Assembly: GCA_945860915.1 (NCBI GenBank)
Contig: CAMARR010000001.1
Coordinates: forward strand, 1 to 64,000
Source of the DNA: Candidatus Kuenenia stuttgartensis
GTDB lineage: Bacteria > Planctomycetota > GCA-002687715 > CAIWVZ01
DNA: 64,000 nt
Reading direction: 5' to 3'
Of this stretch, positions 1 to 64,000 are shown in pieces; position 1 is the stretch's first letter; each line of letters opens with the position of its first letter. The notes under the pieces were generated by a model. It saw only the letters and a program-made list of their open reading frames with translations, did not search any database and had not been told where the DNA came from. The translations under genes and the position numbers were made by a program.

Positions 1-638
1 AGCGTGGTTGCATCCTTGATAGTTGCTGTCAGCCGAAAGCCCGGTGGCAGGATGATGGGTGGGACAATCACGGAAGTGCTTTGAGCGGAAACGGAAATGA
101 CTCCCGACTCCATCGATAGGTAGTTGCCCGTGGCGGGATCCGCGACGATGCGGTACGTTCCGGCGGGGACGACCACGGAGTAGACTCCAGTTAGGCTTGT
201 GTTGTCTCCGGGAGTGAAGAGTTTCGCGCCGGTAACTGAGTCGAGCACGTCGGTGTCGGCATTCGGGACAGGGAGCCCTCCTTGATAAAAGACCGATCCG
301 GTAAGTGTGTAGCCCAATTGAAGTGCAATCGTTCCGACGTTCAGGGTCGTCACGACGTGGCGTGACTCAATCCGAGCCCCCGCATACACAAGAGCGCCGG
401 CCCCCGAAGGCTCGACATCGATCGTATAGACACCTATTGATACGGGAAGCGTGAACGCGCCCGTCGCGGTCGTGGATGTACTGTAGGACGTAGTGCCTGC
501 GGTCGCGGTGACGGTAGCCCCCACGTCGGGCAGCCCGCCCGCAGTCACGACCCCCGTGATCGTTTGGGCGCCTGCAATGGAGACGCCAAACGACAAGATG
601 AGCATGGCTTTTGACAACGACCAAGGGATGCGTGCCAT
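1..638 (-). CDS. Secreted protein with carboxypeptidase-regulatory/CnaB-like repeats (3' end outside window)
   Basis: Manual translation from CAT at 636-638: MARIPWSLSKAMLILSFGVSIAGAQTITGVVTAGGLPDVGATVTATAGTTSYST...; signal peptide then repeats of the GxVxxxGxPxxxAxVxxxxxG type. Missed by the ORF track because no stop lies in the window. Confidence 0.75.
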   Translation of the reverse strand, partial: MARIPWSLSKAMLILSFGVSIAGAQTITGVVTAGGLPDVGATVTATAGTTSYSTSTTATGAFTLPVSIGVYTIDVEPSGAGALVYAGARIESRHVVTTLNVGTIALQLGYTLTGSVFYQGGLPVPNADTDVLDSVTGAKLFTPGDNTSLTGVYSVVVPAGTYRIVADPATGNYLSMESGVISVSAQSTSVIVPPIILPPGFRLTATIKDATT

Positions 639-741
639 CGTTCAGTCCTTTTACTGAGGAATGTACCCCAGTTAACGATGATAGCCTCCGTCGATGTCCG
701 ACCCAAAGTCTCGACGTGAGACTGAGTATCTGTGAAGTGGT

Positions 742-2334
742 TCAATTCCGATGGGTGTGAATCGTGATGCGAACGAGCGAGTCGGTTCCGGCCCAAGCGC
801 GCAGGGCGTTGTCTTTTGGCTCACCGAGTGTGAGAGGGAGTCTCACAAACGAGACTGTGGACGGAGCTAACGCGCGCAGCGAATCGAGCGCCGTGGTGTC
901 AGGTGTGATTATGTCAATATCTTTGCTTAGGTGTCCGCGGGAGGTGAGCGCGACGAGTTCTGGAACCCGATCGGGCGGTAAGTCAATGACAAATCCGCGA
1001 AGGTATCCCGAGGCGGTTCCAAGAGGTGTCGTGCTTGCGAATGCAACGTCTTTGCGCTGTATCGTCGCCAATGCTTGAGCGAGGCTCTCGTTAGGTTCGC
1101 TCGTGTCTCGGGCTCGGTGTGCGGAAAGTTGGGTGATGCGGAATGCTGCGAGCCCCAGCGCCGTTCCGAGCACAAGCACCACACCGAGACCTTGCCAACG
1201 ACCTTCGATTCGGGACTTCAGATGATTCAGAATGCTCGCGACAATCCAGGCACTCGCGGGAGCTAGATGGATGACCCAAAAATCATGTTGACGCGCGTGC
1301 AATCGAAACAAGGCAATGTTGAGGATCCCTGGAATTGCGAGAGCCGCGATCAAGCCGCGGTGCCTGGTGAATGCGAACACTGCAACGGCCGGGATGAATG
1401 GCCAGATAATCAATGTGTCGAATGAGGTGTAAATCGTTGACCACCATGCGCCCAATTCGGTCGATGCAGGTGCCGTCGCAGATCCTTGGCTGATGAGTCG
1501 GGCATGGGAGATCCCTTCGATTAGGCAATCCCATAGAGAGACAGACGGCACAGCTGACGACGATGCCTTTGTGCCTTCGAGGAGCAGTATCCGGATCGAG
1601 TCGAGATGAATCGACGCATGTCCGATCCACGTGATGACACCGACGCATGACAACGTAGTTACAGCCGAGATGATGACGGGGAGTTGCCACTTGCGTTCTG
1701 CGCGGGGCTTCAGGATTTCTCGCAGCAAGATCGCCGGCGCGAGGAACGCCCCTTGCCAGTCCATCCATGGCCCTATGGCTGCGAGAGTCAAAAGGACCGC
1801 GTTGAGTCGGCGCGCGCCGTCTCGGCGCAAGTCGTCGAGAAATAGGGCTGCGATGAGGATCAGCTGTACAGATGCCTCGGGATTTGGCATTGCCCCGTAA
1901 GCGGAGATGATGGGCGCTGTCGCCACCACCAAAATGGAGACGGGCCACCAAATCCCACGGCGCGTCATCCAGCCTACGAGGAGTCCGACCGATAATGCGG
2001 TGAGGATCGCTGGCAGCAATCGGAGCGCCGTCGGAGTCAACCCCGTTAAACGGGTGAAGGCGTAGAGGAACGCCGGCCAGCCAGGCGGATGGTGGACGTA
2101 TGGGTGACCGATGGGCGGGACGGTCGGAAGGAGCCCGAGGTGGGGAATGCCCTTGAGCTCGAAGTAGCCGGATGCCTCAAATGCCCGCATTTCCGACAGC
2201 ATGTAGTAGCCGCCATTGATTGATGCGAGGTCCCTTCCCCAGGGCGACGCGAGTCCCGGGAGCATAAGGACGCACGCGAGCACGAACCCTCCGAGTCCGG
2301 CTTGCCATGGACAGAGGCTGACACGCCCTAGCAT
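742..2334 (-). CDS. Polytopic membrane glycosyltransferase (GT39/ArnT-like)
   Basis: Start taken at MLGRVSLCPWQAGLGG, overlapping the upstream stop; HHPPGWPAFLYAFTRLTGLTPTALRLLPA motif and many TM segments. The longer ORF (to 2583) would overlap the transporter. Confidence 0.65.
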   Translation of the reverse strand: MLGRVSLCPWQAGLGGFVLACVLMLPGLASPWGRDLASINGGYYMLSEMRAFEASGYFELKGIPHLGLLPTVPPIGHPYVHHPPGWPAFLYAFTRLTGLTPTALRLLPAILTALSVGLLVGWMTRRGIWWPVSILVVATAPIISAYGAMPNPEASVQLILIAALFLDDLRRDGARRLNAVLLTLAAIGPWMDWQGAFLAPAILLREILKPRAERKWQLPVIISAVTTLSCVGVITWIGHASIHLDSIRILLLEGTKASSSAVPSVSLWDCLIEGISHARLISQGSATAPASTELGAWWSTIYTSFDTLIIWPFIPAVAVFAFTRHRGLIAALAIPGILNIALFRLHARQHDFWVIHLAPASAWIVASILNHLKSRIEGRWQGLGVVLVLGTALGLAAFRITQLSAHRARDTSEPNESLAQALATIQRKDVAFASTTPLGTASGYLRGFVIDLPPDRVPELVALTSRGHLSKDIDIITPDTTALDSLRALAPSTVSFVRLPLTLGEPKDNALRAWAGTDSLVRITIHTHRN

Positions 2335-3800
2335 CAGGGACGAACCAGCTTGACGACGCACGCGACGACCAAAGCGCCGATGATATCGAGAGCAATGCCA
2401 TTGCGAAGCATCATGTTGAGGGGGATACGTCCAGTCGCGTAAACGAGCGCGTTGGGTGGTGTGCCGACCGGGAGCATGAAGGAACAGGATGTCGCGAGAG
2501 CGATCGTGAATCCGTACGTCAAAGGATCGATCCCTGTTGATCTGGCAAGAGCTAGACCTATGGGCACGAGCAACGCTGCGCACGCGATGTTGCTTGCAAA
2601 TTCACCAAAGAAGGTCACGACTAAGGCAATCAGAATGAGCTGGGCGAGAAGTGGAAGGCCCGACACGGACTCGAGGGAACCCGCGATCCATGCAGAAAGC
2701 GTGTCCGGCGCACCCTTCGGGAGGTCGAATGCATCGGCAAGTGCGAATGAGGATCCAAGGAGAATGAGCACATCCCAAGGCGCGGCTTGAACGTGTTCTC
2801 GAGTCAATAACCGGCTGCCCGTCGCTGAAGGAAGCGCTGCCAACAGTAGGGCTGCAAGAATCGCAATGGTTCCGTCACGGATGGCGCTCGGGGCGCCGGA
2901 TGGGAGGAGCCCCGAGTTGACGAGAGCCTGAGGCCATCCCGGAATAACGACACTGCCAAGATTGAGTCCGTCTCGGAAAAACCACAATGAGATCATGCCG
3001 ACGAAGATGGTCGCCACCCACCGTTCGTCCCGGGACCAAGGCTTGGCGGAGATGTCAGAAGGTCCGGGAATGACGACATCGCCTGGAATGCGAATTGTGA
3101 TAAAGGTCATCAGTGCCCAGAGGCATACGATCAGAACCAACCAGATCGGAACACCGACGGCCATCCAGGTGCTGAACGAAATGCCCCCCATTTGTCCGAC
3201 GAGGATCGTGTTGGGAACGGTACCGATCGGGCTTGCCATCCCCCCAATCGACGCAGCAAGAGCGGTTCCTAGGAGCAGTGCGATTCCGAATCGACGGGCA
3301 CCAGGGCTTTCAGTCCCCACATGGTCGGCGAGCGCTCGGGCCGAGGGCAGGAAGAGCAGCGTCGTTGCTGTGTTTGAGAACCACCATGACACAAACGAAA
3401 CGGAAACGAGGTAACCGAATAGCAACTTTCGAGGAGAGGTCCCGAAACACTTCAATACGGCCTCTGCCATCCGCTTGTGGAGCCCGCATCGTTCCGCTGC
3501 CATTGCGACCAGAAAGCCGCCGAGAAAAAGGAAGATGGGGTCGCGATGATATCCGCGGGCAACAGCATCTGCTCCCATGACATTGAGGAGCGGGAAGCAC
3601 ACCAGCGGAAGTAGGGACGCAATCCCAGAGGGGATTGGTTCAGTGAACCACCAAACCGCGAGCCAGGCTGTTACCGCCAACGCTCGGTGTCCGACGACGT
3701 TAAGGCCATCAGGCACAGGAGAAAGCAAAATCGCAAGGAAGACCAAGGGTCCTGCGATCATTCCGGCCCGTGCGACGGTGGGATGGGATCCCGATTCCAT
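2334..3800 (-). CDS. SLC13/DASS family sodium:anion symporter
   Basis: VWWFTEPIPSGIASLLPLVCFPLL, SNTATTLLFLPSA, GGMASPIGTVPNTI and PVGTPPNALVYATGRI are DASS signatures. Confidence 0.88.
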   Translation of the reverse strand: MESGSHPTVARAGMIAGPLVFLAILLSPVPDGLNVVGHRALAVTAWLAVWWFTEPIPSGIASLLPLVCFPLLNVMGADAVARGYHRDPIFLFLGGFLVAMAAERCGLHKRMAEAVLKCFGTSPRKLLFGYLVSVSFVSWWFSNTATTLLFLPSARALADHVGTESPGARRFGIALLLGTALAASIGGMASPIGTVPNTILVGQMGGISFSTWMAVGVPIWLVLIVCLWALMTFITIRIPGDVVIPGPSDISAKPWSRDERWVATIFVGMISLWFFRDGLNLGSVVIPGWPQALVNSGLLPSGAPSAIRDGTIAILAALLLAALPSATGSRLLTREHVQAAPWDVLILLGSSFALADAFDLPKGAPDTLSAWIAGSLESVSGLPLLAQLILIALVVTFFGEFASNIACAALLVPIGLALARSTGIDPLTYGFTIALATSCSFMLPVGTPPNALVYATGRIPLNMMLRNGIALDIIGALVVACVVKLVRP

Positions 3801-3842
3801 CTGTACTCCAGGCGGATCGTACCCGGTTGGACCGGGGAAGAG

Positions 3843-3914
3843 AGCCGATGACGGGACTTGAACCCGTGACCTGCGGTTTACGAAACCGCTGCTCTACCAC
3901 TGAGCTACATCGGC
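3843..3914 (-). tRNA. tRNA-Thr (anticodon CGT)
   Basis: Reverse complement GCCGATG-TA-GCTC-AGTGGTA-GAGC-A-GCGGT-TTCGTAA-ACCGC-AGGTC-ACGGG-TTCAAGT-CCCGT-CATCGGC-T folds into a full cloverleaf (72 nt, no encoded CCA). Confidence 0.96.
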
Positions 3915-3952
3915 GGGGTAGGGGCGAAGGTTACGTCCCGTCCCCTCCGGCA

Positions 3953-4330
3953 TCAAGCCGGAATGGGGGCTCCCCGGGACAGCCGAAATGCTTGATCCAA
4001 CAAGGACCATGGCTCTATCGGGAGCATCACAAGTGCCGAGATATCATGCTCAAGACGAACATGTTTGACGAGGGTACGCGAGTCTTTGGGGCAGACACCA
4101 ACGATCGTCACTTTGCGATCCTGCCTGCGAATGGCCGCGACTAAAGCTTCATCCGCGGGGTCACCATTCAGGTCGACGACGACGATTCCGGGCTTCGGCG
4201 GCACAGAGAGGTTGGTCAACACATCTTCTGGGCGAACGGCGCGGACACGCCACACGGCAACATCGCGGAAGGTCAGAACAAGAAGATCTGATACGCCACG
4301 GTCGCGGGTCGCTATGACGACGTCTGCCAT
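3953..4330 (-). CDS. CheY-like receiver domain protein, probably atypical
   Basis: 125 aa; MADVVIATRDRGVSDLLVLTF...PGIVVVDLNGDPADE...IVGVCPKDSRTL...ALVMLPIEPWSLL gives a receiver-like pattern; acidic pair and switch Lys not obvious. Confidence 0.5.
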   Translation of the reverse strand: MADVVIATRDRGVSDLLVLTFRDVAVWRVRAVRPEDVLTNLSVPPKPGIVVVDLNGDPADEALVAAIRRQDRKVTIVGVCPKDSRTLVKHVRLEHDISALVMLPIEPWSLLDQAFRLSRGAPIPA

Positions 4331-4362
4331 GCTAAGACCATCGGCCGCAAGGCACTCACTGC

Positions 4363-5277
4363 ATGAGTCGCTCTACATCAAGCCTTGGCATCGATGAAGC
4401 CGGATACGGGCCCACACTTGGCCCTCTCGTGGTGGGCTACGTACGTGTCGACGGCCCTCCGGGGGCGCTTGGGCGAGCATTTGAGGCTGCGCGACGCGCC
4501 GTGCCTGTTTTGCCCCCGCTGGACGACAGCAAGCGACTCCACGCAGGAGGGCGGCTTGATCGGATCGAGACCATCGCGCTCGCTGCCGTCGAGTCAGCCA
4601 TCGGCAGGGCCCCGACGCTATTCGACCTGATTGGGTCGGTTAATGAGTGGGACTCACATCCCTGGTACTCACCTCAACCGTCAATTCCACTTGCCGCGCA
4701 AAGTTCCGCAATCTCGAACGCAGCGTCAGCACTCACAGCCGCGCTTCAGGCTGAAGGTGCTTCGATCGGGTCCATCGGGGTGTCACTGGTCCTCGAGGGG
4801 CCGCTCAATTGCGCTTTCGATCGACTTGCCAACAAGGGGACCGCGCACCTCGAGATTGTCGAGTCGACGGTCCTGCGCGCGTGGCCTGCCGGAACCACCG
4901 GGAGGATTTGGTGTGACCGACTTGGTGGCAGGAAGTTCTACGCCGATGCCCTGACTCGGTTATTCCCGTTCCGCGGTCTCGACACTCTCGAGGAAGACGA
5001 GTACACGAGCCGGTACATCATCGACGACGGTGTGATTGAAACGGGGTTCCTCGTTAATGGCGAATCCCGCGCACCTGAAATCGCACTGGCGAGCTGCCTT
5101 GCGAAGACCGTGCGCGAGATCTGCATGCATAGTTTCAATAGTTACTTTAGTCGACTGGCTCCAACGTTGCGCGAAACCGCCGGATATCCGGAGGACGCAG
5201 CTCGTTGGCTCGCCGATCTGGCAGGTCATGTCCCGAATTTTGAGACATGGCGCTCACGACTTGTGCGAACGCGCTGA
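4363..5277 (+). CDS. Divergent RNase HII/HIII-like protein
   Basis: GIDEAGYGPTLGPLVVG, DDSKRL, CDRLGGRKFY, EIALASCLAKTVREICM and GYPEDAARWL line up with RNase HII motifs DEAGRGPLAGPVV, DSKKL, (V)DG, AAASIxAKVxRD and GYPT. Confidence 0.65.
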   Translation: MSRSTSSLGIDEAGYGPTLGPLVVGYVRVDGPPGALGRAFEAARRAVPVLPPLDDSKRLHAGGRLDRIETIALAAVESAIGRAPTLFDLIGSVNEWDSHPWYSPQPSIPLAAQSSAISNAASALTAALQAEGASIGSIGVSLVLEGPLNCAFDRLANKGTAHLEIVESTVLRAWPAGTTGRIWCDRLGGRKFYADALTRLFPFRGLDTLEEDEYTSRYIIDDGVIETGFLVNGESRAPEIALASCLAKTVREICMHSFNSYFSRLAPTLRETAGYPEDAARWLADLAGHVPNFETWRSRLVRTR

Positions 5278-5280
5278 ACG

Positions 5281-6273
5281 CTAGTTAAACGTCACGCTTG
5301 ATTCGGCCTTCTTGATAGCAGAAACCATAGCCGGATCGTCAGTTGGGGGCGTTGTCACTTGTATGCTGATCATGTACGCCTTTCGTTTGATGAACCATCG
5401 TCGGAATGCGTGCTTGTTTCCCTTGATTGATCCCTGGAAACTGACGAAGGCGGCCTTCTCACCGCGGAAAATCGCCTTGGGTTCAATCACAAGCCCAGAC
5501 GTTCCGTCCACCCCATCCGTGAAGGATGTGCGATTGCTGTCAACCAGTTGCGCAAGCGTGCCAGCGTACTTTTGGATGTTCACAGACAGATTGACATACC
5601 CGTCACCCTTCTTGACGGCTACGTCGCCCTGCATCACCGTCAGCGTCGCACTTCCCTGCTCCTGCGGTTCCTGTCGCTCCGCGATCCATTTCCACGCCTC
5701 GGGTAACGAGACTTTTAATCCAAGGTCTTTCCAAACGCGAGGTGGTTCCGCTTTCGGAAGAGATCCTTCCCGAAACTTCATTGCGGCACGAGCAGCCGAG
5801 AAGGCTGACGATGCCGCCGCCGCGACTTCCTTACGGTTCTCTTCCCGCCAAGTGAGTAGTAGGGCGCCACGTCGCTGAAGGAACGTTCTTTCCTCCGAAA
5901 GCTCTTTGCCTTCGTTTCGAACTCGGGTTAGCCGAACGATGACAGCCTTCGCTCCGCCGAAGACGCTGTTCCGATCCACCGCGAAGTCGCGGAAGTCGGG
6001 CCCGCCTGCCTTAACCTTGGCCTCAAGTTTGGCGATCTCGTCGTCCACCGCGACGTCGTCCGCAGATAGGAGTTCGCCGAAGATCTCTATCGGCCCCGTG
6101 GCGTACGGGATGGTCATTTTGATGGCCAGATTGCTTCCGAAATCGCTTTGCCATGCCCACGCGCCGGGCAACGTAAACGTAAGACCCTCACGCTTGAGGT
6201 CGCGCGTCTTTTCCTGTGCGTGGAGGCCGCACACCATTAACGACGCGATAAGGAAGATTAAGGCTGACTTCAT
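5281..6273 (-). CDS. Secreted protein with two copies of a GLxFxLPxAWxW domain
   Basis: Signal peptide MKSALIFLIASLMVCGLHAQ; internal repeat EGLTFTLPGAWAWQ / LGLKVSLPEAWKWI with matching downstream blocks. Confidence 0.6.
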   Translation of the reverse strand: MKSALIFLIASLMVCGLHAQEKTRDLKREGLTFTLPGAWAWQSDFGSNLAIKMTIPYATGPIEIFGELLSADDVAVDDEIAKLEAKVKAGGPDFRDFAVDRNSVFGGAKAVIVRLTRVRNEGKELSEERTFLQRRGALLLTWREENRKEVAAAASSAFSAARAAMKFREGSLPKAEPPRVWKDLGLKVSLPEAWKWIAERQEPQEQGSATLTVMQGDVAVKKGDGYVNLSVNIQKYAGTLAQLVDSNRTSFTDGVDGTSGLVIEPKAIFRGEKAAFVSFQGSIKGNKHAFRRWFIKRKAYMISIQVTTPPTDDPAMVSAIKKAESSVTFN

Positions 6274-6398
6274 GGAGACCTCCGACGCTCTATTGTGCCT
6301 TACGGACCGATTAGGTCAAACTCCGGCGGCATTCGGTACGATGAGGAGATCATGCTCCGACCGATTTCATCTTCTTTACGTTCATTGGAGTCCCTCCG

Positions 6399-7700
6399 AT
6401 GAAAGTGGCGCTACTCGGCGGAGGAATCACGGGTCTCAGCGTTGCCTGGAAACTTGAACGCAAGGGACATGAAGTAACAGTTTTTGAGGCAGGCGATCGA
6501 CCGGGCGGCCTGTGTCGAAGTGAGACAATCGACGGATATGTCGTCGACCATGCCGGTGGGCACATTATCTTCTCGACTGACGCTGAGGTTCTCGAGTTCA
6601 TGTTGAGCGTGCTCGGGCCCGGAGGCGCCTACAAGAGTGAGCGTCGCGCGCGAATTTTCCACCACGATCGCTACGTCACCTATCCGTTCGAGAACGGACT
6701 TGGAGATCTATCGCCTGAACACCGATTTGATTGCCTTAAAGGCTATGTGGAAGCCTGGCACACACGTAAGTGCGGAGCGACGGAACCCACCAACTTCAAG
6801 GACTGGTGCTTGTGGCGGTTCGGGGATGGGATATGTCGTCACTTCATGTGGCCCTATAACGAAAAGATCTGGAATGTCCCACTCACCGAGCTGGGAACCG
6901 CATGGGTAAGAGGGCGCGTTCCGGATGCGCCTGTCGAGGACGTGCTCAAGGCTGCTTCGGGAATCAAGACGGTCGGGTACGGGCATCAGGCGGTGTTTTG
7001 GTATCCGACCTCTGGGGGATTTGAGTCCGTTGTGAAGGGAGTGTTGAGCAGCCTGAAGACCACCAAGGTCCGTTGCGCGACACCTGTCGAGTCAGTTCGT
7101 CGGAATCAGGGAACGTATGAGGTGAACGGTGAGGTGTTCGATCGAGTTGTTTCGACGATCCCGCTTCCGTTGCTCGTGAAAGTGCTCGATGCCGTTCCGG
7201 CTGAGGTCGCCGTTGCAACTGCAGGCCTCGCACATACGTCGTTGACAACGGTGTTTATTGCGCTTCGCAACGCGACGGTGCCTGACTTGTCGTGGGTTTA
7301 CTTTCCTCATCCAGCGGACGGTCCGCAGAATCGGGTTACGTTCATTTCGAATTACGCACCGAATAATGCCCCGACGGGCTGCTCATCGATTATGGCGGAA
7401 GTGACGCATCTCGGGGCGCCCTCCAAGTCAACGGAGGCAATTGCTGCCGAAGTTGTGGACGGCCTTGCCGGGAGAGGCGTTTTGCGTCACGAAGACGTGG
7501 CGTTTACTCGGACCTTCAGCAATCGATTCGCTTACATCCTTTACGAGAGCGGGATCGAATCTCGCATTGAAACTGTGAGACGGTTTGCGTCGGAAGCAGG
7601 GATCGACACGGTAGGCCGATTCGGGAACTACAGCTACTTCAATTCGGACCGCTGCATTCGCGCCGCGTTCGACCTCGCGGCAACTTACCCGGACGCCTGA
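6399..7700 (+). CDS. FAD-dependent oxidoreductase, protoporphyrinogen-oxidase/UDP-galactopyranose-mutase-like
   Basis: N-terminal GGGITGLSVAWKLERKGHEVTVFEAGDRPGGLCRS Rossmann/FAD motif; FKDWCLWRFGDGICRHFMWPYNEKIW. Confidence 0.8.
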   Translation: MKVALLGGGITGLSVAWKLERKGHEVTVFEAGDRPGGLCRSETIDGYVVDHAGGHIIFSTDAEVLEFMLSVLGPGGAYKSERRARIFHHDRYVTYPFENGLGDLSPEHRFDCLKGYVEAWHTRKCGATEPTNFKDWCLWRFGDGICRHFMWPYNEKIWNVPLTELGTAWVRGRVPDAPVEDVLKAASGIKTVGYGHQAVFWYPTSGGFESVVKGVLSSLKTTKVRCATPVESVRRNQGTYEVNGEVFDRVVSTIPLPLLVKVLDAVPAEVAVATAGLAHTSLTTVFIALRNATVPDLSWVYFPHPADGPQNRVTFISNYAPNNAPTGCSSIMAEVTHLGAPSKSTEAIAAEVVDGLAGRGVLRHEDVAFTRTFSNRFAYILYESGIESRIETVRRFASEAGIDTVGRFGNYSYFNSDRCIRAAFDLAATYPDA

Positions 7701-9589
7701 AGTACCACGAGTCGACGGGTGGCCGAGATGCCGACACGTAAGCCTGCGGCGTTCAGGGCTTCCACGCGCCAGCCAACCGCCATGGGCGAGGCAAAGGTCC
7801 CTTGTGATAGCAGAGCCCAGGCATTCGGGGTGCCGGTTGCGTCGCCGCGGTCAAACGTCCAGCGAAAGGCCGTGCCGAAACGCTCTGCATCGACATCGGG
7901 CCGGATCGTGAAGGTGACTTTTTGGCTAGGAACTTCCAGATGTAGGAGATATCGCGTCGCCTTTGGAACCGATGTGAACACGAAGACCGGAGCAGGTCCC
8001 GGGCAACTGAGCGTCGCTCCGTCATCTGGGGCGAGGATCTCGGGGGGACGACCATCCGGCGGATCCCCGGCTCCATACAAGGGAGTAATGCCCCAAGGAT
8101 TCCGGGTCATCACGACATGAACGATGGGACTATCGGGACTGCGTTCGCGTTGCAGCGCAAGGCGATCGGAGAGCTGCTCTGGCCAATCACGCTCCTGTCC
8201 TTCAATCAGCGGGATGAGCTGGATCGGCGTCTTGAGAAAAGGTGGCTTGGTCGCGAGAGCCACGCTTAGGTCAAGCGTCGCTACTCCTCGATGCTCGGTG
8301 GGAATTCCGTATGCAACGATGATGGGATCACGACCGTCAAGGTGGGCGGTTTCGACAAGACCCAAGATCACTGCGCGCTCCTGCTTATCCGCTTCGATGT
8401 ACGCGCGTCGATTCCCGTGTCCCGTTACGGCGAACATGGGTAGCGCAATCAGCATGCAGAGTAAAACCCAGCGAGAGTGCTTTCCATCTAGGCCGGCCGT
8501 CGCAACGACCACAACCCCGAGCAACGGCTGGTAGAGAAAGCGTCCGTTGGTGAGTTCTCGGGAGATCCAGAAGATGGGGAGAGTGGGCAAGAATGAGGCG
8601 ACGGCAATGACGCAGCCAACCAACGTGACCGCTCGAGTAACTGCCGAGGCGCGCCATGTCGCCAGAATCGCCAAAAGGCATCCCAGCGCAAGCACAACTG
8701 TTGACACGATGGCAATGGTCAGTTCATCACCGGTGAGTTCACCGTGGTTGGCCCCGACAAGCCCGTACATGAGGGACTGAGGAAGCCTCTCGATGACTTC
8801 GAACTTCCTCATGTACTCCAGCGGCGCAAGATTTGCGTAGGACCCTCCGAAGGTGTCGAAAATGATTCGACGCATCCCCATCACGATGACGGGGATGAAG
8901 GCAAACGCGAGGCCACCGCTCGCGGCAGCGCGAATTCTTGATTGTGTCGCCATGGGGTAACACCAAGCGAGCGCCGCGGTCATAAGAGGCAACGTGGCCG
9001 CTGTCTCCTTGGACAGGATCGCAATAAACGCGCCAAGTCCGCACACCACCAGTGCAGATCTTCGCTTGTCGCTGCGCCAGACCTGAAAGCCCAAGAGGCA
9101 CAGGAGCGTGCCCGTAGTTGACATCACCACCATGCGCTGCGTAATCCAAATCACCGCCTCTCCATGAAGAGGATGGAGCGACCAGAGTGTCGCCGCGAGG
9201 CACGCCGCAACGGCATGTCTAAAGTTCAGCAGACGGTGAATGAACACGGCCAATAGCACACCGTTCAATGCGTGGAAGCCGATGTTCGCGATGCGAAAGA
9301 AAGAAGGGTCTGGTCCCGCGATAAGAAGATCGAACCAGGCAAACAGCACGGGTAGCGGACGCCAGAACTGATCGTGTCCCTGCCCCGTCGGCCAGAGAAT
9401 GTGGCGTATGAACGCATCCCACGAAACCGTGCCGGTCCAAGTAATCGGGTTGGAGCCGTCGGCCAAGAGCCCGAGGGCGAGGTCGTCTTTTAGAAAGTAA
9501 CAGTCAACGTGGGGAAGATAGGCGATGACCGCCGATGCTGCGATCGCGAGCAGCCAAAGAAACGGGATTCTCCGTGAAGGCTCTGGCAT
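7685..9589 (-). CDS. Polytopic membrane protein, GT39/DUF1736-like, with extracytoplasmic C-terminal domain
   Basis: FLWLLAIAASAVIAYLPHVDCYFLKDD..., WRPLPVLFAWFDLLI, SLHPLHGEAVIWITQR; many TMs. Confidence 0.6.
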   Translation of the reverse strand: MPEPSRRIPFLWLLAIAASAVIAYLPHVDCYFLKDDLALGLLADGSNPITWTGTVSWDAFIRHILWPTGQGHDQFWRPLPVLFAWFDLLIAGPDPSFFRIANIGFHALNGVLLAVFIHRLLNFRHAVAACLAATLWSLHPLHGEAVIWITQRMVVMSTTGTLLCLLGFQVWRSDKRRSALVVCGLGAFIAILSKETAATLPLMTAALAWCYPMATQSRIRAAASGGLAFAFIPVIVMGMRRIIFDTFGGSYANLAPLEYMRKFEVIERLPQSLMYGLVGANHGELTGDELTIAIVSTVVLALGCLLAILATWRASAVTRAVTLVGCVIAVASFLPTLPIFWISRELTNGRFLYQPLLGVVVVATAGLDGKHSRWVLLCMLIALPMFAVTGHGNRRAYIEADKQERAVILGLVETAHLDGRDPIIVAYGIPTEHRGVATLDLSVALATKPPFLKTPIQLIPLIEGQERDWPEQLSDRLALQRERSPDSPIVHVVMTRNPWGITPLYGAGDPPDGRPPEILAPDDGATLSCPGPAPVFVFTSVPKATRYLLHLEVPSQKVTFTIRPDVDAERFGTAFRWTFDRGDATGTPNAWALLSQGTFASPMAVGWRVEALNAAGLRVGISATRRLVVLQASG

Positions 9590-9591
9590 GA

Positions 9592-10524
9592 TCAGCAGCG
9601 AATGATCGTCTCAGGGGAACAAATCGCCCTGCGAATTGGATCGTCTGCGGTCACGGTGGTATCGGGAAGAACAACGGAGTCTTCGATGTGTGCGCCTGGC
9701 AGAATCGTTGCCCCCGCGCCGATCACGGATCGAATCACGGTTGCGGTTGAGTGGACATTGGCTGTCGGGTGGACTTCACGAGCCTTCTTCGAGTGTTCAA
9801 GCCAATGAAGATTCCCAAGGAGAAGGTCTTTTGGAAACGTGACATTCAGATCCCAATCGACCACGCGTTCGACGGCGATCTTGAGACCATCGTCAATCAG
9901 TATTTGCAGGCTTGTGGTGAGCTCATACTCATCGCGAAGGGCAGTTCGCGGCGTCTTTCGAATGGCGTCGAAAATCTCTGGTCCAAACAAGTAGATGCCA
10001 CAGCCCTTGAGGCGGGTCTTGGGATTCCGCGGTTTCTCGACCACGCGGGTTACGTAGCCATCTGATCCGAGCTCAACGGAGAAGTTCTTGCGAAGTGATG
10101 CGACGTCGGGTTCTTCCATGACCGCGAGTACTGCGGATACATCCCCCTTGGCGTAACGTTCCACTAGGCGAGAAAGTCCTTGAGTCAAATAGAAAATATC
10201 ACCTAGACATAGCAATATTGGCCCGTCTGCGAGAGCCTCGGCGCGCCCGACTGCATGTGCGATACCGAGCGTCTGCTGTTGTTCGACGTAGCGGATATCG
10301 AGCCCCTCGGCCTCGCCCCGGCCGAAGTGGTTGATGATCCGATCCATCAGGTGCCCGACGACCAAGATGGTCTTGGTGATTCCAAGTGACCGAAACATTT
10401 CTAGGTGGTGCCCAATTATTGGGCGATTGCCGATCGGAAGAAGCGGCTTCGGCCAATGTGCGTTGAACGGATCAATGCGCGAGCCCTTGCCCGCCGAGAG
10501 AATCACCCCAACCAAGTCATTCAT
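9592..10524 (-). CDS. Sugar-phosphate nucleotidyltransferase
   Basis: VGVILSAGKGSRIDPFNAHWPKPLLPIGNRPIIGHHLEMF...LCLGDIFY; C-terminal hexapeptide-like repeats. Start at MNDLVG preferred over the listed 10560. Confidence 0.85.
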   Translation of the reverse strand: MNDLVGVILSAGKGSRIDPFNAHWPKPLLPIGNRPIIGHHLEMFRSLGITKTILVVGHLMDRIINHFGRGEAEGLDIRYVEQQQTLGIAHAVGRAEALADGPILLCLGDIFYLTQGLSRLVERYAKGDVSAVLAVMEEPDVASLRKNFSVELGSDGYVTRVVEKPRNPKTRLKGCGIYLFGPEIFDAIRKTPRTALRDEYELTTSLQILIDDGLKIAVERVVDWDLNVTFPKDLLLGNLHWLEHSKKAREVHPTANVHSTATVIRSVIGAGATILPGAHIEDSVVLPDTTVTADDPIRRAICSPETIIRC

Positions 10525-10851
10525 GCGATCTATCTCGCCCTTATCTGCACGTTTCGTCAAGTTCTAGATGAGAAAGGTCGTCGTAATTTTCCGATCTTCC
10601 ACCTCAAGACCCGGTCGCACCTTCCGAAGATACGTTATGCGAGTTGTCAGGCTTTTGGCAAGGCGCTCGCGACCCTAGGACGACTCGGGAGGGTTGTCAT
10701 CGGAAGTTTGCAAGGCTGTGGGTGTACCAAGGTGGTGCGCTCACCATCGGCTTTAGCTGCGAGACTTCCGAAGATGACGTAGCGGGTGAGTTGAGGGTCG
10801 CAATTTTTATTTCGCTCGCCAGCAGAAATGTTGGTGAGGCGGTTACACGGT

Positions 10852-10879
10852 GCCTCGAGCGTCTTTTGATGCTCGAGGC
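10852..10879. terminator. Hairpin gcctcgagc-N10-gctcgaggc; possible terminator or attenuator
   Basis: Perfect 9-bp inverted repeat in a noncoding gap 3' of the minus-strand 10942-12375 gene; no strong U tract. Confidence 0.3.
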
Positions 10880-10941
10880 GCTTGTGTTTCGATAGGGCAT
10901 TTCGGAACCGATCCGAAGGTGCAAAGGTCAGCAGCCGAGCG

Positions 10942-12375
10942 TCAGAACGTCGGAATGAAGAGCATTGACTGTTCGGGGGTTGTTGCGACCGGCGCGAGCG
11001 TGATCGGGTCCAAGACGGCGCTGGCGAGCCAAATCCGAAGCCCGATGAGCGCAGGCACCATGGGGACGTTGATGCTGGCGGTCACGGAGCCGGATGCGTC
11101 TAGCATCCCTGGAAGCGGAAAATTGAAGATCCCGTTGCCCGCTGTGACCGACATAGCAACGATTGGCGAAGTGAAATTGATGTAGAGGTCGAGCCCAGGC
11201 GCCAAGTTCACGGTGGGTCCGGAAGCGTCGGATGCTGCTGCATATGCGATGTATCCCGCGCGGCCCGGGGCCGTGACGCGAATTCCGACCGTCGTACCGA
11301 TCATCGGAGGAGAGGTCACCGTAACGGATGCGTTGCCACGAGGCTTGATGCGGTGAATGAGGGACGTGGAGAAGTCCGCGACAAGCATCGAACCATCCGG
11401 CAGGAAGAGCACGTCGATGGGGTTGGTGAAACCGGTCGCAAACGACTCGTAAACACCCGCCGGCTGTCCGCTAATAGGCCCGTACCAGAGCGGTACGCGC
11501 GCAATCGTTGCAACCGTCGTCGAGAACAGGGCTACATAGACTTCGTCGCCATAGCCCGAAATGAAGGAGTTCGGGTTGAACGCCATCCCGCACGGAGCAA
11601 TGCGCGGAGGAAGCGCAACCGTGGGTCCCGTGAAAGTCTGTCCGAGACTCGGCGCGCCAAACCCGACTGGAAATCCGTAATTCGCGCCTTGAACAACTCG
11701 ATTGATTTCGTCGCCTCGAAGTGGCAAAGAAGGATGGGCATTCCATTCGTTGTCGCCAACAAATAGGTCGCCGGTGACCGGGTGACGCGCTAGTCCGAAG
11801 ACATTGCGCAACCCCGTTGCGTAAATCACCGGACTTCCACCTGCCGCCGGGAAGCGAAGGAGTGTCGCGTTGAGAGGGCTGGTCTCAGGGCCTAGGTCAG
11901 TTCCCGAGCCCATTCCAAGCAGAAAGTGGCTAGGTCCATCTTCAATTAGTCCATTGTTCTGATGGAAGCCAAATGGGAGGCCCGTCACGATATCGGCGAC
12001 GAGATCCGCAACGCCATCATTGTTGGTGTCAGTAAGAGTAGACACCTTGCCGAGGTGGCTCACATAGAGCTTGCCGGCCATCCACATGATGTCTGTCACG
12101 CTAACTAGGGAACCCGTAAGGGTGGCGTCGTAGAACGTCGTGACGGCGTCGACGATGCCATCGTGGTTCGTGTCTACGAGGGCTCTGATGTTCCCGTCGA
12201 TGGTCGATACAAGCACCCGCTGCGACGGATCGATGCACATAGACGTGACTGGACTCGTGAACCCGGAGTAGTAGGTCGCAATGTCATACCCCGACGGTGT
12301 CACGACCGGTGTGGACTGGCCGTAGATGCTCGCGGCTGCAAGAAGCGCACCGATTGCTGCGGGTAGTGACTTCAT
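10942..12375 (-). CDS. Secreted PQQ-dependent sugar dehydrogenase-like beta-propeller protein
   Basis: Signal peptide; FTSPVTSMCIDPSQRVLVSTIDGNIRAL, GLRNVFGLARHPVTGDLFVGDNEWNAHPSLPLRGDEINRVVQGANYGFPVGFG, NPIDVLFLPDGSMLVADF. Confidence 0.75.
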   Translation of the reverse strand: MKSLPAAIGALLAAASIYGQSTPVVTPSGYDIATYYSGFTSPVTSMCIDPSQRVLVSTIDGNIRALVDTNHDGIVDAVTTFYDATLTGSLVSVTDIMWMAGKLYVSHLGKVSTLTDTNNDGVADLVADIVTGLPFGFHQNNGLIEDGPSHFLLGMGSGTDLGPETSPLNATLLRFPAAGGSPVIYATGLRNVFGLARHPVTGDLFVGDNEWNAHPSLPLRGDEINRVVQGANYGFPVGFGAPSLGQTFTGPTVALPPRIAPCGMAFNPNSFISGYGDEVYVALFSTTVATIARVPLWYGPISGQPAGVYESFATGFTNPIDVLFLPDGSMLVADFSTSLIHRIKPRGNASVTVTSPPMIGTTVGIRVTAPGRAGYIAYAAASDASGPTVNLAPGLDLYINFTSPIVAMSVTAGNGIFNFPLPGMLDASGSVTASINVPMVPALIGLRIWLASAVLDPITLAPVATTPEQSMLFIPTF

Positions 12376-12466
12376 CGTGATAGGTATCGAGGTCACCTAG
12401 TTTACACCCTTCGGGGGCGAGTTCCTAAGTCGAACTTGGTTGACGTAAGTCCCGAAGCGGCGGCTA

Positions 12467-13237
12467 TTAACCCTTTTTGGGAACCATTCGCGCCGATTGC
12501 GCCAGGCGATCCGGCGGCAACGAGGCCTGCATTCTCTTTCGGAATATAGCCCGAAGCATCTTGACCGCTGTTCGAGCGATAGCAGCGAAATTCTTTGAAT
12601 GTTTGCTCGCTCCGCCTGCACGATTGAAATAATGCACCGGGATCTCAATGATTCTGAGGCCGTGCCTCAGGGTCTCACACATGAGCTCCGGCGAGAATGC
12701 TGGACCTGCTTCGATCAAATCGGCTCTGATTGCGTTCCAGCATTCTTTTGTGAGCGCCCGGTAGGTGCATCCCACGTCGGTCAGCCGAGGTTCATGGGGT
12801 ACGTACCAAAGGAACTGAAGGATCTTAGCGGCAGCGACGTTTCCCCACCGCAGATGGAACGGCATGTTGGCGCCCTGTTGAACCATCTGCCGGGTCGTAC
12901 GAGTCCCCATGACGAGGTTTGCGTCAGGCAAGTAGCAAAGGAACTTATCGAGGTCGTGTGCTCGAAATGAGCCATCTGCCTCAACAAGAACGAGCCAATC
13001 ACCTGTTGCAGAATCGATACCACAGCGCAACGCGCAGCCGTATCCCGGCGAGTGCTCAACAACCACCCGCGCCCCCGCCGCAAGTGCGCGCTCTGCCGTC
13101 AAGTCCTTGCAGTTGTTGTCGACGACAACCACCTCGTCCACCGACGGATGTTGACGAAAATCCTGAACGACAGCCGAGATTGTCGCCTCCTCATTGTAGG
13201 CAGGCACGATGACTGAGATTCGGTGTCCTTGGTGCAT
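12467..13237 (-). CDS. Glycosyltransferase family 2 (DPM1/DPG-synthase-like)
   Basis: MHQGHRISVIVPAYNEEATISAVVQDF...EVVVVDNNCKDLT...ALRCGIDSATGDWLVLVEADGSF; ORF extension to 13447 overlaps the next gene and was discarded. Confidence 0.88.
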   Translation of the reverse strand: MHQGHRISVIVPAYNEEATISAVVQDFRQHPSVDEVVVVDNNCKDLTAERALAAGARVVVEHSPGYGCALRCGIDSATGDWLVLVEADGSFRAHDLDKFLCYLPDANLVMGTRTTRQMVQQGANMPFHLRWGNVAAAKILQFLWYVPHEPRLTDVGCTYRALTKECWNAIRADLIEAGPAFSPELMCETLRHGLRIIEIPVHYFNRAGGASKHSKNFAAIARTAVKMLRAIFRKRMQASLPPDRLAQSARMVPKKG

Positions 13238-13242
13238 GGCGA

Positions 13243-15786
13243 CTACAACCTGTTTCGGCGCGAAAGGATACCACTCACGAGAAGGATCAGGAGGGCTGCC
13301 GCACAGGTCCCCAATCCGAGGGGCCAGGTCACGGGCTGAAAGGACCAAGTGACGCGGGAAGTTCCCTTTGGAACGAAAATGGCTTGGAAGGCATGATTCG
13401 CAGGCGCGAGCGCAAGCGGATGCCCATCCTGATCGCGTGCGCCCCACCCGCGATGAAACGATTCGGAAATGACGAGGAGTCCATCGCTCTTGGCAGACAC
13501 CTCATACGTGCAAGTGGAGGAGCCCTCGTGTGTTGGTATCAAGGTTGCCGAATCGTCGCCGATCTTGATTACGCGTGGTAAGCCGGCATCGATTCCCAAC
13601 GTTCGCGCGTCCGTGAGTGTGAGCGTGACCTCGTTGCGTGGGTTGAACTCGCGTGATGTCACCCAGTCGATGGACTCTCGATCAGATGACACAACCCGCG
13701 CATTCGAAACCCATGTAGCGTGTGCGTTCCAATGCGGATTCTCAAAGATTGCGGTGCGCTCGTCAGCGAAGGCGGCAACTCGAGCGAATCCAAGAGGGGC
13801 CTCTGCGCGAGTCGCAAGCCAATATCGGATTCCCATGAAGTCCATGATCGGGAGCGTCGCCACGTTGGAGTCGGAAAATGGTCTAAAGTAGTGGTGCTCA
13901 TGAACGCTTCCAGGTTCGATTTTCGACCACAAGGCTTCGAGTCTTGGTGGAACGAGCGCCTCATATCCTGCAGCATCACGAAGCCCAAAGAGCATCGGCG
14001 TGTTAGGCGGAAGAGGGGGAATCCAAGTTGAGGGATCTTGGCTCGTCAAGCGAGCGATACGCCAAGGGACTTCGCGTGTTCGGAACGGAGAGGTGGGACT
14101 TCGTACGGGATCTCGATTCGCCGTGTGATCCTTCAGTAGGTATTCGGTGGTCTTGGTTGGTGGAAAGAGATCAGTTGCCGGCAGGAGCGGATTGACTCGT
14201 GTGGCATGTGCTGTCAAGTCGACAACGATGCCGATGAAAAGAACGATAACGCCGTATCGAGGCAGCCATCGTCTCATGAGCACGATGGTTGCAATCAAGG
14301 TTAGTACTGCAGGCAACCACAGCTCGGTAAGAACGGAAGTCAGATTGAGCTGACATAGCGGCAGTGACGTGGACGTTGCGATGGCAAGCCAGCCCGCCAT
14401 CGTCTTTGGCACCAACAGACAGAGAAGCCAAGCGAAAGCTGGAATCGCCGCGATCACAGCAGCTCCGCGTCGCCAAGACGCCGCAGCGTTTCCAAGTGCC
14501 TGGATACCCTCTCCGACCAAAAGGGACGCGCCGAGCGCGGTAAGCACCATCCATCGCCGTGGATTCCCGATCGAAAGCGTAGGAAGGTGCTGGATTAGCT
14601 CCCACCAGGGGCCTCGAGTCGAGACGAGGAAGCCGACGACTCCGAGCGCGAGCGCGAGTGGCCGCGCGCGTTGTCTACCGACAGCGAGACCGATCAACAT
14701 CAAGGCGAACGCGCACGCACCCGGCGAAACGACAGCTTCCATGTAGGTCGCGCCGCCACGCGTCCGAGCGCCGAAGAGCTTCGCCGTTGGCCATCCGTCT
14801 TCGGCAGGAATCACAATGTCCGACTCTTGGGATTGGGCTCTTGCGATCGCAGCAGGTGTTCCAGCTAGCTCTGCCCACCCTAACGTGAGCCACTCTCTCA
14901 AGGGGACGGCGAGCTCCGACTGGAGCGCGAGTGAACTTTGAGCACGAGGCGCATCGACTGCGAGTTCAGCGAGTGGAAGGAGTTGCGGCGCTGCGAGCGC
15001 CAATCCCAGGCCAAGCGCTGCGCAAAGACGTGCAAGGCTCTTCACTCTTTCACGTCGACCAGAGGTTCGAAGCGCGTCGTCGAGGCCCTCACGAATCGAA
15101 ATCGCGACTGCCGCAATTCCTATCTGGAGAAACTGCGCCATCCCAGATAGAGCCGCGATGCATGTCGCGAGCGCAAGTCCAAGGACCGCCTGATAGCGTC
15201 GCGTCGCGAGCACGTTAATGCCTAGAAGCGATAGCCAGGGGATCCATGCCGCAGTCATCGTTGCAAGAGTGTCATGATGGGCGGTCATCCACGGACCTGC
15301 GCCAAACACGGTCGCCGAGAACAGGGCTGCGATCTCATCAAGTCCGAGTCGTCGGCACAACAGATAGCAACCCAGCGCAGCGATCCACGCGTGCACCCAT
15401 GCGAGAACGGCGAACTGCCAATGGATGCCGGACGTCCAGGGTAGCCAGTGTGCCGGATGTAGCGCGAAGGTGTCCTGCGTTGCGAGGAATGGAGTTCCGC
15501 AAAGCTGTCCTGGGTTCCACAGCAGTGCGCCGGAGTCGGCGTGTTTCGACCCGAGGAGCGAAGACCATGGTTTGATTCGCGAGGCGTAGACGAGATTTGG
15601 GTAGGTGAATGCGGGTAGATCGGACCCGGCGTTGTCCTCGATTCGGGATGCGGGCGGCGGCCCCCAAGGTGGAGCGGTATCCCCCACCATTGGGATCCAC
15701 ATTTCCCCGCGCAGGATGCCGAGGAATGGAAGTCCGGTAACCACCAAAAGCAGCAGAGCGTGAAATCGGAATGACCGAAACATCAT
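13243..15786 (-). CDS. YfhO-like polytopic membrane protein
   Basis: DLPAFTYPNLVYASRI...ALLWNPGQLCGTPFLATQDTFALHPAHWLPW; C-terminal VISESFHRGWGARDQDGHPLALAPANHAFQAIFVPKGTSRVTWSFQP typical of YfhO family. Confidence 0.75.
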   Translation of the reverse strand: MMFRSFRFHALLLLVVTGLPFLGILRGEMWIPMVGDTAPPWGPPPASRIEDNAGSDLPAFTYPNLVYASRIKPWSSLLGSKHADSGALLWNPGQLCGTPFLATQDTFALHPAHWLPWTSGIHWQFAVLAWVHAWIAALGCYLLCRRLGLDEIAALFSATVFGAGPWMTAHHDTLATMTAAWIPWLSLLGINVLATRRYQAVLGLALATCIAALSGMAQFLQIGIAAVAISIREGLDDALRTSGRRERVKSLARLCAALGLGLALAAPQLLPLAELAVDAPRAQSSLALQSELAVPLREWLTLGWAELAGTPAAIARAQSQESDIVIPAEDGWPTAKLFGARTRGGATYMEAVVSPGACAFALMLIGLAVGRQRARPLALALGVVGFLVSTRGPWWELIQHLPTLSIGNPRRWMVLTALGASLLVGEGIQALGNAAASWRRGAAVIAAIPAFAWLLCLLVPKTMAGWLAIATSTSLPLCQLNLTSVLTELWLPAVLTLIATIVLMRRWLPRYGVIVLFIGIVVDLTAHATRVNPLLPATDLFPPTKTTEYLLKDHTANRDPVRSPTSPFRTREVPWRIARLTSQDPSTWIPPLPPNTPMLFGLRDAAGYEALVPPRLEALWSKIEPGSVHEHHYFRPFSDSNVATLPIMDFMGIRYWLATRAEAPLGFARVAAFADERTAIFENPHWNAHATWVSNARVVSSDRESIDWVTSREFNPRNEVTLTLTDARTLGIDAGLPRVIKIGDDSATLIPTHEGSSTCTYEVSAKSDGLLVISESFHRGWGARDQDGHPLALAPANHAFQAIFVPKGTSRVTWSFQPVTWPLGLGTCAAALLILLVSGILSRRNRL

Positions 15787-18380
15787 GAGGTCACTACGAC
15801 GTCTCGTCCGACGAACGACCACGCGACCAAGAGCAACATCGCGACAAGCGCCAGTGCATATCCGAAAGTCTCACCCGGAGAGACATAACGAAAAGTCACT
15901 TCGTGTGTGCCTTGTGGGAGCGCGACAGCTCTGAACAACCCCATCGCCCGTACAACGGTTGCCTCTGACGAAAGTCCACCTTCTGAAACGACATGTGCAG
16001 TAAAACCAGGCGCAAAAGACTCTCTAACCACCAACCAACCAGGTTCAGTCAACGCGGTTTGCACCACGTGCTTCCATGGAGTGCGAATAACCGTTCGAGC
16101 CATATCTGCGGATGGTCTTCGGCCCGGTGGCAGCGACGACAAAGCCATGTCCGTTGAATGAAGAAGTAGATTCGATGCGGCGATGCGTCCACTCTTCCAG
16201 CCATCGACGAGAGCTGCGATGGACTGCGCGGTATCGCCCTGGTGCGGAAGAAGCTCGGGTGATCGCAACACCTCGACCCGACGCCTTGCATCTGGGTTCT
16301 CGTAGATCACTAGATCGAAAGCGCGTGGTGACTCGATGGAGGTGCGACGGAGTCGTGAGGACTCAAATCCCTCAGTCGATTCTAGTGCATGTGATGCCAC
16401 AAGGTATCGAACCCCAAAAGCATCGAGAACCGGTGAATCGGCTTGATCCAATCCGACTCCTGCAAAGCCCACATCGGCGACAAACGCGGAGGTCGAGCGA
16501 AAGGCACTTAGCCAGCGAGAAGACACTTGCTCGCGGTAGCCCTGTACGTCCGGCAAGCCATGGATGGTTGGTGTGTTTGGAGGGAAAAGCGCGTCCTTCT
16601 CGGCAAGTGCGTCTGCGCTAGTTTCGCTGATGCGAATGAAAGCAGCGTCTGCCGCAATAGCAGCTCTTCCCAATGCGAGCGTGGCAGGCGAGTCGTCGTA
16701 GCCTCCGAGTCGCCGGATGGGTTCATTCCATCGAGAGAAGCGGGGGAGCAAATCAAAGGTCGCAATTCCGACTACAACGCAGCACGTCACCAGTCCGATG
16801 CGTGGCCGACTGCACAGGAACCATGTTGCGGCGCCGAGTAGCACACCCAAACCTAGCGATCGAAGGTCATGTCGAAAGCCGAGAACAAGGGGCGTCATTG
16901 CGTCACGCCATGTTTCGTGTGCGGGGAGGACAGATAGCCCAAGGAGTCGTGCCGCACGTGGACCTCGCACGGCGTCAGTCAGGACATCGGCAAGAGCGCG
17001 ATCAGAAAGGAACGAAATGCACACGAGCGTGGCCCCGAGGGCGAGAACGAATCCGCCAATCATGTAGCGGAGCGAAGGGTGTCGTCCGGTGTTGGCAAGT
17101 GTCAGAGCCAAACCCGCGGCGAGCGGGAGCATCATGGCGGTGATGACAATTGCCCGGGCCGGTGCGCCGATGTTGAGGCCTAGGGGAACAGCGACTACGT
17201 CGGGCAATGGAAGAATTGCGACGACGAGGCCGAACATCGCAACGATGAGTGCAGCTCGGACGCGGCGATCTCGGAGGAATGTCAGGGCTAGGAGGCAAAG
17301 CCCGAGCACCGCGCCTCCCGGTGCGAACATACGTTCGGATACTCCTGCCGTTCGAGGAACTTTCCCATTGCCTTCGGAGCCGATCGACGCTCGCGCAAAC
17401 ATCTGGCGCGCAATATGTGTCCGATCGGATTCCGCGTCGGGCACCTCGTCAATAGGCTTGTCCTTCGGTCCACCGAGGAATTCTGGGAGGAAAGCACTAA
17501 CGAGAGCGCCTGCCGGATACTGCTGCGATTGTCTGGATTGCTCGGTCATTCCAGCGCGGGCCACCTCATCGCGAAACTGGATCACGGTTGTGAGTTGTGG
17601 TGCAGCCAGTAGCAGCCCCAAAATGAGTGCGAGAAACAACCATCCGAAATCCGAAACGCGACGCTGGTTTCCAGCCGTCGAAGACCAAAGTGCGAGTGCC
17701 CAGACTCCGCAGGCCAGCGTCCCGAGCGCGGCGACTTGTGGGAATCCGGAGACCCACATGAGTCCAATCGCCACGGCCATAATCGGAATGCCAACGCGCC
17801 TTCTGCCTTCCACAATGTCTGTTGCCCCGGCGAGAGCCCACGGAATCCATGCAGCCGTTGCGAGCACCTGGACGTTGAACCAGTGCGCGGCGCTCCATCC
17901 GCTGAATGCCGTCGTGATGCCAACGAACGCAGCCGACACCAGATCGCATCCGGTTCGGCGGGCGTGCCACCAAGCGCCGAGGGAAAGAATCATGATCCGG
18001 AGTGCCGCGTTGATGCCCCAAGAGGTGAGTGGGTCGATCGGCCACCGCGCGGGGTTCAGAGGGTCGTAAGAGGCTGTCAACGGATTTTGGGGCTGCGGGA
18101 CTCCGCCAAGGGTAAACGGGTTCCATGAAGGCAATGAGAATCCGTGTCGGTTCTTGGCAGCAAAGAGGTGATCGGGAACGAGGAGGTTGACGGGGTCCGT
18201 CATCGATCGGTTGAATGGCTCATGCTTTGCCGCCTCGGCCGAAGGTCCCATTGCGTAAGGGAGGTCGCGCGCGGCAGGGTGGCGGGGAAGGAAGATCCGA
18301 TCGTTGCGCTCCATCGACACAACCCATGAAGCACATGCGATTGCCAGCACCAAGGGGAACAGGATCGTGCGTCGGGTCAT
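15783..18380 (-). CDS. YfhO-like polytopic membrane protein (paralogue of 13243-15786)
   Basis: HGFSLPSWNPFTLGGVPQPQNPLTASYDPLNP...; C-terminal LVVRESFAPGFTAHVVSEGGLSSEATVVRAMGLFRAVALPQGTHEVTFRYVSPG. Confidence 0.75.
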   Translation of the reverse strand: MTRRTILFPLVLAIACASWVVSMERNDRIFLPRHPAARDLPYAMGPSAEAAKHEPFNRSMTDPVNLLVPDHLFAAKNRHGFSLPSWNPFTLGGVPQPQNPLTASYDPLNPARWPIDPLTSWGINAALRIMILSLGAWWHARRTGCDLVSAAFVGITTAFSGWSAAHWFNVQVLATAAWIPWALAGATDIVEGRRRVGIPIMAVAIGLMWVSGFPQVAALGTLACGVWALALWSSTAGNQRRVSDFGWLFLALILGLLLAAPQLTTVIQFRDEVARAGMTEQSRQSQQYPAGALVSAFLPEFLGGPKDKPIDEVPDAESDRTHIARQMFARASIGSEGNGKVPRTAGVSERMFAPGGAVLGLCLLALTFLRDRRVRAALIVAMFGLVVAILPLPDVVAVPLGLNIGAPARAIVITAMMLPLAAGLALTLANTGRHPSLRYMIGGFVLALGATLVCISFLSDRALADVLTDAVRGPRAARLLGLSVLPAHETWRDAMTPLVLGFRHDLRSLGLGVLLGAATWFLCSRPRIGLVTCCVVVGIATFDLLPRFSRWNEPIRRLGGYDDSPATLALGRAAIAADAAFIRISETSADALAEKDALFPPNTPTIHGLPDVQGYREQVSSRWLSAFRSTSAFVADVGFAGVGLDQADSPVLDAFGVRYLVASHALESTEGFESSRLRRTSIESPRAFDLVIYENPDARRRVEVLRSPELLPHQGDTAQSIAALVDGWKSGRIAASNLLLHSTDMALSSLPPGRRPSADMARTVIRTPWKHVVQTALTEPGWLVVRESFAPGFTAHVVSEGGLSSEATVVRAMGLFRAVALPQGTHEVTFRYVSPGETFGYALALVAMLLLVAWSFVGRDVVVTS

Positions 18381-19147
18381 GGATCGGGAGGTTTCCTCGC
18401 GATCAGGATAAGGGAGTGGCCAAAGGGCATCGAAACCCTACTGACGACATGTCGTTCAAATGCGAGGAGCCAGGCCAACACACCATTGGCAGGGCCCGGT
18501 ACCGGAATGGAGACATTTGAGGATTGATCCGTAGCACTTGGGGGTGAGAATCGCTCTTTGAGCTTGATGTATCCGAGTGCGATCAGGATCAACGGGAATA
18601 GCGTGATATTGAAATACGAACGATGCTCTACGATGAATCCTGCGCTCCGGGCAATCGACGCGACCTTCGACGTCGTGTACCTGCGTTGGTGGTGAACGAC
18701 ATCGTCCTGGTGAGTCCAAAGCCAGTTGTAGGCAGGCCCCGAGAGGAGAAGTCTCCCGCCGGGGCGAAGAACGCGGAAGCACTCTCGGAACGCTGCCGCA
18801 TCATCAGGAATGTGCTCAATCGTGTCGAACGCCGTGACGACATCGAAGCTCGCATCAACGAAGGGTAGCCTCGTGCCGTCCGCATGAAGGACTCTCTGGA
18901 ATCCGCGTCCACGGCAGAACTTGAGCGCGTCTAGCGACACATCCGTCCCGGTGACCGTTCCACCTGCTGCCGCGAGCCGTTCAAGTGCCCCGCCCATGCC
19001 GCAGCCAAGGTCAAGGCAGTCAGGCGACCGATTCAGGCCCGGCAAGACGCGCGTCCGAAGAAGTTCCGTGAAGATGGCCCAACGCCCGATGAACCACCAG
19101 TGGCGCGCCTCAAGATCTCGGAACTCGACGTAGGCGTTGGCTTCCAT
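18377..19147 (-). CDS. SAM-dependent methyltransferase (class I)
   Basis: CLDLGCGMGGALERLAAAGGTVTGTDVSLDALKF...VVTAFDTIEHIPDDAAAFRECFRVLRPGGRLLLSGPAY. Confidence 0.85.
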   Translation of the reverse strand: MEANAYVEFRDLEARHWWFIGRWAIFTELLRTRVLPGLNRSPDCLDLGCGMGGALERLAAAGGTVTGTDVSLDALKFCRGRGFQRVLHADGTRLPFVDASFDVVTAFDTIEHIPDDAAAFRECFRVLRPGGRLLLSGPAYNWLWTHQDDVVHHQRRYTTSKVASIARSAGFIVEHRSYFNITLFPLILIALGYIKLKERFSPPSATDQSSNVSIPVPGPANGVLAWLLAFERHVVSRVSMPFGHSLILIARKPPDP

Positions 19148-20070
19148 CAGTCGACTCTCGATTTGGCAGAGACGACAATCTCGTCCCACGGGTTGACGTA
19201 GACGAAGTTCCTCGCCCACGGAGAGAACAGCCTTGCGATGTGATGAAGGACTCGCGAGAACCGCTTCACCCGGTCAATAACGAATCCAATCGAAATGTCC
19301 TTGCCGGCACCACGCTTTCGAATTTCGACGACGTCGAAGTGGGCGCGAGAAAGCAACTCTCGAGCCGTTGATGGCGAGAAATGCCAAACGTGCTCCAGTT
19401 GTTTGAAGTGAGTCCATTTGGCGCCCAACGCTCGCCGCGTCAACGATGAAACGTCCTGTGTCTGAAGGAAGAGCCAGCCACCCGGCTTCAGATACGTTCG
19501 GGCCAATTTCAAAACGGCGATGGGATCGGGGAGGTGTTCGATGACATCCCAAAACATGACCGCATCAAATGAACCCTTCTCGCCCGGATACTCCTCGAGC
19601 GGCCCGTGGAAGATGTTCTTCAACTTCAGGGTGTCGCGCGCATGCGTCACGATGGAGCCCGCAACTTCGACGCCATGGACGTCGTAGCCACGCTTTTCTA
19701 AGACCTTAAGGAAGAACCCTGCCGCACATCCGACTTCGAGGACCTTTCCTTTGGGGAGGTGACGAGCGAGGATGTCGGCCTTGCGCTCAAACGTCCGAAA
19801 ATAACCCGTCGCGTCTTCAGCATAGGACGCATAGCCGAAGTCTCCCGCCGACTCGGACGAGAAGTAACCCAAGTCGTAAATGTCTTCCAGTCGGTCTGCG
19901 CGAACCCGCGGCGACGTGAAGCCAAGCCCGCAAGATCCGCATAGCCACACCTTGAAAGGCGGGTCGTCAACAAGGAGTGACTTCGGAGCCTCTCCGCAGA
20001 GATAGCAAGACACCTCTTCGAGTGGCAGTCCGCCACGACGTTCAGAAAGCTCTCGAGTTCTATGCGTCAT
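19147..20070 (-). CDS. Class I SAM methyltransferase with N-terminal Cys4-like segment
   Basis: CYLCGEAP...VWLCGSCGLGFTSPRV, then GKVLEVGCAAGFFLKVLEKRGYDVHGVEVAG...DAVMFWDVIEHLPDPIAVLKLARTYLKPGG. Confidence 0.82.
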   Translation of the reverse strand: MTHRTRELSERRGGLPLEEVSCYLCGEAPKSLLVDDPPFKVWLCGSCGLGFTSPRVRADRLEDIYDLGYFSSESAGDFGYASYAEDATGYFRTFERKADILARHLPKGKVLEVGCAAGFFLKVLEKRGYDVHGVEVAGSIVTHARDTLKLKNIFHGPLEEYPGEKGSFDAVMFWDVIEHLPDPIAVLKLARTYLKPGGWLFLQTQDVSSLTRRALGAKWTHFKQLEHVWHFSPSTARELLSRAHFDVVEIRKRGAGKDISIGFVIDRVKRFSRVLHHIARLFSPWARNFVYVNPWDEIVVSAKSRVD

Positions 20071-20086
20071 GAAGTGGAGGCCTCGA

Positions 20087-21517
20087 CTAGCCGAACCACT
20101 TCTGTTCGTCTGCGATCTTTGAGTGTGACTCACCGCGACCCATTAGGTTTTCCGCGGCGGCAAGGCCCATTCCAATCGAATGGTCCATATTGTTGTATTT
20201 GAACAGACCTTGGCGGCCCGTGGTGTCGAGGCCATTGATGGACGCGAGGTAGCCGAGCACGCAGTCCTTGTTCGCCTTGTAGTTGAGATCGTAGAGAGGG
20301 TAGGCATAGCGCTCTCGTCTGCTGAAAGTCGTAAGAACCTCGTCGCGTTTGATGAGGCCGATCTTCACTAGATCGTCAACGCATGTCTTGCGCAGGTTCT
20401 CGTCTGAATCAACCCAAAGTTCGTCCATGAAGTCGCACGTGATCTCGGCACAAAGAAGGGTTTGGTCCTTTGGCGCCGAGTAAGGCGAGAAGTTCTTGAA
20501 CTCCGAGAGGCGGTGAACCGTAATCGAATCTTCAGGCAGGTAGATCCAATGGTCGTCGGTCACCTTTTGTCGGTTGAGAATGAGGTAGACAAAAATCATC
20601 GATCGGTGTTTCATCGATGCGACCGCATCAGTGACGGCCTTCGGGGCCGGTGGCGAAAGGATCCCCGAGAGAACCGTGCACGGAATCGTCGAGAGGACAG
20701 TCTTCGCCTTGATGAGGCGACGGCCTTCAGGGCCTTCTACTTCCACGCCCGTCGTCGCACCGTTCTCGTGGTGGACGACCACGGCGCGGGTGGATGTATG
20801 TACGGAGCTGCCTAGCTTCTCGATTTCCTCCTTGTAGCGGACGCAGAGGGTGCCGATGCCGCCTCGTCTGGGATAGAAGAACTTCGAGACGAGGGTTCGA
20901 GGAGTCGAGCCGTCCTTCGGTTTGAACAGCGTCTTGACCACCGTGTCCCAAAGCGACAGCAAGGTGATGCGTTGCGCAGCCCAATCCGGGCTGATCTGCG
21001 AACAAGGGATTCCCCAAGTCTTTTCGGTGTAGACCCCGAAGAAAATCTTGTACAGCGTTCGCCCGAAGCGATTGACAACCCAGTTCTCGAAGTTGGAGTC
21101 AGGAGTCTTGACGAAAAGACTCTTGATCTTCACCATCAGATAGTCAAAGAACGCTTTGACTAGAATAACCTTCGGAAGATTGCGAATGACGTTCGGACCG
21201 TGAAGCGGGTAGTTGAAGAATCGTCCGAATAGAAAGATCCTTGAAAGGCGATTGGCTTGGACGACGTTGTCTCCGAGCAACGCCAGGACTTCCTCATTCA
21301 GGTGCTTTTCGCCTGTGTGAAATCGGTGCGGTCCGTTGTCGTAATCGAACTCGCCCCATTCGGTGACGATGGTGCCGGAGCCGGCAAGTCCGCCAACCTT
21401 CGGATCGGATTCGACGACGACGACTCGTTTCCCTTGGCGCGCAAGCTTGTACGCGGCAGATAGGCCAGCGAGGCCTGCACCGAGCACGAGGACGTCTGGG
21501 GTTTGATTGTCAGACAT
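20087..21517 (-). CDS. UDP-galactopyranose-mutase-like FAD-dependent oxidoreductase
   Basis: DVLVLGAGLAGLSAAYKLARQGKRVVVVESDPKVGGLAGS...DYDNGPHRFHTGEKHLNEEVLALLGD...NFENWVVNRFGRTLYKIFFGVYTEKTWG. Confidence 0.8.
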   Translation of the reverse strand: MSDNQTPDVLVLGAGLAGLSAAYKLARQGKRVVVVESDPKVGGLAGSGTIVTEWGEFDYDNGPHRFHTGEKHLNEEVLALLGDNVVQANRLSRIFLFGRFFNYPLHGPNVIRNLPKVILVKAFFDYLMVKIKSLFVKTPDSNFENWVVNRFGRTLYKIFFGVYTEKTWGIPCSQISPDWAAQRITLLSLWDTVVKTLFKPKDGSTPRTLVSKFFYPRRGGIGTLCVRYKEEIEKLGSSVHTSTRAVVVHHENGATTGVEVEGPEGRRLIKAKTVLSTIPCTVLSGILSPPAPKAVTDAVASMKHRSMIFVYLILNRQKVTDDHWIYLPEDSITVHRLSEFKNFSPYSAPKDQTLLCAEITCDFMDELWVDSDENLRKTCVDDLVKIGLIKRDEVLTTFSRRERYAYPLYDLNYKANKDCVLGYLASINGLDTTGRQGLFKYNNMDHSIGMGLAAAENLMGRGESHSKIADEQKWFG

Positions 21518-21755
21518 CTTTTGACCTTCGGGTCTGTCCCGACACGACGTTCGCAATGATGCCGTAGCAGCCTAATCGCACAGGAGCGAAGTGGAGTGGG
21601 GGGAGAACTGTGTGCGGGTATGGCAAGGGAGGTAGAAACCCTGAAGTGGTCACGGTTAGGAGACTACCACCCTCTCGGCAGGATGACGACCCGCGCTTGT
21701 GGCCGTATCCCGCCATCTGAGAGAGGTTTAAGGTGATGCATGCGGTAGGCTTTCC

Positions 21756-21784
21756 TTGACGATGAGGTGACCTAGGATTAGGTT
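21756..21784 (+). promoter_or_regulatory. Candidate sigma70-type promoter for the rightward glycan operon
   Basis: TTGACG (21756-21761), 17-bp spacer, TAGGTT (21779-21784) in the 0.3-kb gap between divergent genes. Confidence 0.35.
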
Positions 21785-21826
21785 CCCGCGGTTCGGAAAT
21801 GGGGCGACGGTCCCAAAAAACCCACT

Positions 21827-22687
21827 TTGATCCAACTACTACGGCACGCCCTCAAATATCGCGAGCTCATTTCGGCCTTCGTCGGCCGAGAGTTGAGAGC
21901 CCGTTACAAGGGTTCCCTCCTCGGTGGCGCCTGGCTCCTTTTACAGCCCATCATTTTTCTTGCTGTGTATTACACCGTGTTCATCGAGATCCTCCAGTTC
22001 AAGATGCTCTCCGAGGGCGACCTTGGGCTGGCCGCCGGCGATGCGGCTTCCGAACTCACGGTCGCGAAACTGTCGGCACTCGCCATGTTCATCGCGTTGG
22101 TTCCTTGGACGGTCCTTCAGGAGTCAATCGTTCGGAGCCCGGGTGTCATCACCGACAACGGAAACATGATCAAGAAGATCTCGTTTCCTGCCGAGCTCTT
22201 GCCGGTCTGTTTGGTTGGATATGGGATAGTCAATCTGCTCGTCGGTCTTACGGTTTCAGTGGCGACGGCCCTGATCGTTTTGGACGGCAATCCGTTCACG
22301 GTGGCGGTATTCGCGCTTCCGCTTGTTGTCATCGTCCAAGCGTGTCTCATGCTCGGGGTCGCGTATCTGCTTTCGTCCATTAGCGTTTTCGTTCGAGACA
22401 TCGCTCAGGTGATTCCAATCATCTGCACCGTCTGGTTCTTCTTCACTCCTATCTTCTACTTCCGACTGCCCAAGCCCGAGTACCAGTGGGTGTTTGATTG
22501 GAACCCCGCGGCGCTTCTCGTCAACCTCTATCGTGCGGTTCTCATGGGTGGGCAACTCCCGATGGGATCCATCACGGATACGGTCTGGATCCCTCTGGGG
22601 AAATTGGCAGCGTTCGCACTTGTGGTTCTCTACATAGGCTATTCGGTCTTCATGGCGAAGAAGTCCGACTTTGCAGACGAGCTCTAG
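21827..22687 (+). CDS. ABC-2 polysaccharide export permease (Wzm-like), TTG start
   Basis: ELISAFVGRELRARYKGSLLGGAWLLLQPIIFLAVYYTVF...GNMIKKISFPAELLPV...WNPAALLVNLYRAVLM. Confidence 0.9.
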   Translation: MIQLLRHALKYRELISAFVGRELRARYKGSLLGGAWLLLQPIIFLAVYYTVFIEILQFKMLSEGDLGLAAGDAASELTVAKLSALAMFIALVPWTVLQESIVRSPGVITDNGNMIKKISFPAELLPVCLVGYGIVNLLVGLTVSVATALIVLDGNPFTVAVFALPLVVIVQACLMLGVAYLLSSISVFVRDIAQVIPIICTVWFFFTPIFYFRLPKPEYQWVFDWNPAALLVNLYRAVLMGGQLPMGSITDTVWIPLGKLAAFALVVLYIGYSVFMAKKSDFADEL

Positions 22688-22691
22688 GCCG

Positions 22692-23882
22692 ATGAAACCC
22701 GCAGTCACTGCAACCAACATCGGCAAGTGCTATCGGCTGTATCCGGATTCAGCGTCGCGCCTTGTCGAATGGATTACTCGCGGCAAAGCCGTACGCCATT
22801 CCGAAATGTGGGCCCTGAAAAATGTGTCGTTCGAGCTTGAAAAGGGAAGTGCGCTCGGTGTCATTGGCGGAAATGGTGCAGGTAAGAGCACGTTGCTCAA
22901 GATCCTGACCGGTACCACGCGCGCGACGACCGGGAGCTACGAGATAGATGGGCGTCTGGGGTCGTTGCTCGAGCTCGGCGCGGGATTTCACCCAGAGTTC
23001 ACCGGCAAAGACAATCTTTATATGAATGCAGCCATCTTGGGCATTCCGAAGGACGAGGTTCGTCGGCGATTTGACGAGCTCGCAGAATTCGCAGATATCG
23101 GCGAGTACCTCATGCGTCCCGTACGAACCTATTCGTCCGGCATGGCGATGCGCCTCGGGTTTGCGGTCGCGATGATGTCAAATCCCGACATTCTTATTCT
23201 GGATGAGATTCTTGCTGTCGGAGACCAGCATTTTCAGAAGAAGTGCTTTGATCGCATCAAGGAACTGCGCGAACGAGGAACGACCTTCCTATTTGTTTCC
23301 CATTCGACCTACCACATTCGCCAGATTTGCGATCGAGCGCTCTGGCTTCAAAATGGCGAGCCCGTGATGCTGGGCGATCCGACTCTTGTCACCGACGAGT
23401 ACGTCAACTTTCAGTATGCGCTTTCGGGTGGACAGTCTGCTATTGCCGCAAGTCATGGTGGAGAAGGTGCTCTCAAAGATTTGCCACACCTCGTCAGCAT
23501 CTCGATTCACGCAGCAGGTTCCGAGGAGACGTCCGAGACCTTCGAGCACGGAGATACGATCGAGGTCCGCATGCGTTGGCGTGATCCGCAGAAGGGTGCG
23601 CACCACGCGGGGTTCATCTTGTACCGTAATGACGAAACCATGTGTTTCGGGACGCGTACGACGGACCAGATGAAGGCGGTTGGCGGTACTGAGGTCGAGA
23701 TTGTTGCGAAATTGCCCCTACAAGTTCTGGCAGGCGAGTACTACCTTTCCGGATTCCTGTTAGACGAGTCGAGCGAGCACGTCCTAGATCAGCGACTTGC
23801 GTGGACGCGGTTTAAAGTCACATACAAGGGAATCGAAAAAGGCGTCTTTCGGGCGCCGGTGACGTGGAGAAAGGCGCCTTGA
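22692..23882 (+). CDS. Polysaccharide ABC transporter ATPase (Wzt-like) with C-terminal carbohydrate-binding-like domain
   Basis: GVIGGNGAGKSTLLKILTG Walker A, YSSGMAMRLGFAVAMMSNPDILILDEILAVGD; C-terminal region with FEHGDTIEVRMRW and GFILYRNDETMCFGTRT as in Wzt C-domains. Confidence 0.9.
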   Translation: MKPAVTATNIGKCYRLYPDSASRLVEWITRGKAVRHSEMWALKNVSFELEKGSALGVIGGNGAGKSTLLKILTGTTRATTGSYEIDGRLGSLLELGAGFHPEFTGKDNLYMNAAILGIPKDEVRRRFDELAEFADIGEYLMRPVRTYSSGMAMRLGFAVAMMSNPDILILDEILAVGDQHFQKKCFDRIKELRERGTTFLFVSHSTYHIRQICDRALWLQNGEPVMLGDPTLVTDEYVNFQYALSGGQSAIAASHGGEGALKDLPHLVSISIHAAGSEETSETFEHGDTIEVRMRWRDPQKGAHHAGFILYRNDETMCFGTRTTDQMKAVGGTEVEIVAKLPLQVLAGEYYLSGFLLDESSEHVLDQRLAWTRFKVTYKGIEKGVFRAPVTWRKAP

Positions 23883-25564
23883 TTCCATGGCCAAGAAACG
23901 CCTATGGCCCGCTTTTCCCGACCGAGAATTCTGAGGAGGCCGTTCGACTTCTGGCCATTTCTCCCCACGAGCGCGTCCTCGAGGTGGGAGGAGCGGCCAA
24001 TCCGTTCCCGCGTGCGGATGTTGTATGTGATCTGACTTTCGGATCGACGAATCAACGAAACGGATCGCCAGGGGTCTTTCGACCTGGCGTGACGTATGTC
24101 GAAGCGTCTGCTGAGTCCCTTCCGTTCGCAGATGGCGAATTCGATGTCGTCTGGTGTACGCAGGTCCTCGAGCACGTGCCGGATCCGATTAAGGCAGCAG
24201 CCGAACTCTGCCGCGTTGCAAAGCGCGGGTTCATTGAACTTCCGTCTCGCGTGGGGGAGATGATGAACGGCAATCCGACCCACAGGTGGGTTGTCGACCG
24301 AGAGGGGGACACCTTGGTGTTTCATCCTCGGACTTTCGTCGAACATCCATTCGACAATCTTCTCTACGCACATCTATTTCGGGACGAGTCTTTTCGCGTC
24401 AGGTGTGATCGCGATTTGCGAAATGTCCTGAATCACCAAATTGCCTTCGAGGGCAGACTTACCGTCCGCGTCGCCGCGGCCGGATCTTGCGTTTTCGACT
24501 ATGGCAATGTGGAACAGGCTGCGCGTGCGCATCACTCGTTTGCCCGACATTGTCTCGTGGCCGGTGCTGAGGTTACGTACGCTCTTCCTGACGCGCTAGA
24601 GGCATACCGGCTAGTTCCCGATCGTCCTGAGACGCGTTTCCTCTATGCGTGCTACCTCGCTCGCCTCTTGCAATTCGACGATGCGTTGGCGGTCCTCGGG
24701 GATGAACAGGAGATGGCGGTTTCTTCACTGCGCCGCTTGTTGCTTCGAGCGAGAGACGGAGAACCCGTCGACATGGATCACCTTCCGGCACCACCGATAC
24801 TTCCGGAGGGATTGCCACTGATTCGAGATGGTGGTGATCGCCCTCCCGTAAGCCTCGTGATTCCTGCGCCGTCCACCGACGGACTTCGGGACGCTGTGGA
24901 GAGCGCGCTTGCGCAAGACTATCCCCACGTCGAAGTGGTCGTCGCTACGTGTGCTCCAAAGACGGAAGTGGATGCTTATCTTGCGCCGTTTTCTGGCATT
25001 GACCGACTTCGGCTGGTCTTTGTCGCCACGGGTGCCGACGAAGTTCGACTTTTGCAGGAAGGGTTTGGCGCCGCGCGGGGAACACTCATCGGAGTCGTTC
25101 TACTCGGCGATCGCCTGATGGCGCAGCATGTCGACAGACTTGCGTCGGAACTACACGCGTCGGATGCGGGTGCGGTGTTCAGCAATGCGCTCCTTCTAGA
25201 TGGTTCCGGCGTCCTTGTCCCGAAGCTCGCTCCTGGAAACCCAGGGGGCGGAGGTTTCCCACTTTCATGTCTTCTAGCGCGCGATCGCGCACTCATGTCG
25301 GGCGGGCCCATCCACGCGGGGGAACCTCACGCGCTCTCAGAATGGCTAGCTCGGTTTGCTCGCGCGGTGCGACCACGACATGTCCACGTGGTGACGGTGC
25401 TCACTGGGCGTCCGAGAGAACTCGGGGCTCACGTAATTGATGCGGCGAGGGCAGCGCTGGATCTTCGGCCGCTCGATCTCTACCGTGAACTTTTGGCAGC
25501 TCACGAACGCATTCGAGCACTTGAGGGTCGCCACGGCAACCCGATGGGAAACACACGTGTCTGA
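23864..25564 (+). CDS. Methyltransferase-glycosyltransferase (GT2-like) fusion
   Basis: N-terminal VLEVGGAANPFPRADVVCDLTF...FDVVWCTQVLEHVPDPIKAAAELCRV; C-terminal PPVSLVIPAPSTDGLRDAVESALAQDYPHVEVVVATC... Confidence 0.7.
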   Translation: MEKGALIPWPRNAYGPLFPTENSEEAVRLLAISPHERVLEVGGAANPFPRADVVCDLTFGSTNQRNGSPGVFRPGVTYVEASAESLPFADGEFDVVWCTQVLEHVPDPIKAAAELCRVAKRGFIELPSRVGEMMNGNPTHRWVVDREGDTLVFHPRTFVEHPFDNLLYAHLFRDESFRVRCDRDLRNVLNHQIAFEGRLTVRVAAAGSCVFDYGNVEQAARAHHSFARHCLVAGAEVTYALPDALEAYRLVPDRPETRFLYACYLARLLQFDDALAVLGDEQEMAVSSLRRLLLRARDGEPVDMDHLPAPPILPEGLPLIRDGGDRPPVSLVIPAPSTDGLRDAVESALAQDYPHVEVVVATCAPKTEVDAYLAPFSGIDRLRLVFVATGADEVRLLQEGFGAARGTLIGVVLLGDRLMAQHVDRLASELHASDAGAVFSNALLLDGSGVLVPKLAPGNPGGGGFPLSCLLARDRALMSGGPIHAGEPHALSEWLARFARAVRPRHVHVVTVLTGRPRELGAHVIDAARAALDLRPLDLYRELLAAHERIRALEGRHGNPMGNTRV

Positions 25565-26681
25565 ACTTTCCGTCGGAATCGTCAATTATCGTAGTGCCGA
25601 GCTCTTGCTCGGGGCTGTCGAGACATTGCTTCACGACGCGACGAGTTTTCCAAATGGAATTGATGACATCGATATCGCCGTGGTGGAGAACGCCTCTGGT
25701 GACGATTCGTTGGCGGTCCTTGAGTCAAGACTTCCTCGTCGGGTGAAGCTCATCGTCAACACCCTCAATGTCGGGTACGCGCGCGCGAACAACCAAGCGC
25801 TTTCAGTGACCAAAGGGCGCCTGCACCTCGTCTTGAATCCCGACTGCCGTGTGACTCGAGGAATGTTGGGCGAATTGCGATCAGCGCTGGACGGACTCGC
25901 GAGTCCTGGCCTCGTCGGCCCCAATGTCTCGATGGATATTGATGGTGAGGTGCTGCTTCCGCCGAACGAAATGGTCGATCCATACATTGACACGATCTGC
26001 CATCTTTCACGCAGTAGTGACGCAATCGCTCGATGGAACGGTCGCCGACGTGCGCGCTTTGCGCACGCGATCTGGACAGCATCAGCCCCCATGCAAGTTC
26101 CGATGCTCTCCGGCGGGTGTTTTTTGGGGCGTCGATCGGATTTCATCGAGCACGGGCTCTTCGATCCCGGCTATCCCCTCTACTACGAAGACACGGATCT
26201 GTTCCGTCGATTCGTGAGTCGGGGGCTCGGCCTATGGCAGGTACCTGCCGCCCGGGTTGTCCATTTCTTCTCGAGATCCGCTGGGCAGCGCGTCAAGGCA
26301 TCGTCCTACCGACATGCTCTGTCGGCGCGTCGTTACTTCGAACATTGGTTCGGGGCTACGGGACTCGCCACGCATGATTATTTCCGAGAACGCGGGGAAT
26401 CCCATGCCCGTGACGCAATCTCGCCTTGGCCGTTGATTGAACTCGCTCCGTCGCCCGAACCTCCGGTACTCGACATCGCCGGACCTGCCGGCACTTACCT
26501 CGAGATCGCGGGAAGCCCAAAGTTCACGCTTGCGGCCGGGATGTTCCCAGCGAATACCGGAACCTATATGATTCCTCGCGGGTTCTTCGACGGTCTCGGT
26601 CCGGCGCATTATTGGGTGCGCTCGGTGGATCCAACGACGGGCGATACTCTCTCTGCCTGGCGTTTTACGAAGTCCGCCTAG
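25557..26681 (+). CDS. Glycosyltransferase family 2 (GTG start) with a short C-terminal accessory region
   Basis: VSELSVGIVNYRSAELLLGAVETLL...AVVENASGDDSLAVL...NVGYARANNQALSVTKGRLHLVLNPDC; GLFDPGYPLYYEDTDLFRR. Confidence 0.85.
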   Translation: MSELSVGIVNYRSAELLLGAVETLLHDATSFPNGIDDIDIAVVENASGDDSLAVLESRLPRRVKLIVNTLNVGYARANNQALSVTKGRLHLVLNPDCRVTRGMLGELRSALDGLASPGLVGPNVSMDIDGEVLLPPNEMVDPYIDTICHLSRSSDAIARWNGRRRARFAHAIWTASAPMQVPMLSGGCFLGRRSDFIEHGLFDPGYPLYYEDTDLFRRFVSRGLGLWQVPAARVVHFFSRSAGQRVKASSYRHALSARRYFEHWFGATGLATHDYFRERGESHARDAISPWPLIELAPSPEPPVLDIAGPAGTYLEIAGSPKFTLAAGMFPANTGTYMIPRGFFDGLGPAHYWVRSVDPTTGDTLSAWRFTKSA

Positions 26682-26692
26682 GCTCGTTACCG

Positions 26693-27718
26693 ATGTCGTT
26701 GCCTAAAATGGAATCGACTTCCGACGCTTCAGAAATTCGCCCATACCGAGATGGCGATGGTCCAAAGATCATTGCCTCCTTCCGCCGAGTATTTCCATCG
26801 ACGACTCGAACGTATGCGGAATGGGAATGGCAGTTTGCATTGAATCCAGCTGGGATTCGTATTCACTTGGCGGTCGCGAGCGACGGGACCGTGCTGGCTC
26901 AGTTCGCGGGAATGCCTCGCAGAGTTTCGGTAAGAGGGGAGACGCGTGTTTTTACGGAGATGGTCGATTCGTTTGTCACTCCCGAGGGACGCGCGGGACT
27001 TCGTCGCCCAACCTTGTTTGCTCGGACCGTCAACCGATACGTCGCACGCCATGGCAATCCGAGCGGCGACACGCTGATGTACGGTATTCCCAACGAACCA
27101 GCATTTCGCATTGGTAATCGCTTCCTCGGTTACGTCCCTATTTTCAATGTCGATGGAATCATGGGGCGTTGTTCCGACGCGTCATCTGTCGCGGAGGTGC
27201 TCGGTGGCCTCAGACTCGAGGAGGTGACGGCTTGGCCCTTGCATGTGGATGCGCTCTGGATGACGGTCATGGCACAGCATGACGTGATCACGATTCGCGA
27301 CCACGCCTATCTCACTTGGCGCTGGGTGAGGCGTCCGCACAACGTCTACCGGCGATATCTTCTGAAGGAATCTAATGGCGAGTTAGCTGGGTTGTTTGTG
27401 CTCCTCCATCGCTGGAATCACCGTGAAGGCGATCCTCCCGTGACGGTTGTTGCGGAGTGGATGGCCGATCGAACTCGACCGGCGTGCCGGGTCCTTCCGG
27501 AGCTCATTCGGGCGCTCGGTCGGGAGGCCGGGGCCGACCATGTCAGGTTCCATTTTCGGCCTAATTCGCCGGAAGCGCTGCATCTAAGCGAATTTGGCTA
27601 CGAAATCGAGCCGTCTGGCCGCACTCTCGTCGGCGGCACCTATGATTCCAAGCTCGTTCCGTTACACCGACTCTCGCACGGGTGGAGCATCACGCCGGGC
27701 GATTTCGACATCGTTTAG
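26693..27718 (+). CDS. GNAT-like acyltransferase (copy 1)
   Basis: EIRPYRDGDGPKIIASFRRVF, EMVDSFVTPEGRAGLRRPTLFARTVNRYV, LMYGIPNEPAFRIGNRFLGY, HDVITIRDHAYLTWRWVRRP. Confidence 0.65.
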   Translation: MSLPKMESTSDASEIRPYRDGDGPKIIASFRRVFPSTTRTYAEWEWQFALNPAGIRIHLAVASDGTVLAQFAGMPRRVSVRGETRVFTEMVDSFVTPEGRAGLRRPTLFARTVNRYVARHGNPSGDTLMYGIPNEPAFRIGNRFLGYVPIFNVDGIMGRCSDASSVAEVLGGLRLEEVTAWPLHVDALWMTVMAQHDVITIRDHAYLTWRWVRRPHNVYRRYLLKESNGELAGLFVLLHRWNHREGDPPVTVVAEWMADRTRPACRVLPELIRALGREAGADHVRFHFRPNSPEALHLSEFGYEIEPSGRTLVGGTYDSKLVPLHRLSHGWSITPGDFDIV

Positions 27719-27753
27719 TCCGCAAGTTACAACATGGTGCGCAGTTCACCCCA

Positions 27754-28773
27754 ATGTCTGAAACCGACTCCTCAGATCCAACCGACCAAGTCATCGACAT
27801 TCGGTCCTATCGCCCAGGCGACGAGTCCGAAATCCTCGCCGTTTGGCATCGCGTCTTCACTTGGGCACATCGCTCGATTGACGAATGGAATTGGGAATTT
27901 CGCGACAACCCCGAAGGAGTTCATGTCTTCGTAGGAGTGACGCCTTTCGGGCGCGTGGTAAGCCAGTTCACTGGAATTCCCCGGCTCATGAAGGTTGGCA
28001 GCGAGACTCGTCAGTTTGCGGAGATCGTTGATTCGCTTTCCGACCCGGACTTTCGAGCCGGGCTTAAGAAACTCGGACTGTTCGCAACAACGGTTCACCG
28101 ATACGTCGAGCATTTCGGAAATGTCCAACACGAAACCGTGATGTATGGATTGCCGACCCAGGAAGCGTTTCGCCTTGGCCAAAAACTCTGCGGCTATGTC
28201 CACATCGATCACCTTGAAGCCGTAGTTGTGCCGAGCAGTCAGACGAGCCCTGATCTTCGAGGAGGCTGCTTAGAGCGATGGACTTCTTTTGGCGCAGAGG
28301 CGGATTCACTTTGGAACAGGATCGCCCCTCAGCACGACGTGACCGTGGTGAAGGACTCTCGATACCTCAATTGGCGATATGTCAGTCGCCCTGGGGTGAC
28401 CTACCGAATCGTTGCGCTGCGAGACTCAAACGGCCTGCTCTATGCAATCCTCGTGCTCCGCGATCGTTGGCTCGAGGCCGAACGAAAACGCCACCAAACG
28501 GCTGCCGCTGAGTGGATTGTGGACCGATCCCACCCCGATGCGGGAGTCACGTTTGACGTACTTCAGGCCTTGGCAGGTGAAGACGGTGCGGAGCGTGGGG
28601 TCGTTGTTTTTCGTAGGGACAATGCTGACTGGCGCGCAGCATGTGACCGAGGCTTCACAACCGATCCCGTAGATTTCCGATTCGTAGCTCGAACCTACGA
28701 TGCAGAGAGCGTTCCGATCAGTCGGCTCGCCATGGGGTGGGACTTGGCACTTGGAGATTTCGATGTCATCTGA
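27754..28773 (+). CDS. GNAT-like acyltransferase (copy 2)
   Basis: DIRSYRPGDESEILAVWHRVF, EIVDSLSDPDFRAGLKKLGLFATTVHRYV, VMYGLPTQEAFRLGQKLCGYV, HDVTVVKDSRYLNWRYVSRP; collinear with copy 1. Confidence 0.65.
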   Translation: MSETDSSDPTDQVIDIRSYRPGDESEILAVWHRVFTWAHRSIDEWNWEFRDNPEGVHVFVGVTPFGRVVSQFTGIPRLMKVGSETRQFAEIVDSLSDPDFRAGLKKLGLFATTVHRYVEHFGNVQHETVMYGLPTQEAFRLGQKLCGYVHIDHLEAVVVPSSQTSPDLRGGCLERWTSFGAEADSLWNRIAPQHDVTVVKDSRYLNWRYVSRPGVTYRIVALRDSNGLLYAILVLRDRWLEAERKRHQTAAAEWIVDRSHPDAGVTFDVLQALAGEDGAERGVVVFRRDNADWRAACDRGFTTDPVDFRFVARTYDAESVPISRLAMGWDLALGDFDVI

Positions 28774-29437
28774 CACGGCGCTCGTGGTCGAGGGTGTTAC
28801 CAAGGCATGGAGGTCGCCCTCCGGTACTGACCGGCGGGTTCTTGACCATGTTGGATTCGTTGTGGAACGCGGTAGTTCCATGTGCGTCACCGGCGGATCC
28901 GGCTCGGGTAAGACGACGCTTCTGCACATCCTTGCGGGGTTGGTTAACCCTGACGCGGGTTCTGTGATCTTGGGTGGACAGTCATTGTTCACGCTTGGTG
29001 AAGCTGCGCGCGACCGATTTCGGGCGCGGCACATCGGCTACATGTTTCAAGTGTTCAATTTGGTAGGCATGCTCAGCGCGATGGAGAACGTCGCACTTCC
29101 TTTAGTGTTCGCCGGGGAAAGTGCAAGTTCCGCGCAAACGAGGGCGGGGGCGCTTCTTGAGCGACTCGGTCTGTCTGGTAAGTCAGACCATCGCCCGCAG
29201 GCCCTTTCGGTTGGAGAGCAACAACGGGTAGCGCTTGCCCGTGCTGTAGTGGCTGAACCATGGCTACTGCTTGCAGATGAACCGACAGCAAGTCTTGATC
29301 CCGCGAACGCAGAAATGGCGTTGGAACTACTTGCCTCGGAGGCCTCGCGGACGGGTGCCTCGACGGTCATTGTGACGCATGATCCGGCAGTGCGTGCGCG
29401 CTTTGCCTTGCAGCTTACCGTCGGAGGTGGGACTTGA
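28763..29437 (+). CDS. ABC transporter ATPase (LolD/MacB type)
   Basis: CVTGGSGSGKTTLLHILAGLVNPDAG, QALSVGEQQRVALARAVVAEPWLLLADEPTASLDP. Confidence 0.9.
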   Translation: MSSDTALVVEGVTKAWRSPSGTDRRVLDHVGFVVERGSSMCVTGGSGSGKTTLLHILAGLVNPDAGSVILGGQSLFTLGEAARDRFRARHIGYMFQVFNLVGMLSAMENVALPLVFAGESASSAQTRAGALLERLGLSGKSDHRPQALSVGEQQRVALARAVVAEPWLLLADEPTASLDPANAEMALELLASEASRTGASTVIVTHDPAVRARFALQLTVGGGT

Positions 29438-30795
29438 ATCTCCTTTCGTTGATCCTACGTTCGCTTTCTTCACGCAAGACCAGCACGTTGTTGACTGCGT
29501 TGGGGGCCGCGCTGGGCGTGGCCCTCGTATCTGCCGTCGTGGTGCTCGGACATGAAGTCGAATCCTCGTACCGGAATTCCGGTTCGGGTTTTCCGATGAT
29601 CGTCGGACCCAAAGGTTCGCCGATGCAGCTTGTCTTGAACACCGTGTACCACCTCGACAAGAGCCCTGGATTGATGCCCTATCGCGCCTACGAAGAGCTT
29701 CGCGACGCGAGGTGGGTCCGACTGGCGGTTCCGTATGCGGTTGGAGATTCATTCCGAGGATTTCGTGTAGTCGGCACCACTGACTCAATCTTTACTGAGC
29801 GTTTCACGCCACTGCCTAAACAGCCTCTAGTCATTGCGCAGGGGCGAGCGTTTAAACACGATTCGAAGTTTCTCAATCATTTGATTGACGACTTGCGTGG
29901 CAAGGCGGTTGCGGCCTCACGGCCATCGTCGGAGTCGAGCGGCCATCACCATCACGACCATAGCCATGAGATCATTGCAGAGGCCGTGGTTGGTGCAACG
30001 GTCGCGCGCGAGCTCGGACTAAAAATTGGTGACAAGATTGAACCGACCCATGGAGTTGAAGGCGGCAAGGACCACAAACATGAGCATCTGTGGACATTGA
30101 CCGGCATCCTTGCTCCGACGAGCACAGCGATCGACCGGCTGGTCTTCATCAGCCTTGAGTCTTTCTTTGGTATTGAAGACCACCAACAGGGAGCCCTTCT
30201 ACCCGATTCTGGCGATGTGGGACTTTCTGCGGCCATCGTCTATCCCGCAGCGGCGACGCAGCGCGCCATTATGCTTCCTCGACTCAACAAGCGGTCGGAT
30301 ATCCAGGCGGTTAGCCCTTCGGAGGTCATTAGAGGACTTCTCGACATTGTAGGAAACGTAGACAAGGTTCTCCTGCTCGAGGCAGTCCTTGCGGTGATTG
30401 TCGCCGTTCTCGGGACCGCGGTCGCCATCTACAATCTGATGAACGAGAGGCTGCGCGAGATTGCAATTCTCCGCGCGGTCGGAGCACGACGTTTTCAGGT
30501 CTTGCTGCTCGTCGTCGGCGAGTCGGTCTTTGTTGCGAGTCTTGGGGCGATCGCAGGATTGGCTGCTGGGCGTGGTCTCATCGCAGCAGTTTCAGACCGG
30601 GTTGCCGCGACAGCCGGATTTGTTCCTGATCCCCTCGCGTATGTGCCGGTATCTCTCGGCGATTCGGTCCCGGCCGTACCATTCGAGGTCATCACGCTCG
30701 TTGCGGTCGTGGTCGTTTCAGCCATTGCCGGGCTTTTGCCTGCGGCAAAGGCCTATAGTGCGGACGTGGCTCGACACCTTGCGCCACCAACTTGA
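29434..30795 (+). CDS. FtsX/MacB-like ABC permease with His-rich periplasmic segment
   Basis: ILRSLSSRKTSTLLTALGAALGVALVSAVVVLG...; GHHHHDHSHE and GGKDHKHEH in the large loop; NLMNERLREIAILRAVGARRFQVLLLV. Confidence 0.85.
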   Translation: MNLLSLILRSLSSRKTSTLLTALGAALGVALVSAVVVLGHEVESSYRNSGSGFPMIVGPKGSPMQLVLNTVYHLDKSPGLMPYRAYEELRDARWVRLAVPYAVGDSFRGFRVVGTTDSIFTERFTPLPKQPLVIAQGRAFKHDSKFLNHLIDDLRGKAVAASRPSSESSGHHHHDHSHEIIAEAVVGATVARELGLKIGDKIEPTHGVEGGKDHKHEHLWTLTGILAPTSTAIDRLVFISLESFFGIEDHQQGALLPDSGDVGLSAAIVYPAAATQRAIMLPRLNKRSDIQAVSPSEVIRGLLDIVGNVDKVLLLEAVLAVIVAVLGTAVAIYNLMNERLREIAILRAVGARRFQVLLLVVGESVFVASLGAIAGLAAGRGLIAAVSDRVAATAGFVPDPLAYVPVSLGDSVPAVPFEVITLVAVVVVSAIAGLLPAAKAYSADVARHLAPPT

Positions 30796-30805
30796 TCGGA
30801 CAGCT

Positions 30806-31711
30806 ATGCCCTATCTGACACTCGTAGTTCTGGCGTTCTTGACGGGCGGTCTGGTCGCTCAGGCTCCGGACTCGCGTCCGACAACACCAGTTCCGGCGCC
30901 TGTCGCAGATTCACGCCCCGCGCCGGCGTCACGACCGCTTCCCACGGATGTTCCGGAGGGATCGCAAGATCCTTTGGTCGATGGGATGCGCTCTATTGTC
31001 GGCGAGATGATTCTGAGAGGATTAAAGACCGAGGACGTTGACTTCGTCGGTGATCGCATCCGCGTCGTGTTGGAAAAAGCTAATGTGGGTGATGATGGTC
31101 GCCGTCGTGTCGAAGCTACATCGCTCGCGCGACAGTTGATGGAAATTCAGAAGGACTATCGGCCGAAGAACGAGCCGGTGCGTGAGCGTCCTCGTGATGC
31201 TGCCGAGGAGTCTCGAATTAGGACGGTCGCTGAGTTTCTCGCCCGCGACCTCTATCGTCGCCTTCCGGTCGCTGGAACTCCAGGTGCCGGAGGTCTACAT
31301 ACGGGTAGCTCAATTCGGGCGTCAGTCGAGGTAAAAGCCCCGCCTGGTTATGAGGCGGTGACGTGGAAGCTTCTTGGTGGATTCGAATACACAGAGGGCA
31401 TGAAACTCCCTGAGAATGTGAAGTCGCTTCATGGCAAGAAAGTTGCAATCGCAGGCTACATGATGGCGTTGGATGAGGTCGAGAACATCCATGAATTCCT
31501 TCTCGTCGAGTCGCTCTGGTCGTGCTGCTTTGGCCAGCCACCGTCTGTGAATCAAGTGCTTGTCATACGCATTGAAGGCAAAAAGGGAATCGAATACACG
31601 TCGGGCCCTATTCTCGTCATTGGAGCGCTCGAAGTCGGTGAGAAGATCGAAGATGGGTTCGTATCGAGTGTTTACCGACTTAAGGCCGACAAGGTCATGC
31701 CGGCCGAATGA
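30806..31711 (+). CDS. Secreted DUF3299-like protein
   Basis: Signal peptide; VTWKLLGGFEYTEGMKLPENVKSLHGKKVAIAGYMMALDEVENIHEFLLVESLWSCCFGQPPSVNQVLVI matches the DUF3299 consensus I recall (LPxxVxxLxGKxVxIxGFM...FLLVxxxxxCCFGxPP). Confidence 0.65.
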   Translation: MPYLTLVVLAFLTGGLVAQAPDSRPTTPVPAPVADSRPAPASRPLPTDVPEGSQDPLVDGMRSIVGEMILRGLKTEDVDFVGDRIRVVLEKANVGDDGRRRVEATSLARQLMEIQKDYRPKNEPVRERPRDAAEESRIRTVAEFLARDLYRRLPVAGTPGAGGLHTGSSIRASVEVKAPPGYEAVTWKLLGGFEYTEGMKLPENVKSLHGKKVAIAGYMMALDEVENIHEFLLVESLWSCCFGQPPSVNQVLVIRIEGKKGIEYTSGPILVIGALEVGEKIEDGFVSSVYRLKADKVMPAE

Positions 31712-32940
31712 GAACGTGCTTCGTTGTTTCGTTGATGGTCCATCTCGTGCTGGCTCAATCTGAGTCGATGCCGACTCGGTCTCCGATTCCGGATTCAGGG
31801 CTAACGAGCCGTCCACAAGTGTCAGATGGATTGATCGACAAGGCGAATTCGGCCAATCCCTATATAAGCGTCCGCGCGACGGAGGCGTTGGCTCGTTACG
31901 GAAACGAGGCAATCCCAGCGCTTAATCGCTTCATCGAACGTCGGTCCGTGCATGCACTGAGCCCACAGGTGGTGACGTGGCTCGGGACTCTAAGTGATCC
32001 AAGAGCCCGCGAGATTCTCGTACGAGTCTTGAGGGATCCGGACTTTCCATGGAGACCTTTCGCTGCCAAGGCACTTCAAAGACCCCGGAATCATGGGGAG
32101 GTGATTACGTGGCTTCCGTGGCTCGACGATGCTCTACCAGCCGTCAGGGAAGCTGTCATTGTCGGATTGGGGGAGGCGGCGTATTCCATGGAGGGGCCTT
32201 TGCGGGCTGCGATGCTCGACGATTTGGCGAAGAAGCTCACGGATAAGGCATTTGAGCCTCGACTCGCAGCGGCTGAGGCGCTCGTGCGGGCAAATGACCC
32301 TCGCGGTGTGGGTACGTTATTCACCGCTCTGTCATGCACGCGTAGGTGGTTCGATGTGGATTATGGCGAACTCGCGCGTCGACGAGCGTTCACGGGATTG
32401 GGCGACTTTGGCGTTGGGACAGGCTTTGATCCTGCATCTCCACCTTTGCTAATGCAGCGTGCCCGTGATGCGATTTCCTTGCGTCTGAAGGCCCGATGGA
32501 ATGAAGGTTGGGCGGAAGCGCCGCCTTCAGTTGGCGAACCCACGCAGATCCTCTATGGGCTTGAGGTGCGTTCCTGTCGGAGGGGTGATGCATTCGTTCG
32601 CATTACCTCGGACGGGACTCTCGTGCTCGGCAATTACGACCTCGAGACGGTCAAGCTTGAGCCGAACGTGTTCGAGCAGATCCGCAGGGACCTTGAGTCG
32701 CTCCGAGTGACGCCCGATAGTCCCTACTTCGGACTGGGTGGATGTGACTTCGAACGTCACTACTTACCGGATGAAGGCGGGTTACGTCGGTTCACCGTCG
32801 GGCTGCTAGGCCGTCCGAGAGGCGCCATGGGCATCGTTGAGACGCTCGCAAAGGCAATCGAGGCGTCGCGCGGCGAAGCCGAGGCCCATGCGTTTCGCGA
32901 TCGAGTCGACCCTTTTGGACCCGATTCCGACGGCGGATAA
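31708..32940 (+). CDS. HEAT-repeat-like protein with signal peptide
   Basis: VRATEALARYGNEAIPALNRFIE, DPRAREILVRVLRDPDFPWRPFAAKAL, EPRLAAAEALVRANDPRGVGTLFTAL. Confidence 0.6.
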   Translation: MRTCFVVSLMVHLVLAQSESMPTRSPIPDSGLTSRPQVSDGLIDKANSANPYISVRATEALARYGNEAIPALNRFIERRSVHALSPQVVTWLGTLSDPRAREILVRVLRDPDFPWRPFAAKALQRPRNHGEVITWLPWLDDALPAVREAVIVGLGEAAYSMEGPLRAAMLDDLAKKLTDKAFEPRLAAAEALVRANDPRGVGTLFTALSCTRRWFDVDYGELARRRAFTGLGDFGVGTGFDPASPPLLMQRARDAISLRLKARWNEGWAEAPPSVGEPTQILYGLEVRSCRRGDAFVRITSDGTLVLGNYDLETVKLEPNVFEQIRRDLESLRVTPDSPYFGLGGCDFERHYLPDEGGLRRFTVGLLGRPRGAMGIVETLAKAIEASRGEAEAHAFRDRVDPFGPDSDGG

Positions 32941-33059
32941 GAGATTTACGCGATTTTTTTCTACGAATTCGCGTTGGAACTTCATGACAGTCGATGGGTA
33001 GATTACGGTAGGATGAGAGTGGTTCTCGCCAAGCATCACGGCGGAAACTTGAAAGCACC

Positions 33060-34382
33060 ATGAAGGTCACACTTATACACTGGTCACGCGGCGATCGTGA
33101 GTTCCACCCTGGCGTGGCAGCGCTATCGGCCATTTTGAAGCGCCACGGCCATGAAGTGAAGGTCATCGTCGACGACAACACGATGACTCCTGAGTCCTAT
33201 AAGGCTCACATCGACGACTGGAAGCCCGATCTGTTCGGGTTCTCCTGTATGTCATTCCAGTGGGCACCGGTGAACGACCGGGCGCACTGGGTCAAGGCAG
33301 CGAACGGCAACGTGCCCGTGATCGTGGGTGGTTACCACCCGACGGCGCTTCCTGAGATGGTTCTCAAGCACCCATGTGTCGATTTCGTTTGTCAGGGCGA
33401 AGGCGACTTGGCGTTGGTCGAGCTGTGTGATCGCATGCAGTCCGGCGGCGACCTCAAGACTATTCAGAACATCTGGTACAAGGAGCGCGCGGCGACAGGC
33501 GATGTCTTCCATCGCAATGCCCTGCGCCCACTCATCGACGATCTCGACACGCTGCCCGACTGGGATCGCGAGGCCTTCGACATGGATCGCCTCCTGCAGG
33601 ACGTCGGCAAGCTCGCCCTCGTTTGGGGCAATGAGATCATGCCAGTGTATGCGGGCCGCGGTTGTCCCTACGCATGCACGTTCTGTGCGAACTCGTCATG
33701 GCTCATGATGTATCGAGGCAAGGGCCGTTTCACGCGCAAGCGTTCCGTGCCGAACGTCATCGATGAGTTGAAGCGGCTGAAGGATCGATATCGGGTCAAG
33801 CGATTCGAATTCTGGGATGAGATGTTCTGTCTCGGAACCGGTTGGCTTGAAGAGTTCTGCAGACTTTACGCCGAGCAGATCGGCTTGCCGTGGACCGCCT
33901 TCGTTCGTGCGGAGACTTGCACTATCTCCAACCTTCGAATGATGAAGTCGGCCAATTGCCAGATTTTGGCCATGGGCGTCGAAGCGGGCAACGAAGAGTA
34001 CCGTCGCCAGCATCTCAAGAAGCGCACCACGGACCGGATCATCATCGAGGCGTTCGATAACTGCCGCGAGGTAGGTATTGAGACCGTGGCTTCGAACATC
34101 ATCGGACTTCCGTACGAGACGCCGGATTTGGTTAGAGACACGATTGCCCTCAATCGCCGTCTCGATCCGCACGCGTTGTACTTCTTTCACTTCACGCCGC
34201 TTCCGGGAACGGAACTTTACGACGTGTGTGCCAAAGAGGGTTACCTCGCAGAGAACCAAGACTTCTGGTACGAGTCCGCAGACACGATGATTCACCAACC
34301 ATCGATGTCCGAGGACGATCTTGATCGCGTGTGGCGCGAATTCCGCGAGCTACAACGCGAAATCGAGAAAAAGTACGAGTGA
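33060..34382 (+). CDS. B12-binding-domain radical SAM protein
   Basis: GRGCPYACTFCANSSW (CxxxCxxC); N-terminal VTLIHWSRGDREFHPGVAALSAILKRHGHEVKVIVDD...VPVIVGGYHPTALPE; NIIGLPYETPDLVRDTIALNRRLDPHALYFFHFTPLPGTELYD. Confidence 0.9.
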   Translation: MKVTLIHWSRGDREFHPGVAALSAILKRHGHEVKVIVDDNTMTPESYKAHIDDWKPDLFGFSCMSFQWAPVNDRAHWVKAANGNVPVIVGGYHPTALPEMVLKHPCVDFVCQGEGDLALVELCDRMQSGGDLKTIQNIWYKERAATGDVFHRNALRPLIDDLDTLPDWDREAFDMDRLLQDVGKLALVWGNEIMPVYAGRGCPYACTFCANSSWLMMYRGKGRFTRKRSVPNVIDELKRLKDRYRVKRFEFWDEMFCLGTGWLEEFCRLYAEQIGLPWTAFVRAETCTISNLRMMKSANCQILAMGVEAGNEEYRRQHLKKRTTDRIIIEAFDNCREVGIETVASNIIGLPYETPDLVRDTIALNRRLDPHALYFFHFTPLPGTELYDVCAKEGYLAENQDFWYESADTMIHQPSMSEDDLDRVWREFRELQREIEKKYE

Positions 34383-34389
34383 CGTCGAG

Positions 34390-35331
34390 GTGACTGAACT
34401 GATTGCGGTAGCTAGGCCGACCCTTTCGGTCGCCATTCTGTCTTGGAACACCGAGGCACTCCTTGCGGAGTGCCTCGAGTCTGTTTGGGTCGCATGCGAA
34501 GGGATCTCATCCGAGACCGTGGTCGTTGACAATGCATCCTCCGATGGTTCCGTTGCGATGGTTGAATCGCGTTTCCCTTGGGTGAAGCTCGTCAAGAATC
34601 GAACGAACGACGGCTACGCCATCGGAGTGAATCATCTTCTTTCGCATTGTCGCGGGGAGTACATCCTGCTTCTTGGGTCAGACACTCGCCCAGAGCGCAA
34701 TTCACTGAAGACACTCCTAGAGTTCGCAAGATCAAAGGGGGAAGCGCTCGGAGCCGTCGCGCCACGACTCGTAAATCCGGACGGCACGATTCAGCGCGCG
34801 TGCATGAGGTGGCCCACCATGAAGACGCTTCTCTGGTGGGATACTCCTCTTGGCACGCGTTGGCCAAAGTCGAGTGAACTCGTGAGGTACCAGTACCTCG
34901 ATTGGGACCACCACGGGACGCGCGAAGTGGATCAACCTCCCGGCACGTGCTTACTCGTTCCAGCGGTCGTCGTCGCGCGCATCGGATCGATGGACCCGTC
35001 GCTATGGCTGTTCTTCAATGATGTGGACTGGTGTCTGCGAATGAAGCAGGCCGGATTTTCCCGTTGGTACTGCGAGGAGGCCGAAGTTCTGCACCATCAG
35101 GGGGCATCGACCAAGAAGTATGCCGACTTCGGCCCCGAATGGCATCGCAATCGGATTGCGTACTATCGTAAGCACTTCGGAAGAACTGGTAAGTTTCTCG
35201 CGAAGCTCGTGCTGCTTTTCGTCGCAATTCGTCAAGTATTCAGGGTTAGACGAGATATTGGCTCATGGAAGGCCACGCGACCTCACGTGCGTCAGATTAC
35301 AAAGACCGCCGTCCAGATCCTTCGACGCTAG
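34390..35331 (+). CDS. Glycosyltransferase family 2 (rhamnosyltransferase-like), GTG start
   Basis: LSVAILSWNTEALLAECLESVWV...ETVVVDNASSDGSVAMVESRFPWVKLVKNRTNDGYAIGVNHLLSHCRGEYILLLGSDTRP. Confidence 0.88.
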   Translation: MTELIAVARPTLSVAILSWNTEALLAECLESVWVACEGISSETVVVDNASSDGSVAMVESRFPWVKLVKNRTNDGYAIGVNHLLSHCRGEYILLLGSDTRPERNSLKTLLEFARSKGEALGAVAPRLVNPDGTIQRACMRWPTMKTLLWWDTPLGTRWPKSSELVRYQYLDWDHHGTREVDQPPGTCLLVPAVVVARIGSMDPSLWLFFNDVDWCLRMKQAGFSRWYCEEAEVLHHQGASTKKYADFGPEWHRNRIAYYRKHFGRTGKFLAKLVLLFVAIRQVFRVRRDIGSWKATRPHVRQITKTAVQILRR

Positions 35332-36515
35332 TTGCGCCGTGGCTGCGGTGAGACCAAAGGGAAGCCCATCACAGTGTCGCCAATCGGATCGCAATCGGGG
35401 ATGGGAAGCATCCTAGAGTCTGTGATGACCGCGCGCCTTGTTCCGCGACGCCGCAAAGATTCGGCGAGCTTCCCCCGAGTCTCCGGTGCGATGGTCAGGC
35501 AGTGCTGACGCGTGACATGACCGGCCCGTGCATAGATGCGCCAAGCATCATTGCCTTCGCCGATGACCAACGCGTCTCCCGGAAGCATAGCGGTGACGAT
35601 TTGATCAAGCTTCGTGCGCGGGTCGTCTGGGGTCGGAACGATGGACGGAACAACGAGGCAGGAGATTGCGATCGAAAGTGTGAAACAGCACTTCTGGACA
35701 AGCGTCAGCGATGTGATCCACCGATTTGCCAAGATCACGAGAAACGGAATGATGATCGCTAGTCGACCGTCACCCAAAACTGCTTGACCGCCCAGCGTAA
35801 TGCCGCCTGGAACTTGGAAATCAAACCCGGGCTGCCCTGCGGGTAATCGGTCTGGATCGATGAAAGCCATGAGCGCGACGGTTACCGAGAAAAGGCCGGC
35901 GGTTAGCTGGCGAGTGCGAATCGCGAGTGTGGGAATGAGAAGTGCTGCGCAGACCGCAGCCACGCATGCGGCCATCGGATCGATCCAGGCGAGAAGCCCC
36001 GCAAACGCGAGACCTACTGCGCTCACCGCGACCCCTCCTTGGCGTTCCGCGAGCGGCCATGCAAGCAGACTTCCAATCGACAGGAAAATTGATTCCTCTG
36101 CGAACGGAACTCCGACGCCCGAAAAGGCGCCCGGCAGGAACATAAGCCCCATGGAAACGGCGGCTGACGTGGTCCCTCGACTGAGGGACCCGTGGGCGAG
36201 AGCGGCCGCGCCGAGCACGAGAGCGAGGGCAATCGAGAGCCGGAGCGAGCGTTCAGTCACCCCGAAGGCAGTGATGGCGGCAGAGGCAAACTTGGCAAAC
36301 GGGGAGGGTGCAATGGTCCACGGCGCAGGTTCGAGTAACCCGAGCCGCTCCATTCCGCCAGTTACCAGCCGGGTTTCGCTCGGAACAAATGGCCGTCCGA
36401 GGTGCCCAAACATGGCTCCAACCAGTAAAATGGCAGCGATGAGACACCAAAAGGTGCACGCCGACGCCGACTTGACGTCGTTTGGTTCCTGTTTCCCCGT
36501 TGCCTCGGCGGTCAT
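35328..36515 (-). CDS. Polytopic membrane protein (GT39-like), opposite strand to its neighbours
   Basis: Multiple TMs; FVPSETRLVTGGMERLGLLEPAPWTIAPSPFAKFASAAITAFGVTERSLRLSIALALV. Confidence 0.55.
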   Translation of the reverse strand: MTAEATGKQEPNDVKSASACTFWCLIAAILLVGAMFGHLGRPFVPSETRLVTGGMERLGLLEPAPWTIAPSPFAKFASAAITAFGVTERSLRLSIALALVLGAAALAHGSLSRGTTSAAVSMGLMFLPGAFSGVGVPFAEESIFLSIGSLLAWPLAERQGGVAVSAVGLAFAGLLAWIDPMAACVAAVCAALLIPTLAIRTRQLTAGLFSVTVALMAFIDPDRLPAGQPGFDFQVPGGITLGGQAVLGDGRLAIIIPFLVILANRWITSLTLVQKCCFTLSIAISCLVVPSIVPTPDDPRTKLDQIVTAMLPGDALVIGEGNDAWRIYARAGHVTRQHCLTIAPETRGKLAESLRRRGTRRAVITDSRMLPIPDCDPIGDTVMGFPLVSPQPRRN

Positions 36516-36536
36516 GGTGGTCGATCATACAGGGAC

Positions 36537-37754
36537 ATGCCCGACTCAACTGCGACTTCTCGAGTAACGCTCATTGCGCAGCGCGACGGTGGGGAAGTTT
36601 CTGCCGAGCTGGCATTCGCGGCCGGCGCGCTTCGTTTGATGGGGCGTGACGTTTCCCCGCTGCTCGTGGACTTCTCGTCGACGGAATCGGCGGTTGCCGA
36701 AGCAGTGGCGTCGGGCCAGGGTGATGTTCTTATCGTGTCGACGCTCGAGGGACGCGAGATGGATCTCCTCCTCGCATCGCGTGCGAGGGCTGCCACCCGC
36801 GGCAAGGTCGTTTTGGCCGGTGATGCGTTGAGTCGCTGTCCGCTGTTTCCTGGCGCATTGGACTCAGGGGTGGCCCAAGCCTCCGCGATTACGACAACAG
36901 CCCTTGCTCCCTTCTTTTCCTCTACTTCGGCGCATCGCAGCGGACCCGAGCGCATAGGTGCCGACTTCACTGCTCTCGGGGGCGCATCTCTGCTTCGTCG
37001 CACGCTCGGGGGGTCGTTCTTTGGCGAGGTCGGAGAGATTCCCATTCTCGCAACTCGACCAGCGCGGGATCGAGTCTCACCTGTCGCCGAGCTAGCACGA
37101 TTCGAAGCACCCTTGAATGTGGAGACCGTGCTTCTACCGGCGCCGGCGCTTTCGACTTTGCGTGACCTCGCAGATGACGGACGTTCTGTCGCATTCTGGG
37201 ATCGTGACCTTCCCGACGCGCTGTGGCCCTTGGTTGAGGCTTGCGGTGCGCGCGAACTTGGAATCTCGGTCAGGCTTGCTCCAGATCGTGCACTTCCTGA
37301 GCGACTTAGTGTTCTGCGCTCCTACGGTGTGACTCGCATCGTGATGGACTGCGACGCCCATTCGGAGCAACGACTTCCCGGATCGATCGGATCGGCCGAG
37401 GACATCGCACGTGCAGCTTCATGCGTTCATGGGCTGAATATGGAAGTTGGCGTGTTCCTCGTCGCAGGACTCCCAGGCGAAACCACACGCATCATGCAGG
37501 CCCGCATCGATTTTCTCCGGGCGGCGCGAATCGACCGTGTGCGTGTGGTCCCGTTTGAACCAACGGGCGGCACGCCGGCATGGCATGCCTGCATTGCGCT
37601 CGGTGTATGGCCACCCATTGGCGAGCTTTGGAACCGTGAGGTTTATCGGCCTATTCGGCAGCCCGAGGCGGCTCGCGACATGTGGACCGAAATCGAATCC
37701 ACAGCGCTCCACTACCTAGCTGAAGTCGACGTGGTGTATCGAGGGAAACGATGA
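36537..37754 (+). CDS. B12-binding/radical-SAM-like protein lacking the CxxxCxxC motif
   Basis: ISVRLAPDRALPERLSVLRSYGVTRIVMDCDAHSEQRLPGSIGSAEDIARAASCVHGLNMEVGVFLVAGLPGETTRIMQARIDFLRAARIDRVRVVPFEPTGGTPAW follows the C-terminal half of radical SAM enzymes; no CxxxCxxC in 405 aa. Confidence 0.55.
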   Translation: MPDSTATSRVTLIAQRDGGEVSAELAFAAGALRLMGRDVSPLLVDFSSTESAVAEAVASGQGDVLIVSTLEGREMDLLLASRARAATRGKVVLAGDALSRCPLFPGALDSGVAQASAITTTALAPFFSSTSAHRSGPERIGADFTALGGASLLRRTLGGSFFGEVGEIPILATRPARDRVSPVAELARFEAPLNVETVLLPAPALSTLRDLADDGRSVAFWDRDLPDALWPLVEACGARELGISVRLAPDRALPERLSVLRSYGVTRIVMDCDAHSEQRLPGSIGSAEDIARAASCVHGLNMEVGVFLVAGLPGETTRIMQARIDFLRAARIDRVRVVPFEPTGGTPAWHACIALGVWPPIGELWNREVYRPIRQPEAARDMWTEIESTALHYLAEVDVVYRGKR

Positions 37755-38506
37755 CATTCCGTCCGCCTGTTGATCCCGTGCGAGTTCGCAACGTGCCTCA
37801 CGGTCGAGTGCTGGTGATCGCACCACACCCGGATGATGAGACGCTCGGACCGGGGGGTACTCTCTCACTTCATATTGCACAGGGTGACCCAGTCACCGTG
37901 CTGTTCGTGGCGTCGGGAGTCGGTGGCGATCCCGATGGATGGTTCGGTCGAGAACAGCTTCCCGCGATCCGTGAGTCTGAGGCTCGCGAGGCGGCTCGGA
38001 GGCTCGGCATCGACAAATTGGTCTTCCTCGGGTACCCAGACAACCTCGGCGAGGGGGATTGGCGTCATGTATTTGGCGATCTCCCCGAGGACCGTGACGA
38101 ACAACGTAGAGCGCTTGTGAATGGTATTTCGACTCTAGTCGAAACTTGGATTTCCGAGCATCGTCCGGACATTGTCTATTACCCTTGGGAAGGGGAGCTT
38201 AATCCAGATCACTGGATGGTAGGGCAGGGGATTCGCAACCTTTTGCTGACCCATCCTGAGCGCAGGATCGGGATCGCGTGGCTTGGATACGAGATTTGGG
38301 CAGCCTGCGCGCCAGATACGATCGTTGATGTTTCGTGCACCATGTCTCGAAAGCTAGACGCAACCAACGCCTACGCGAGCCAACTCGTTTATCGTGATTA
38401 TGCGCCGCATATTACGGGCCTGGCTCGATACAGAGCATTGTTTCTTGAAGCTGGATCGACGTATGGAGAGGCGTTTACCGGGCACTATTTGAGGCTCACG
38501 CCATGA
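37751..38506 (+). CDS. PIG-L family deacetylase
   Basis: GRVLVIAPHPDDETLGPGGTLSLHIAQGDPVTVLFVASG; YYPWEGELNPDHWMV. Confidence 0.9.
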   Translation: MTFRPPVDPVRVRNVPHGRVLVIAPHPDDETLGPGGTLSLHIAQGDPVTVLFVASGVGGDPDGWFGREQLPAIRESEAREAARRLGIDKLVFLGYPDNLGEGDWRHVFGDLPEDRDEQRRALVNGISTLVETWISEHRPDIVYYPWEGELNPDHWMVGQGIRNLLLTHPERRIGIAWLGYEIWAACAPDTIVDVSCTMSRKLDATNAYASQLVYRDYAPHITGLARYRALFLEAGSTYGEAFTGHYLRLTP

Positions 38507-39810
38507 AAGTGCTTCAGCTCGTACACAATTATCCACCGGAATTTCGGGGTGGCGTTGAACGTGCTGTTGAAAACATGGTCGAAGCCTTGGCCGTGTTGGG
38601 CGTCGAATCAACGGTACTCGCCGGCTCCGAGCTTTCTGAGAACGTCGCGTCTGTTCGAAGCGAAGTGTACAATCGTATACGCGTGCATCGGGTTGTCGGA
38701 GGTCGGCTCCTCCGCCAACCAGCAGATCCGTTCCGCGCCGATCTTGCCTCGCTTATTGACGGGGTATTTAGACAAGAACGACCTGACGTCATTCACGTTC
38801 ATCACTGGTGGAATCTTGGGAACGATCTGGTGCGACGCGCTGCCCTTCATGGGATACCGGCTGTGGTAACGCTCCACGATCATTTTTCATCGTGCGCGCG
38901 TTTCTTTCGGCTGCCGGCCGGGATCCCCTGTGGGAAGCCGCAGGACGTTTCAACCTGTGGGCCGTGTCTTGCTCCGGACAATCCGCTGGACGACATTGAA
39001 TTGACTGCACGAATCGGAAGACGCCATTCAGATTTTTGTGCTGAATTGGCGGCGGCCTTTTCAGTGATGGCGCCCTCTCTCTCACACGCGGCGCGCTGCG
39101 AATCGGCATTTCCGGGATTGCATGTAAAGGTTGTGCCATTGGGAAGCCAACCCATCGCGGCAGCCCAAGTGCATCGTTTCGATGGAACCCTGCGAATCCT
39201 GCATGCTGGAAACCTCTGTCGCATCAAGGGCGTAGAGGTCCTCTGCGAAGCGGTGCGTAAAGCCGTAGCCACTGGCGCCAAGCTGAAGCTGACTCTCGCT
39301 GGGCCGTGCGTCGAGTCCGGCATGAACCTTGATGGTGCAGAGTTGGTCGGATCCTACGATCATCAGGCCCTTCGGGAACTTGGCTCGAATCACGATGTCA
39401 TCGCGATTCCCTCTTTGGCTCTCGAGTCGTACTCATTTGCCCTCGACGAAGCACTTCAACTAGGGCTACCGGTCATGGTCTCCGATCGCGGAGCACTTCC
39501 CGATCGACTTGGTGGTCGCGGTCAAGTCGTCGCCGCGGGAGATGTTGCTGCATGGGCAAATGCGTTGACGTCGTGGTCAACGCATGTAGAGCAACTAGAG
39601 CGATTCCGTCTGGCGTCATTCCCGAGCCTCTCGGCACCCTCTGATCACGCATCCATCATGTCGGCTATCTACGAACAGGCTCGTGGCTTCGCTCCTCCGC
39701 GAGTGAGCCTCGAAGAGGGAGCGCTCAGTCGCTTGAAGCACCTCGAGGGGCGACTGGCTGATATCCTCGCCGCTACGGCACGAACGCATACACAGAATAA
39801 GTCACCATGA
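38503..39810 (+). CDS. Glycosyltransferase family 4
   Basis: MKVLQLVHNYPPEFRGGVERAVENM...; ESYSFALDEALQLGLPVMVSDRGALPDRL (EX7E); Cys motif CARFFRLPAGIPCGKPQDVSTCGPC. Confidence 0.9.
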   Translation: MKVLQLVHNYPPEFRGGVERAVENMVEALAVLGVESTVLAGSELSENVASVRSEVYNRIRVHRVVGGRLLRQPADPFRADLASLIDGVFRQERPDVIHVHHWWNLGNDLVRRAALHGIPAVVTLHDHFSSCARFFRLPAGIPCGKPQDVSTCGPCLAPDNPLDDIELTARIGRRHSDFCAELAAAFSVMAPSLSHAARCESAFPGLHVKVVPLGSQPIAAAQVHRFDGTLRILHAGNLCRIKGVEVLCEAVRKAVATGAKLKLTLAGPCVESGMNLDGAELVGSYDHQALRELGSNHDVIAIPSLALESYSFALDEALQLGLPVMVSDRGALPDRLGGRGQVVAAGDVAAWANALTSWSTHVEQLERFRLASFPSLSAPSDHASIMSAIYEQARGFAPPRVSLEEGALSRLKHLEGRLADILAATARTHTQNKSP

Positions 39811-40637
39811 CAGAACTCGTTTCAGTCGTCACGCGCACCAAGGATCGCCATCAGTTTCTACGCGAGGCGATCGCGAGTGTTGCGGCGCAGACTCATCGTC
39901 CTATTCAGCACGTCATCGTCAACGATGGTGGTGATGACGTTTCTTCAATCGTCGATCCTTTTCGCCAGCAAATGGAGATAACAGTCATCGACACGGGTGG
40001 GGTGGGTCGATGCAAGGCTGGCAATTTGGGACTGGCGGCAGCGCGAGGAACCTACATTCAGTGGCTTGATGATGACGACCTGCTCTACCCGACACACATC
40101 GCATCACTCTTGCAAGAGGCGGTGTCGACGCGCGAGAAAATCGTCTACTCCGATGCCCATCTCATCCATCAATCACGAACCTCGGATGGTGGATACCGGG
40201 AAGTTTCGCGCGTGCCGGCCCCAGTATTCGAGGGCACGAAGATCGCCCTGTGGCGTCGCGGGGACCTTCATCTCGTGATGGTGTTGCACCACAGAGAGTG
40301 CACCGATCGCTTGGGCGGATTTGACGAGTCGTTGCCTGTCCTCGAGGACATGGAGATGTTTGGTCGTTTCGCGCAGGACTATCGATTTCACCGGCTTCCT
40401 GGCATTACGGCAGGATTCAGAGTTCGGGATGACGAAACGAACGCCGTCACGGCACTGCGATCTGAGTTTGCCGAAACACGGGCAACTCTTTATCGACGCT
40501 ATGCTCATATCGTCATGCCTGAGTTGTTGTCAATGGTTGAATTCGGTGCAATCGAGTTAGCAGGCTTGAAGTCTCGCGTGGAGTCACTTGAGGCGGCGCT
40601 TCGTGAATTTCGCGAGGGATCCAAGTGGACTTCCTAA
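39807..40637 (+). CDS. Glycosyltransferase family 2
   Basis: VSVVTRTKDRHQFLREAIASVAAQTHRPIQHVIVNDGGDD...YIQWLDDDDLLYPTHI. Confidence 0.9.
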   Translation: MTELVSVVTRTKDRHQFLREAIASVAAQTHRPIQHVIVNDGGDDVSSIVDPFRQQMEITVIDTGGVGRCKAGNLGLAAARGTYIQWLDDDDLLYPTHIASLLQEAVSTREKIVYSDAHLIHQSRTSDGGYREVSRVPAPVFEGTKIALWRRGDLHLVMVLHHRECTDRLGGFDESLPVLEDMEMFGRFAQDYRFHRLPGITAGFRVRDDETNAVTALRSEFAETRATLYRRYAHIVMPELLSMVEFGAIELAGLKSRVESLEAALREFREGSKWTS

Positions 40638-41371
40638 GACGCTATGAGCCGCTCTATGGCGCAGACCATTTTGTCCGAGGAACACTCGTCGTCATCGCGC
40701 CGCATCCGGATGATGAGACGATCGGAGTCGGCGGCCTCATTGCGGCGCATCGCTCAAGAGGAGTACCGGTACACGTCATCGTGATGACGGACGGTAGTTC
40801 GGGGATTCCAGGCGAAAAAGCGACGGCAGACTATTGCGCGCTTCGCGAAGCGGAAACTCGTGCGGCGTCGAAGGCACTAGGTGGATTCGAACTTCGATTC
40901 CTCGGTTTCGAGGATGGTGCACTTGCGTCGTCGTTGGGCGTTGTGGACTCGCTGAGCAAGGCGCTTGTTGATATCAACCCAAAGACACTGGTGTTCCCGT
41001 CACCACTTGAGGTACACCCGGACCATCGAGCGGCCTCGTTAGCGGCGCTTCGTGCGTCAGCCGTGCTCGGTGGATCGGCGCGGCTTCTCGCATATGAGAT
41101 CGGCGCGATGATGCCGGCCAATGTGTTGCTCGACATCACTCCTTGGCAATCACAAAAACACGAAGCCATTCGCGCCTATGCCTCTCAGCTCGCGCACATG
41201 GACATTTGCGGCAAAGTGGCTGGGCTTAATCGTGCGCGGACGGTGAATGTTTCAGATCCTCAAGTGTTGGCTGCAGAAGCGTTCGCGGACATCGCTCCGA
41301 AGGACGTGGTTAACTACCTAACTTTCATGGATCAACTGGCACGGCTTCTTGATGGATCACTACCTACATAG
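40625..41371 (+). CDS. PIG-L family deacetylase (second copy)
   Basis: TLVVIAPHPDDETIGVGGLIAAHRSRGVPVHVIVMTDGSSGIP; FPSPLEVHPDHRAA. Confidence 0.9.
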   Translation: MDFLRRYEPLYGADHFVRGTLVVIAPHPDDETIGVGGLIAAHRSRGVPVHVIVMTDGSSGIPGEKATADYCALREAETRAASKALGGFELRFLGFEDGALASSLGVVDSLSKALVDINPKTLVFPSPLEVHPDHRAASLAALRASAVLGGSARLLAYEIGAMMPANVLLDITPWQSQKHEAIRAYASQLAHMDICGKVAGLNRARTVNVSDPQVLAAEAFADIAPKDVVNYLTFMDQLARLLDGSLPT

Positions 41372-41458
41372 CGGTGGCTCCTCGTCCCGCGACGTGGTAG
41401 ATTTTATAGCCTTGTGCGGTGTTTCTGCCGCAACGCGTTGAAGGACGATTAGGTCAGT

Positions 41459-42460
41459 ATGCCTGTAACTCAGGAGTCCAATCAGGCCCCGCAATCCGCT
41501 CGCGAGGTGGATGCTAGAGAGCGTTGGCTCAATTCGTCTCCGTTGCGTGGTCGGCACGGGGTGACGGCGGTGATGACATCCTTCAATAAGTGCGACTTCG
41601 TACGGAAGAACCTAGACGCCCTCCGTGGGCAGTCGGTGAAGTTTGACGCAATCGTGGTGGTTGACAACGCTTCGTCGGACGGAACGATCGAGATGATCAC
41701 CTCGGGCTACCCCGAGGTCACGTTAATCGTCATGCCCCATAGTCGCTATGGAGCTTGCGAGACTTTCAATATCGGATTCGCATCTGCCAGGACAGACTTG
41801 ATCGCCATTCTCGACGATGATGTTGAGCTCCCCGCCGAGTGGGTAGAGAAGATGGTGGCTCGGTTGGACGCGGACCCCGCAAGCACCGCAATGATCTCAT
41901 CGCATGTATGGGAGCCTGGGACGCCGGACTGGTACATGACGCATCCCGATGTTGTGCGGGAGCGATATATGGCGACGTTTCGTGGATGCGCAACGTTGGC
42001 ACGTCGCGACGTTCTCGAGCGTTGCGGCTGGTATGACGCCGATTTCTTCATCTACGGCAACGAACGAGACCTCTCGGCTCGTGTGTTGAACCTCGGGTGC
42101 CGCATACTTCAGTATCCTTCGGTTATCGTGAAGCATGGGACGCCATTCGGAATGAAGCACGGCAAGCGAAGCCTTTACTATCACGTCAGGAATTTGTGGT
42201 GGTATCTCTTCAAGCACGTGCCATGGTCGCAAGTGGCTCGATTCTTGGCGATGTTCGTGTGGAGATCGGTTGCTTCGAAGAAAACGGCAGCCGTTTCGGA
42301 CGCCGTTGGCACGATCGGGTTCTTCTCTACCGTCAAGGAAACTCCGGGCGGATTTTGGGTGGTGTTGAAGGCTACGTTCGACGCCTTCGCAGGCCTGCCT
42401 CGATGCCTTAGGAAGCGTGCGCCCTGCACGGCCGCCGATTTCAGCCTCCCAATCGGCTAG
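41459..42460 (+). CDS. Glycosyltransferase family 2
   Basis: GVTAVMTSFNKCDFVRKNLDALRGQSVKFDAIVVVDNASSDGTIEMI...LIAILDDDVELPAEWV. Confidence 0.9.
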   Translation: MPVTQESNQAPQSAREVDARERWLNSSPLRGRHGVTAVMTSFNKCDFVRKNLDALRGQSVKFDAIVVVDNASSDGTIEMITSGYPEVTLIVMPHSRYGACETFNIGFASARTDLIAILDDDVELPAEWVEKMVARLDADPASTAMISSHVWEPGTPDWYMTHPDVVRERYMATFRGCATLARRDVLERCGWYDADFFIYGNERDLSARVLNLGCRILQYPSVIVKHGTPFGMKHGKRSLYYHVRNLWWYLFKHVPWSQVARFLAMFVWRSVASKKTAAVSDAVGTIGFFSTVKETPGGFWVVLKATFDAFAGLPRCLRKRAPCTAADFSLPIG

Positions 42461-42463
42461 CTC

Positions 42464-43546
42464 ATGGGCGTAGCCAATACGAACGAGGTGAGTCAATCGG
42501 TCGTGCATCGTGTGTCCGTTGTTGTGACCTCGCACAACGCGAAGGCGACACTGCCGCGGACCCTGGCGTCCATCGCTGCGCTCACGGGCGTCGCGGAGGT
42601 GATTGTCATTGACAGTGGATCAACTGACGGTACCCCGGAACTTGTTCCCTCGTTCCTTCCAAATGCACGTGTCATCAAGTTGGCCGAAAACGTTGGTCCA
42701 TGCGTTACTCGAAATCTCGGTCTCAAGCAGGCGACATCGGCGTACGTCCTCCTCTTGGACGACGACATGGTATTTGACGGAGACATGCTTGATCGACTAT
42801 TAAGAGCCCTGTCGGATGCGCCGGGTCATGTCGCCGCAGGGCCGACGATCGTCTTTGATGATCGCCCCGGTTCTATTCAGTACGCGGGTGGCCGTATGCA
42901 TTTTGGTGGGCTCCCGCATCTGTTTCGACTAGGTGAGAGTCCTGATTCCGTCACGCGACCTGTCGATGTCGACATTCTGACAGCCGGGTGTCTGCTCGTC
43001 GCTAAGGAAAGTGCGCTGTCGATCGGTGGGTTTGACGAAAGGTTCTTCTATCTTGCCGAAGACGTCGACTTCGCCCTTCGGCTGCGATACAGAGGACATC
43101 GTCTTCTCTTAGTCTCTTCGGTGGTCGTTCGAAATGTTGGCGGATCGTCCGCGCTTTCCTTGAAAGACTCGGCCTATCCCGCCCGGCGTGTCGAACTCCA
43201 TAGCCGAAATCGATGGCTGCTTGTCGGACGCAATTACGATACTTGGACAATCTACGCGTTGATGCCTGCGCTCTTGTTGTACGAGGTCGCTTGGGCGGCG
43301 TTTGCGGCGTCGACAGGGCACCTCATGCCTTACATTCGTGGCAAGATGCGCGCCGTGGGATCCCTCCTCGAGCGCAGTCCTTGGCAGCGACAAGCTAAAC
43401 GCATCACAGATCGTTCGTTGATCGGTGCGCCCGCTATGACGTTCACGCGGACCGCTCTTTCGCAGAGCGGCGCTAAGGTTGGAGCCGTCGCGCTTGACGG
43501 TTCCTTGCGACTGATGTGGACATGCCTGCGGGGTTTGTTGCAGTGA
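42464..43546 (+). CDS. Glycosyltransferase family 2
   Basis: RVSVVVTSHNAKATLPRTLASIAAL...VIVIDSGSTDGTPELV...VLLLDDDMVFDGDMLDRLL. Confidence 0.9.
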   Translation: MGVANTNEVSQSVVHRVSVVVTSHNAKATLPRTLASIAALTGVAEVIVIDSGSTDGTPELVPSFLPNARVIKLAENVGPCVTRNLGLKQATSAYVLLLDDDMVFDGDMLDRLLRALSDAPGHVAAGPTIVFDDRPGSIQYAGGRMHFGGLPHLFRLGESPDSVTRPVDVDILTAGCLLVAKESALSIGGFDERFFYLAEDVDFALRLRYRGHRLLLVSSVVVRNVGGSSALSLKDSAYPARRVELHSRNRWLLVGRNYDTWTIYALMPALLLYEVAWAAFAASTGHLMPYIRGKMRAVGSLLERSPWQRQAKRITDRSLIGAPAMTFTRTALSQSGAKVGAVALDGSLRLMWTCLRGLLQ

Positions 43547-44463
43547 CAGCCCTTCCAGTCCACGTCATTATCGTGAACTGGAATGCCATCGAGGAGACCG
43601 TCCGATGTCTTCAGTCACTTTCACAAACTGAGCCACCGCCACAGCAGATTCATGTGGTCGATAATGGATCCGAACATGATGAGGCAGCTCGTCTGGCAGA
43701 ATCATTTCCGAACGTTCGTGTTCATGCGTTGGCTTCGAATACCGGCTTTGCGGGTGGATCGAATGTCGGAATTCGGCACGCGCTTGCTGAGGGTGCAAAG
43801 TTTGTGTTTCTGCTGAACAATGACGCAAGAGTGGATCGGGACACGATTCGCGCCCTTGTGGATGCGGCTTCGCGCCATCCGAGCGCGGGGCTGATCGGGC
43901 CGAGAATCTGGCGGGACCGCGCTCGTGATGTTCTTTGGGCGTGTGGTGTCAGGATGGGATTTGGACCCAATCTGGGGCAGCTTCGCGGTTTCAATCAGCT
44001 CGGTCAGGGACGCTACTTGAATGATGAGCGCGTTGACTCGCTTACCGGATGTGGCCTCTTGGTGCGTCGAGAGGTGTTCGAGGCCATCGGCGTTCTTGAT
44101 GAAAGCTACTTCGTTTATGTCGAGGATGCGGACTTCGCCGCCCGCGCCCGCGAGGCCGGATTCGATTGCCTGTACGTCTCGACTGCTCATTTGGAGCACC
44201 CTGGCGGATATTCGACAGGCGGGGGATATGCGGCAGGACGCAAGTATCTAACGGCGCATGGTGCGACTCGCTACCTCAAACGTCACGGCCGGTTCATTAA
44301 CTACATGTCATGGATCACATTCGATGTGGTTCTTTGGCCGTTCTTGTTAGTTCTCGCACTTTTTCGTGGTGAACTGCGCGCAGCTTGGGCAAAGGGAATG
44401 GGGACTCTGCATGGGGTGCTCGGGCTGGCGCCACGGCCGCCCAGTCGGACGCGTTCGTCGTGA
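43516..44463 (+). CDS. Glycosyltransferase family 2
   Basis: VHVIIVNWNAIEETVRCLQSLSQTEPPPQQIHVVDNGSEHDEAARLAESFPNVRVHALASNTGFAGGSNVGIRHALAEGAKFVFLLNNDARVD. Confidence 0.92.
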   Translation: MDMPAGFVAVTALPVHVIIVNWNAIEETVRCLQSLSQTEPPPQQIHVVDNGSEHDEAARLAESFPNVRVHALASNTGFAGGSNVGIRHALAEGAKFVFLLNNDARVDRDTIRALVDAASRHPSAGLIGPRIWRDRARDVLWACGVRMGFGPNLGQLRGFNQLGQGRYLNDERVDSLTGCGLLVRREVFEAIGVLDESYFVYVEDADFAARAREAGFDCLYVSTAHLEHPGGYSTGGGYAAGRKYLTAHGATRYLKRHGRFINYMSWITFDVVLWPFLLVLALFRGELRAAWAKGMGTLHGVLGLAPRPPSRTRSS

Positions 44464-45803
44464 GGGTCTTGATCGTTGTTCACCAGCTTCCTCCGCGGCA
44501 CCTTGCGGGAACAGAGATCTACTCACTGCGGCTGGCGCACGCGCTAAAAGACCTCGGACACACAGTGGCGCTTGCTTGTTCCGATGATTCGGGGTCGACT
44601 TCGACGGGGCGGATCTCAATGGGCGTGCTTGAGTCTGTGCCTGTCTATTGGATAGGGGTGGATCGGGTGGCCTCGTCATGTCGGGAGTCAGTTTTCCCTC
44701 CGAACACACGGGGCTCTCTTGCGCGTGTTGCATCGCAATTTGCACCTGACATTATTCACATTCAGCACTTGCGTTGGCTCGGGCTTCACGCGTTGGAAGG
44801 CATCAGCGGGATCCGATTGGTCGGCACATTGCATGACCACTGGGCTCTATGCGCACGCGATGGTCAACTCCTGACTCGAGATGGCGTACCCTGCGAGGGG
44901 CCAGATCCCTCGCGCTGCGCTGCTTGTCTTGTGGGATATCAATTCGGTTTAAGTCCACTGGAGGCGCGTGTGCGCCGAGTTCTTGGAAGGGTTGGAATCA
45001 GTCATTCAGGCGCCATCGGACGAGGGCTTCGCCGACTCGGCTTGTGGCGGCGCGGCACGCTGCAAGCACAACGTGGCCCTGAGTCAATCGATTTGGAATC
45101 GCGCGACGCGGCGTTTTTGGACTACTCGAGACGTGTAGATCGGTGGATTGCGCCGTCAGAGCATGTCGCAGCTTCACACAGGGCTTTTGGTTTTGACGCG
45201 ACAAAGATAGTTGTGGTGCCCCACGGAGTAGACGGCGACGCCGGCGCGAATCATGTCCCTCGAGAGGGTGGGCCGCTTCGTGTTGCTTACCTCGGCACCG
45301 TTGCACCCCAGAAGGGTGTTCACGTGCTCATCGAGGCTGCAAGGCGATTGCCACCAGATCTGATCCGTCTTGCCGTTCATGGCCGCATGGATCTTCGACC
45401 GGAGTACGCGTCGAGCCTCGTCGCGGGCGGCCTTCCGCGTGACGTGACGCTTCACGGCACCTTCGCGCCAGGTGATGCCGCTTCGATCCTTCGCCATGCC
45501 GACGTTGTTGTGGTCCCGTCCATCTGGCCCGAAAACCACCCGCTAGCCGTCGCTGAAGCTCTGGCTGCCCGAGTGCCCGTGGTTGCGAGCAATCTGGGCG
45601 GAATCCCTGAACTTATCGTAGACGGCTGCAACGGGCGTCTGGTCCCTCCCAACGACCCCGGGGCGCTTGCTGACGTACTTCACGAGCTGGCGAAGGACAC
45701 GGCCCATTTGTTGCGTCTTAAGGCGGGAATCATTTCGCCCATGAGTTTCAAAGACCATGCCAAGCGGGTGGTCTTGGCGTACGATATGGGTGAGGAACCC
45801 TGA
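44460..45803 (+). CDS. Glycosyltransferase family 4, GTG start overlapping upstream stop
   Basis: VRVLIVVHQLPPRHLAGTEIYSLRLAHALKD...GTVAPQKGVHVLIEAARRL...ENHPLAVAEALAARVPVVASNLGGIPELI (EX7E). Confidence 0.9.
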   Translation: MRVLIVVHQLPPRHLAGTEIYSLRLAHALKDLGHTVALACSDDSGSTSTGRISMGVLESVPVYWIGVDRVASSCRESVFPPNTRGSLARVASQFAPDIIHIQHLRWLGLHALEGISGIRLVGTLHDHWALCARDGQLLTRDGVPCEGPDPSRCAACLVGYQFGLSPLEARVRRVLGRVGISHSGAIGRGLRRLGLWRRGTLQAQRGPESIDLESRDAAFLDYSRRVDRWIAPSEHVAASHRAFGFDATKIVVVPHGVDGDAGANHVPREGGPLRVAYLGTVAPQKGVHVLIEAARRLPPDLIRLAVHGRMDLRPEYASSLVAGGLPRDVTLHGTFAPGDAASILRHADVVVVPSIWPENHPLAVAEALAARVPVVASNLGGIPELIVDGCNGRLVPPNDPGALADVLHELAKDTAHLLRLKAGIISPMSFKDHAKRVVLAYDMGEEP

Positions 45804-45804
45804 C

Positions 45805-47187
45805 ATGTCCGAAGCTAGCCTTTACGACCCATCTCGATACACGCCTGAGCAGATTGCTGCGTACAAGGCGGATAACGAACGTCGTGTCCGGGATGCAGCA
45901 CGGAAAGGCGATGCGTTTGTCGACGGATTGCCTCTCAAGGTTACTCTCGAGCTCACGGCCGACTGCAATTTGTATTGCCGCATGTGCGAGTTTCCAGTTC
46001 CCCGTGAACAGGGACGTGGCCGCTACGACCTTCACATGCCCGTCGAGACATTTCGCATGCTAGCGCCCCAGGTGTTTCCGCACGCGCGGATCGTCAATCT
46101 GACTGTTGTCGGGGAACCCTTGATGGTTCCGTACCTCGACGAGGTCCTCGACGAGTGCGCGAAGTGGCAGACCAGATTGGAACTTATTTCCAACGTCGTG
46201 TTGCTCGATGCAGCGATGTTGCAAAAAGTCGGACCGCACCTTGGTTGCCTCATCGTGTCATTCGACGGCGGAACTCGCCGAACGTTTAATCGGATTCGAG
46301 TGGGCTCAGATTTTGAACAAGTAACGCGCAACATGCTTCGCTTTGCTCGGTGGAGAGAAACGCTCTCTCCTGAACGTCGTCCCGGATTCCACCTCGCAGT
46401 GACGATGATGAAGGAGAACGCTCACGAGCTTCCGACCATTGTTCGAATCGCGAAGCTTTTAGGTGCCGACTTGGTTTCGGCGGCTTGGATGATTGCTTTC
46501 AACGACAAGCTCGCCAACTCGTCGCTTCTGCGGAATCGACCCCTCGCTAATCGCGCCTTGCGAGAGGCTCGTCGCGTGGCGGCAGAGCTTGGGGTGAAGA
46601 CGAATTTCCCGGTTGACTTCCCGGACGTTTCAGAAGCAGAGGTCGATGCAGTCCCGTTTGTCGAACCGCAGCTTCCCGACGGCGCACTCCCTCACCTCAA
46701 CGCGGCGTTGGCGGGCGGTCCGATCGACGCAGCAGCGTCTCTATCCGTGGTTGATGGGGATGTGCTCATTCCGCTGAGCGAAGTTGGCGGTCTGTCCACC
46801 GACGAGCCTCTTCCTACCGGCGACTCGGCAGATGCACGTCGTGTGCGCAATATGGCGTTTGCGGTCGCGCCTGCGGAGCCCCCGACTCCCGACCCAGGTC
46901 CTGACGGAAAACCACGGAATACCTGCAAGTTCCTCTGGAATGAACTATTCGTAAACGTATCTGGGGACGTCGCACCGTGTTGCATCCAGGGGCGGCCGGT
47001 GGTCGGAAGTACGCAGGAAACGAACCTGTCCGAGATCTGGAACAACGAACCCATGAAGGAAATGCGTCAGCGACTTCTCGATGGGGATCCGATTCCCTGT
47101 TGCAAGGACTGCAATTACAATACGCAGTTAGGTCAGGGCGCGTATCGGGAGGATACTTACTTCATCGATCTCAACCGAAAAGTTTGA
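45805..47187 (+). CDS. Radical SAM/SPASM-type protein
   Basis: LKVTLELTADCNLYCRMCEFPV (CxxxCxxC); C-terminal cysteines CKFLWNELFVNVSGDVAPCCIQG...IPCCKDCNYN. Confidence 0.9.
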   Translation: MSEASLYDPSRYTPEQIAAYKADNERRVRDAARKGDAFVDGLPLKVTLELTADCNLYCRMCEFPVPREQGRGRYDLHMPVETFRMLAPQVFPHARIVNLTVVGEPLMVPYLDEVLDECAKWQTRLELISNVVLLDAAMLQKVGPHLGCLIVSFDGGTRRTFNRIRVGSDFEQVTRNMLRFARWRETLSPERRPGFHLAVTMMKENAHELPTIVRIAKLLGADLVSAAWMIAFNDKLANSSLLRNRPLANRALREARRVAAELGVKTNFPVDFPDVSEAEVDAVPFVEPQLPDGALPHLNAALAGGPIDAAASLSVVDGDVLIPLSEVGGLSTDEPLPTGDSADARRVRNMAFAVAPAEPPTPDPGPDGKPRNTCKFLWNELFVNVSGDVAPCCIQGRPVVGSTQETNLSEIWNNEPMKEMRQRLLDGDPIPCCKDCNYNTQLGQGAYREDTYFIDLNRKV

Positions 47188-47214
47188 TCGTTCGTAGGGT
47201 CACCGGGGGAACGG

Positions 47215-50200
47215 GTGGGGAAGAGGGCTCGGATTAAAGTGCTCCATGTGGTGCACGGGTTCCCGCCGGAATGCCGTGGAGGCACAGAGTCCCTCGTGAA
47301 GACGGTTGCGGACGCACAGTGCGCACGTGGCGATGACATTGCGGTGCTTTACGGGACCCTCGAGGTCGGCGATGCACCGGTTTCCAAAGTGGACAACTCT
47401 GGCCCATTGACCCTCTACCGTCTGATCAAGGGTGGGTTCGACATCGACCGCTGGGATAAGTCCGATGACCTTGCCGCTGCCGCCGAGATCGACAGAATTC
47501 TCGAGTCCTTTGCACCGTCGGTTGTTCACGTCCATCAGTGGATTCGGCTGTCGCGATTCCTAGTTCGAGTAGCCCGATCTCGCGGGATTCCAGTTGTTCT
47601 GACCCTGCACGACGCAACGGCGACGTGTCCCACCGCATTTCGTCTCAGGTGTGGGTCGCTTTGCGATCGCGTTCCATCGGGCGCATCATGCTCAGGGTGC
47701 GCTCCGACGCCCCCGATGATGCGAGACCAGGAACTGGGTAAGGCGCTGGACCGTTATGCGTCCGACCTCCGACAGGAGGTATCTGCCGCGAATGTCGTGG
47801 TTGTTCCAACTCAGGCACATGCGACGTTTCTTTCTTCGTGGCTCCCCGTCGAGGTCCGGCCGATAGTCATTCCACACCCGCCTTTGAAGATTAAGCCTAG
47901 TTCTGCGGTAGCCCGGTCGCCCCGGTCCGAGGGTCCGCTTCGCGTCGTTTCCTTTGGATCGTTGAGCGACATCAAGGGCACGCCACTCCTCTACGAGGCG
48001 CTGCGGCTGCTGTCGTCTGCCGATCGCGCGGCTCTTCGCCTTACGGTGAAGGGCGAGGCAATCAACAGTGATGTCCGTGCCCGTCTCGATGCTCTCAAGC
48101 AGGGCATGCCCATTGAGGAAACCGGACCATATCGCCCCGACGAACTTGACGGTTCGCAATTCGATCTGGCGGTACTCCCGTCGTTCGCGTCTGAGTCGTG
48201 GAGTTTTGCGCTTGATGAGGCATGGGCCATCGGGCTTCCGGTTGTCGTCCCATCTCGGGGCGCACTCGGCGAACGTGTGGGAACCGCGGGGTTCACCTTC
48301 GACCCCGAAAACGCGAACGCTCTTGCGGGTGTGCTTTCCAGCCTTATTGCGCAGAGATCATTGATTCTGACAGCACGCGAGGCTATTCCCGCGCCCACGT
48401 CTCTCGTTTCGCATCTCGAAGAACTCGACCGAGCCTATTCGGCCGCGTCGAGATCACGGCAGACGTATGCTCCGCTCTGGCGCGATGCCGCAAGCGACAT
48501 GGCCAATCGCTTCCGGGATGCCGAACAAGAGTTACTTAATGCGCGGGGCCGATTGCAGGGCGAATCGGATCGATTCAACGATCTCACAACTGCGTTCCAC
48601 AGATCAGAGATCTCGGTCACAACCCTGCGCGGTGAGGTGGGGCGACTTGAAGGCATCGTTGCGGACTATCGGACGTCCGTGGCCAATCACCAAGGCGAGA
48701 ATGCAAGTCTCAAATCCGAGATACGCAGCCTTCAAGCCGAGCGCGCAGAACTCGCCGACGTCGTCCGCGAGCGTGACCGTAATCTCAGAGAGTTCGAGCG
48801 CTCCGTTGTTGAGTATCGCGAACTCCTTGCGCGGAAAGAGTCAGATCTATCACAGTTTCGAGTTTCGATTTCAGAGCATCAGCGCGTTCTCGAGGCGAAG
48901 AACGACCATCTCGAAGATCTACGCGGACAGGCGATGGACGCATCTACCGCCCTTCGTGAAGAGATTGCGCGCGCTACCGCGGATCACAACCGAACGAAGG
49001 AGCAGCTGGAGCAGCGTTCCGAGGAGCTTGCCCGTGTCTCTGCGGCCGGAGTAATCGCCGCGCGGGAGTTCCAGTCTCGATATGAAGAACTCTCCGTAAG
49101 ACTGAATCAATCGGAGGCGACCGCCTCGGCCTTGACACAAGAGTTGCTTTCGCTGCGCGAGTCGTCGGCAAGAGAAGCGCAACGGGTTGCTGCTCGGGCA
49201 ATGGAGCTTGTCTGTGAAGTGAGCGCCGTCAGAGAGAGACTTGACGCACTGACGACCGTTGCGATGCGCCACGTTGAGTCAATCGAGCATTTGCAAGGGC
49301 GTATTGAGGCCTCAGAGCGACGCGAGGCGTCCTTGTCGAAGAAGGTGACTGAACTTGCGTTGCGAGTGACCCAGTCGGACGGCGAGATTCAGATCTACGA
49401 GATCCGTGTCCGAGAGCTCGCTCGGGCTCGGCAGCTTTCCGAGGAGGTGGCATTGCATCTCAGTTTCGACCTCGGCCTTCTCCGCCGAGAACTCTCGCGT
49501 CAGGAATTAGCACAAGGTGCGCTTCGGCGGGACTTGGAGAGTTCGAGGACCGTCGCGGTCGAACTCACTTCGCGAATGTTACGCGCCGAGCAACGCTGGA
49601 TGCAGTCGGAAAGCGCTCATCGCGCCGCGTTGGCTCGCTCGGCCGAACTCGCGTCTGATGCGACGGAATTGAGCCGTCGCGTGCGTGCGATGAGCACGGG
49701 AATTACCCGAGAACTAGCGGCTTCCGAGAGTTGGCGTCGCCGTGCGATGGATGCGGAAAAGGCAGCGGCTACAAGAGCTGCATACGCACAAAAAATTAAG
49801 GAGTCCCAAGAAGACCTAGCCGTGAAGCTCGCAGAAGTTCAACTTGAACTGGGACTCAAGCTCGACGAAGAGGCGCGATTGACGGCACTCCTTGGGTCTC
49901 TCGCTCCTAGCAGAGCGAGCCTGGCAGATGCGGTTGCACAGCTACGCGCAGAGTCGGATGGTGTTCGTGCACAGCTCTCGGGAGTGTTCTTGGCCCTATC
50001 TGGAGCGAAGGCGGATCTGCCGGGCGCGCGGCGCTTGCTCGGTGTAACTGATAAGCGCTTGCGGGTGTTGATAGTTGTGCATGACTTTCTCCCATATCAC
50101 GCCGCGGGTTCCGAGATCTACACGTACCAACTCGCCAAAGCACTTTCGACTCATTGCGATGTGCATCTGCTGTTCTGCGAGAATCGACCGGATCGACCGC

Positions 50201-51435
50201 AGTATGAGACCAGAAACGGCGTATACGATGGGATTCCATTCACCGAGGTTGTTCACCATGACGCCTTTCCAACGTTCGGACTCACCTACGAGGATCCCGC
50301 GATGGAGCGGGTCTTTGATGGCGTTGTTGATAGTTTCCAACCGAACGTTGTTCACATCCAACACCTCAAGTTTTGGGGCGTCGGTATCGTCGAACGCGCG
50401 CGAGCAAAGAACTGCCCCGTATTCTTCACCCTGCATGAGTACATGCTGATCTGTCCGCGAGACGGCCAAATGCTTCGCCCGAGCGGCGAGCGATGTGACG
50501 TGCCTGTGGTTTCGACCTGCGCCTCATGCATCGAAGGCAGGGCACTGGAACAGGGTTGGATAGGTCGTCGAGCCATCGCAGCCGGCCGTTTTCTGTCCGA
50601 GCGACTCCCGGATGGTGCGCGCCATCTGGGAGCTCGAGTCGCTAGGCGAGTCGCCGTGCGGAATGCCTCTGCAGGGACGCAGATAGCGCGAGAACAGGCT
50701 ATCTCCACTCGACTTTCGCGCACAGCGGACGCACTCCGACATGTAGAGACATTCTTGGCCCCAAGTCAATTCTTGCGAGATCGATTTGTTGCGTCAGGGA
50801 TGATCCCCCCCGATCGCATTGAATGGTCGAGATACGGACAAGAGGTCTCGCGTTTCCCACATGTCGCGAAGGTTCCTTCCGCTCGATTGCGGGTGGGATA
50901 CCTTGGCACAGTCTCGGCCTATAAGGGACTGGGCGTCTTTGTTGAGGCGCTTGAATCACTGTCGTCGTTCCCCATCGAAGGGCGCATTCACGGTGCCCTT
51001 GAGATCTTCCCCGACTATGTGTCTTATCTGCGGGAAACCGTAAGGAACCCCAACATCCATCTGATGGGGAGATTCGATAACAAGGATGTCGCGCGCCTGT
51101 TGGCAGAGATCGATGTCCTGGTAGTTCCGAGCCTCTGGTGGGAGAACGCGCCGCTTACTATTCATGAGGCCTTTCTCGCTCGTGTGCCGGTTGTCTGCTC
51201 AGATATTGGCGGAATGAGGGAGCTTGTGACACATGGCAAGAATGGCCTTCACTTTGTCGTCGGCGACGCATCAGACCTAGCTCGCAAGTTGCTTTCGCTC
51301 GCAACCGATCAAGAGTTTCTCAAAAAATTGACTCCGGATCCTGCGGACATTCGCGACATTCGTGAGGATGCGGTCTCAATGATTGCTCGATATCATCGGG
51401 CGCTTGTTCGTCGTAAGCAGCACGGTGCTTCATGA
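47215..51435 (+). CDS. GT4 - long coiled coil - GT4 fusion protein (1406 aa)
   Basis: N-term VLHVVHGFPPECRGGTESLV and ESWSFALDEAWAIGLPVVVPSRGALGERV; residues 421-897 proline-free, rich in E/R/L/A/S; C-term RVLIVVHDFLPYHAAGSEIYTYQLAKAL and ENAPLTIHEAFLARVPVVCSDIGGMRELV. Confidence 0.88.
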   Translation: MGKRARIKVLHVVHGFPPECRGGTESLVKTVADAQCARGDDIAVLYGTLEVGDAPVSKVDNSGPLTLYRLIKGGFDIDRWDKSDDLAAAAEIDRILESFAPSVVHVHQWIRLSRFLVRVARSRGIPVVLTLHDATATCPTAFRLRCGSLCDRVPSGASCSGCAPTPPMMRDQELGKALDRYASDLRQEVSAANVVVVPTQAHATFLSSWLPVEVRPIVIPHPPLKIKPSSAVARSPRSEGPLRVVSFGSLSDIKGTPLLYEALRLLSSADRAALRLTVKGEAINSDVRARLDALKQGMPIEETGPYRPDELDGSQFDLAVLPSFASESWSFALDEAWAIGLPVVVPSRGALGERVGTAGFTFDPENANALAGVLSSLIAQRSLILTAREAIPAPTSLVSHLEELDRAYSAASRSRQTYAPLWRDAASDMANRFRDAEQELLNARGRLQGESDRFNDLTTAFHRSEISVTTLRGEVGRLEGIVADYRTSVANHQGENASLKSEIRSLQAERAELADVVRERDRNLREFERSVVEYRELLARKESDLSQFRVSISEHQRVLEAKNDHLEDLRGQAMDASTALREEIARATADHNRTKEQLEQRSEELARVSAAGVIAAREFQSRYEELSVRLNQSEATASALTQELLSLRESSAREAQRVAARAMELVCEVSAVRERLDALTTVAMRHVESIEHLQGRIEASERREASLSKKVTELALRVTQSDGEIQIYEIRVRELARARQLSEEVALHLSFDLGLLRRELSRQELAQGALRRDLESSRTVAVELTSRMLRAEQRWMQSESAHRAALARSAELASDATELSRRVRAMSTGITRELAASESWRRRAMDAEKAAATRAAYAQKIKESQEDLAVKLAEVQLELGLKLDEEARLTALLGSLAPSRASLADAVAQLRAESDGVRAQLSGVFLALSGAKADLPGARRLLGVTDKRLRVLIVVHDFLPYHAAGSEIYTYQLAKALSTHCDVHLLFCENRPDRPQYETRNGVYDGIPFTEVVHHDAFPTFGLTYEDPAMERVFDGVVDSFQPNVVHIQHLKFWGVGIVERARAKNCPVFFTLHEYMLICPRDGQMLRPSGERCDVPVVSTCASCIEGRALEQGWIGRRAIAAGRFLSERLPDGARHLGARVARRVAVRNASAGTQIAREQAISTRLSRTADALRHVETFLAPSQFLRDRFVASGMIPPDRIEWSRYGQEVSRFPHVAKVPSARLRVGYLGTVSAYKGLGVFVEALESLSSFPIEGRIHGALEIFPDYVSYLRETVRNPNIHLMGRFDNKDVARLLAEIDVLVVPSLWWENAPLTIHEAFLARVPVVCSDIGGMRELVTHGKNGLHFVVGDASDLARKLLSLATDQEFLKKLTPDPADIRDIREDAVSMIARYHRALVRRKQHGAS

Positions 51436-53696
51436 AGATTCTCATGGTGACAACCGGGCTTCCGCCAGGTTCGCGTGGTGGCACAGAGACCCATGTCGTC
51501 TCCCTTGCGTCGCATCTCGCGCGCCAAGGCCACGATGTCGTTCTTTTTTGCCGTGAAGGCGGATCCTCGCGCGCTCCGTTCTCCGTTCGTCGAGATACTC
51601 TTCATGGGCTTTCGACGCATCGAATCGCGTATGGCTTTCATGATGCGTCGACTTTCGACAAGATCCACCGGAATGTCGAAATCGAGATGGCGTTTCGATC
51701 CGTGGTGGTGGAGGTTAAGCCGGACCTTGTTCATGTCCATCACTTAAGTTGCCTTTCAACGGGCATTCTTGACCTCGTGGCGAGTCTTGACATTCCACTT
51801 GTCATGACTCTTCATGACTACTGGCTGGCATGTCCACGGGGCCAGCGCATCATGAAAGACCTGACCGTGTGTCAGGACCTTGATCGTTCGCGGTGTGCGC
51901 CATGCCTGAAGGAACTTTGGCCGCATTTTGAGATTACGCCCGGCGACCTCGAGGCACTTGATCTTGAGTTGCTCGCGCGTGTCAATCGTTGTGATCTTCT
52001 TCTTGCACCGTCAGAGTTTCATCGAGCGCGCATGACTGAGTGGGGCGTTGACCCCAATAGACTTCACGTTGAGGCCCACGGGCTTGATTCTGGTGGATTT
52101 GAGATCGCACAGCGGCTTCGCGAAGGCATTAGAACCGTGGGCTATATTGGCAGCCTGATTCCTTCGAAGGGAGTTCATGTTCTCATTGAAGCCTGGAATC
52201 AAGTTGGGCGCGAAGACGTTGAGTTAGTGATCCATGGAGAGGCTCCTAACTTTCATGGAGACTCGGGCTATCTCGAACGTCTCAACGCGTCAGTTCGCAG
52301 TGGGTTGAAAGTGCGATTCGGGGGCCCTTTTGATGTGGCCGGCGTTCCCCGACTGCTGCGGGGGATCGACTTGCTCGTGGTCCCACCGGTGTGGTGGGAG
52401 TCGTTCTGCCTGACCGCACGTGAAGGGTTTCTAGCTGGGGTTCCAGTGGTGGCGTCACGACATGGCGCACTTGTGGAGGCATTCGATGACGGCAAAGGCG
52501 GGGTGTTCTTCGAGCCGGGGAACGCATCCGATCTCGCAGCTAAGCTTCGCGGCCTAATCGACGCCCCGAAGGCACATGCAGCGCTTGCCGCTTCGGTTCC
52601 ATCCGTGCGATCAATGGACGACTGCGCTCGCGCGACTGCTGCACGATATGCGTCCGCGATCGCTGCGCGAAGGCACGCGCGAGCGGCCTCCGGGGAGTCC
52701 TCGATTGGGTTCGTGTCGGGAGATTCTTCGGTCCAACCGTATGTGACCGTGTTCTTGCCAACGTGGAACGGTCTTCCCGAGATTGACGCCGTCCTTGCTC
52801 AGATTACGAGACAGGTGACATCGTTTCCCTATGAGGTGTTGATCATCGACTCCGGATCAACTGACGGTACGCTGGACGTGATTCGCAAGTATCCCGGCAT
52901 TCGACTTCTGACTATTCCCAACGACGAATTCAATCATGGGCTCACTCGAAATCGTGGTGTCGCAGAGTCTCGTGGCGACATTGTCGCCTTGCTGACGCAG
53001 GACGCGGAACCCCTCAACGAGCACTGGTTGGCGCAACTCGTCTCTAACTTCCAAGATCCTAAGGTCGCAGGTGTCTACTGCACGCAGAGACCTCGACCTG
53101 ATTGCAATCCGTTCGCCCGTGACCGATTGAAGGATTGGACGGCGGAGTCGGGTGATCCGGTCGTCCAAGGTCCTATTTCTGCAGGGGAATTCGCAGCGAT
53201 GCGTCCGTGGGATCGTTACCTAGTTTCACGATTCGATGATGTGGCATCGTGCGTGCGCAAGTCCGCAATGATCGAGGTCCCCTATGCGCGTCGCCAGTTT
53301 GGCGAGGACGTTGAATGGGGCAGCCGAGCCGTCGTGGCCGGTTGGAAGATTGTTAACGATCCGAAGTCGGTAGTGATTCACTCCCACGACAGCCCGGTCC
53401 TTTACGAGTTTAAACGTGTGTACTTGGACCATCAAAATCTCTTTCAACTGTTTGGTTTGCACACTCTCCCTAGGATCTCTGACGTTCCGCTGTGCTCAGT
53501 TCGCTATTTCCTCCACTTGCTTCCTGTCGTCTGGCGGGATGATCGAAGCGTCGGATTCCGACTTTGGTGGACACTCAAGCTTCCGCTTTACGCATTTACT
53601 CAGAATCTCGCACAGTGGCTTGGCGCTAAGTCTGTTCAATGGAGAAAAGAGGGTAAACATTCTTGGGTGGACGCTCTTATGAAAAAGTCGGTTTGA
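51432..53696 (+). CDS. GT4-GT2 fusion glycosyltransferase (754 aa)
   Basis: N-term MKILMVTTGLPPGSRGGTETHVVSLASHL, ESFCLTAREGFLAGVPVVASRHGALVEAF; C-term YVTVFLPTWNGLPEIDAVLAQI...YEVLIIDSGSTDGTLDVIRKYPGIRLLTIPNDEFNHGLTRNRGVAESRGDIVALLTQDAEP. Confidence 0.9.
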   Translation: MKILMVTTGLPPGSRGGTETHVVSLASHLARQGHDVVLFCREGGSSRAPFSVRRDTLHGLSTHRIAYGFHDASTFDKIHRNVEIEMAFRSVVVEVKPDLVHVHHLSCLSTGILDLVASLDIPLVMTLHDYWLACPRGQRIMKDLTVCQDLDRSRCAPCLKELWPHFEITPGDLEALDLELLARVNRCDLLLAPSEFHRARMTEWGVDPNRLHVEAHGLDSGGFEIAQRLREGIRTVGYIGSLIPSKGVHVLIEAWNQVGREDVELVIHGEAPNFHGDSGYLERLNASVRSGLKVRFGGPFDVAGVPRLLRGIDLLVVPPVWWESFCLTAREGFLAGVPVVASRHGALVEAFDDGKGGVFFEPGNASDLAAKLRGLIDAPKAHAALAASVPSVRSMDDCARATAARYASAIAARRHARAASGESSIGFVSGDSSVQPYVTVFLPTWNGLPEIDAVLAQITRQVTSFPYEVLIIDSGSTDGTLDVIRKYPGIRLLTIPNDEFNHGLTRNRGVAESRGDIVALLTQDAEPLNEHWLAQLVSNFQDPKVAGVYCTQRPRPDCNPFARDRLKDWTAESGDPVVQGPISAGEFAAMRPWDRYLVSRFDDVASCVRKSAMIEVPYARRQFGEDVEWGSRAVVAGWKIVNDPKSVVIHSHDSPVLYEFKRVYLDHQNLFQLFGLHTLPRISDVPLCSVRYFLHLLPVVWRDDRSVGFRLWWTLKLPLYAFTQNLAQWLGAKSVQWRKEGKHSWVDALMKKSV

Positions 53697-53697
53697 C

Positions 53698-54966
53698 ATG
53701 CGGGTCCTCTTGGTCGGGCATGTGCGCGAGGGATCTGAGGGAGGTGGGGTTGGGCGTCACCTTGAGGCACTAGCAGCGGCGCTGGCTTCAGCGTCTCACG
53801 AGGTGTCGATATTCACACGTGTCTCTGAACCTCGCTTTCCCGACTTGTGCTGGTTTGAAGAATCGCCCGGTAGATTTCGATGGAATCACCTTGGGAAAGC
53901 AGGGACTTCCTTTCGCGCTCGAACAGTGTTTCCACCTGCAGAAGTTGCATTTCGACACGTCGTTGATCGTGTTCAACCAGACCTAATTGCGTTCCATCAT
54001 TTGTCTTGGTTGTCAGTGGGATTGGTGGGCATCGCAGCGAGTTGCGGGGTGAGGACCGTCATTACTCTCCATGATTTCATCTCGGATTGTCCTCGCGGTC
54101 AGCGTTATCGGCCTGATGATGTGGCTTGCGTCGAAGTTGATCGCGCGCGTTGCGCCACTTGCGTGACACCTCGTTTCGTTGAGGGGTTTCGCGGCGAGAA
54201 TAGGATTCAGTCGGCGCTGTCGATGCTGTTGCCTTCTACTGACACGAAGTTGTTTTCTGAGCGTGACGCTCATTGGACAGCGACTCTCGCTGCAGCAGAT
54301 GCAATCGTTGTCCCGAGTGAAAGCACGCGTCGACTACTCGAAGCGACGTTTCCTGTCGCTATGGCCCGCGCACGAGTTTTGCCGCCGTTCGTTGAGGTCG
54401 TTGGCGAGCCGCCTCCTCAACGCTTGCGGGGGACGGCGTCTGAGTACGCTGTGGGCTACTTCGGATCAGTGATTCCATCGAAAGGTGTTGACATCGCAGC
54501 GATGGCTGCGGTTCGGTCTGCGGGGCGGGTTCGACTTCACGTTTTTGGTGGAGATGTCAACGAGTTTCAGGCCGGGATTTCGCTCCGGGCCGGCAATGCT
54601 GTCGTCTGGCACGGGAAATTTGACGAGGGGATGCTTCCTCATTTGATGTCCGAACTCGATGCCGTGGTGATTCCGTCCCGATGGCCGGAGACCTTCAATA
54701 TTGTCTTGCGGGAGACCGTGATCTTAGGGCGCGCGGTTATCGCCAGTCGCGTCGGAGCGCTTGTAGAGGCAATTGATCGGGGTTGGGCTGTCGGTGTCGA
54801 GCCGGGCGACCCCAATGCGTTGCTACAAGCGTGTCTCGATGTGATTGAGAGCGGACCTCCTAGTGTTTCGCTGCGTGGGGAGGCAATGAACGAATTCGCG
54901 GAGTCAAGGCAGAACCATCTCCGGCTCTACGAGCAGGTGGCTTCAAGTGGTATGACGGTGGCATGA
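53698..54966 (+). CDS. Glycosyltransferase family 4
   Basis: MRVLLVGHVREGSEGGGVGRHLEALAAAL...; GSVIPSKGVDIAAMAAV; ETFNIVLRETVILGRAVIASRVGALVEAI (EX7E). Confidence 0.88.
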   Translation: MRVLLVGHVREGSEGGGVGRHLEALAAALASASHEVSIFTRVSEPRFPDLCWFEESPGRFRWNHLGKAGTSFRARTVFPPAEVAFRHVVDRVQPDLIAFHHLSWLSVGLVGIAASCGVRTVITLHDFISDCPRGQRYRPDDVACVEVDRARCATCVTPRFVEGFRGENRIQSALSMLLPSTDTKLFSERDAHWTATLAAADAIVVPSESTRRLLEATFPVAMARARVLPPFVEVVGEPPPQRLRGTASEYAVGYFGSVIPSKGVDIAAMAAVRSAGRVRLHVFGGDVNEFQAGISLRAGNAVVWHGKFDEGMLPHLMSELDAVVIPSRWPETFNIVLRETVILGRAVIASRVGALVEAIDRGWAVGVEPGDPNALLQACLDVIESGPPSVSLRGEAMNEFAESRQNHLRLYEQVASSGMTVA

Positions 54967-57065
54967 TTCGACCCTCGCTGATAGTCGCTGTGATGACGTT
55001 GACCTTGCCGATGTGGAGCCAGGGTAGGGCTATCGTGATTGGTGTCGACGGATTGGACCCGGCATGGTGTTCTCGTTGGATGGCGGACGGAAGCCTTCCT
55101 GAACTAAAGGCGCTTGCTGACTCTGGACGACTTTCACCACTTCGACCAACAAATCCCGCTCAGTCTCCCGTGTCATGGTCGTCGATGGTGACGGGCCGTG
55201 ATCCCGGCGAGACCGGCATCAATGACTTCCTTCGCCGAGACTCACGCGGCGGCGAGATAACTGCGGAGCTGTCCCTCGTCGACCGTGTGCAGATTCCGTT
55301 GCGGGCGCCTGCTGTCGGGCTCATGACGGCAATCGTACTCGTCGTCACCGGCTTCGTGGCCTGGAGACGACTCCGGCGTGGCGCGGTCGCTCAGAAGGCT
55401 CCGCTACTGATGACCTTGGGTGGCATTGCGATTTGCATTGCTGCGGTGGGAAGCTGGTTGCCGTCTTACGTCGAAGTCCCCCGCAATGCGCGTGGAGGCG
55501 AGGCGATCTGGGAGCGTGCCGATCGGGCAGGACTAGGTTCAGTCAACCTGTTTGCTCCGATGTCTTTTCCTGCTCCACAGCTCGATCATGGTTGCGTTCT
55601 CTGCGGACTCGGGGTGCCCGATGTCATGGGCACCCCAGGAACTGCGACCGTCTATCGCGAGGAGCCGATTCCGGGAGGGCGTCTACTCACGCCGACCGGG
55701 TGTCGCGTTGAGTCCGTGCGCGAGGAAAACGGGGCACTCGTTGGGCCGAGAGTCGAAGGCCCTAAGCGCTCCGACGGTACACGTCCTACGCTTCCAATCA
55801 GATTTGTACCTGATCGCGCGCGTCGCACGGTTTCATTGACTATTGGAGATGGACTCGCAATTGAGATACCGGAGGGCGGTTGGACTCCCTGGGTGGACAC
55901 ACCACTCAGCCTAGGACCTCTCGGTGTCCTAAGCGCAATTTCGAGATGGCGTCTAGTTGAAGGTGGTGCGCGGACCGTGATCTATCAAGAGCCATCGTGC
56001 TTCGATCCTAGGTCTCCAATGATGGCTGCACCGGTTGTTTCGCCATCGAACTTCGGAACGCAACTGCTCGCGGACGGACGCGCCTTCGGCACATTGGGAT
56101 GGGCGTGCGCGACAAACCCTCTTCAGGACGAGATCATCGACGAGTCGACGTTCATCACTCAGGTTGAGGCTATCGACGCAGAGCGAGAAGAAATGGTGAT
56201 GCGAAGCTTGAGTCGCAAGGGCTGGAAGTTGTTCTTTTGCGTTCTGTCGACGCCCGATCGAGTTCAGCACGTCTTCTACCGCGATCACGACCCTCTGCAC
56301 CCACGGCACGACGCATCGGCGATTGCTCGACGTGGCGATCCCATGAAGGATTCCTACCGACGCCTAGACCGCCTGGTCGGGCGCGTGCGGCGCGAAATTG
56401 CTTCGAAAGACGACCTCGTCATGGTGGTCTCCGATCACGGCGTCGCTCCGTTTCGCTGGCAGGTCAACCTCAATCGTTGGTTGGCGGAGGAGGGGTACCT
56501 GGTCGGATCCGATTCGGGTTCGATTCGCAGCATCGAAGAGTCGATCGGTGGTGCAGCGCTATTCCCGGGAGTGGATTGGTCTCAAACGAGGGCCTACTCC
56601 ATGGGCCTCGGAAAAATCTACATCAACGTGGCCGGGCGTGAGCCGCGAGGTTCCGTGCCAATCGGCGAGCGACGACGGGTTTTAGAGGAGATCAAGGTCA
56701 AATTGCTTTCGCTCACTCATAGTGGACGGAGGGTGGTCCGCTCGGCCGAGATCCGAGAGGATCTCTACGTTGGCGATCGCATAGAGGCATCTGCCGATCT
56801 CATTGTGGGGTTCGAGTCGGGATATCGGATCTCATGGCAGGCGACCCTAGGGGCATTCGATGAGGCGGTCGTGACCCCAAATCGACGACTCTGGAGCGGA
56901 GACCATTGTTCGGTGGATCCTGGTGTCGTTCCCGGGGTGTTAATTGCATCACGCCCGTTTGATGACGAATCGATTTCGGTCGTCGATGTCTTCCCTACGA
57001 TTGAAGCTTGGCTTGCGCTTCAGAAGTCACCCGGACTTCGCGGGAAGGCACTGACGTGGAGGTAG
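54963..57065 (+). CDS. Alkaline-phosphatase-superfamily (type I phosphodiesterase/pyrophosphatase-like) membrane protein
   Basis: VIGVDGLDPAWCSRWMADGSLPELKALADSGRLSPL...PAQSPVSWSSMVTGRDPGETGINDF; DLVMVVSDHGVAPFRWQVNLNRWLAEEGYL; two TM segments between these parts. Confidence 0.82.
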   Translation: MIRPSLIVAVMTLTLPMWSQGRAIVIGVDGLDPAWCSRWMADGSLPELKALADSGRLSPLRPTNPAQSPVSWSSMVTGRDPGETGINDFLRRDSRGGEITAELSLVDRVQIPLRAPAVGLMTAIVLVVTGFVAWRRLRRGAVAQKAPLLMTLGGIAICIAAVGSWLPSYVEVPRNARGGEAIWERADRAGLGSVNLFAPMSFPAPQLDHGCVLCGLGVPDVMGTPGTATVYREEPIPGGRLLTPTGCRVESVREENGALVGPRVEGPKRSDGTRPTLPIRFVPDRARRTVSLTIGDGLAIEIPEGGWTPWVDTPLSLGPLGVLSAISRWRLVEGGARTVIYQEPSCFDPRSPMMAAPVVSPSNFGTQLLADGRAFGTLGWACATNPLQDEIIDESTFITQVEAIDAEREEMVMRSLSRKGWKLFFCVLSTPDRVQHVFYRDHDPLHPRHDASAIARRGDPMKDSYRRLDRLVGRVRREIASKDDLVMVVSDHGVAPFRWQVNLNRWLAEEGYLVGSDSGSIRSIEESIGGAALFPGVDWSQTRAYSMGLGKIYINVAGREPRGSVPIGERRRVLEEIKVKLLSLTHSGRRVVRSAEIREDLYVGDRIEASADLIVGFESGYRISWQATLGAFDEAVVTPNRRLWSGDHCSVDPGVVPGVLIASRPFDDESISVVDVFPTIEAWLALQKSPGLRGKALTWR

Positions 57066-57595
57066 CGGGCCGTGCAGAATGGCTCCGTCGTTGCGTACAC
57101 ATTGCGGTCGGCATACCTGCATGGATCGTCACGCGCGAGACGGCGATGACGTGGGCATACGCATGTTTTGCAGGGGCGTTTTTCAATACGTTGTTGCTGT
57201 CGCGGGTTCCGGTTGTCGGCGACGTGACTCGAGTTGTCCGCGGAACCCGTGGAACTATCTTGTATCCTTTGGTCATAGGCGTCCTTCTTGTTCTGTTTCG
57301 GGAGCGACCACAGTTGGCGTGTGTCGGCTGGCTAGCGCTCGCACTCGGCGATGGATCAACACCGTTCTTTGCAAGAGTTCGGTCTTGTGCGTGGCCCACC
57401 AACCCAAAGAAGAAGCTCATACCCTCGCTCCTCGGTGGACTCGTGGCGGGCGCCGGGGCGTCTTTTGTGATTGACGCCAAAATCGCTTTTCCCGCCTGTC
57501 TTGTTGCCGCACTCGCCGATGCGATCCCGTGGTGTGACGACAATGTGTCGTGGCCGGTGTTGGCGGCTACCGTCGCATGGGGGATGAGTACGTGA
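57056..57595 (+). CDS. Phytol/dolichol-kinase-like (VTE5/SEC59 family) membrane protein, GTG start
   Basis: LALALGDGSTPFFARVRSCAWPTNPKKKLIPSLLGGLVAGAGASFVI...ALADAIPWCDDNVSWPVLAA resembles the D-G...K-S..G and VEslP..DDNltVP motifs. Confidence 0.7.
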   Translation: MEVAGRAEWLRRCVHIAVGIPAWIVTRETAMTWAYACFAGAFFNTLLLSRVPVVGDVTRVVRGTRGTILYPLVIGVLLVLFRERPQLACVGWLALALGDGSTPFFARVRSCAWPTNPKKKLIPSLLGGLVAGAGASFVIDAKIAFPACLVAALADAIPWCDDNVSWPVLAATVAWGMST

Positions 57596-58305
57596 CGCGT
57601 GACCCTTGGCTCAACGATGTGGCGGTGTCCGCGGTCACCGGTCTCGTATTGACGTTGCCCGTGGTCGCCGCGCGTGTCGCTACGCCATCGGGCGTTCTCG
57701 CTGGGGCGTTTTTCACTGCGTGGATGAGCTATCAGGGCGGCGCTCCGACTCTGGTGGCATTCGCCTGCCTTGTGGTTTTCGGAAGTCTGTCGTCGCGCGC
57801 AGGTCGGGCGCGCAAGGAAGTTCTTGGGGTCGCACAGGAGGGAGGTGGGCGCCGCGCGTTCAAGCACGTGCTGGCGAATGCCGGACCTGCTGCTACCGCA
57901 CTCTTTTTCGGGTTGCTGTTTCCGCAATTCCACGACGCCTCGGTGGCGGCCGCCTGCGGTGCCCTCGCGGGAACACTTTCAGACACAGTATCTGGTGAAA
58001 TTGGGATGCTCGTCTCGAGTCCACCCAGACTTCTTTTGATTGGTCCGATTGTCCGCCGGGGTACCGACGGAGGGATGACCTACGTTGGCGTGATGGCCGG
58101 AGTCGTTACTGCTGCTTTGGTTGCACTCGCGGTCACCCCGTGGAACCTGCGATGGGTCTCAGTCTTCGCCGCAGGCGTCATGGGGACACTCTCAGATAGC
58201 GTCTTGGGTGCCACGATTGAGCGTCGGCGCTTGATCGGCAATGAGGGCGTGAATTTCGTGTCTGGAGCCTTAGCTGCAGCGACCGCCTGGAGTCTTGAGT
58301 CATGA
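57592..58305 (+). CDS. DUF92/TMEM19 family (phytyl-phosphate-kinase VTE6-like) membrane protein, GTG start
   Basis: RRAFKHVLANAGPAATALFFGLLFP...CGALAGTLSDTVSGEIGMLVSSPPRLLLIGPIVRRGTDGGMTYVGVMAG...GVMGTLSDSVLGATIERR. Confidence 0.85.
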   Translation: MTRDPWLNDVAVSAVTGLVLTLPVVAARVATPSGVLAGAFFTAWMSYQGGAPTLVAFACLVVFGSLSSRAGRARKEVLGVAQEGGGRRAFKHVLANAGPAATALFFGLLFPQFHDASVAAACGALAGTLSDTVSGEIGMLVSSPPRLLLIGPIVRRGTDGGMTYVGVMAGVVTAALVALAVTPWNLRWVSVFAAGVMGTLSDSVLGATIERRRLIGNEGVNFVSGALAAATAWSLES

Positions 58306-59237
58306 CTCGTGTTAGGGCATTGCTTGAGTCTACGCGTCCATTCACCTTGGCACCGCCAGTCCTTGGGATGGTTTCAGGAGGCTTGAGCGCGCTTGGCGCC
58401 GGCCGAAGCCTCGTCAGCGGGTCTTCCTTCGTTACGCATGTCGTATGTGGCGCGGCCATGGCCGGGCTACTCAATGCGGCAAGCAATGTGCTGAATCAGA
58501 TTCACGACATTCATCTAGACGAGATCAACAAACCGGAGCGCCCGATTCCATCAGGGCGTCTATCGCTGTTCGCGGCTCGCGCGTGGGCTTTGTTGCTTTA
58601 TGTAGTCTCTATCGGTCTTGCGTTCCTTCTGACACCAGCTGGATCCCCGGAGGTCGGCGGCATTGTTCTCGTGACCGCGATTCTCACCTGGATCTACTCA
58701 GCGCCTCCAATTCGTGCGCGAAATTCGTGGTGGTTAGGCCCGTTGGTCATCGCCATTCCGCGCGGACTTCTACTGAAAGTCGCGGGGTGGGGAGCGGTGG
58801 CGCCCGTGTTGTCTGATCGAGAGCCTTGGGTGCTTGGATGTGTGTTTTTTGTCTACGTTATTGGAGCGGCTCCCGTCAAGGACTTCGCGGATGTCGAAGG
58901 CGATCGAAGAGGTGGCGCTTCTTCATTGCCAATTAGATTTGGCCCCCGGAGGGCGGCGACGATCGTCGCAGCGTTCCTCGTACTTCCAGGGATCTTGCTG
59001 ATGGCTCTACCTTCGATCCATGTTGGTGGGCGTCCACTTCTTTCTCTTAATCCGCTCTTTGCGGCACTCGCTGGTGCCGTCATTTTTGGACACGGACTTC
59101 GAGTGGGACGAGTTATGGTCTCCGATCCTCTGGCACTTGTCCACGGCGGAGGGCAGGCCGCATGGCGACACATGTACCTTCTGATGATGGAGCTACAGAT
59201 CGCGGCGGCTGCGCTCTACTTTTTCGGTCACCCGTGA
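58302..59237 (+). CDS. UbiA-family prenyltransferase
   Basis: NVLNQIHDIHLDEINKPERPIPSGRLS and VKDFADVEGDRRGGASSLPIRFG: both Asp-rich motifs intact; about eight TMs. Confidence 0.9.
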   Translation: MTRVRALLESTRPFTLAPPVLGMVSGGLSALGAGRSLVSGSSFVTHVVCGAAMAGLLNAASNVLNQIHDIHLDEINKPERPIPSGRLSLFAARAWALLLYVVSIGLAFLLTPAGSPEVGGIVLVTAILTWIYSAPPIRARNSWWLGPLVIAIPRGLLLKVAGWGAVAPVLSDREPWVLGCVFFVYVIGAAPVKDFADVEGDRRGGASSLPIRFGPRRAATIVAAFLVLPGILLMALPSIHVGGRPLLSLNPLFAALAGAVIFGHGLRVGRVMVSDPLALVHGGGQAAWRHMYLLMMELQIAAAALYFFGHP

Positions 59238-60409
59238 CGTGCGGTGATCGTAGACCATGATCCGCAGCGGTAGGCGCCTTGCGATGCAACTGCAAATGTC
59301 CAGCGAAGTACGCCACCGTGGGGTAGGAGCTCGCCGTCCTCCCAGCGGAGCTCTCTTGCTCCCGTTGACGATCGCCACGATGGGCGCCACTTTACGGTGG
59401 TGAGATGTTGGTCGGTGGATAGGTCTAGAATGTCGCGATCAAGTGCCCGCGTAACTAAGCGGCTCCGGCCCATCGAATCTGTCGCGATGGCGATGAAGAA
59501 CAGCTGCGATTTCAGGAGCTCCGACTGAAACACAGCGCTGAACACTGGCTCGTCGTCTGGGACTCGAAGTGATATTTCGCACAAGTTCGGGTGGGGGTTC
59601 CGAATTTGATTAGTCGATTCCACGTTGCCGAGAGGGCGAATAACTGGCGCCGTGTTCTTTAGAAATCCGTCCTCTAAGATTGGGCCGAGTCCGGCGAGCG
59701 TCATCTTCCCTTCGTGGGGAATCGTTGCAGGGTCAGAGTTGGCGAACCCTGATGTGGCGTTGACGAGGGCCTCGATTTCATACTCGACACCGTCATGCTC
59801 TGGAACGAGGAAGACGCAGTGAGTCGGTGACTGTCGCACAAGCGCAAGAACGCTCGTGAGGTTGTTCGCGCGAGCCGTCCTGCCCGATAGCGTTGATTGA
59901 ACGCGCGCATAACTGGCGGGAATCCAAAGACCTCCAAGCAAGACAAGGATGATTCCGGTGACGCACGGACCACGTCGGATGGGAATTGAGCGCCCAACTA
60001 ATACGATTCCGGCTACCGTTGCGATTGAGACAACAGCGCCGAGCATGGAAGGCGTTCCATCGGCCTCGGGGGTCGGTGCATAGCGAAGGTGGTTGGAGAA
60101 GGCAAACGTCGATGGGTGCAGGGCCCAAGTGACGATCGCCCCAACTGAGAGATCTACGCGCTCTGTCAGGAGCCCGATAGCCGTTCCGAGGATCATCCCG
60201 ACCATCGTCACGGCGACGATTCCTGGTACATGCGCGAGGGATGCCGAAAGTGGGTCTTCTGGCGACCAGATGCCGATTGCTGCAAGAGCCGCGGCTTCCT
60301 CAGGCAAGGGCGCGAGTCCACTCGAGAGGATTGCATACGCAGTCGCCATGACGGTCGACGTTGCGGTGCTCGCAACGAGCACTCGGCGTGAAGTTGCACT
60401 GATCCCCAT
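59228..60409 (-). CDS. Uncharacterised membrane protein
   Basis: Start assumed at MGISATSRRVLV; several TMs then a soluble C-terminal half; no family recognised. Confidence 0.5.
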   Translation of the reverse strand: MGISATSRRVLVASTATSTVMATAYAILSSGLAPLPEEAAALAAIGIWSPEDPLSASLAHVPGIVAVTMVGMILGTAIGLLTERVDLSVGAIVTWALHPSTFAFSNHLRYAPTPEADGTPSMLGAVVSIATVAGIVLVGRSIPIRRGPCVTGIILVLLGGLWIPASYARVQSTLSGRTARANNLTSVLALVRQSPTHCVFLVPEHDGVEYEIEALVNATSGFANSDPATIPHEGKMTLAGLGPILEDGFLKNTAPVIRPLGNVESTNQIRNPHPNLCEISLRVPDDEPVFSAVFQSELLKSQLFFIAIATDSMGRSRLVTRALDRDILDLSTDQHLTTVKWRPSWRSSTGARELRWEDGELLPHGGVLRWTFAVASQGAYRCGSWSTITARHG

Positions 60410-60631
60410 CCACTCCCTATCGGTTTCTCGTGTCTTCTCAATGGAAACACACTCGATGGGGCACGTTTTATGAGGCCGGAGCCGCCACGATGAGAGTTTG
60501 CGCGATGGTCCGATCCCGCCGCTGAGCCCGAAGACCTGCTTTAAATCCCCATGTTCGTGGGTGTTTACGGGGCGGGCTGCGAGGGTCACGCGAGGTTCGT
60601 ATCATCGGGGGCGCCATAAGGAATTCAACCC

Positions 60632-61348
60632 ATGCCTCTCTTCGACATGAAATACTGGATCATCGTCGGACCCGCCATGCTGCTCTCGATGCTGGCTGGG
60701 TTCTGGGTGAAGTCTGCTTTCAATAAGTGGAAAAATGTTGCGACGCGTTCGGGGCTTACTGGGTCGCGCGTCGCCCAACTCATCCTCGCACGCAATGGAA
60801 TCCATGACGTCAAGGTGGAGATGACAGACGGATACCTTTCCGATCACTACGATCCGAGGGATAAGGTGCTGCGTCTCTCGCCGGATGTCCACAATGGACG
60901 GTCGATTTCATCACTTGGTGTTGCGGCCCATGAAGTGGGTCACGCCATTCAGCACGCCGAGGGGTACAGTCCGCTAGGTTTTCGCTCAGCCTTAGTCCCA
61001 CTCGCGCAGTTTGGCTCGAACCTGTCGTGGATCTTCCTCATGGTGGGGATGCTGCTTGGAGCGGCCTCCCCGCTTGGTCGAGGGGTCATGATGGTCGGTG
61101 TCGGATTGTTCTCGTTCGCGGTGTTGTTCTCGCTTGTCACGTTGCCAGTCGAATTTGACGCGAGTCGCCGGGCGCTTATTACGCTCGAGCAAGGTGCCTA
61201 CCTCGACGCCGAGGAGATGACGGGCGCTCGCACGGTGTTGCGTGCGGCCGCAGCAACCTACGTCGCAGCAGCCATCATGGCTTTGGCCCAGCTCCTATAC
61301 TTCGTCATTCGATCGGGCTTGCTCGGCGGCGGTCGTCGAGAGGAATGA
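60632..61348 (+). CDS. YugP-type zinc metallopeptidase
   Basis: GVAAHEVGHAIQHAEGYSPLGFRSALVPLAQFGSNLSWIF (HExxH) with flanking TMs. Confidence 0.9.
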   Translation: MPLFDMKYWIIVGPAMLLSMLAGFWVKSAFNKWKNVATRSGLTGSRVAQLILARNGIHDVKVEMTDGYLSDHYDPRDKVLRLSPDVHNGRSISSLGVAAHEVGHAIQHAEGYSPLGFRSALVPLAQFGSNLSWIFLMVGMLLGAASPLGRGVMMVGVGLFSFAVLFSLVTLPVEFDASRRALITLEQGAYLDAEEMTGARTVLRAAAATYVAAAIMALAQLLYFVIRSGLLGGGRREE

Positions 61349-61402
61349 CGGGCTTGTCCTTGGTCCGACGCCGTCGTGGCGCCGGGGTTTGGATAGGCTA
61401 GG

Positions 61403-61427
61403 CGTTGCGGAAGGCAACTCCGCAACG
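61403..61427. terminator. Hairpin cgttgcgga-N7-tccgcaacg; possible terminator or leader structure
   Basis: Perfect 9-bp inverted repeat between the YugP-type gene and gpmI; no U tract. Confidence 0.3.
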
Positions 61428-61487
61428 TGGGTGCGGGTGAGGATGACTCGAGAATCCTCGCTCGGGTGACCCGCTGAGGAGAGTTTT

Positions 61488-63020
61488 GTGGCACGACGTC
61501 CCTTCGGGCTTATTGTTTGTGACGGTTTTGGTTGTCGTGAAGAGCGCGAAGCGAATGCGGTTGCACTTGCGCATACGCCGGTCTTTGATCGATTGCGACG
61601 TGATTATCCACTGACACAGATCCTCTCTCACGGCGAGTCGGTTGGGCTGCTTCCGGGGCTGATGGGGAACTCTGAAGTGGGCCACATGAACCTTGGCGCG
61701 GGACGCATCGTGGTGCAGTCGATTGATCGGATCAACAACGCGATTGGGGACGGCTCACTTGCGCGGCATCCGGTTCTCGTCGATCTCCTGCGGGCAACCA
61801 TTGGAGCAAAACGCCGCCTTCACCTGATGGTGTTGCTCTCCGATGGTGGAGTGCATAGTCATGAGGACCACGTTGCAGCGCTGCTCCAGATAGCTGCTAC
61901 ATACGGCTTTCATCGTGACGATGTGGTCGTCCATGCGTTCACGGATGGCAGAGATACGGCTCCCCGATGTGCGACGACATATCTGGATCGACTCGTGCGA
62001 GCGTTCGCTGATTCGGGTTGCGGAGTTCTCGGCACGGTGATTGGTCGCTACTACGCGATGGATCGAGACAATCGTTGGGACCGCGTCAAACTGGCTTACG
62101 ACGCGCTCATTCATGCCCGTGGCCACGTCGTTCATTCAGGGCGCGAGGCGGTCGAATCGGCGTACGGACGTGGAGAAGGCGACGAGTTCATTGCTCCGTC
62201 TATCGTGCATGGTGTTCCTCCGGTCGCGGCGGGAGACAGCGTGTTCTTTGTCAACTTTCGGCCTGATCGTGCGCGACAGTTGTCTATTGCCCTTAATCAG
62301 ATCGGCGAATTTTCCGAATTCGAAACGATCCCGCTTGGTCTGCGCTACGTGACAATGACGCAGTATCGAGGTGACTTTCCGTTCCCGCGTCTCTTCGAAC
62401 CAATCTCCCTTCAGGAGGTCTATGGCGAGATGATGGAATCAGCCGGTCTTCGGCAGCTTCGAATCGCCGAGACGGAGAAGTACGCGCATGTCACCTTCTT
62501 TCTGAACGGTGGGCGCGAAGTCGCTTTCCGCGGCGAAGAACGCATTCTCATCCCATCTCCGAAAGTCGCGACATACGACCTCGCGCCCGAGATGAGTTCC
62601 GTGGAGGTGACGCGTCGTACGGTCGATGCGATCCGCTCGGGGACGGTGGATACCTTTGTGGTCAACTACGCGAATCCGGACATGGTCGGACACACGGGGA
62701 TCCTCTCCGCCGCGATCAGAGCGGTGGAATCGGTCGACGTCGGGATCGGGGCGATTGTCGAGGCGACGTTGGCGCGCGGGGGAGCCCTGATCATCACGGC
62801 TGATCACGGGAACTGTGAGATGATGACGGACCCCATCACTGGGCAGCCCCACACCTCGCATACAACCAACCCAGTTCCGTTTCACCTCGTGTCAGCGGGC
62901 CACCGCGGACGGCGACTTCGACCGGGTGGTCGGCTCTGCGATGTGATACCGACCCTCTTCGAAGTGGCTGAGATTCCCCCAAGCCCGCTGATGACAGGCC
63001 GAAGCCTTCTTACAGACTAG
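61488..63020 (+). CDS. gpmI: 2,3-bisphosphoglycerate-independent phosphoglycerate mutase, GTG start
   Basis: IVCDGFGCREEREANAVALAHTP, LMGNSEVGHMNLGAGRIVVQ, VHSHEDHV, ADHGNCEMM. Confidence 0.95.
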   Translation: MARRPFGLIVCDGFGCREEREANAVALAHTPVFDRLRRDYPLTQILSHGESVGLLPGLMGNSEVGHMNLGAGRIVVQSIDRINNAIGDGSLARHPVLVDLLRATIGAKRRLHLMVLLSDGGVHSHEDHVAALLQIAATYGFHRDDVVVHAFTDGRDTAPRCATTYLDRLVRAFADSGCGVLGTVIGRYYAMDRDNRWDRVKLAYDALIHARGHVVHSGREAVESAYGRGEGDEFIAPSIVHGVPPVAAGDSVFFVNFRPDRARQLSIALNQIGEFSEFETIPLGLRYVTMTQYRGDFPFPRLFEPISLQEVYGEMMESAGLRQLRIAETEKYAHVTFFLNGGREVAFRGEERILIPSPKVATYDLAPEMSSVEVTRRTVDAIRSGTVDTFVVNYANPDMVGHTGILSAAIRAVESVDVGIGAIVEATLARGGALIITADHGNCEMMTDPITGQPHTSHTTNPVPFHLVSAGHRGRRLRPGGRLCDVIPTLFEVAEIPPSPLMTGRSLLTD

Positions 63021-63089
63021 GTTTACGTCGATTGCGGGGCAGAAGCGGCTGAAAGATCAACTCCGGTCAAGCGTATGCTGTGATGACCG

Positions 63090-63647
63090 ATGAGCGATTC
63101 TGCCTCAAGCGAAGCTGTCCTTCTCACCCGGGCTCGGAACCGGGATCAGGAGGCATTTGGCACCTTGGTGTCGCGCTACGAAACCACGCTTCTGAACGTG
63201 CTAATGCCGATCGTGGGCGAGCGCGAACGTGCCCGAGATCTCGTGCAGGAGACCATCCTGCGTGCGTATGAAAACCTTCATACCTACATCGATACGCACC
63301 GTTTTTCGACGTGGTTTTTTAGAATCGGCGTGAATTTGGCTATCAGCCTCAAGCGACGAATGCGGGTGGAGGGCCGGATCCTCGAGGAGCAGGCAAACGA
63401 GCCAGGGGCAGGGCTCGAACCCGGCCATTCACCGCTCGAGACTCTGGCGCGTGAAGAGGAAGCCCGAACGGTCCGTTTGGCGGTTGGAAGACTGCCTGAA
63501 CGATATGCCAACGTCGTGCGTATGAGATACGTCGAAGGGCTTTCTTGCCAGGAGATTGCCCAGAAACTTGATACGACACCTAACACCGTTTCCTTGGTCC
63601 TTTTTAGGGCTAAGCAACGTTTGCGCGAGGAGCTTTCTTCACCATGA
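63090..63647 (+). CDS. ECF-type RNA polymerase sigma factor
   Basis: DQEAFGTLVSRYETTLLNVLMPIVGERERARDLVQETILRAYENL; LPERYANVVRMRYVEGLSCQEIAQKLDTTPNTVSLVLFRAKQRLREEL. Confidence 0.92.
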   Translation: MSDSASSEAVLLTRARNRDQEAFGTLVSRYETTLLNVLMPIVGERERARDLVQETILRAYENLHTYIDTHRFSTWFFRIGVNLAISLKRRMRVEGRILEEQANEPGAGLEPGHSPLETLAREEEARTVRLAVGRLPERYANVVRMRYVEGLSCQEIAQKLDTTPNTVSLVLFRAKQRLREELSSP

Positions 63648-64000
63648 CTTCCCATTTATGCACCCGGATCCGTGTCCAATCGGAGTTTTACTTCGACGGC
63701 ACGCTGACACCCGCAGAGGAAGCCGTTTTCAATGACCATCTCGCGGCGTGCACAGCATGTGCAGCAGCCGTTGGGGAGGACTTGGCTTTGATCGAGACCC
63801 TCCGCTCGCTGCCGATGGTCGCATTCGACCGTCGCCCACAGGCGCCTCGTTGGCGCTCGATTGCTGCGGCCGCCTCCATCGCCATGCTCGTCGGCGTATC
63901 GTCGTTTGTGGCTGGGCGCTGGACGGTTCCATCCAAGGTCTCTGGCACGTCGGGCGGCACAAATCAGATCGTTGCATCTAACGGGGACGGTCGTGAACGG
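63644..64000 (+). CDS. Putative anti-sigma factor with zinc-finger motif (partial, runs off window)
   Basis: MTSHLCTRIRVQSEFYFDGTLTPAEEAVFNDHLAACTACAAAVGEDLALIETL...: HxxxCxxC motif then a TM; ATGA overlap with the sigma gene. Confidence 0.8.
   Translation, partial: MTSHLCTRIRVQSEFYFDGTLTPAEEAVFNDHLAACTACAAAVGEDLALIETLRSLPMVAFDRRPQAPRWRSIAAAASIAMLVGVSSFVAGRWTVPSKVSGTSGGTNQIVASNGDGRER

Follow-up and report, generated by a model that had tools for sequence, protein, structure and literature searches.

In Klebsiella and Escherichia coli, glycan length is measured by a coiled coil placed between a catalytic domain on its N-terminal side, which terminates the chain, and a polymerase on its C-terminal side (PMC11231755). 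In the Klebsiella O12 system all of the terminator and polymerase activities are carried by one polypeptide (PMC11231755). Spacer coils are described as diverging in sequence while their length is kept (PMC5082667). Coiled-coil rulers have been proven in a few O-antigen systems of Klebsiella and E. coli.

Here we describe a protein with a GT4 glycosyltransferase at each end of a long helical rod, encoded in the window, by which we mean the whole stretch of 64,000 nucleotides analysed. An earlier note on this DNA had called two catalytic domains held apart by such a long rod unusual; two catalytic ends around a coil do have precedents, in WbbB (O12) and ORF6 (O7) of Klebsiella, which belong to other catalytic families. 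Given that proteins combining glycosyltransferases, a coil and a further catalytic domain are known, this kind of protein is not new, and the GT4-coil-GT4 form is a new variant of it. In our literature search, limited to open-licence papers, we did not find a GT4-coil-GT4 protein present order-wide with two paralogues.

Two distinct GT4 domains separated by a helical rod

The fused gene starts with a GTG codon and has a GT4 at both ends, as the earlier note had proposed (Table 1). PF13439 and PF13692 each match two stretches above the curated cut-off, one set per end, and each end has its own EX7E motif; the cut-off of PF00534 was also passed by both ends, the N-terminal domain scoring 37 bits against 80 bits for the other. 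The motifs read as they had been given, VVHGF and ESWSFALDE in the N-terminal domain and VVHDF and ENAPLTIHE in the C-terminal one. Both ends have a GT-B fold in the AF2 models, and in Foldseek searches, for which the input models had been built from thin alignments (mean pLDDT 71–74), the top matches of both parts were retaining GT4/GT5 GT-B enzymes (E ~1e-15 to 1e-17).

In a tree of 87 GT domains, the N-type and C-type domains formed separate GT4 subfamilies with full support. Internal duplication of one glycosyltransferase was thus ruled out as an origin of the protein, and the ends are not two copies of one activity. The EX7E glutamates (E327/E335 and E1310/E1318) are invariant in all 18 fused proteins described below, as are, in both domains, a G...K loop motif, a histidine in the N-lobe and several other residues. 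Both GT4 ends are most likely catalytically active and non-equivalent.

Table 1 Features of the fused gene and its surroundings in the window.
Feature	Positions	Strand	Basis
Wzm-Wzt type ABC polysaccharide exporter; Wzt with C-terminal Wzt_C	21827..23882	+	Domain search
Conserved glycan operon block	36537..59237	+	Synteny, Pfam
Radical SAM/SPASM protein	45757..47187	+	Immediate upstream neighbour, kept in most type I loci
Fused GT4-helical rod-GT4 gene (1406 aa)	47215..51435	+	Pfam, orthologues
N-terminal GT4 domain, N-type subfamily (residues 1–410)	47215..48444	+	Pfam, tree, AF2
EX7E of N-terminal GT4, ESWSFALDE (residues 327–335)	48193..48219	+	Motif, invariance
Proline-free stretch (residues 421–897)	48475..49905	+	Proline count
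Strong coiled-coil part of rod (residues 421–720)	48475..49374	+	COILS-type score, 3.5-residue periodicity, AF2 helices
Helical, proline-free, weakly heptad part of rod (residues 721–897)	49375..49905	+	AF2, periodicity
C-terminal GT4 domain, C-type subfamily (residues 936–1406)	50020..51432	+	Pfam, tree, AF2, Foldseek
EX7E of C-terminal GT4, ENAPLTIHE (residues 1310–1318)	51142..51168	+	Motif, invariance
GT4-GT2 two-domain protein	51432..53696	+	Conserved downstream neighbour, ATGA overlap with fused gene

The absence of proline from the middle of the protein, also reported earlier, was confirmed: the run is bounded by prolines at residues 420 (base 48472) and 898 (base 49906), and with proline making up 6.4% of the two GT parts, 477 consecutive residues without it have a probability of ~10^-13.6. 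A COILS-type score, read as a relative measure against shuffles and the GT parts, exceeded 0.5 at 309 of the 525 linker residues (shuffled linkers: mean 77, maximum 146) and at none of the residues of the GT parts. The coil-scoring segments correspond to residues 421–459, 477–611, 614–720 and 848–875. Over residues 421–720 we found a hydrophobic periodicity of ~3.5 residues (p ≤ 0.006) with a few register shifts, whereas in residues 721–897 the periodicity was insignificant (p 0.30 and 0.45) and the score mostly ~0.1. The proposal that the whole middle is a coiled coil therefore stands for the first ~300 of these residues and not for the full 477, in the last part of which the heptad signal is weak.

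AF2 was run on two overlapping pieces (residues 1–720 and 691–1406), with an alignment of window sequences only, and placed rod helices at residues 399–491, 497–647, 652–719, 726–844 and 850–930 between the two GT-B folds, with moderate confidence (pLDDT mostly 50–85). The models of both pieces predict no globular domain in the middle of the protein. As the breaks between helices may be kinks or hairpins, the ~70 nm that the earlier note had calculated for one continuous helix is an upper limit for the rod. The rod is probably oligomeric.

Conservation and evolution of the rod within the order

Of the 12 genomes sampled from the order, 11 encode full-length GT4-rod-GT4 proteins, 18 in all and 1195–1446 residues long; in the twelfth, G005, the matches lie on short contigs only, two of them adjoining contig ends. 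A class-wide search returned the same 12 genomes. Eleven of these proteins are encoded at the locus seen in the window (type I) and the remaining seven form type II, a paralogue found outside the type I locus in at least 7 genomes. The second protein of this layout in the window's genome has 1195 residues and is encoded on another contig (C14), and two congeners have syntenic orthologues of ~1290 residues.

The same open frame across the order bears out the claim of one intact polypeptide. Split forms in other families of the phylum could be taken to favour an artefact in which two genes were fused by assembly or sequencing error, but this reading is almost certainly wrong, given the full-length frames in separate assemblies of 11 genomes, the purifying selection on the rod and the paralogue of identical architecture in the same genome. 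A fusion by sequencing error, in particular, is excluded by conservation of the GT4-rod-GT4 layout throughout the order.

A codon comparison of the two congeners gave a dN/dS of 0.14 for both the rod and the N domain and of 0.08 for the C domain, and no indels between their rods over 413 codons. The rod is under purifying selection, and its sequence is poorly conserved: among type I proteins the linkers have a median identity of 18%, and the two GT parts of 39% and 44%. Linker length is 381–431 residues (~400) in 9 of the 11 type I proteins and ranges from 314 to 553 residues across all 18, with coefficients of variation of 10% in type I and 22% in type II, so that it is not tightly fixed. The type I rods, with divergent sequence and mostly kept length, match the pattern attributed to spacer coils.

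One type II rod contains a tandem duplication of 84 bp, which is exactly 28 residues or four heptads; this is a single event and could be due to chance. The rod of the window's protein is 117 residues longer than the rods of its congeners. As no tandem repeats were found at 48000–50300, a tandem-repeat origin of this extra length was rejected; the additional residues may reflect either a longer glycan or a loosely constrained length.

We also looked at the end of the coil for a cationic amphipathic segment that might act as a membrane anchor. Such a segment is the best-scoring one of the linker in 7 of the 11 type I proteins, and it outscores the coil in the tails of split N-type proteins, which is suggestive for these relatives, but it is weak in the window's protein, in its congeners and in type II, and the moments of the segments are mostly insignificant against shuffles.

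Split genes elsewhere in the phylum

The phylum sample comprised 100 genomes, five of them from the order, and no fused frame was found in the ~95 genomes outside it. In several phylum genomes a separate gene encodes an N-type GT4 that carries a coil at its C-terminus; a gene for a C-type GT4 follows, and the stop codon of the first gene overlaps the start codon of the second in L096 (GTGA), L105 (ATGA) and L108 (GTGA). In L097 and L098 the N-type GT4-coil gene precedes one that encodes a two-module GT2-GT4 protein. The coil of split relatives is short or absent (0 to ~180 residues), with N and C genes still adjacent in several of them. In the tree, the C-type domains of L096 and L108 fall into the same clade as the C domains of the fused proteins. 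As overlapping pairs of N-type and C-type genes occur outside the order, the fusion most likely arose from a gene pair that was already present and coupled in translation. A single origin of the fusion would be compatible with the trees (AU p 0.084 for the N domain and 0.416 for the C domain).

Genomic context

The fused gene lies in a conserved operon block in which it is preceded by genes for ORF36.5, PIG-L, GT4, GT2, PIG-L, three GT2, GT4 and radical SAM proteins, and followed by genes for GT4-GT2, GT4, phosphodiesterase, DUF92 and UbiA proteins. Gene order is largely kept within the order, where as many as 9 further genomes are syntenic, and the block includes ~10 glycosyltransferases in conserved order. 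This set of enzymes would also suit the synthesis of an oligosaccharide of fixed structure, for which no length has to be measured.

In the window's genome a Wzm-Wzt exporter with a Wzt_C domain is encoded ~23 kb upstream of the fused gene. One Wzt_C match was found in each genome of the order; outside the window's genome it lies far from the fusion, at 157 kb in G010 and on other contigs elsewhere. Wzy-dependent assembly was also considered and rejected: Wzy_C proteins are present in every genome and none was found in any fusion locus.

Possible functions of the fused protein

The reading that we favour, with a probability of about 0.4, is that of a bifunctional glycan-assembly enzyme, similar to WbdD, WbbB and O7 ORF6, in which two GT4s occupy opposite ends of a coiled-coil spacer. 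The C-terminal GT4 would extend a lipid-linked glycan near the membrane, while the rod would hold the N-terminal GT4 at a distance. The N-terminal GT4 could then act on the far, non-reducing end of the chain only once the chain had grown long enough to reach it, a step that might be capping or a late addition. Both ends would in this case act on one glycan, which the C-terminal end elongates and the N-terminal end caps, and the length of the rod would matter. By analogy, the idea of a spacer or ruler, already raised in the earlier note, fits precedent (PMC11231755) and the evolution of the coil, and the unfused pairs of GT4-coil and GT2-GT4 proteins seem to resemble closely a coiled-coil terminator with a dual-module polymerase. 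The four-heptad duplication in one type II rod and the Wzm-Wzt exporter upstream in the window's genome also speak for this reading, while the distant Wzt_C of the other genomes, the weak amphipathic segment and the weak coil signal of residues 721–897 in the window's protein, and the variable length of the linkers speak against it.

A scaffold for consecutive sugar additions is a serious rival, which explains most of the facts nearly as well as a ruler does and which we regard as quite possible. The coil, its length only loosely constrained, would then do no more than oligomerise and tether two GT4s that act one after the other in building a fixed oligosaccharide or a repeat unit. The fixed operon order of the ~10 glycosyltransferases, which suggests one enzyme per linkage, the short or missing coils of the split relatives, several of which keep N and C genes adjacent, and the spread of linker lengths over the 18 proteins are all in keeping with such a scaffold; however, the fused rods are far longer than a tether or an oligomerisation domain would have to be, and a length of ~400 residues is kept by most rods of type I despite 18% identity. 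Another possibility is that each end has an acceptor of its own, be it two separate glycans or a lipid and a protein, and that the rod bridges a gap within the cell, for instance between the membrane and a partner in the cytoplasm. The different GT4 subfamilies of the two domains would agree with this, but we consider it unlikely, since unfused N- and C-type genes adjoin with stop-start overlap and the fused gene lies inside a single operon. It is less likely still that one of the GT domains is inactive, or serves in regulation or glycan binding instead, as the lower PF00534 score of the N domain could imply, given that all 18 proteins keep EX7E, G...K and the N-lobe histidine at both ends.

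If the fused protein is a ruler enzyme, the ruler principle reaches a distant lineage, in whose conserved operons it is a fixed and duplicated part. The rods that occur naturally, of ~315 to 550 residues and attached to otherwise similar enzymes, would then offer a series in which rod length can be tested against glycan length. A more speculative and doubtful extension is a lineage-wide class of GT4-only rulers, with up to two proteins per member for two glycan loci, born from the fusion of a terminator-coil/polymerase pair, in which rod length evolves partly by whole heptads and tunes glycan length between species. The split and fused versions together show how such a protein can arise from neighbouring genes.

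Comparison with known systems

The single-domain enzymes MshA, BshA, HepE/Alr3699, PglA and PimA, which were the top matches to the two ends by sequence or by fold, share with them the GT-B fold and the EX7E motif, but they have no rod, and their identity in the Foldseek alignments is only 11–20%. The retaining glycosyltransferase PglH of Campylobacter jejuni also works by counting, or as a ruler (PMC5792488); there, however, three sugars are counted by a short helix within a single GT domain, and a long coil and a second GT are both absent.

The closest parallels are large proteins from O-antigen systems. WbbB of Klebsiella pneumoniae O12 also combines an N-terminal catalytic terminator, a coiled coil and C-terminal polymerising GT modules in a single polypeptide (PMC11231755), but its modules belong to GT99, GT102 and GT103, whereas the window's protein has GT4 at both ends and only one GT after the rod; the functions of WbbB are proven, those of the window's protein proposed. 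ORF6 of K. pneumoniae O7 is similarly a large protein with a catalytic domain, a central coil and GT modules (PMC11231755), which differ in being an N-terminal methyltransferase-kinase and two C-terminal GT2 modules, with GT4 absent. WbdD, which works with WbdA in E. coli O9a, resembles the window's protein in having a catalytic domain and a long coil, away from a membrane-proximal polymerase (PMC3482155, PMC11231755). A PDB search with P0001 at E 1e-5 gave 5 matches, none of them a WbdD chain. In WbdD, a kinase-methyltransferase, the C-terminal region comprises ~249 residues (460–708) and a membrane helix lies at the end of the coil, whereas the window's protein has GT4 domains, a linker of 525 residues and a weak amphipathic segment in that position. 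The layout of WbdD and WbdA is also that of the unfused N-type GT4-coil and its separate GT protein in L097 and L098.

Features of the fused proteins and their loci

The N lobe of each GT4 domain in the fused GT4-rod-GT4 protein carries four invariant cysteines, a set which is common to the window's other GT4 proteins too and which looks like a metal-binding or structural cysteine cluster. The rod of the type II fused gene (the paralogue at the second locus) of G010, another genome of the same order, contains a tandem duplication of 84 bp, the copies of which match at 98%. The duplicated unit corresponds to exactly 28 residues, or four heptads, and the duplication is a recent event.

Immediately 5' of the type I fused gene, among glycosyltransferase genes, lies a radical SAM/SPASM gene whose position is kept in most genomes of the order. 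Two neighbouring GNAT-like paralogues, each of approximately 365 aa, adjoin the Wzm-Wzt exporter genes. The operon ends with three consecutive genes, a series conserved across the order: the first encodes a small membrane protein (no match in a Pfam search), the next a DUF92 protein and the last a UbiA prenyltransferase. These three genes, adjoining glycan genes, may constitute an isoprenoid (phytol/polyprenol-type) module.

The type II locus of the window's own genome (contig C14) holds a fused GT4-rod-GT4 gene, near which we found additional GT4 genes. Its neighbourhood also encodes a membrane protein, a beta-helix protein and a large protein that resembles sulfatases and contains HEAT repeats, and parts of this arrangement are seen again in other genomes of the order.

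Locations of the features described
Feature	Location
GNAT-like pair	window 26612-28773
Radical SAM/SPASM protein	window 45757-47187
Type I fused protein	window 47215-51435
Invariant cysteines, first GT4 domain	residues 138, 150, 159, 162
Invariant cysteines, second GT4 domain	residues 1080, 1094, 1102, 1105
Operon end, three genes	window 57008-59237
Type II locus, window's genome	L009:6375-19901
Rod duplication, G010 type II	L075:8777-8952
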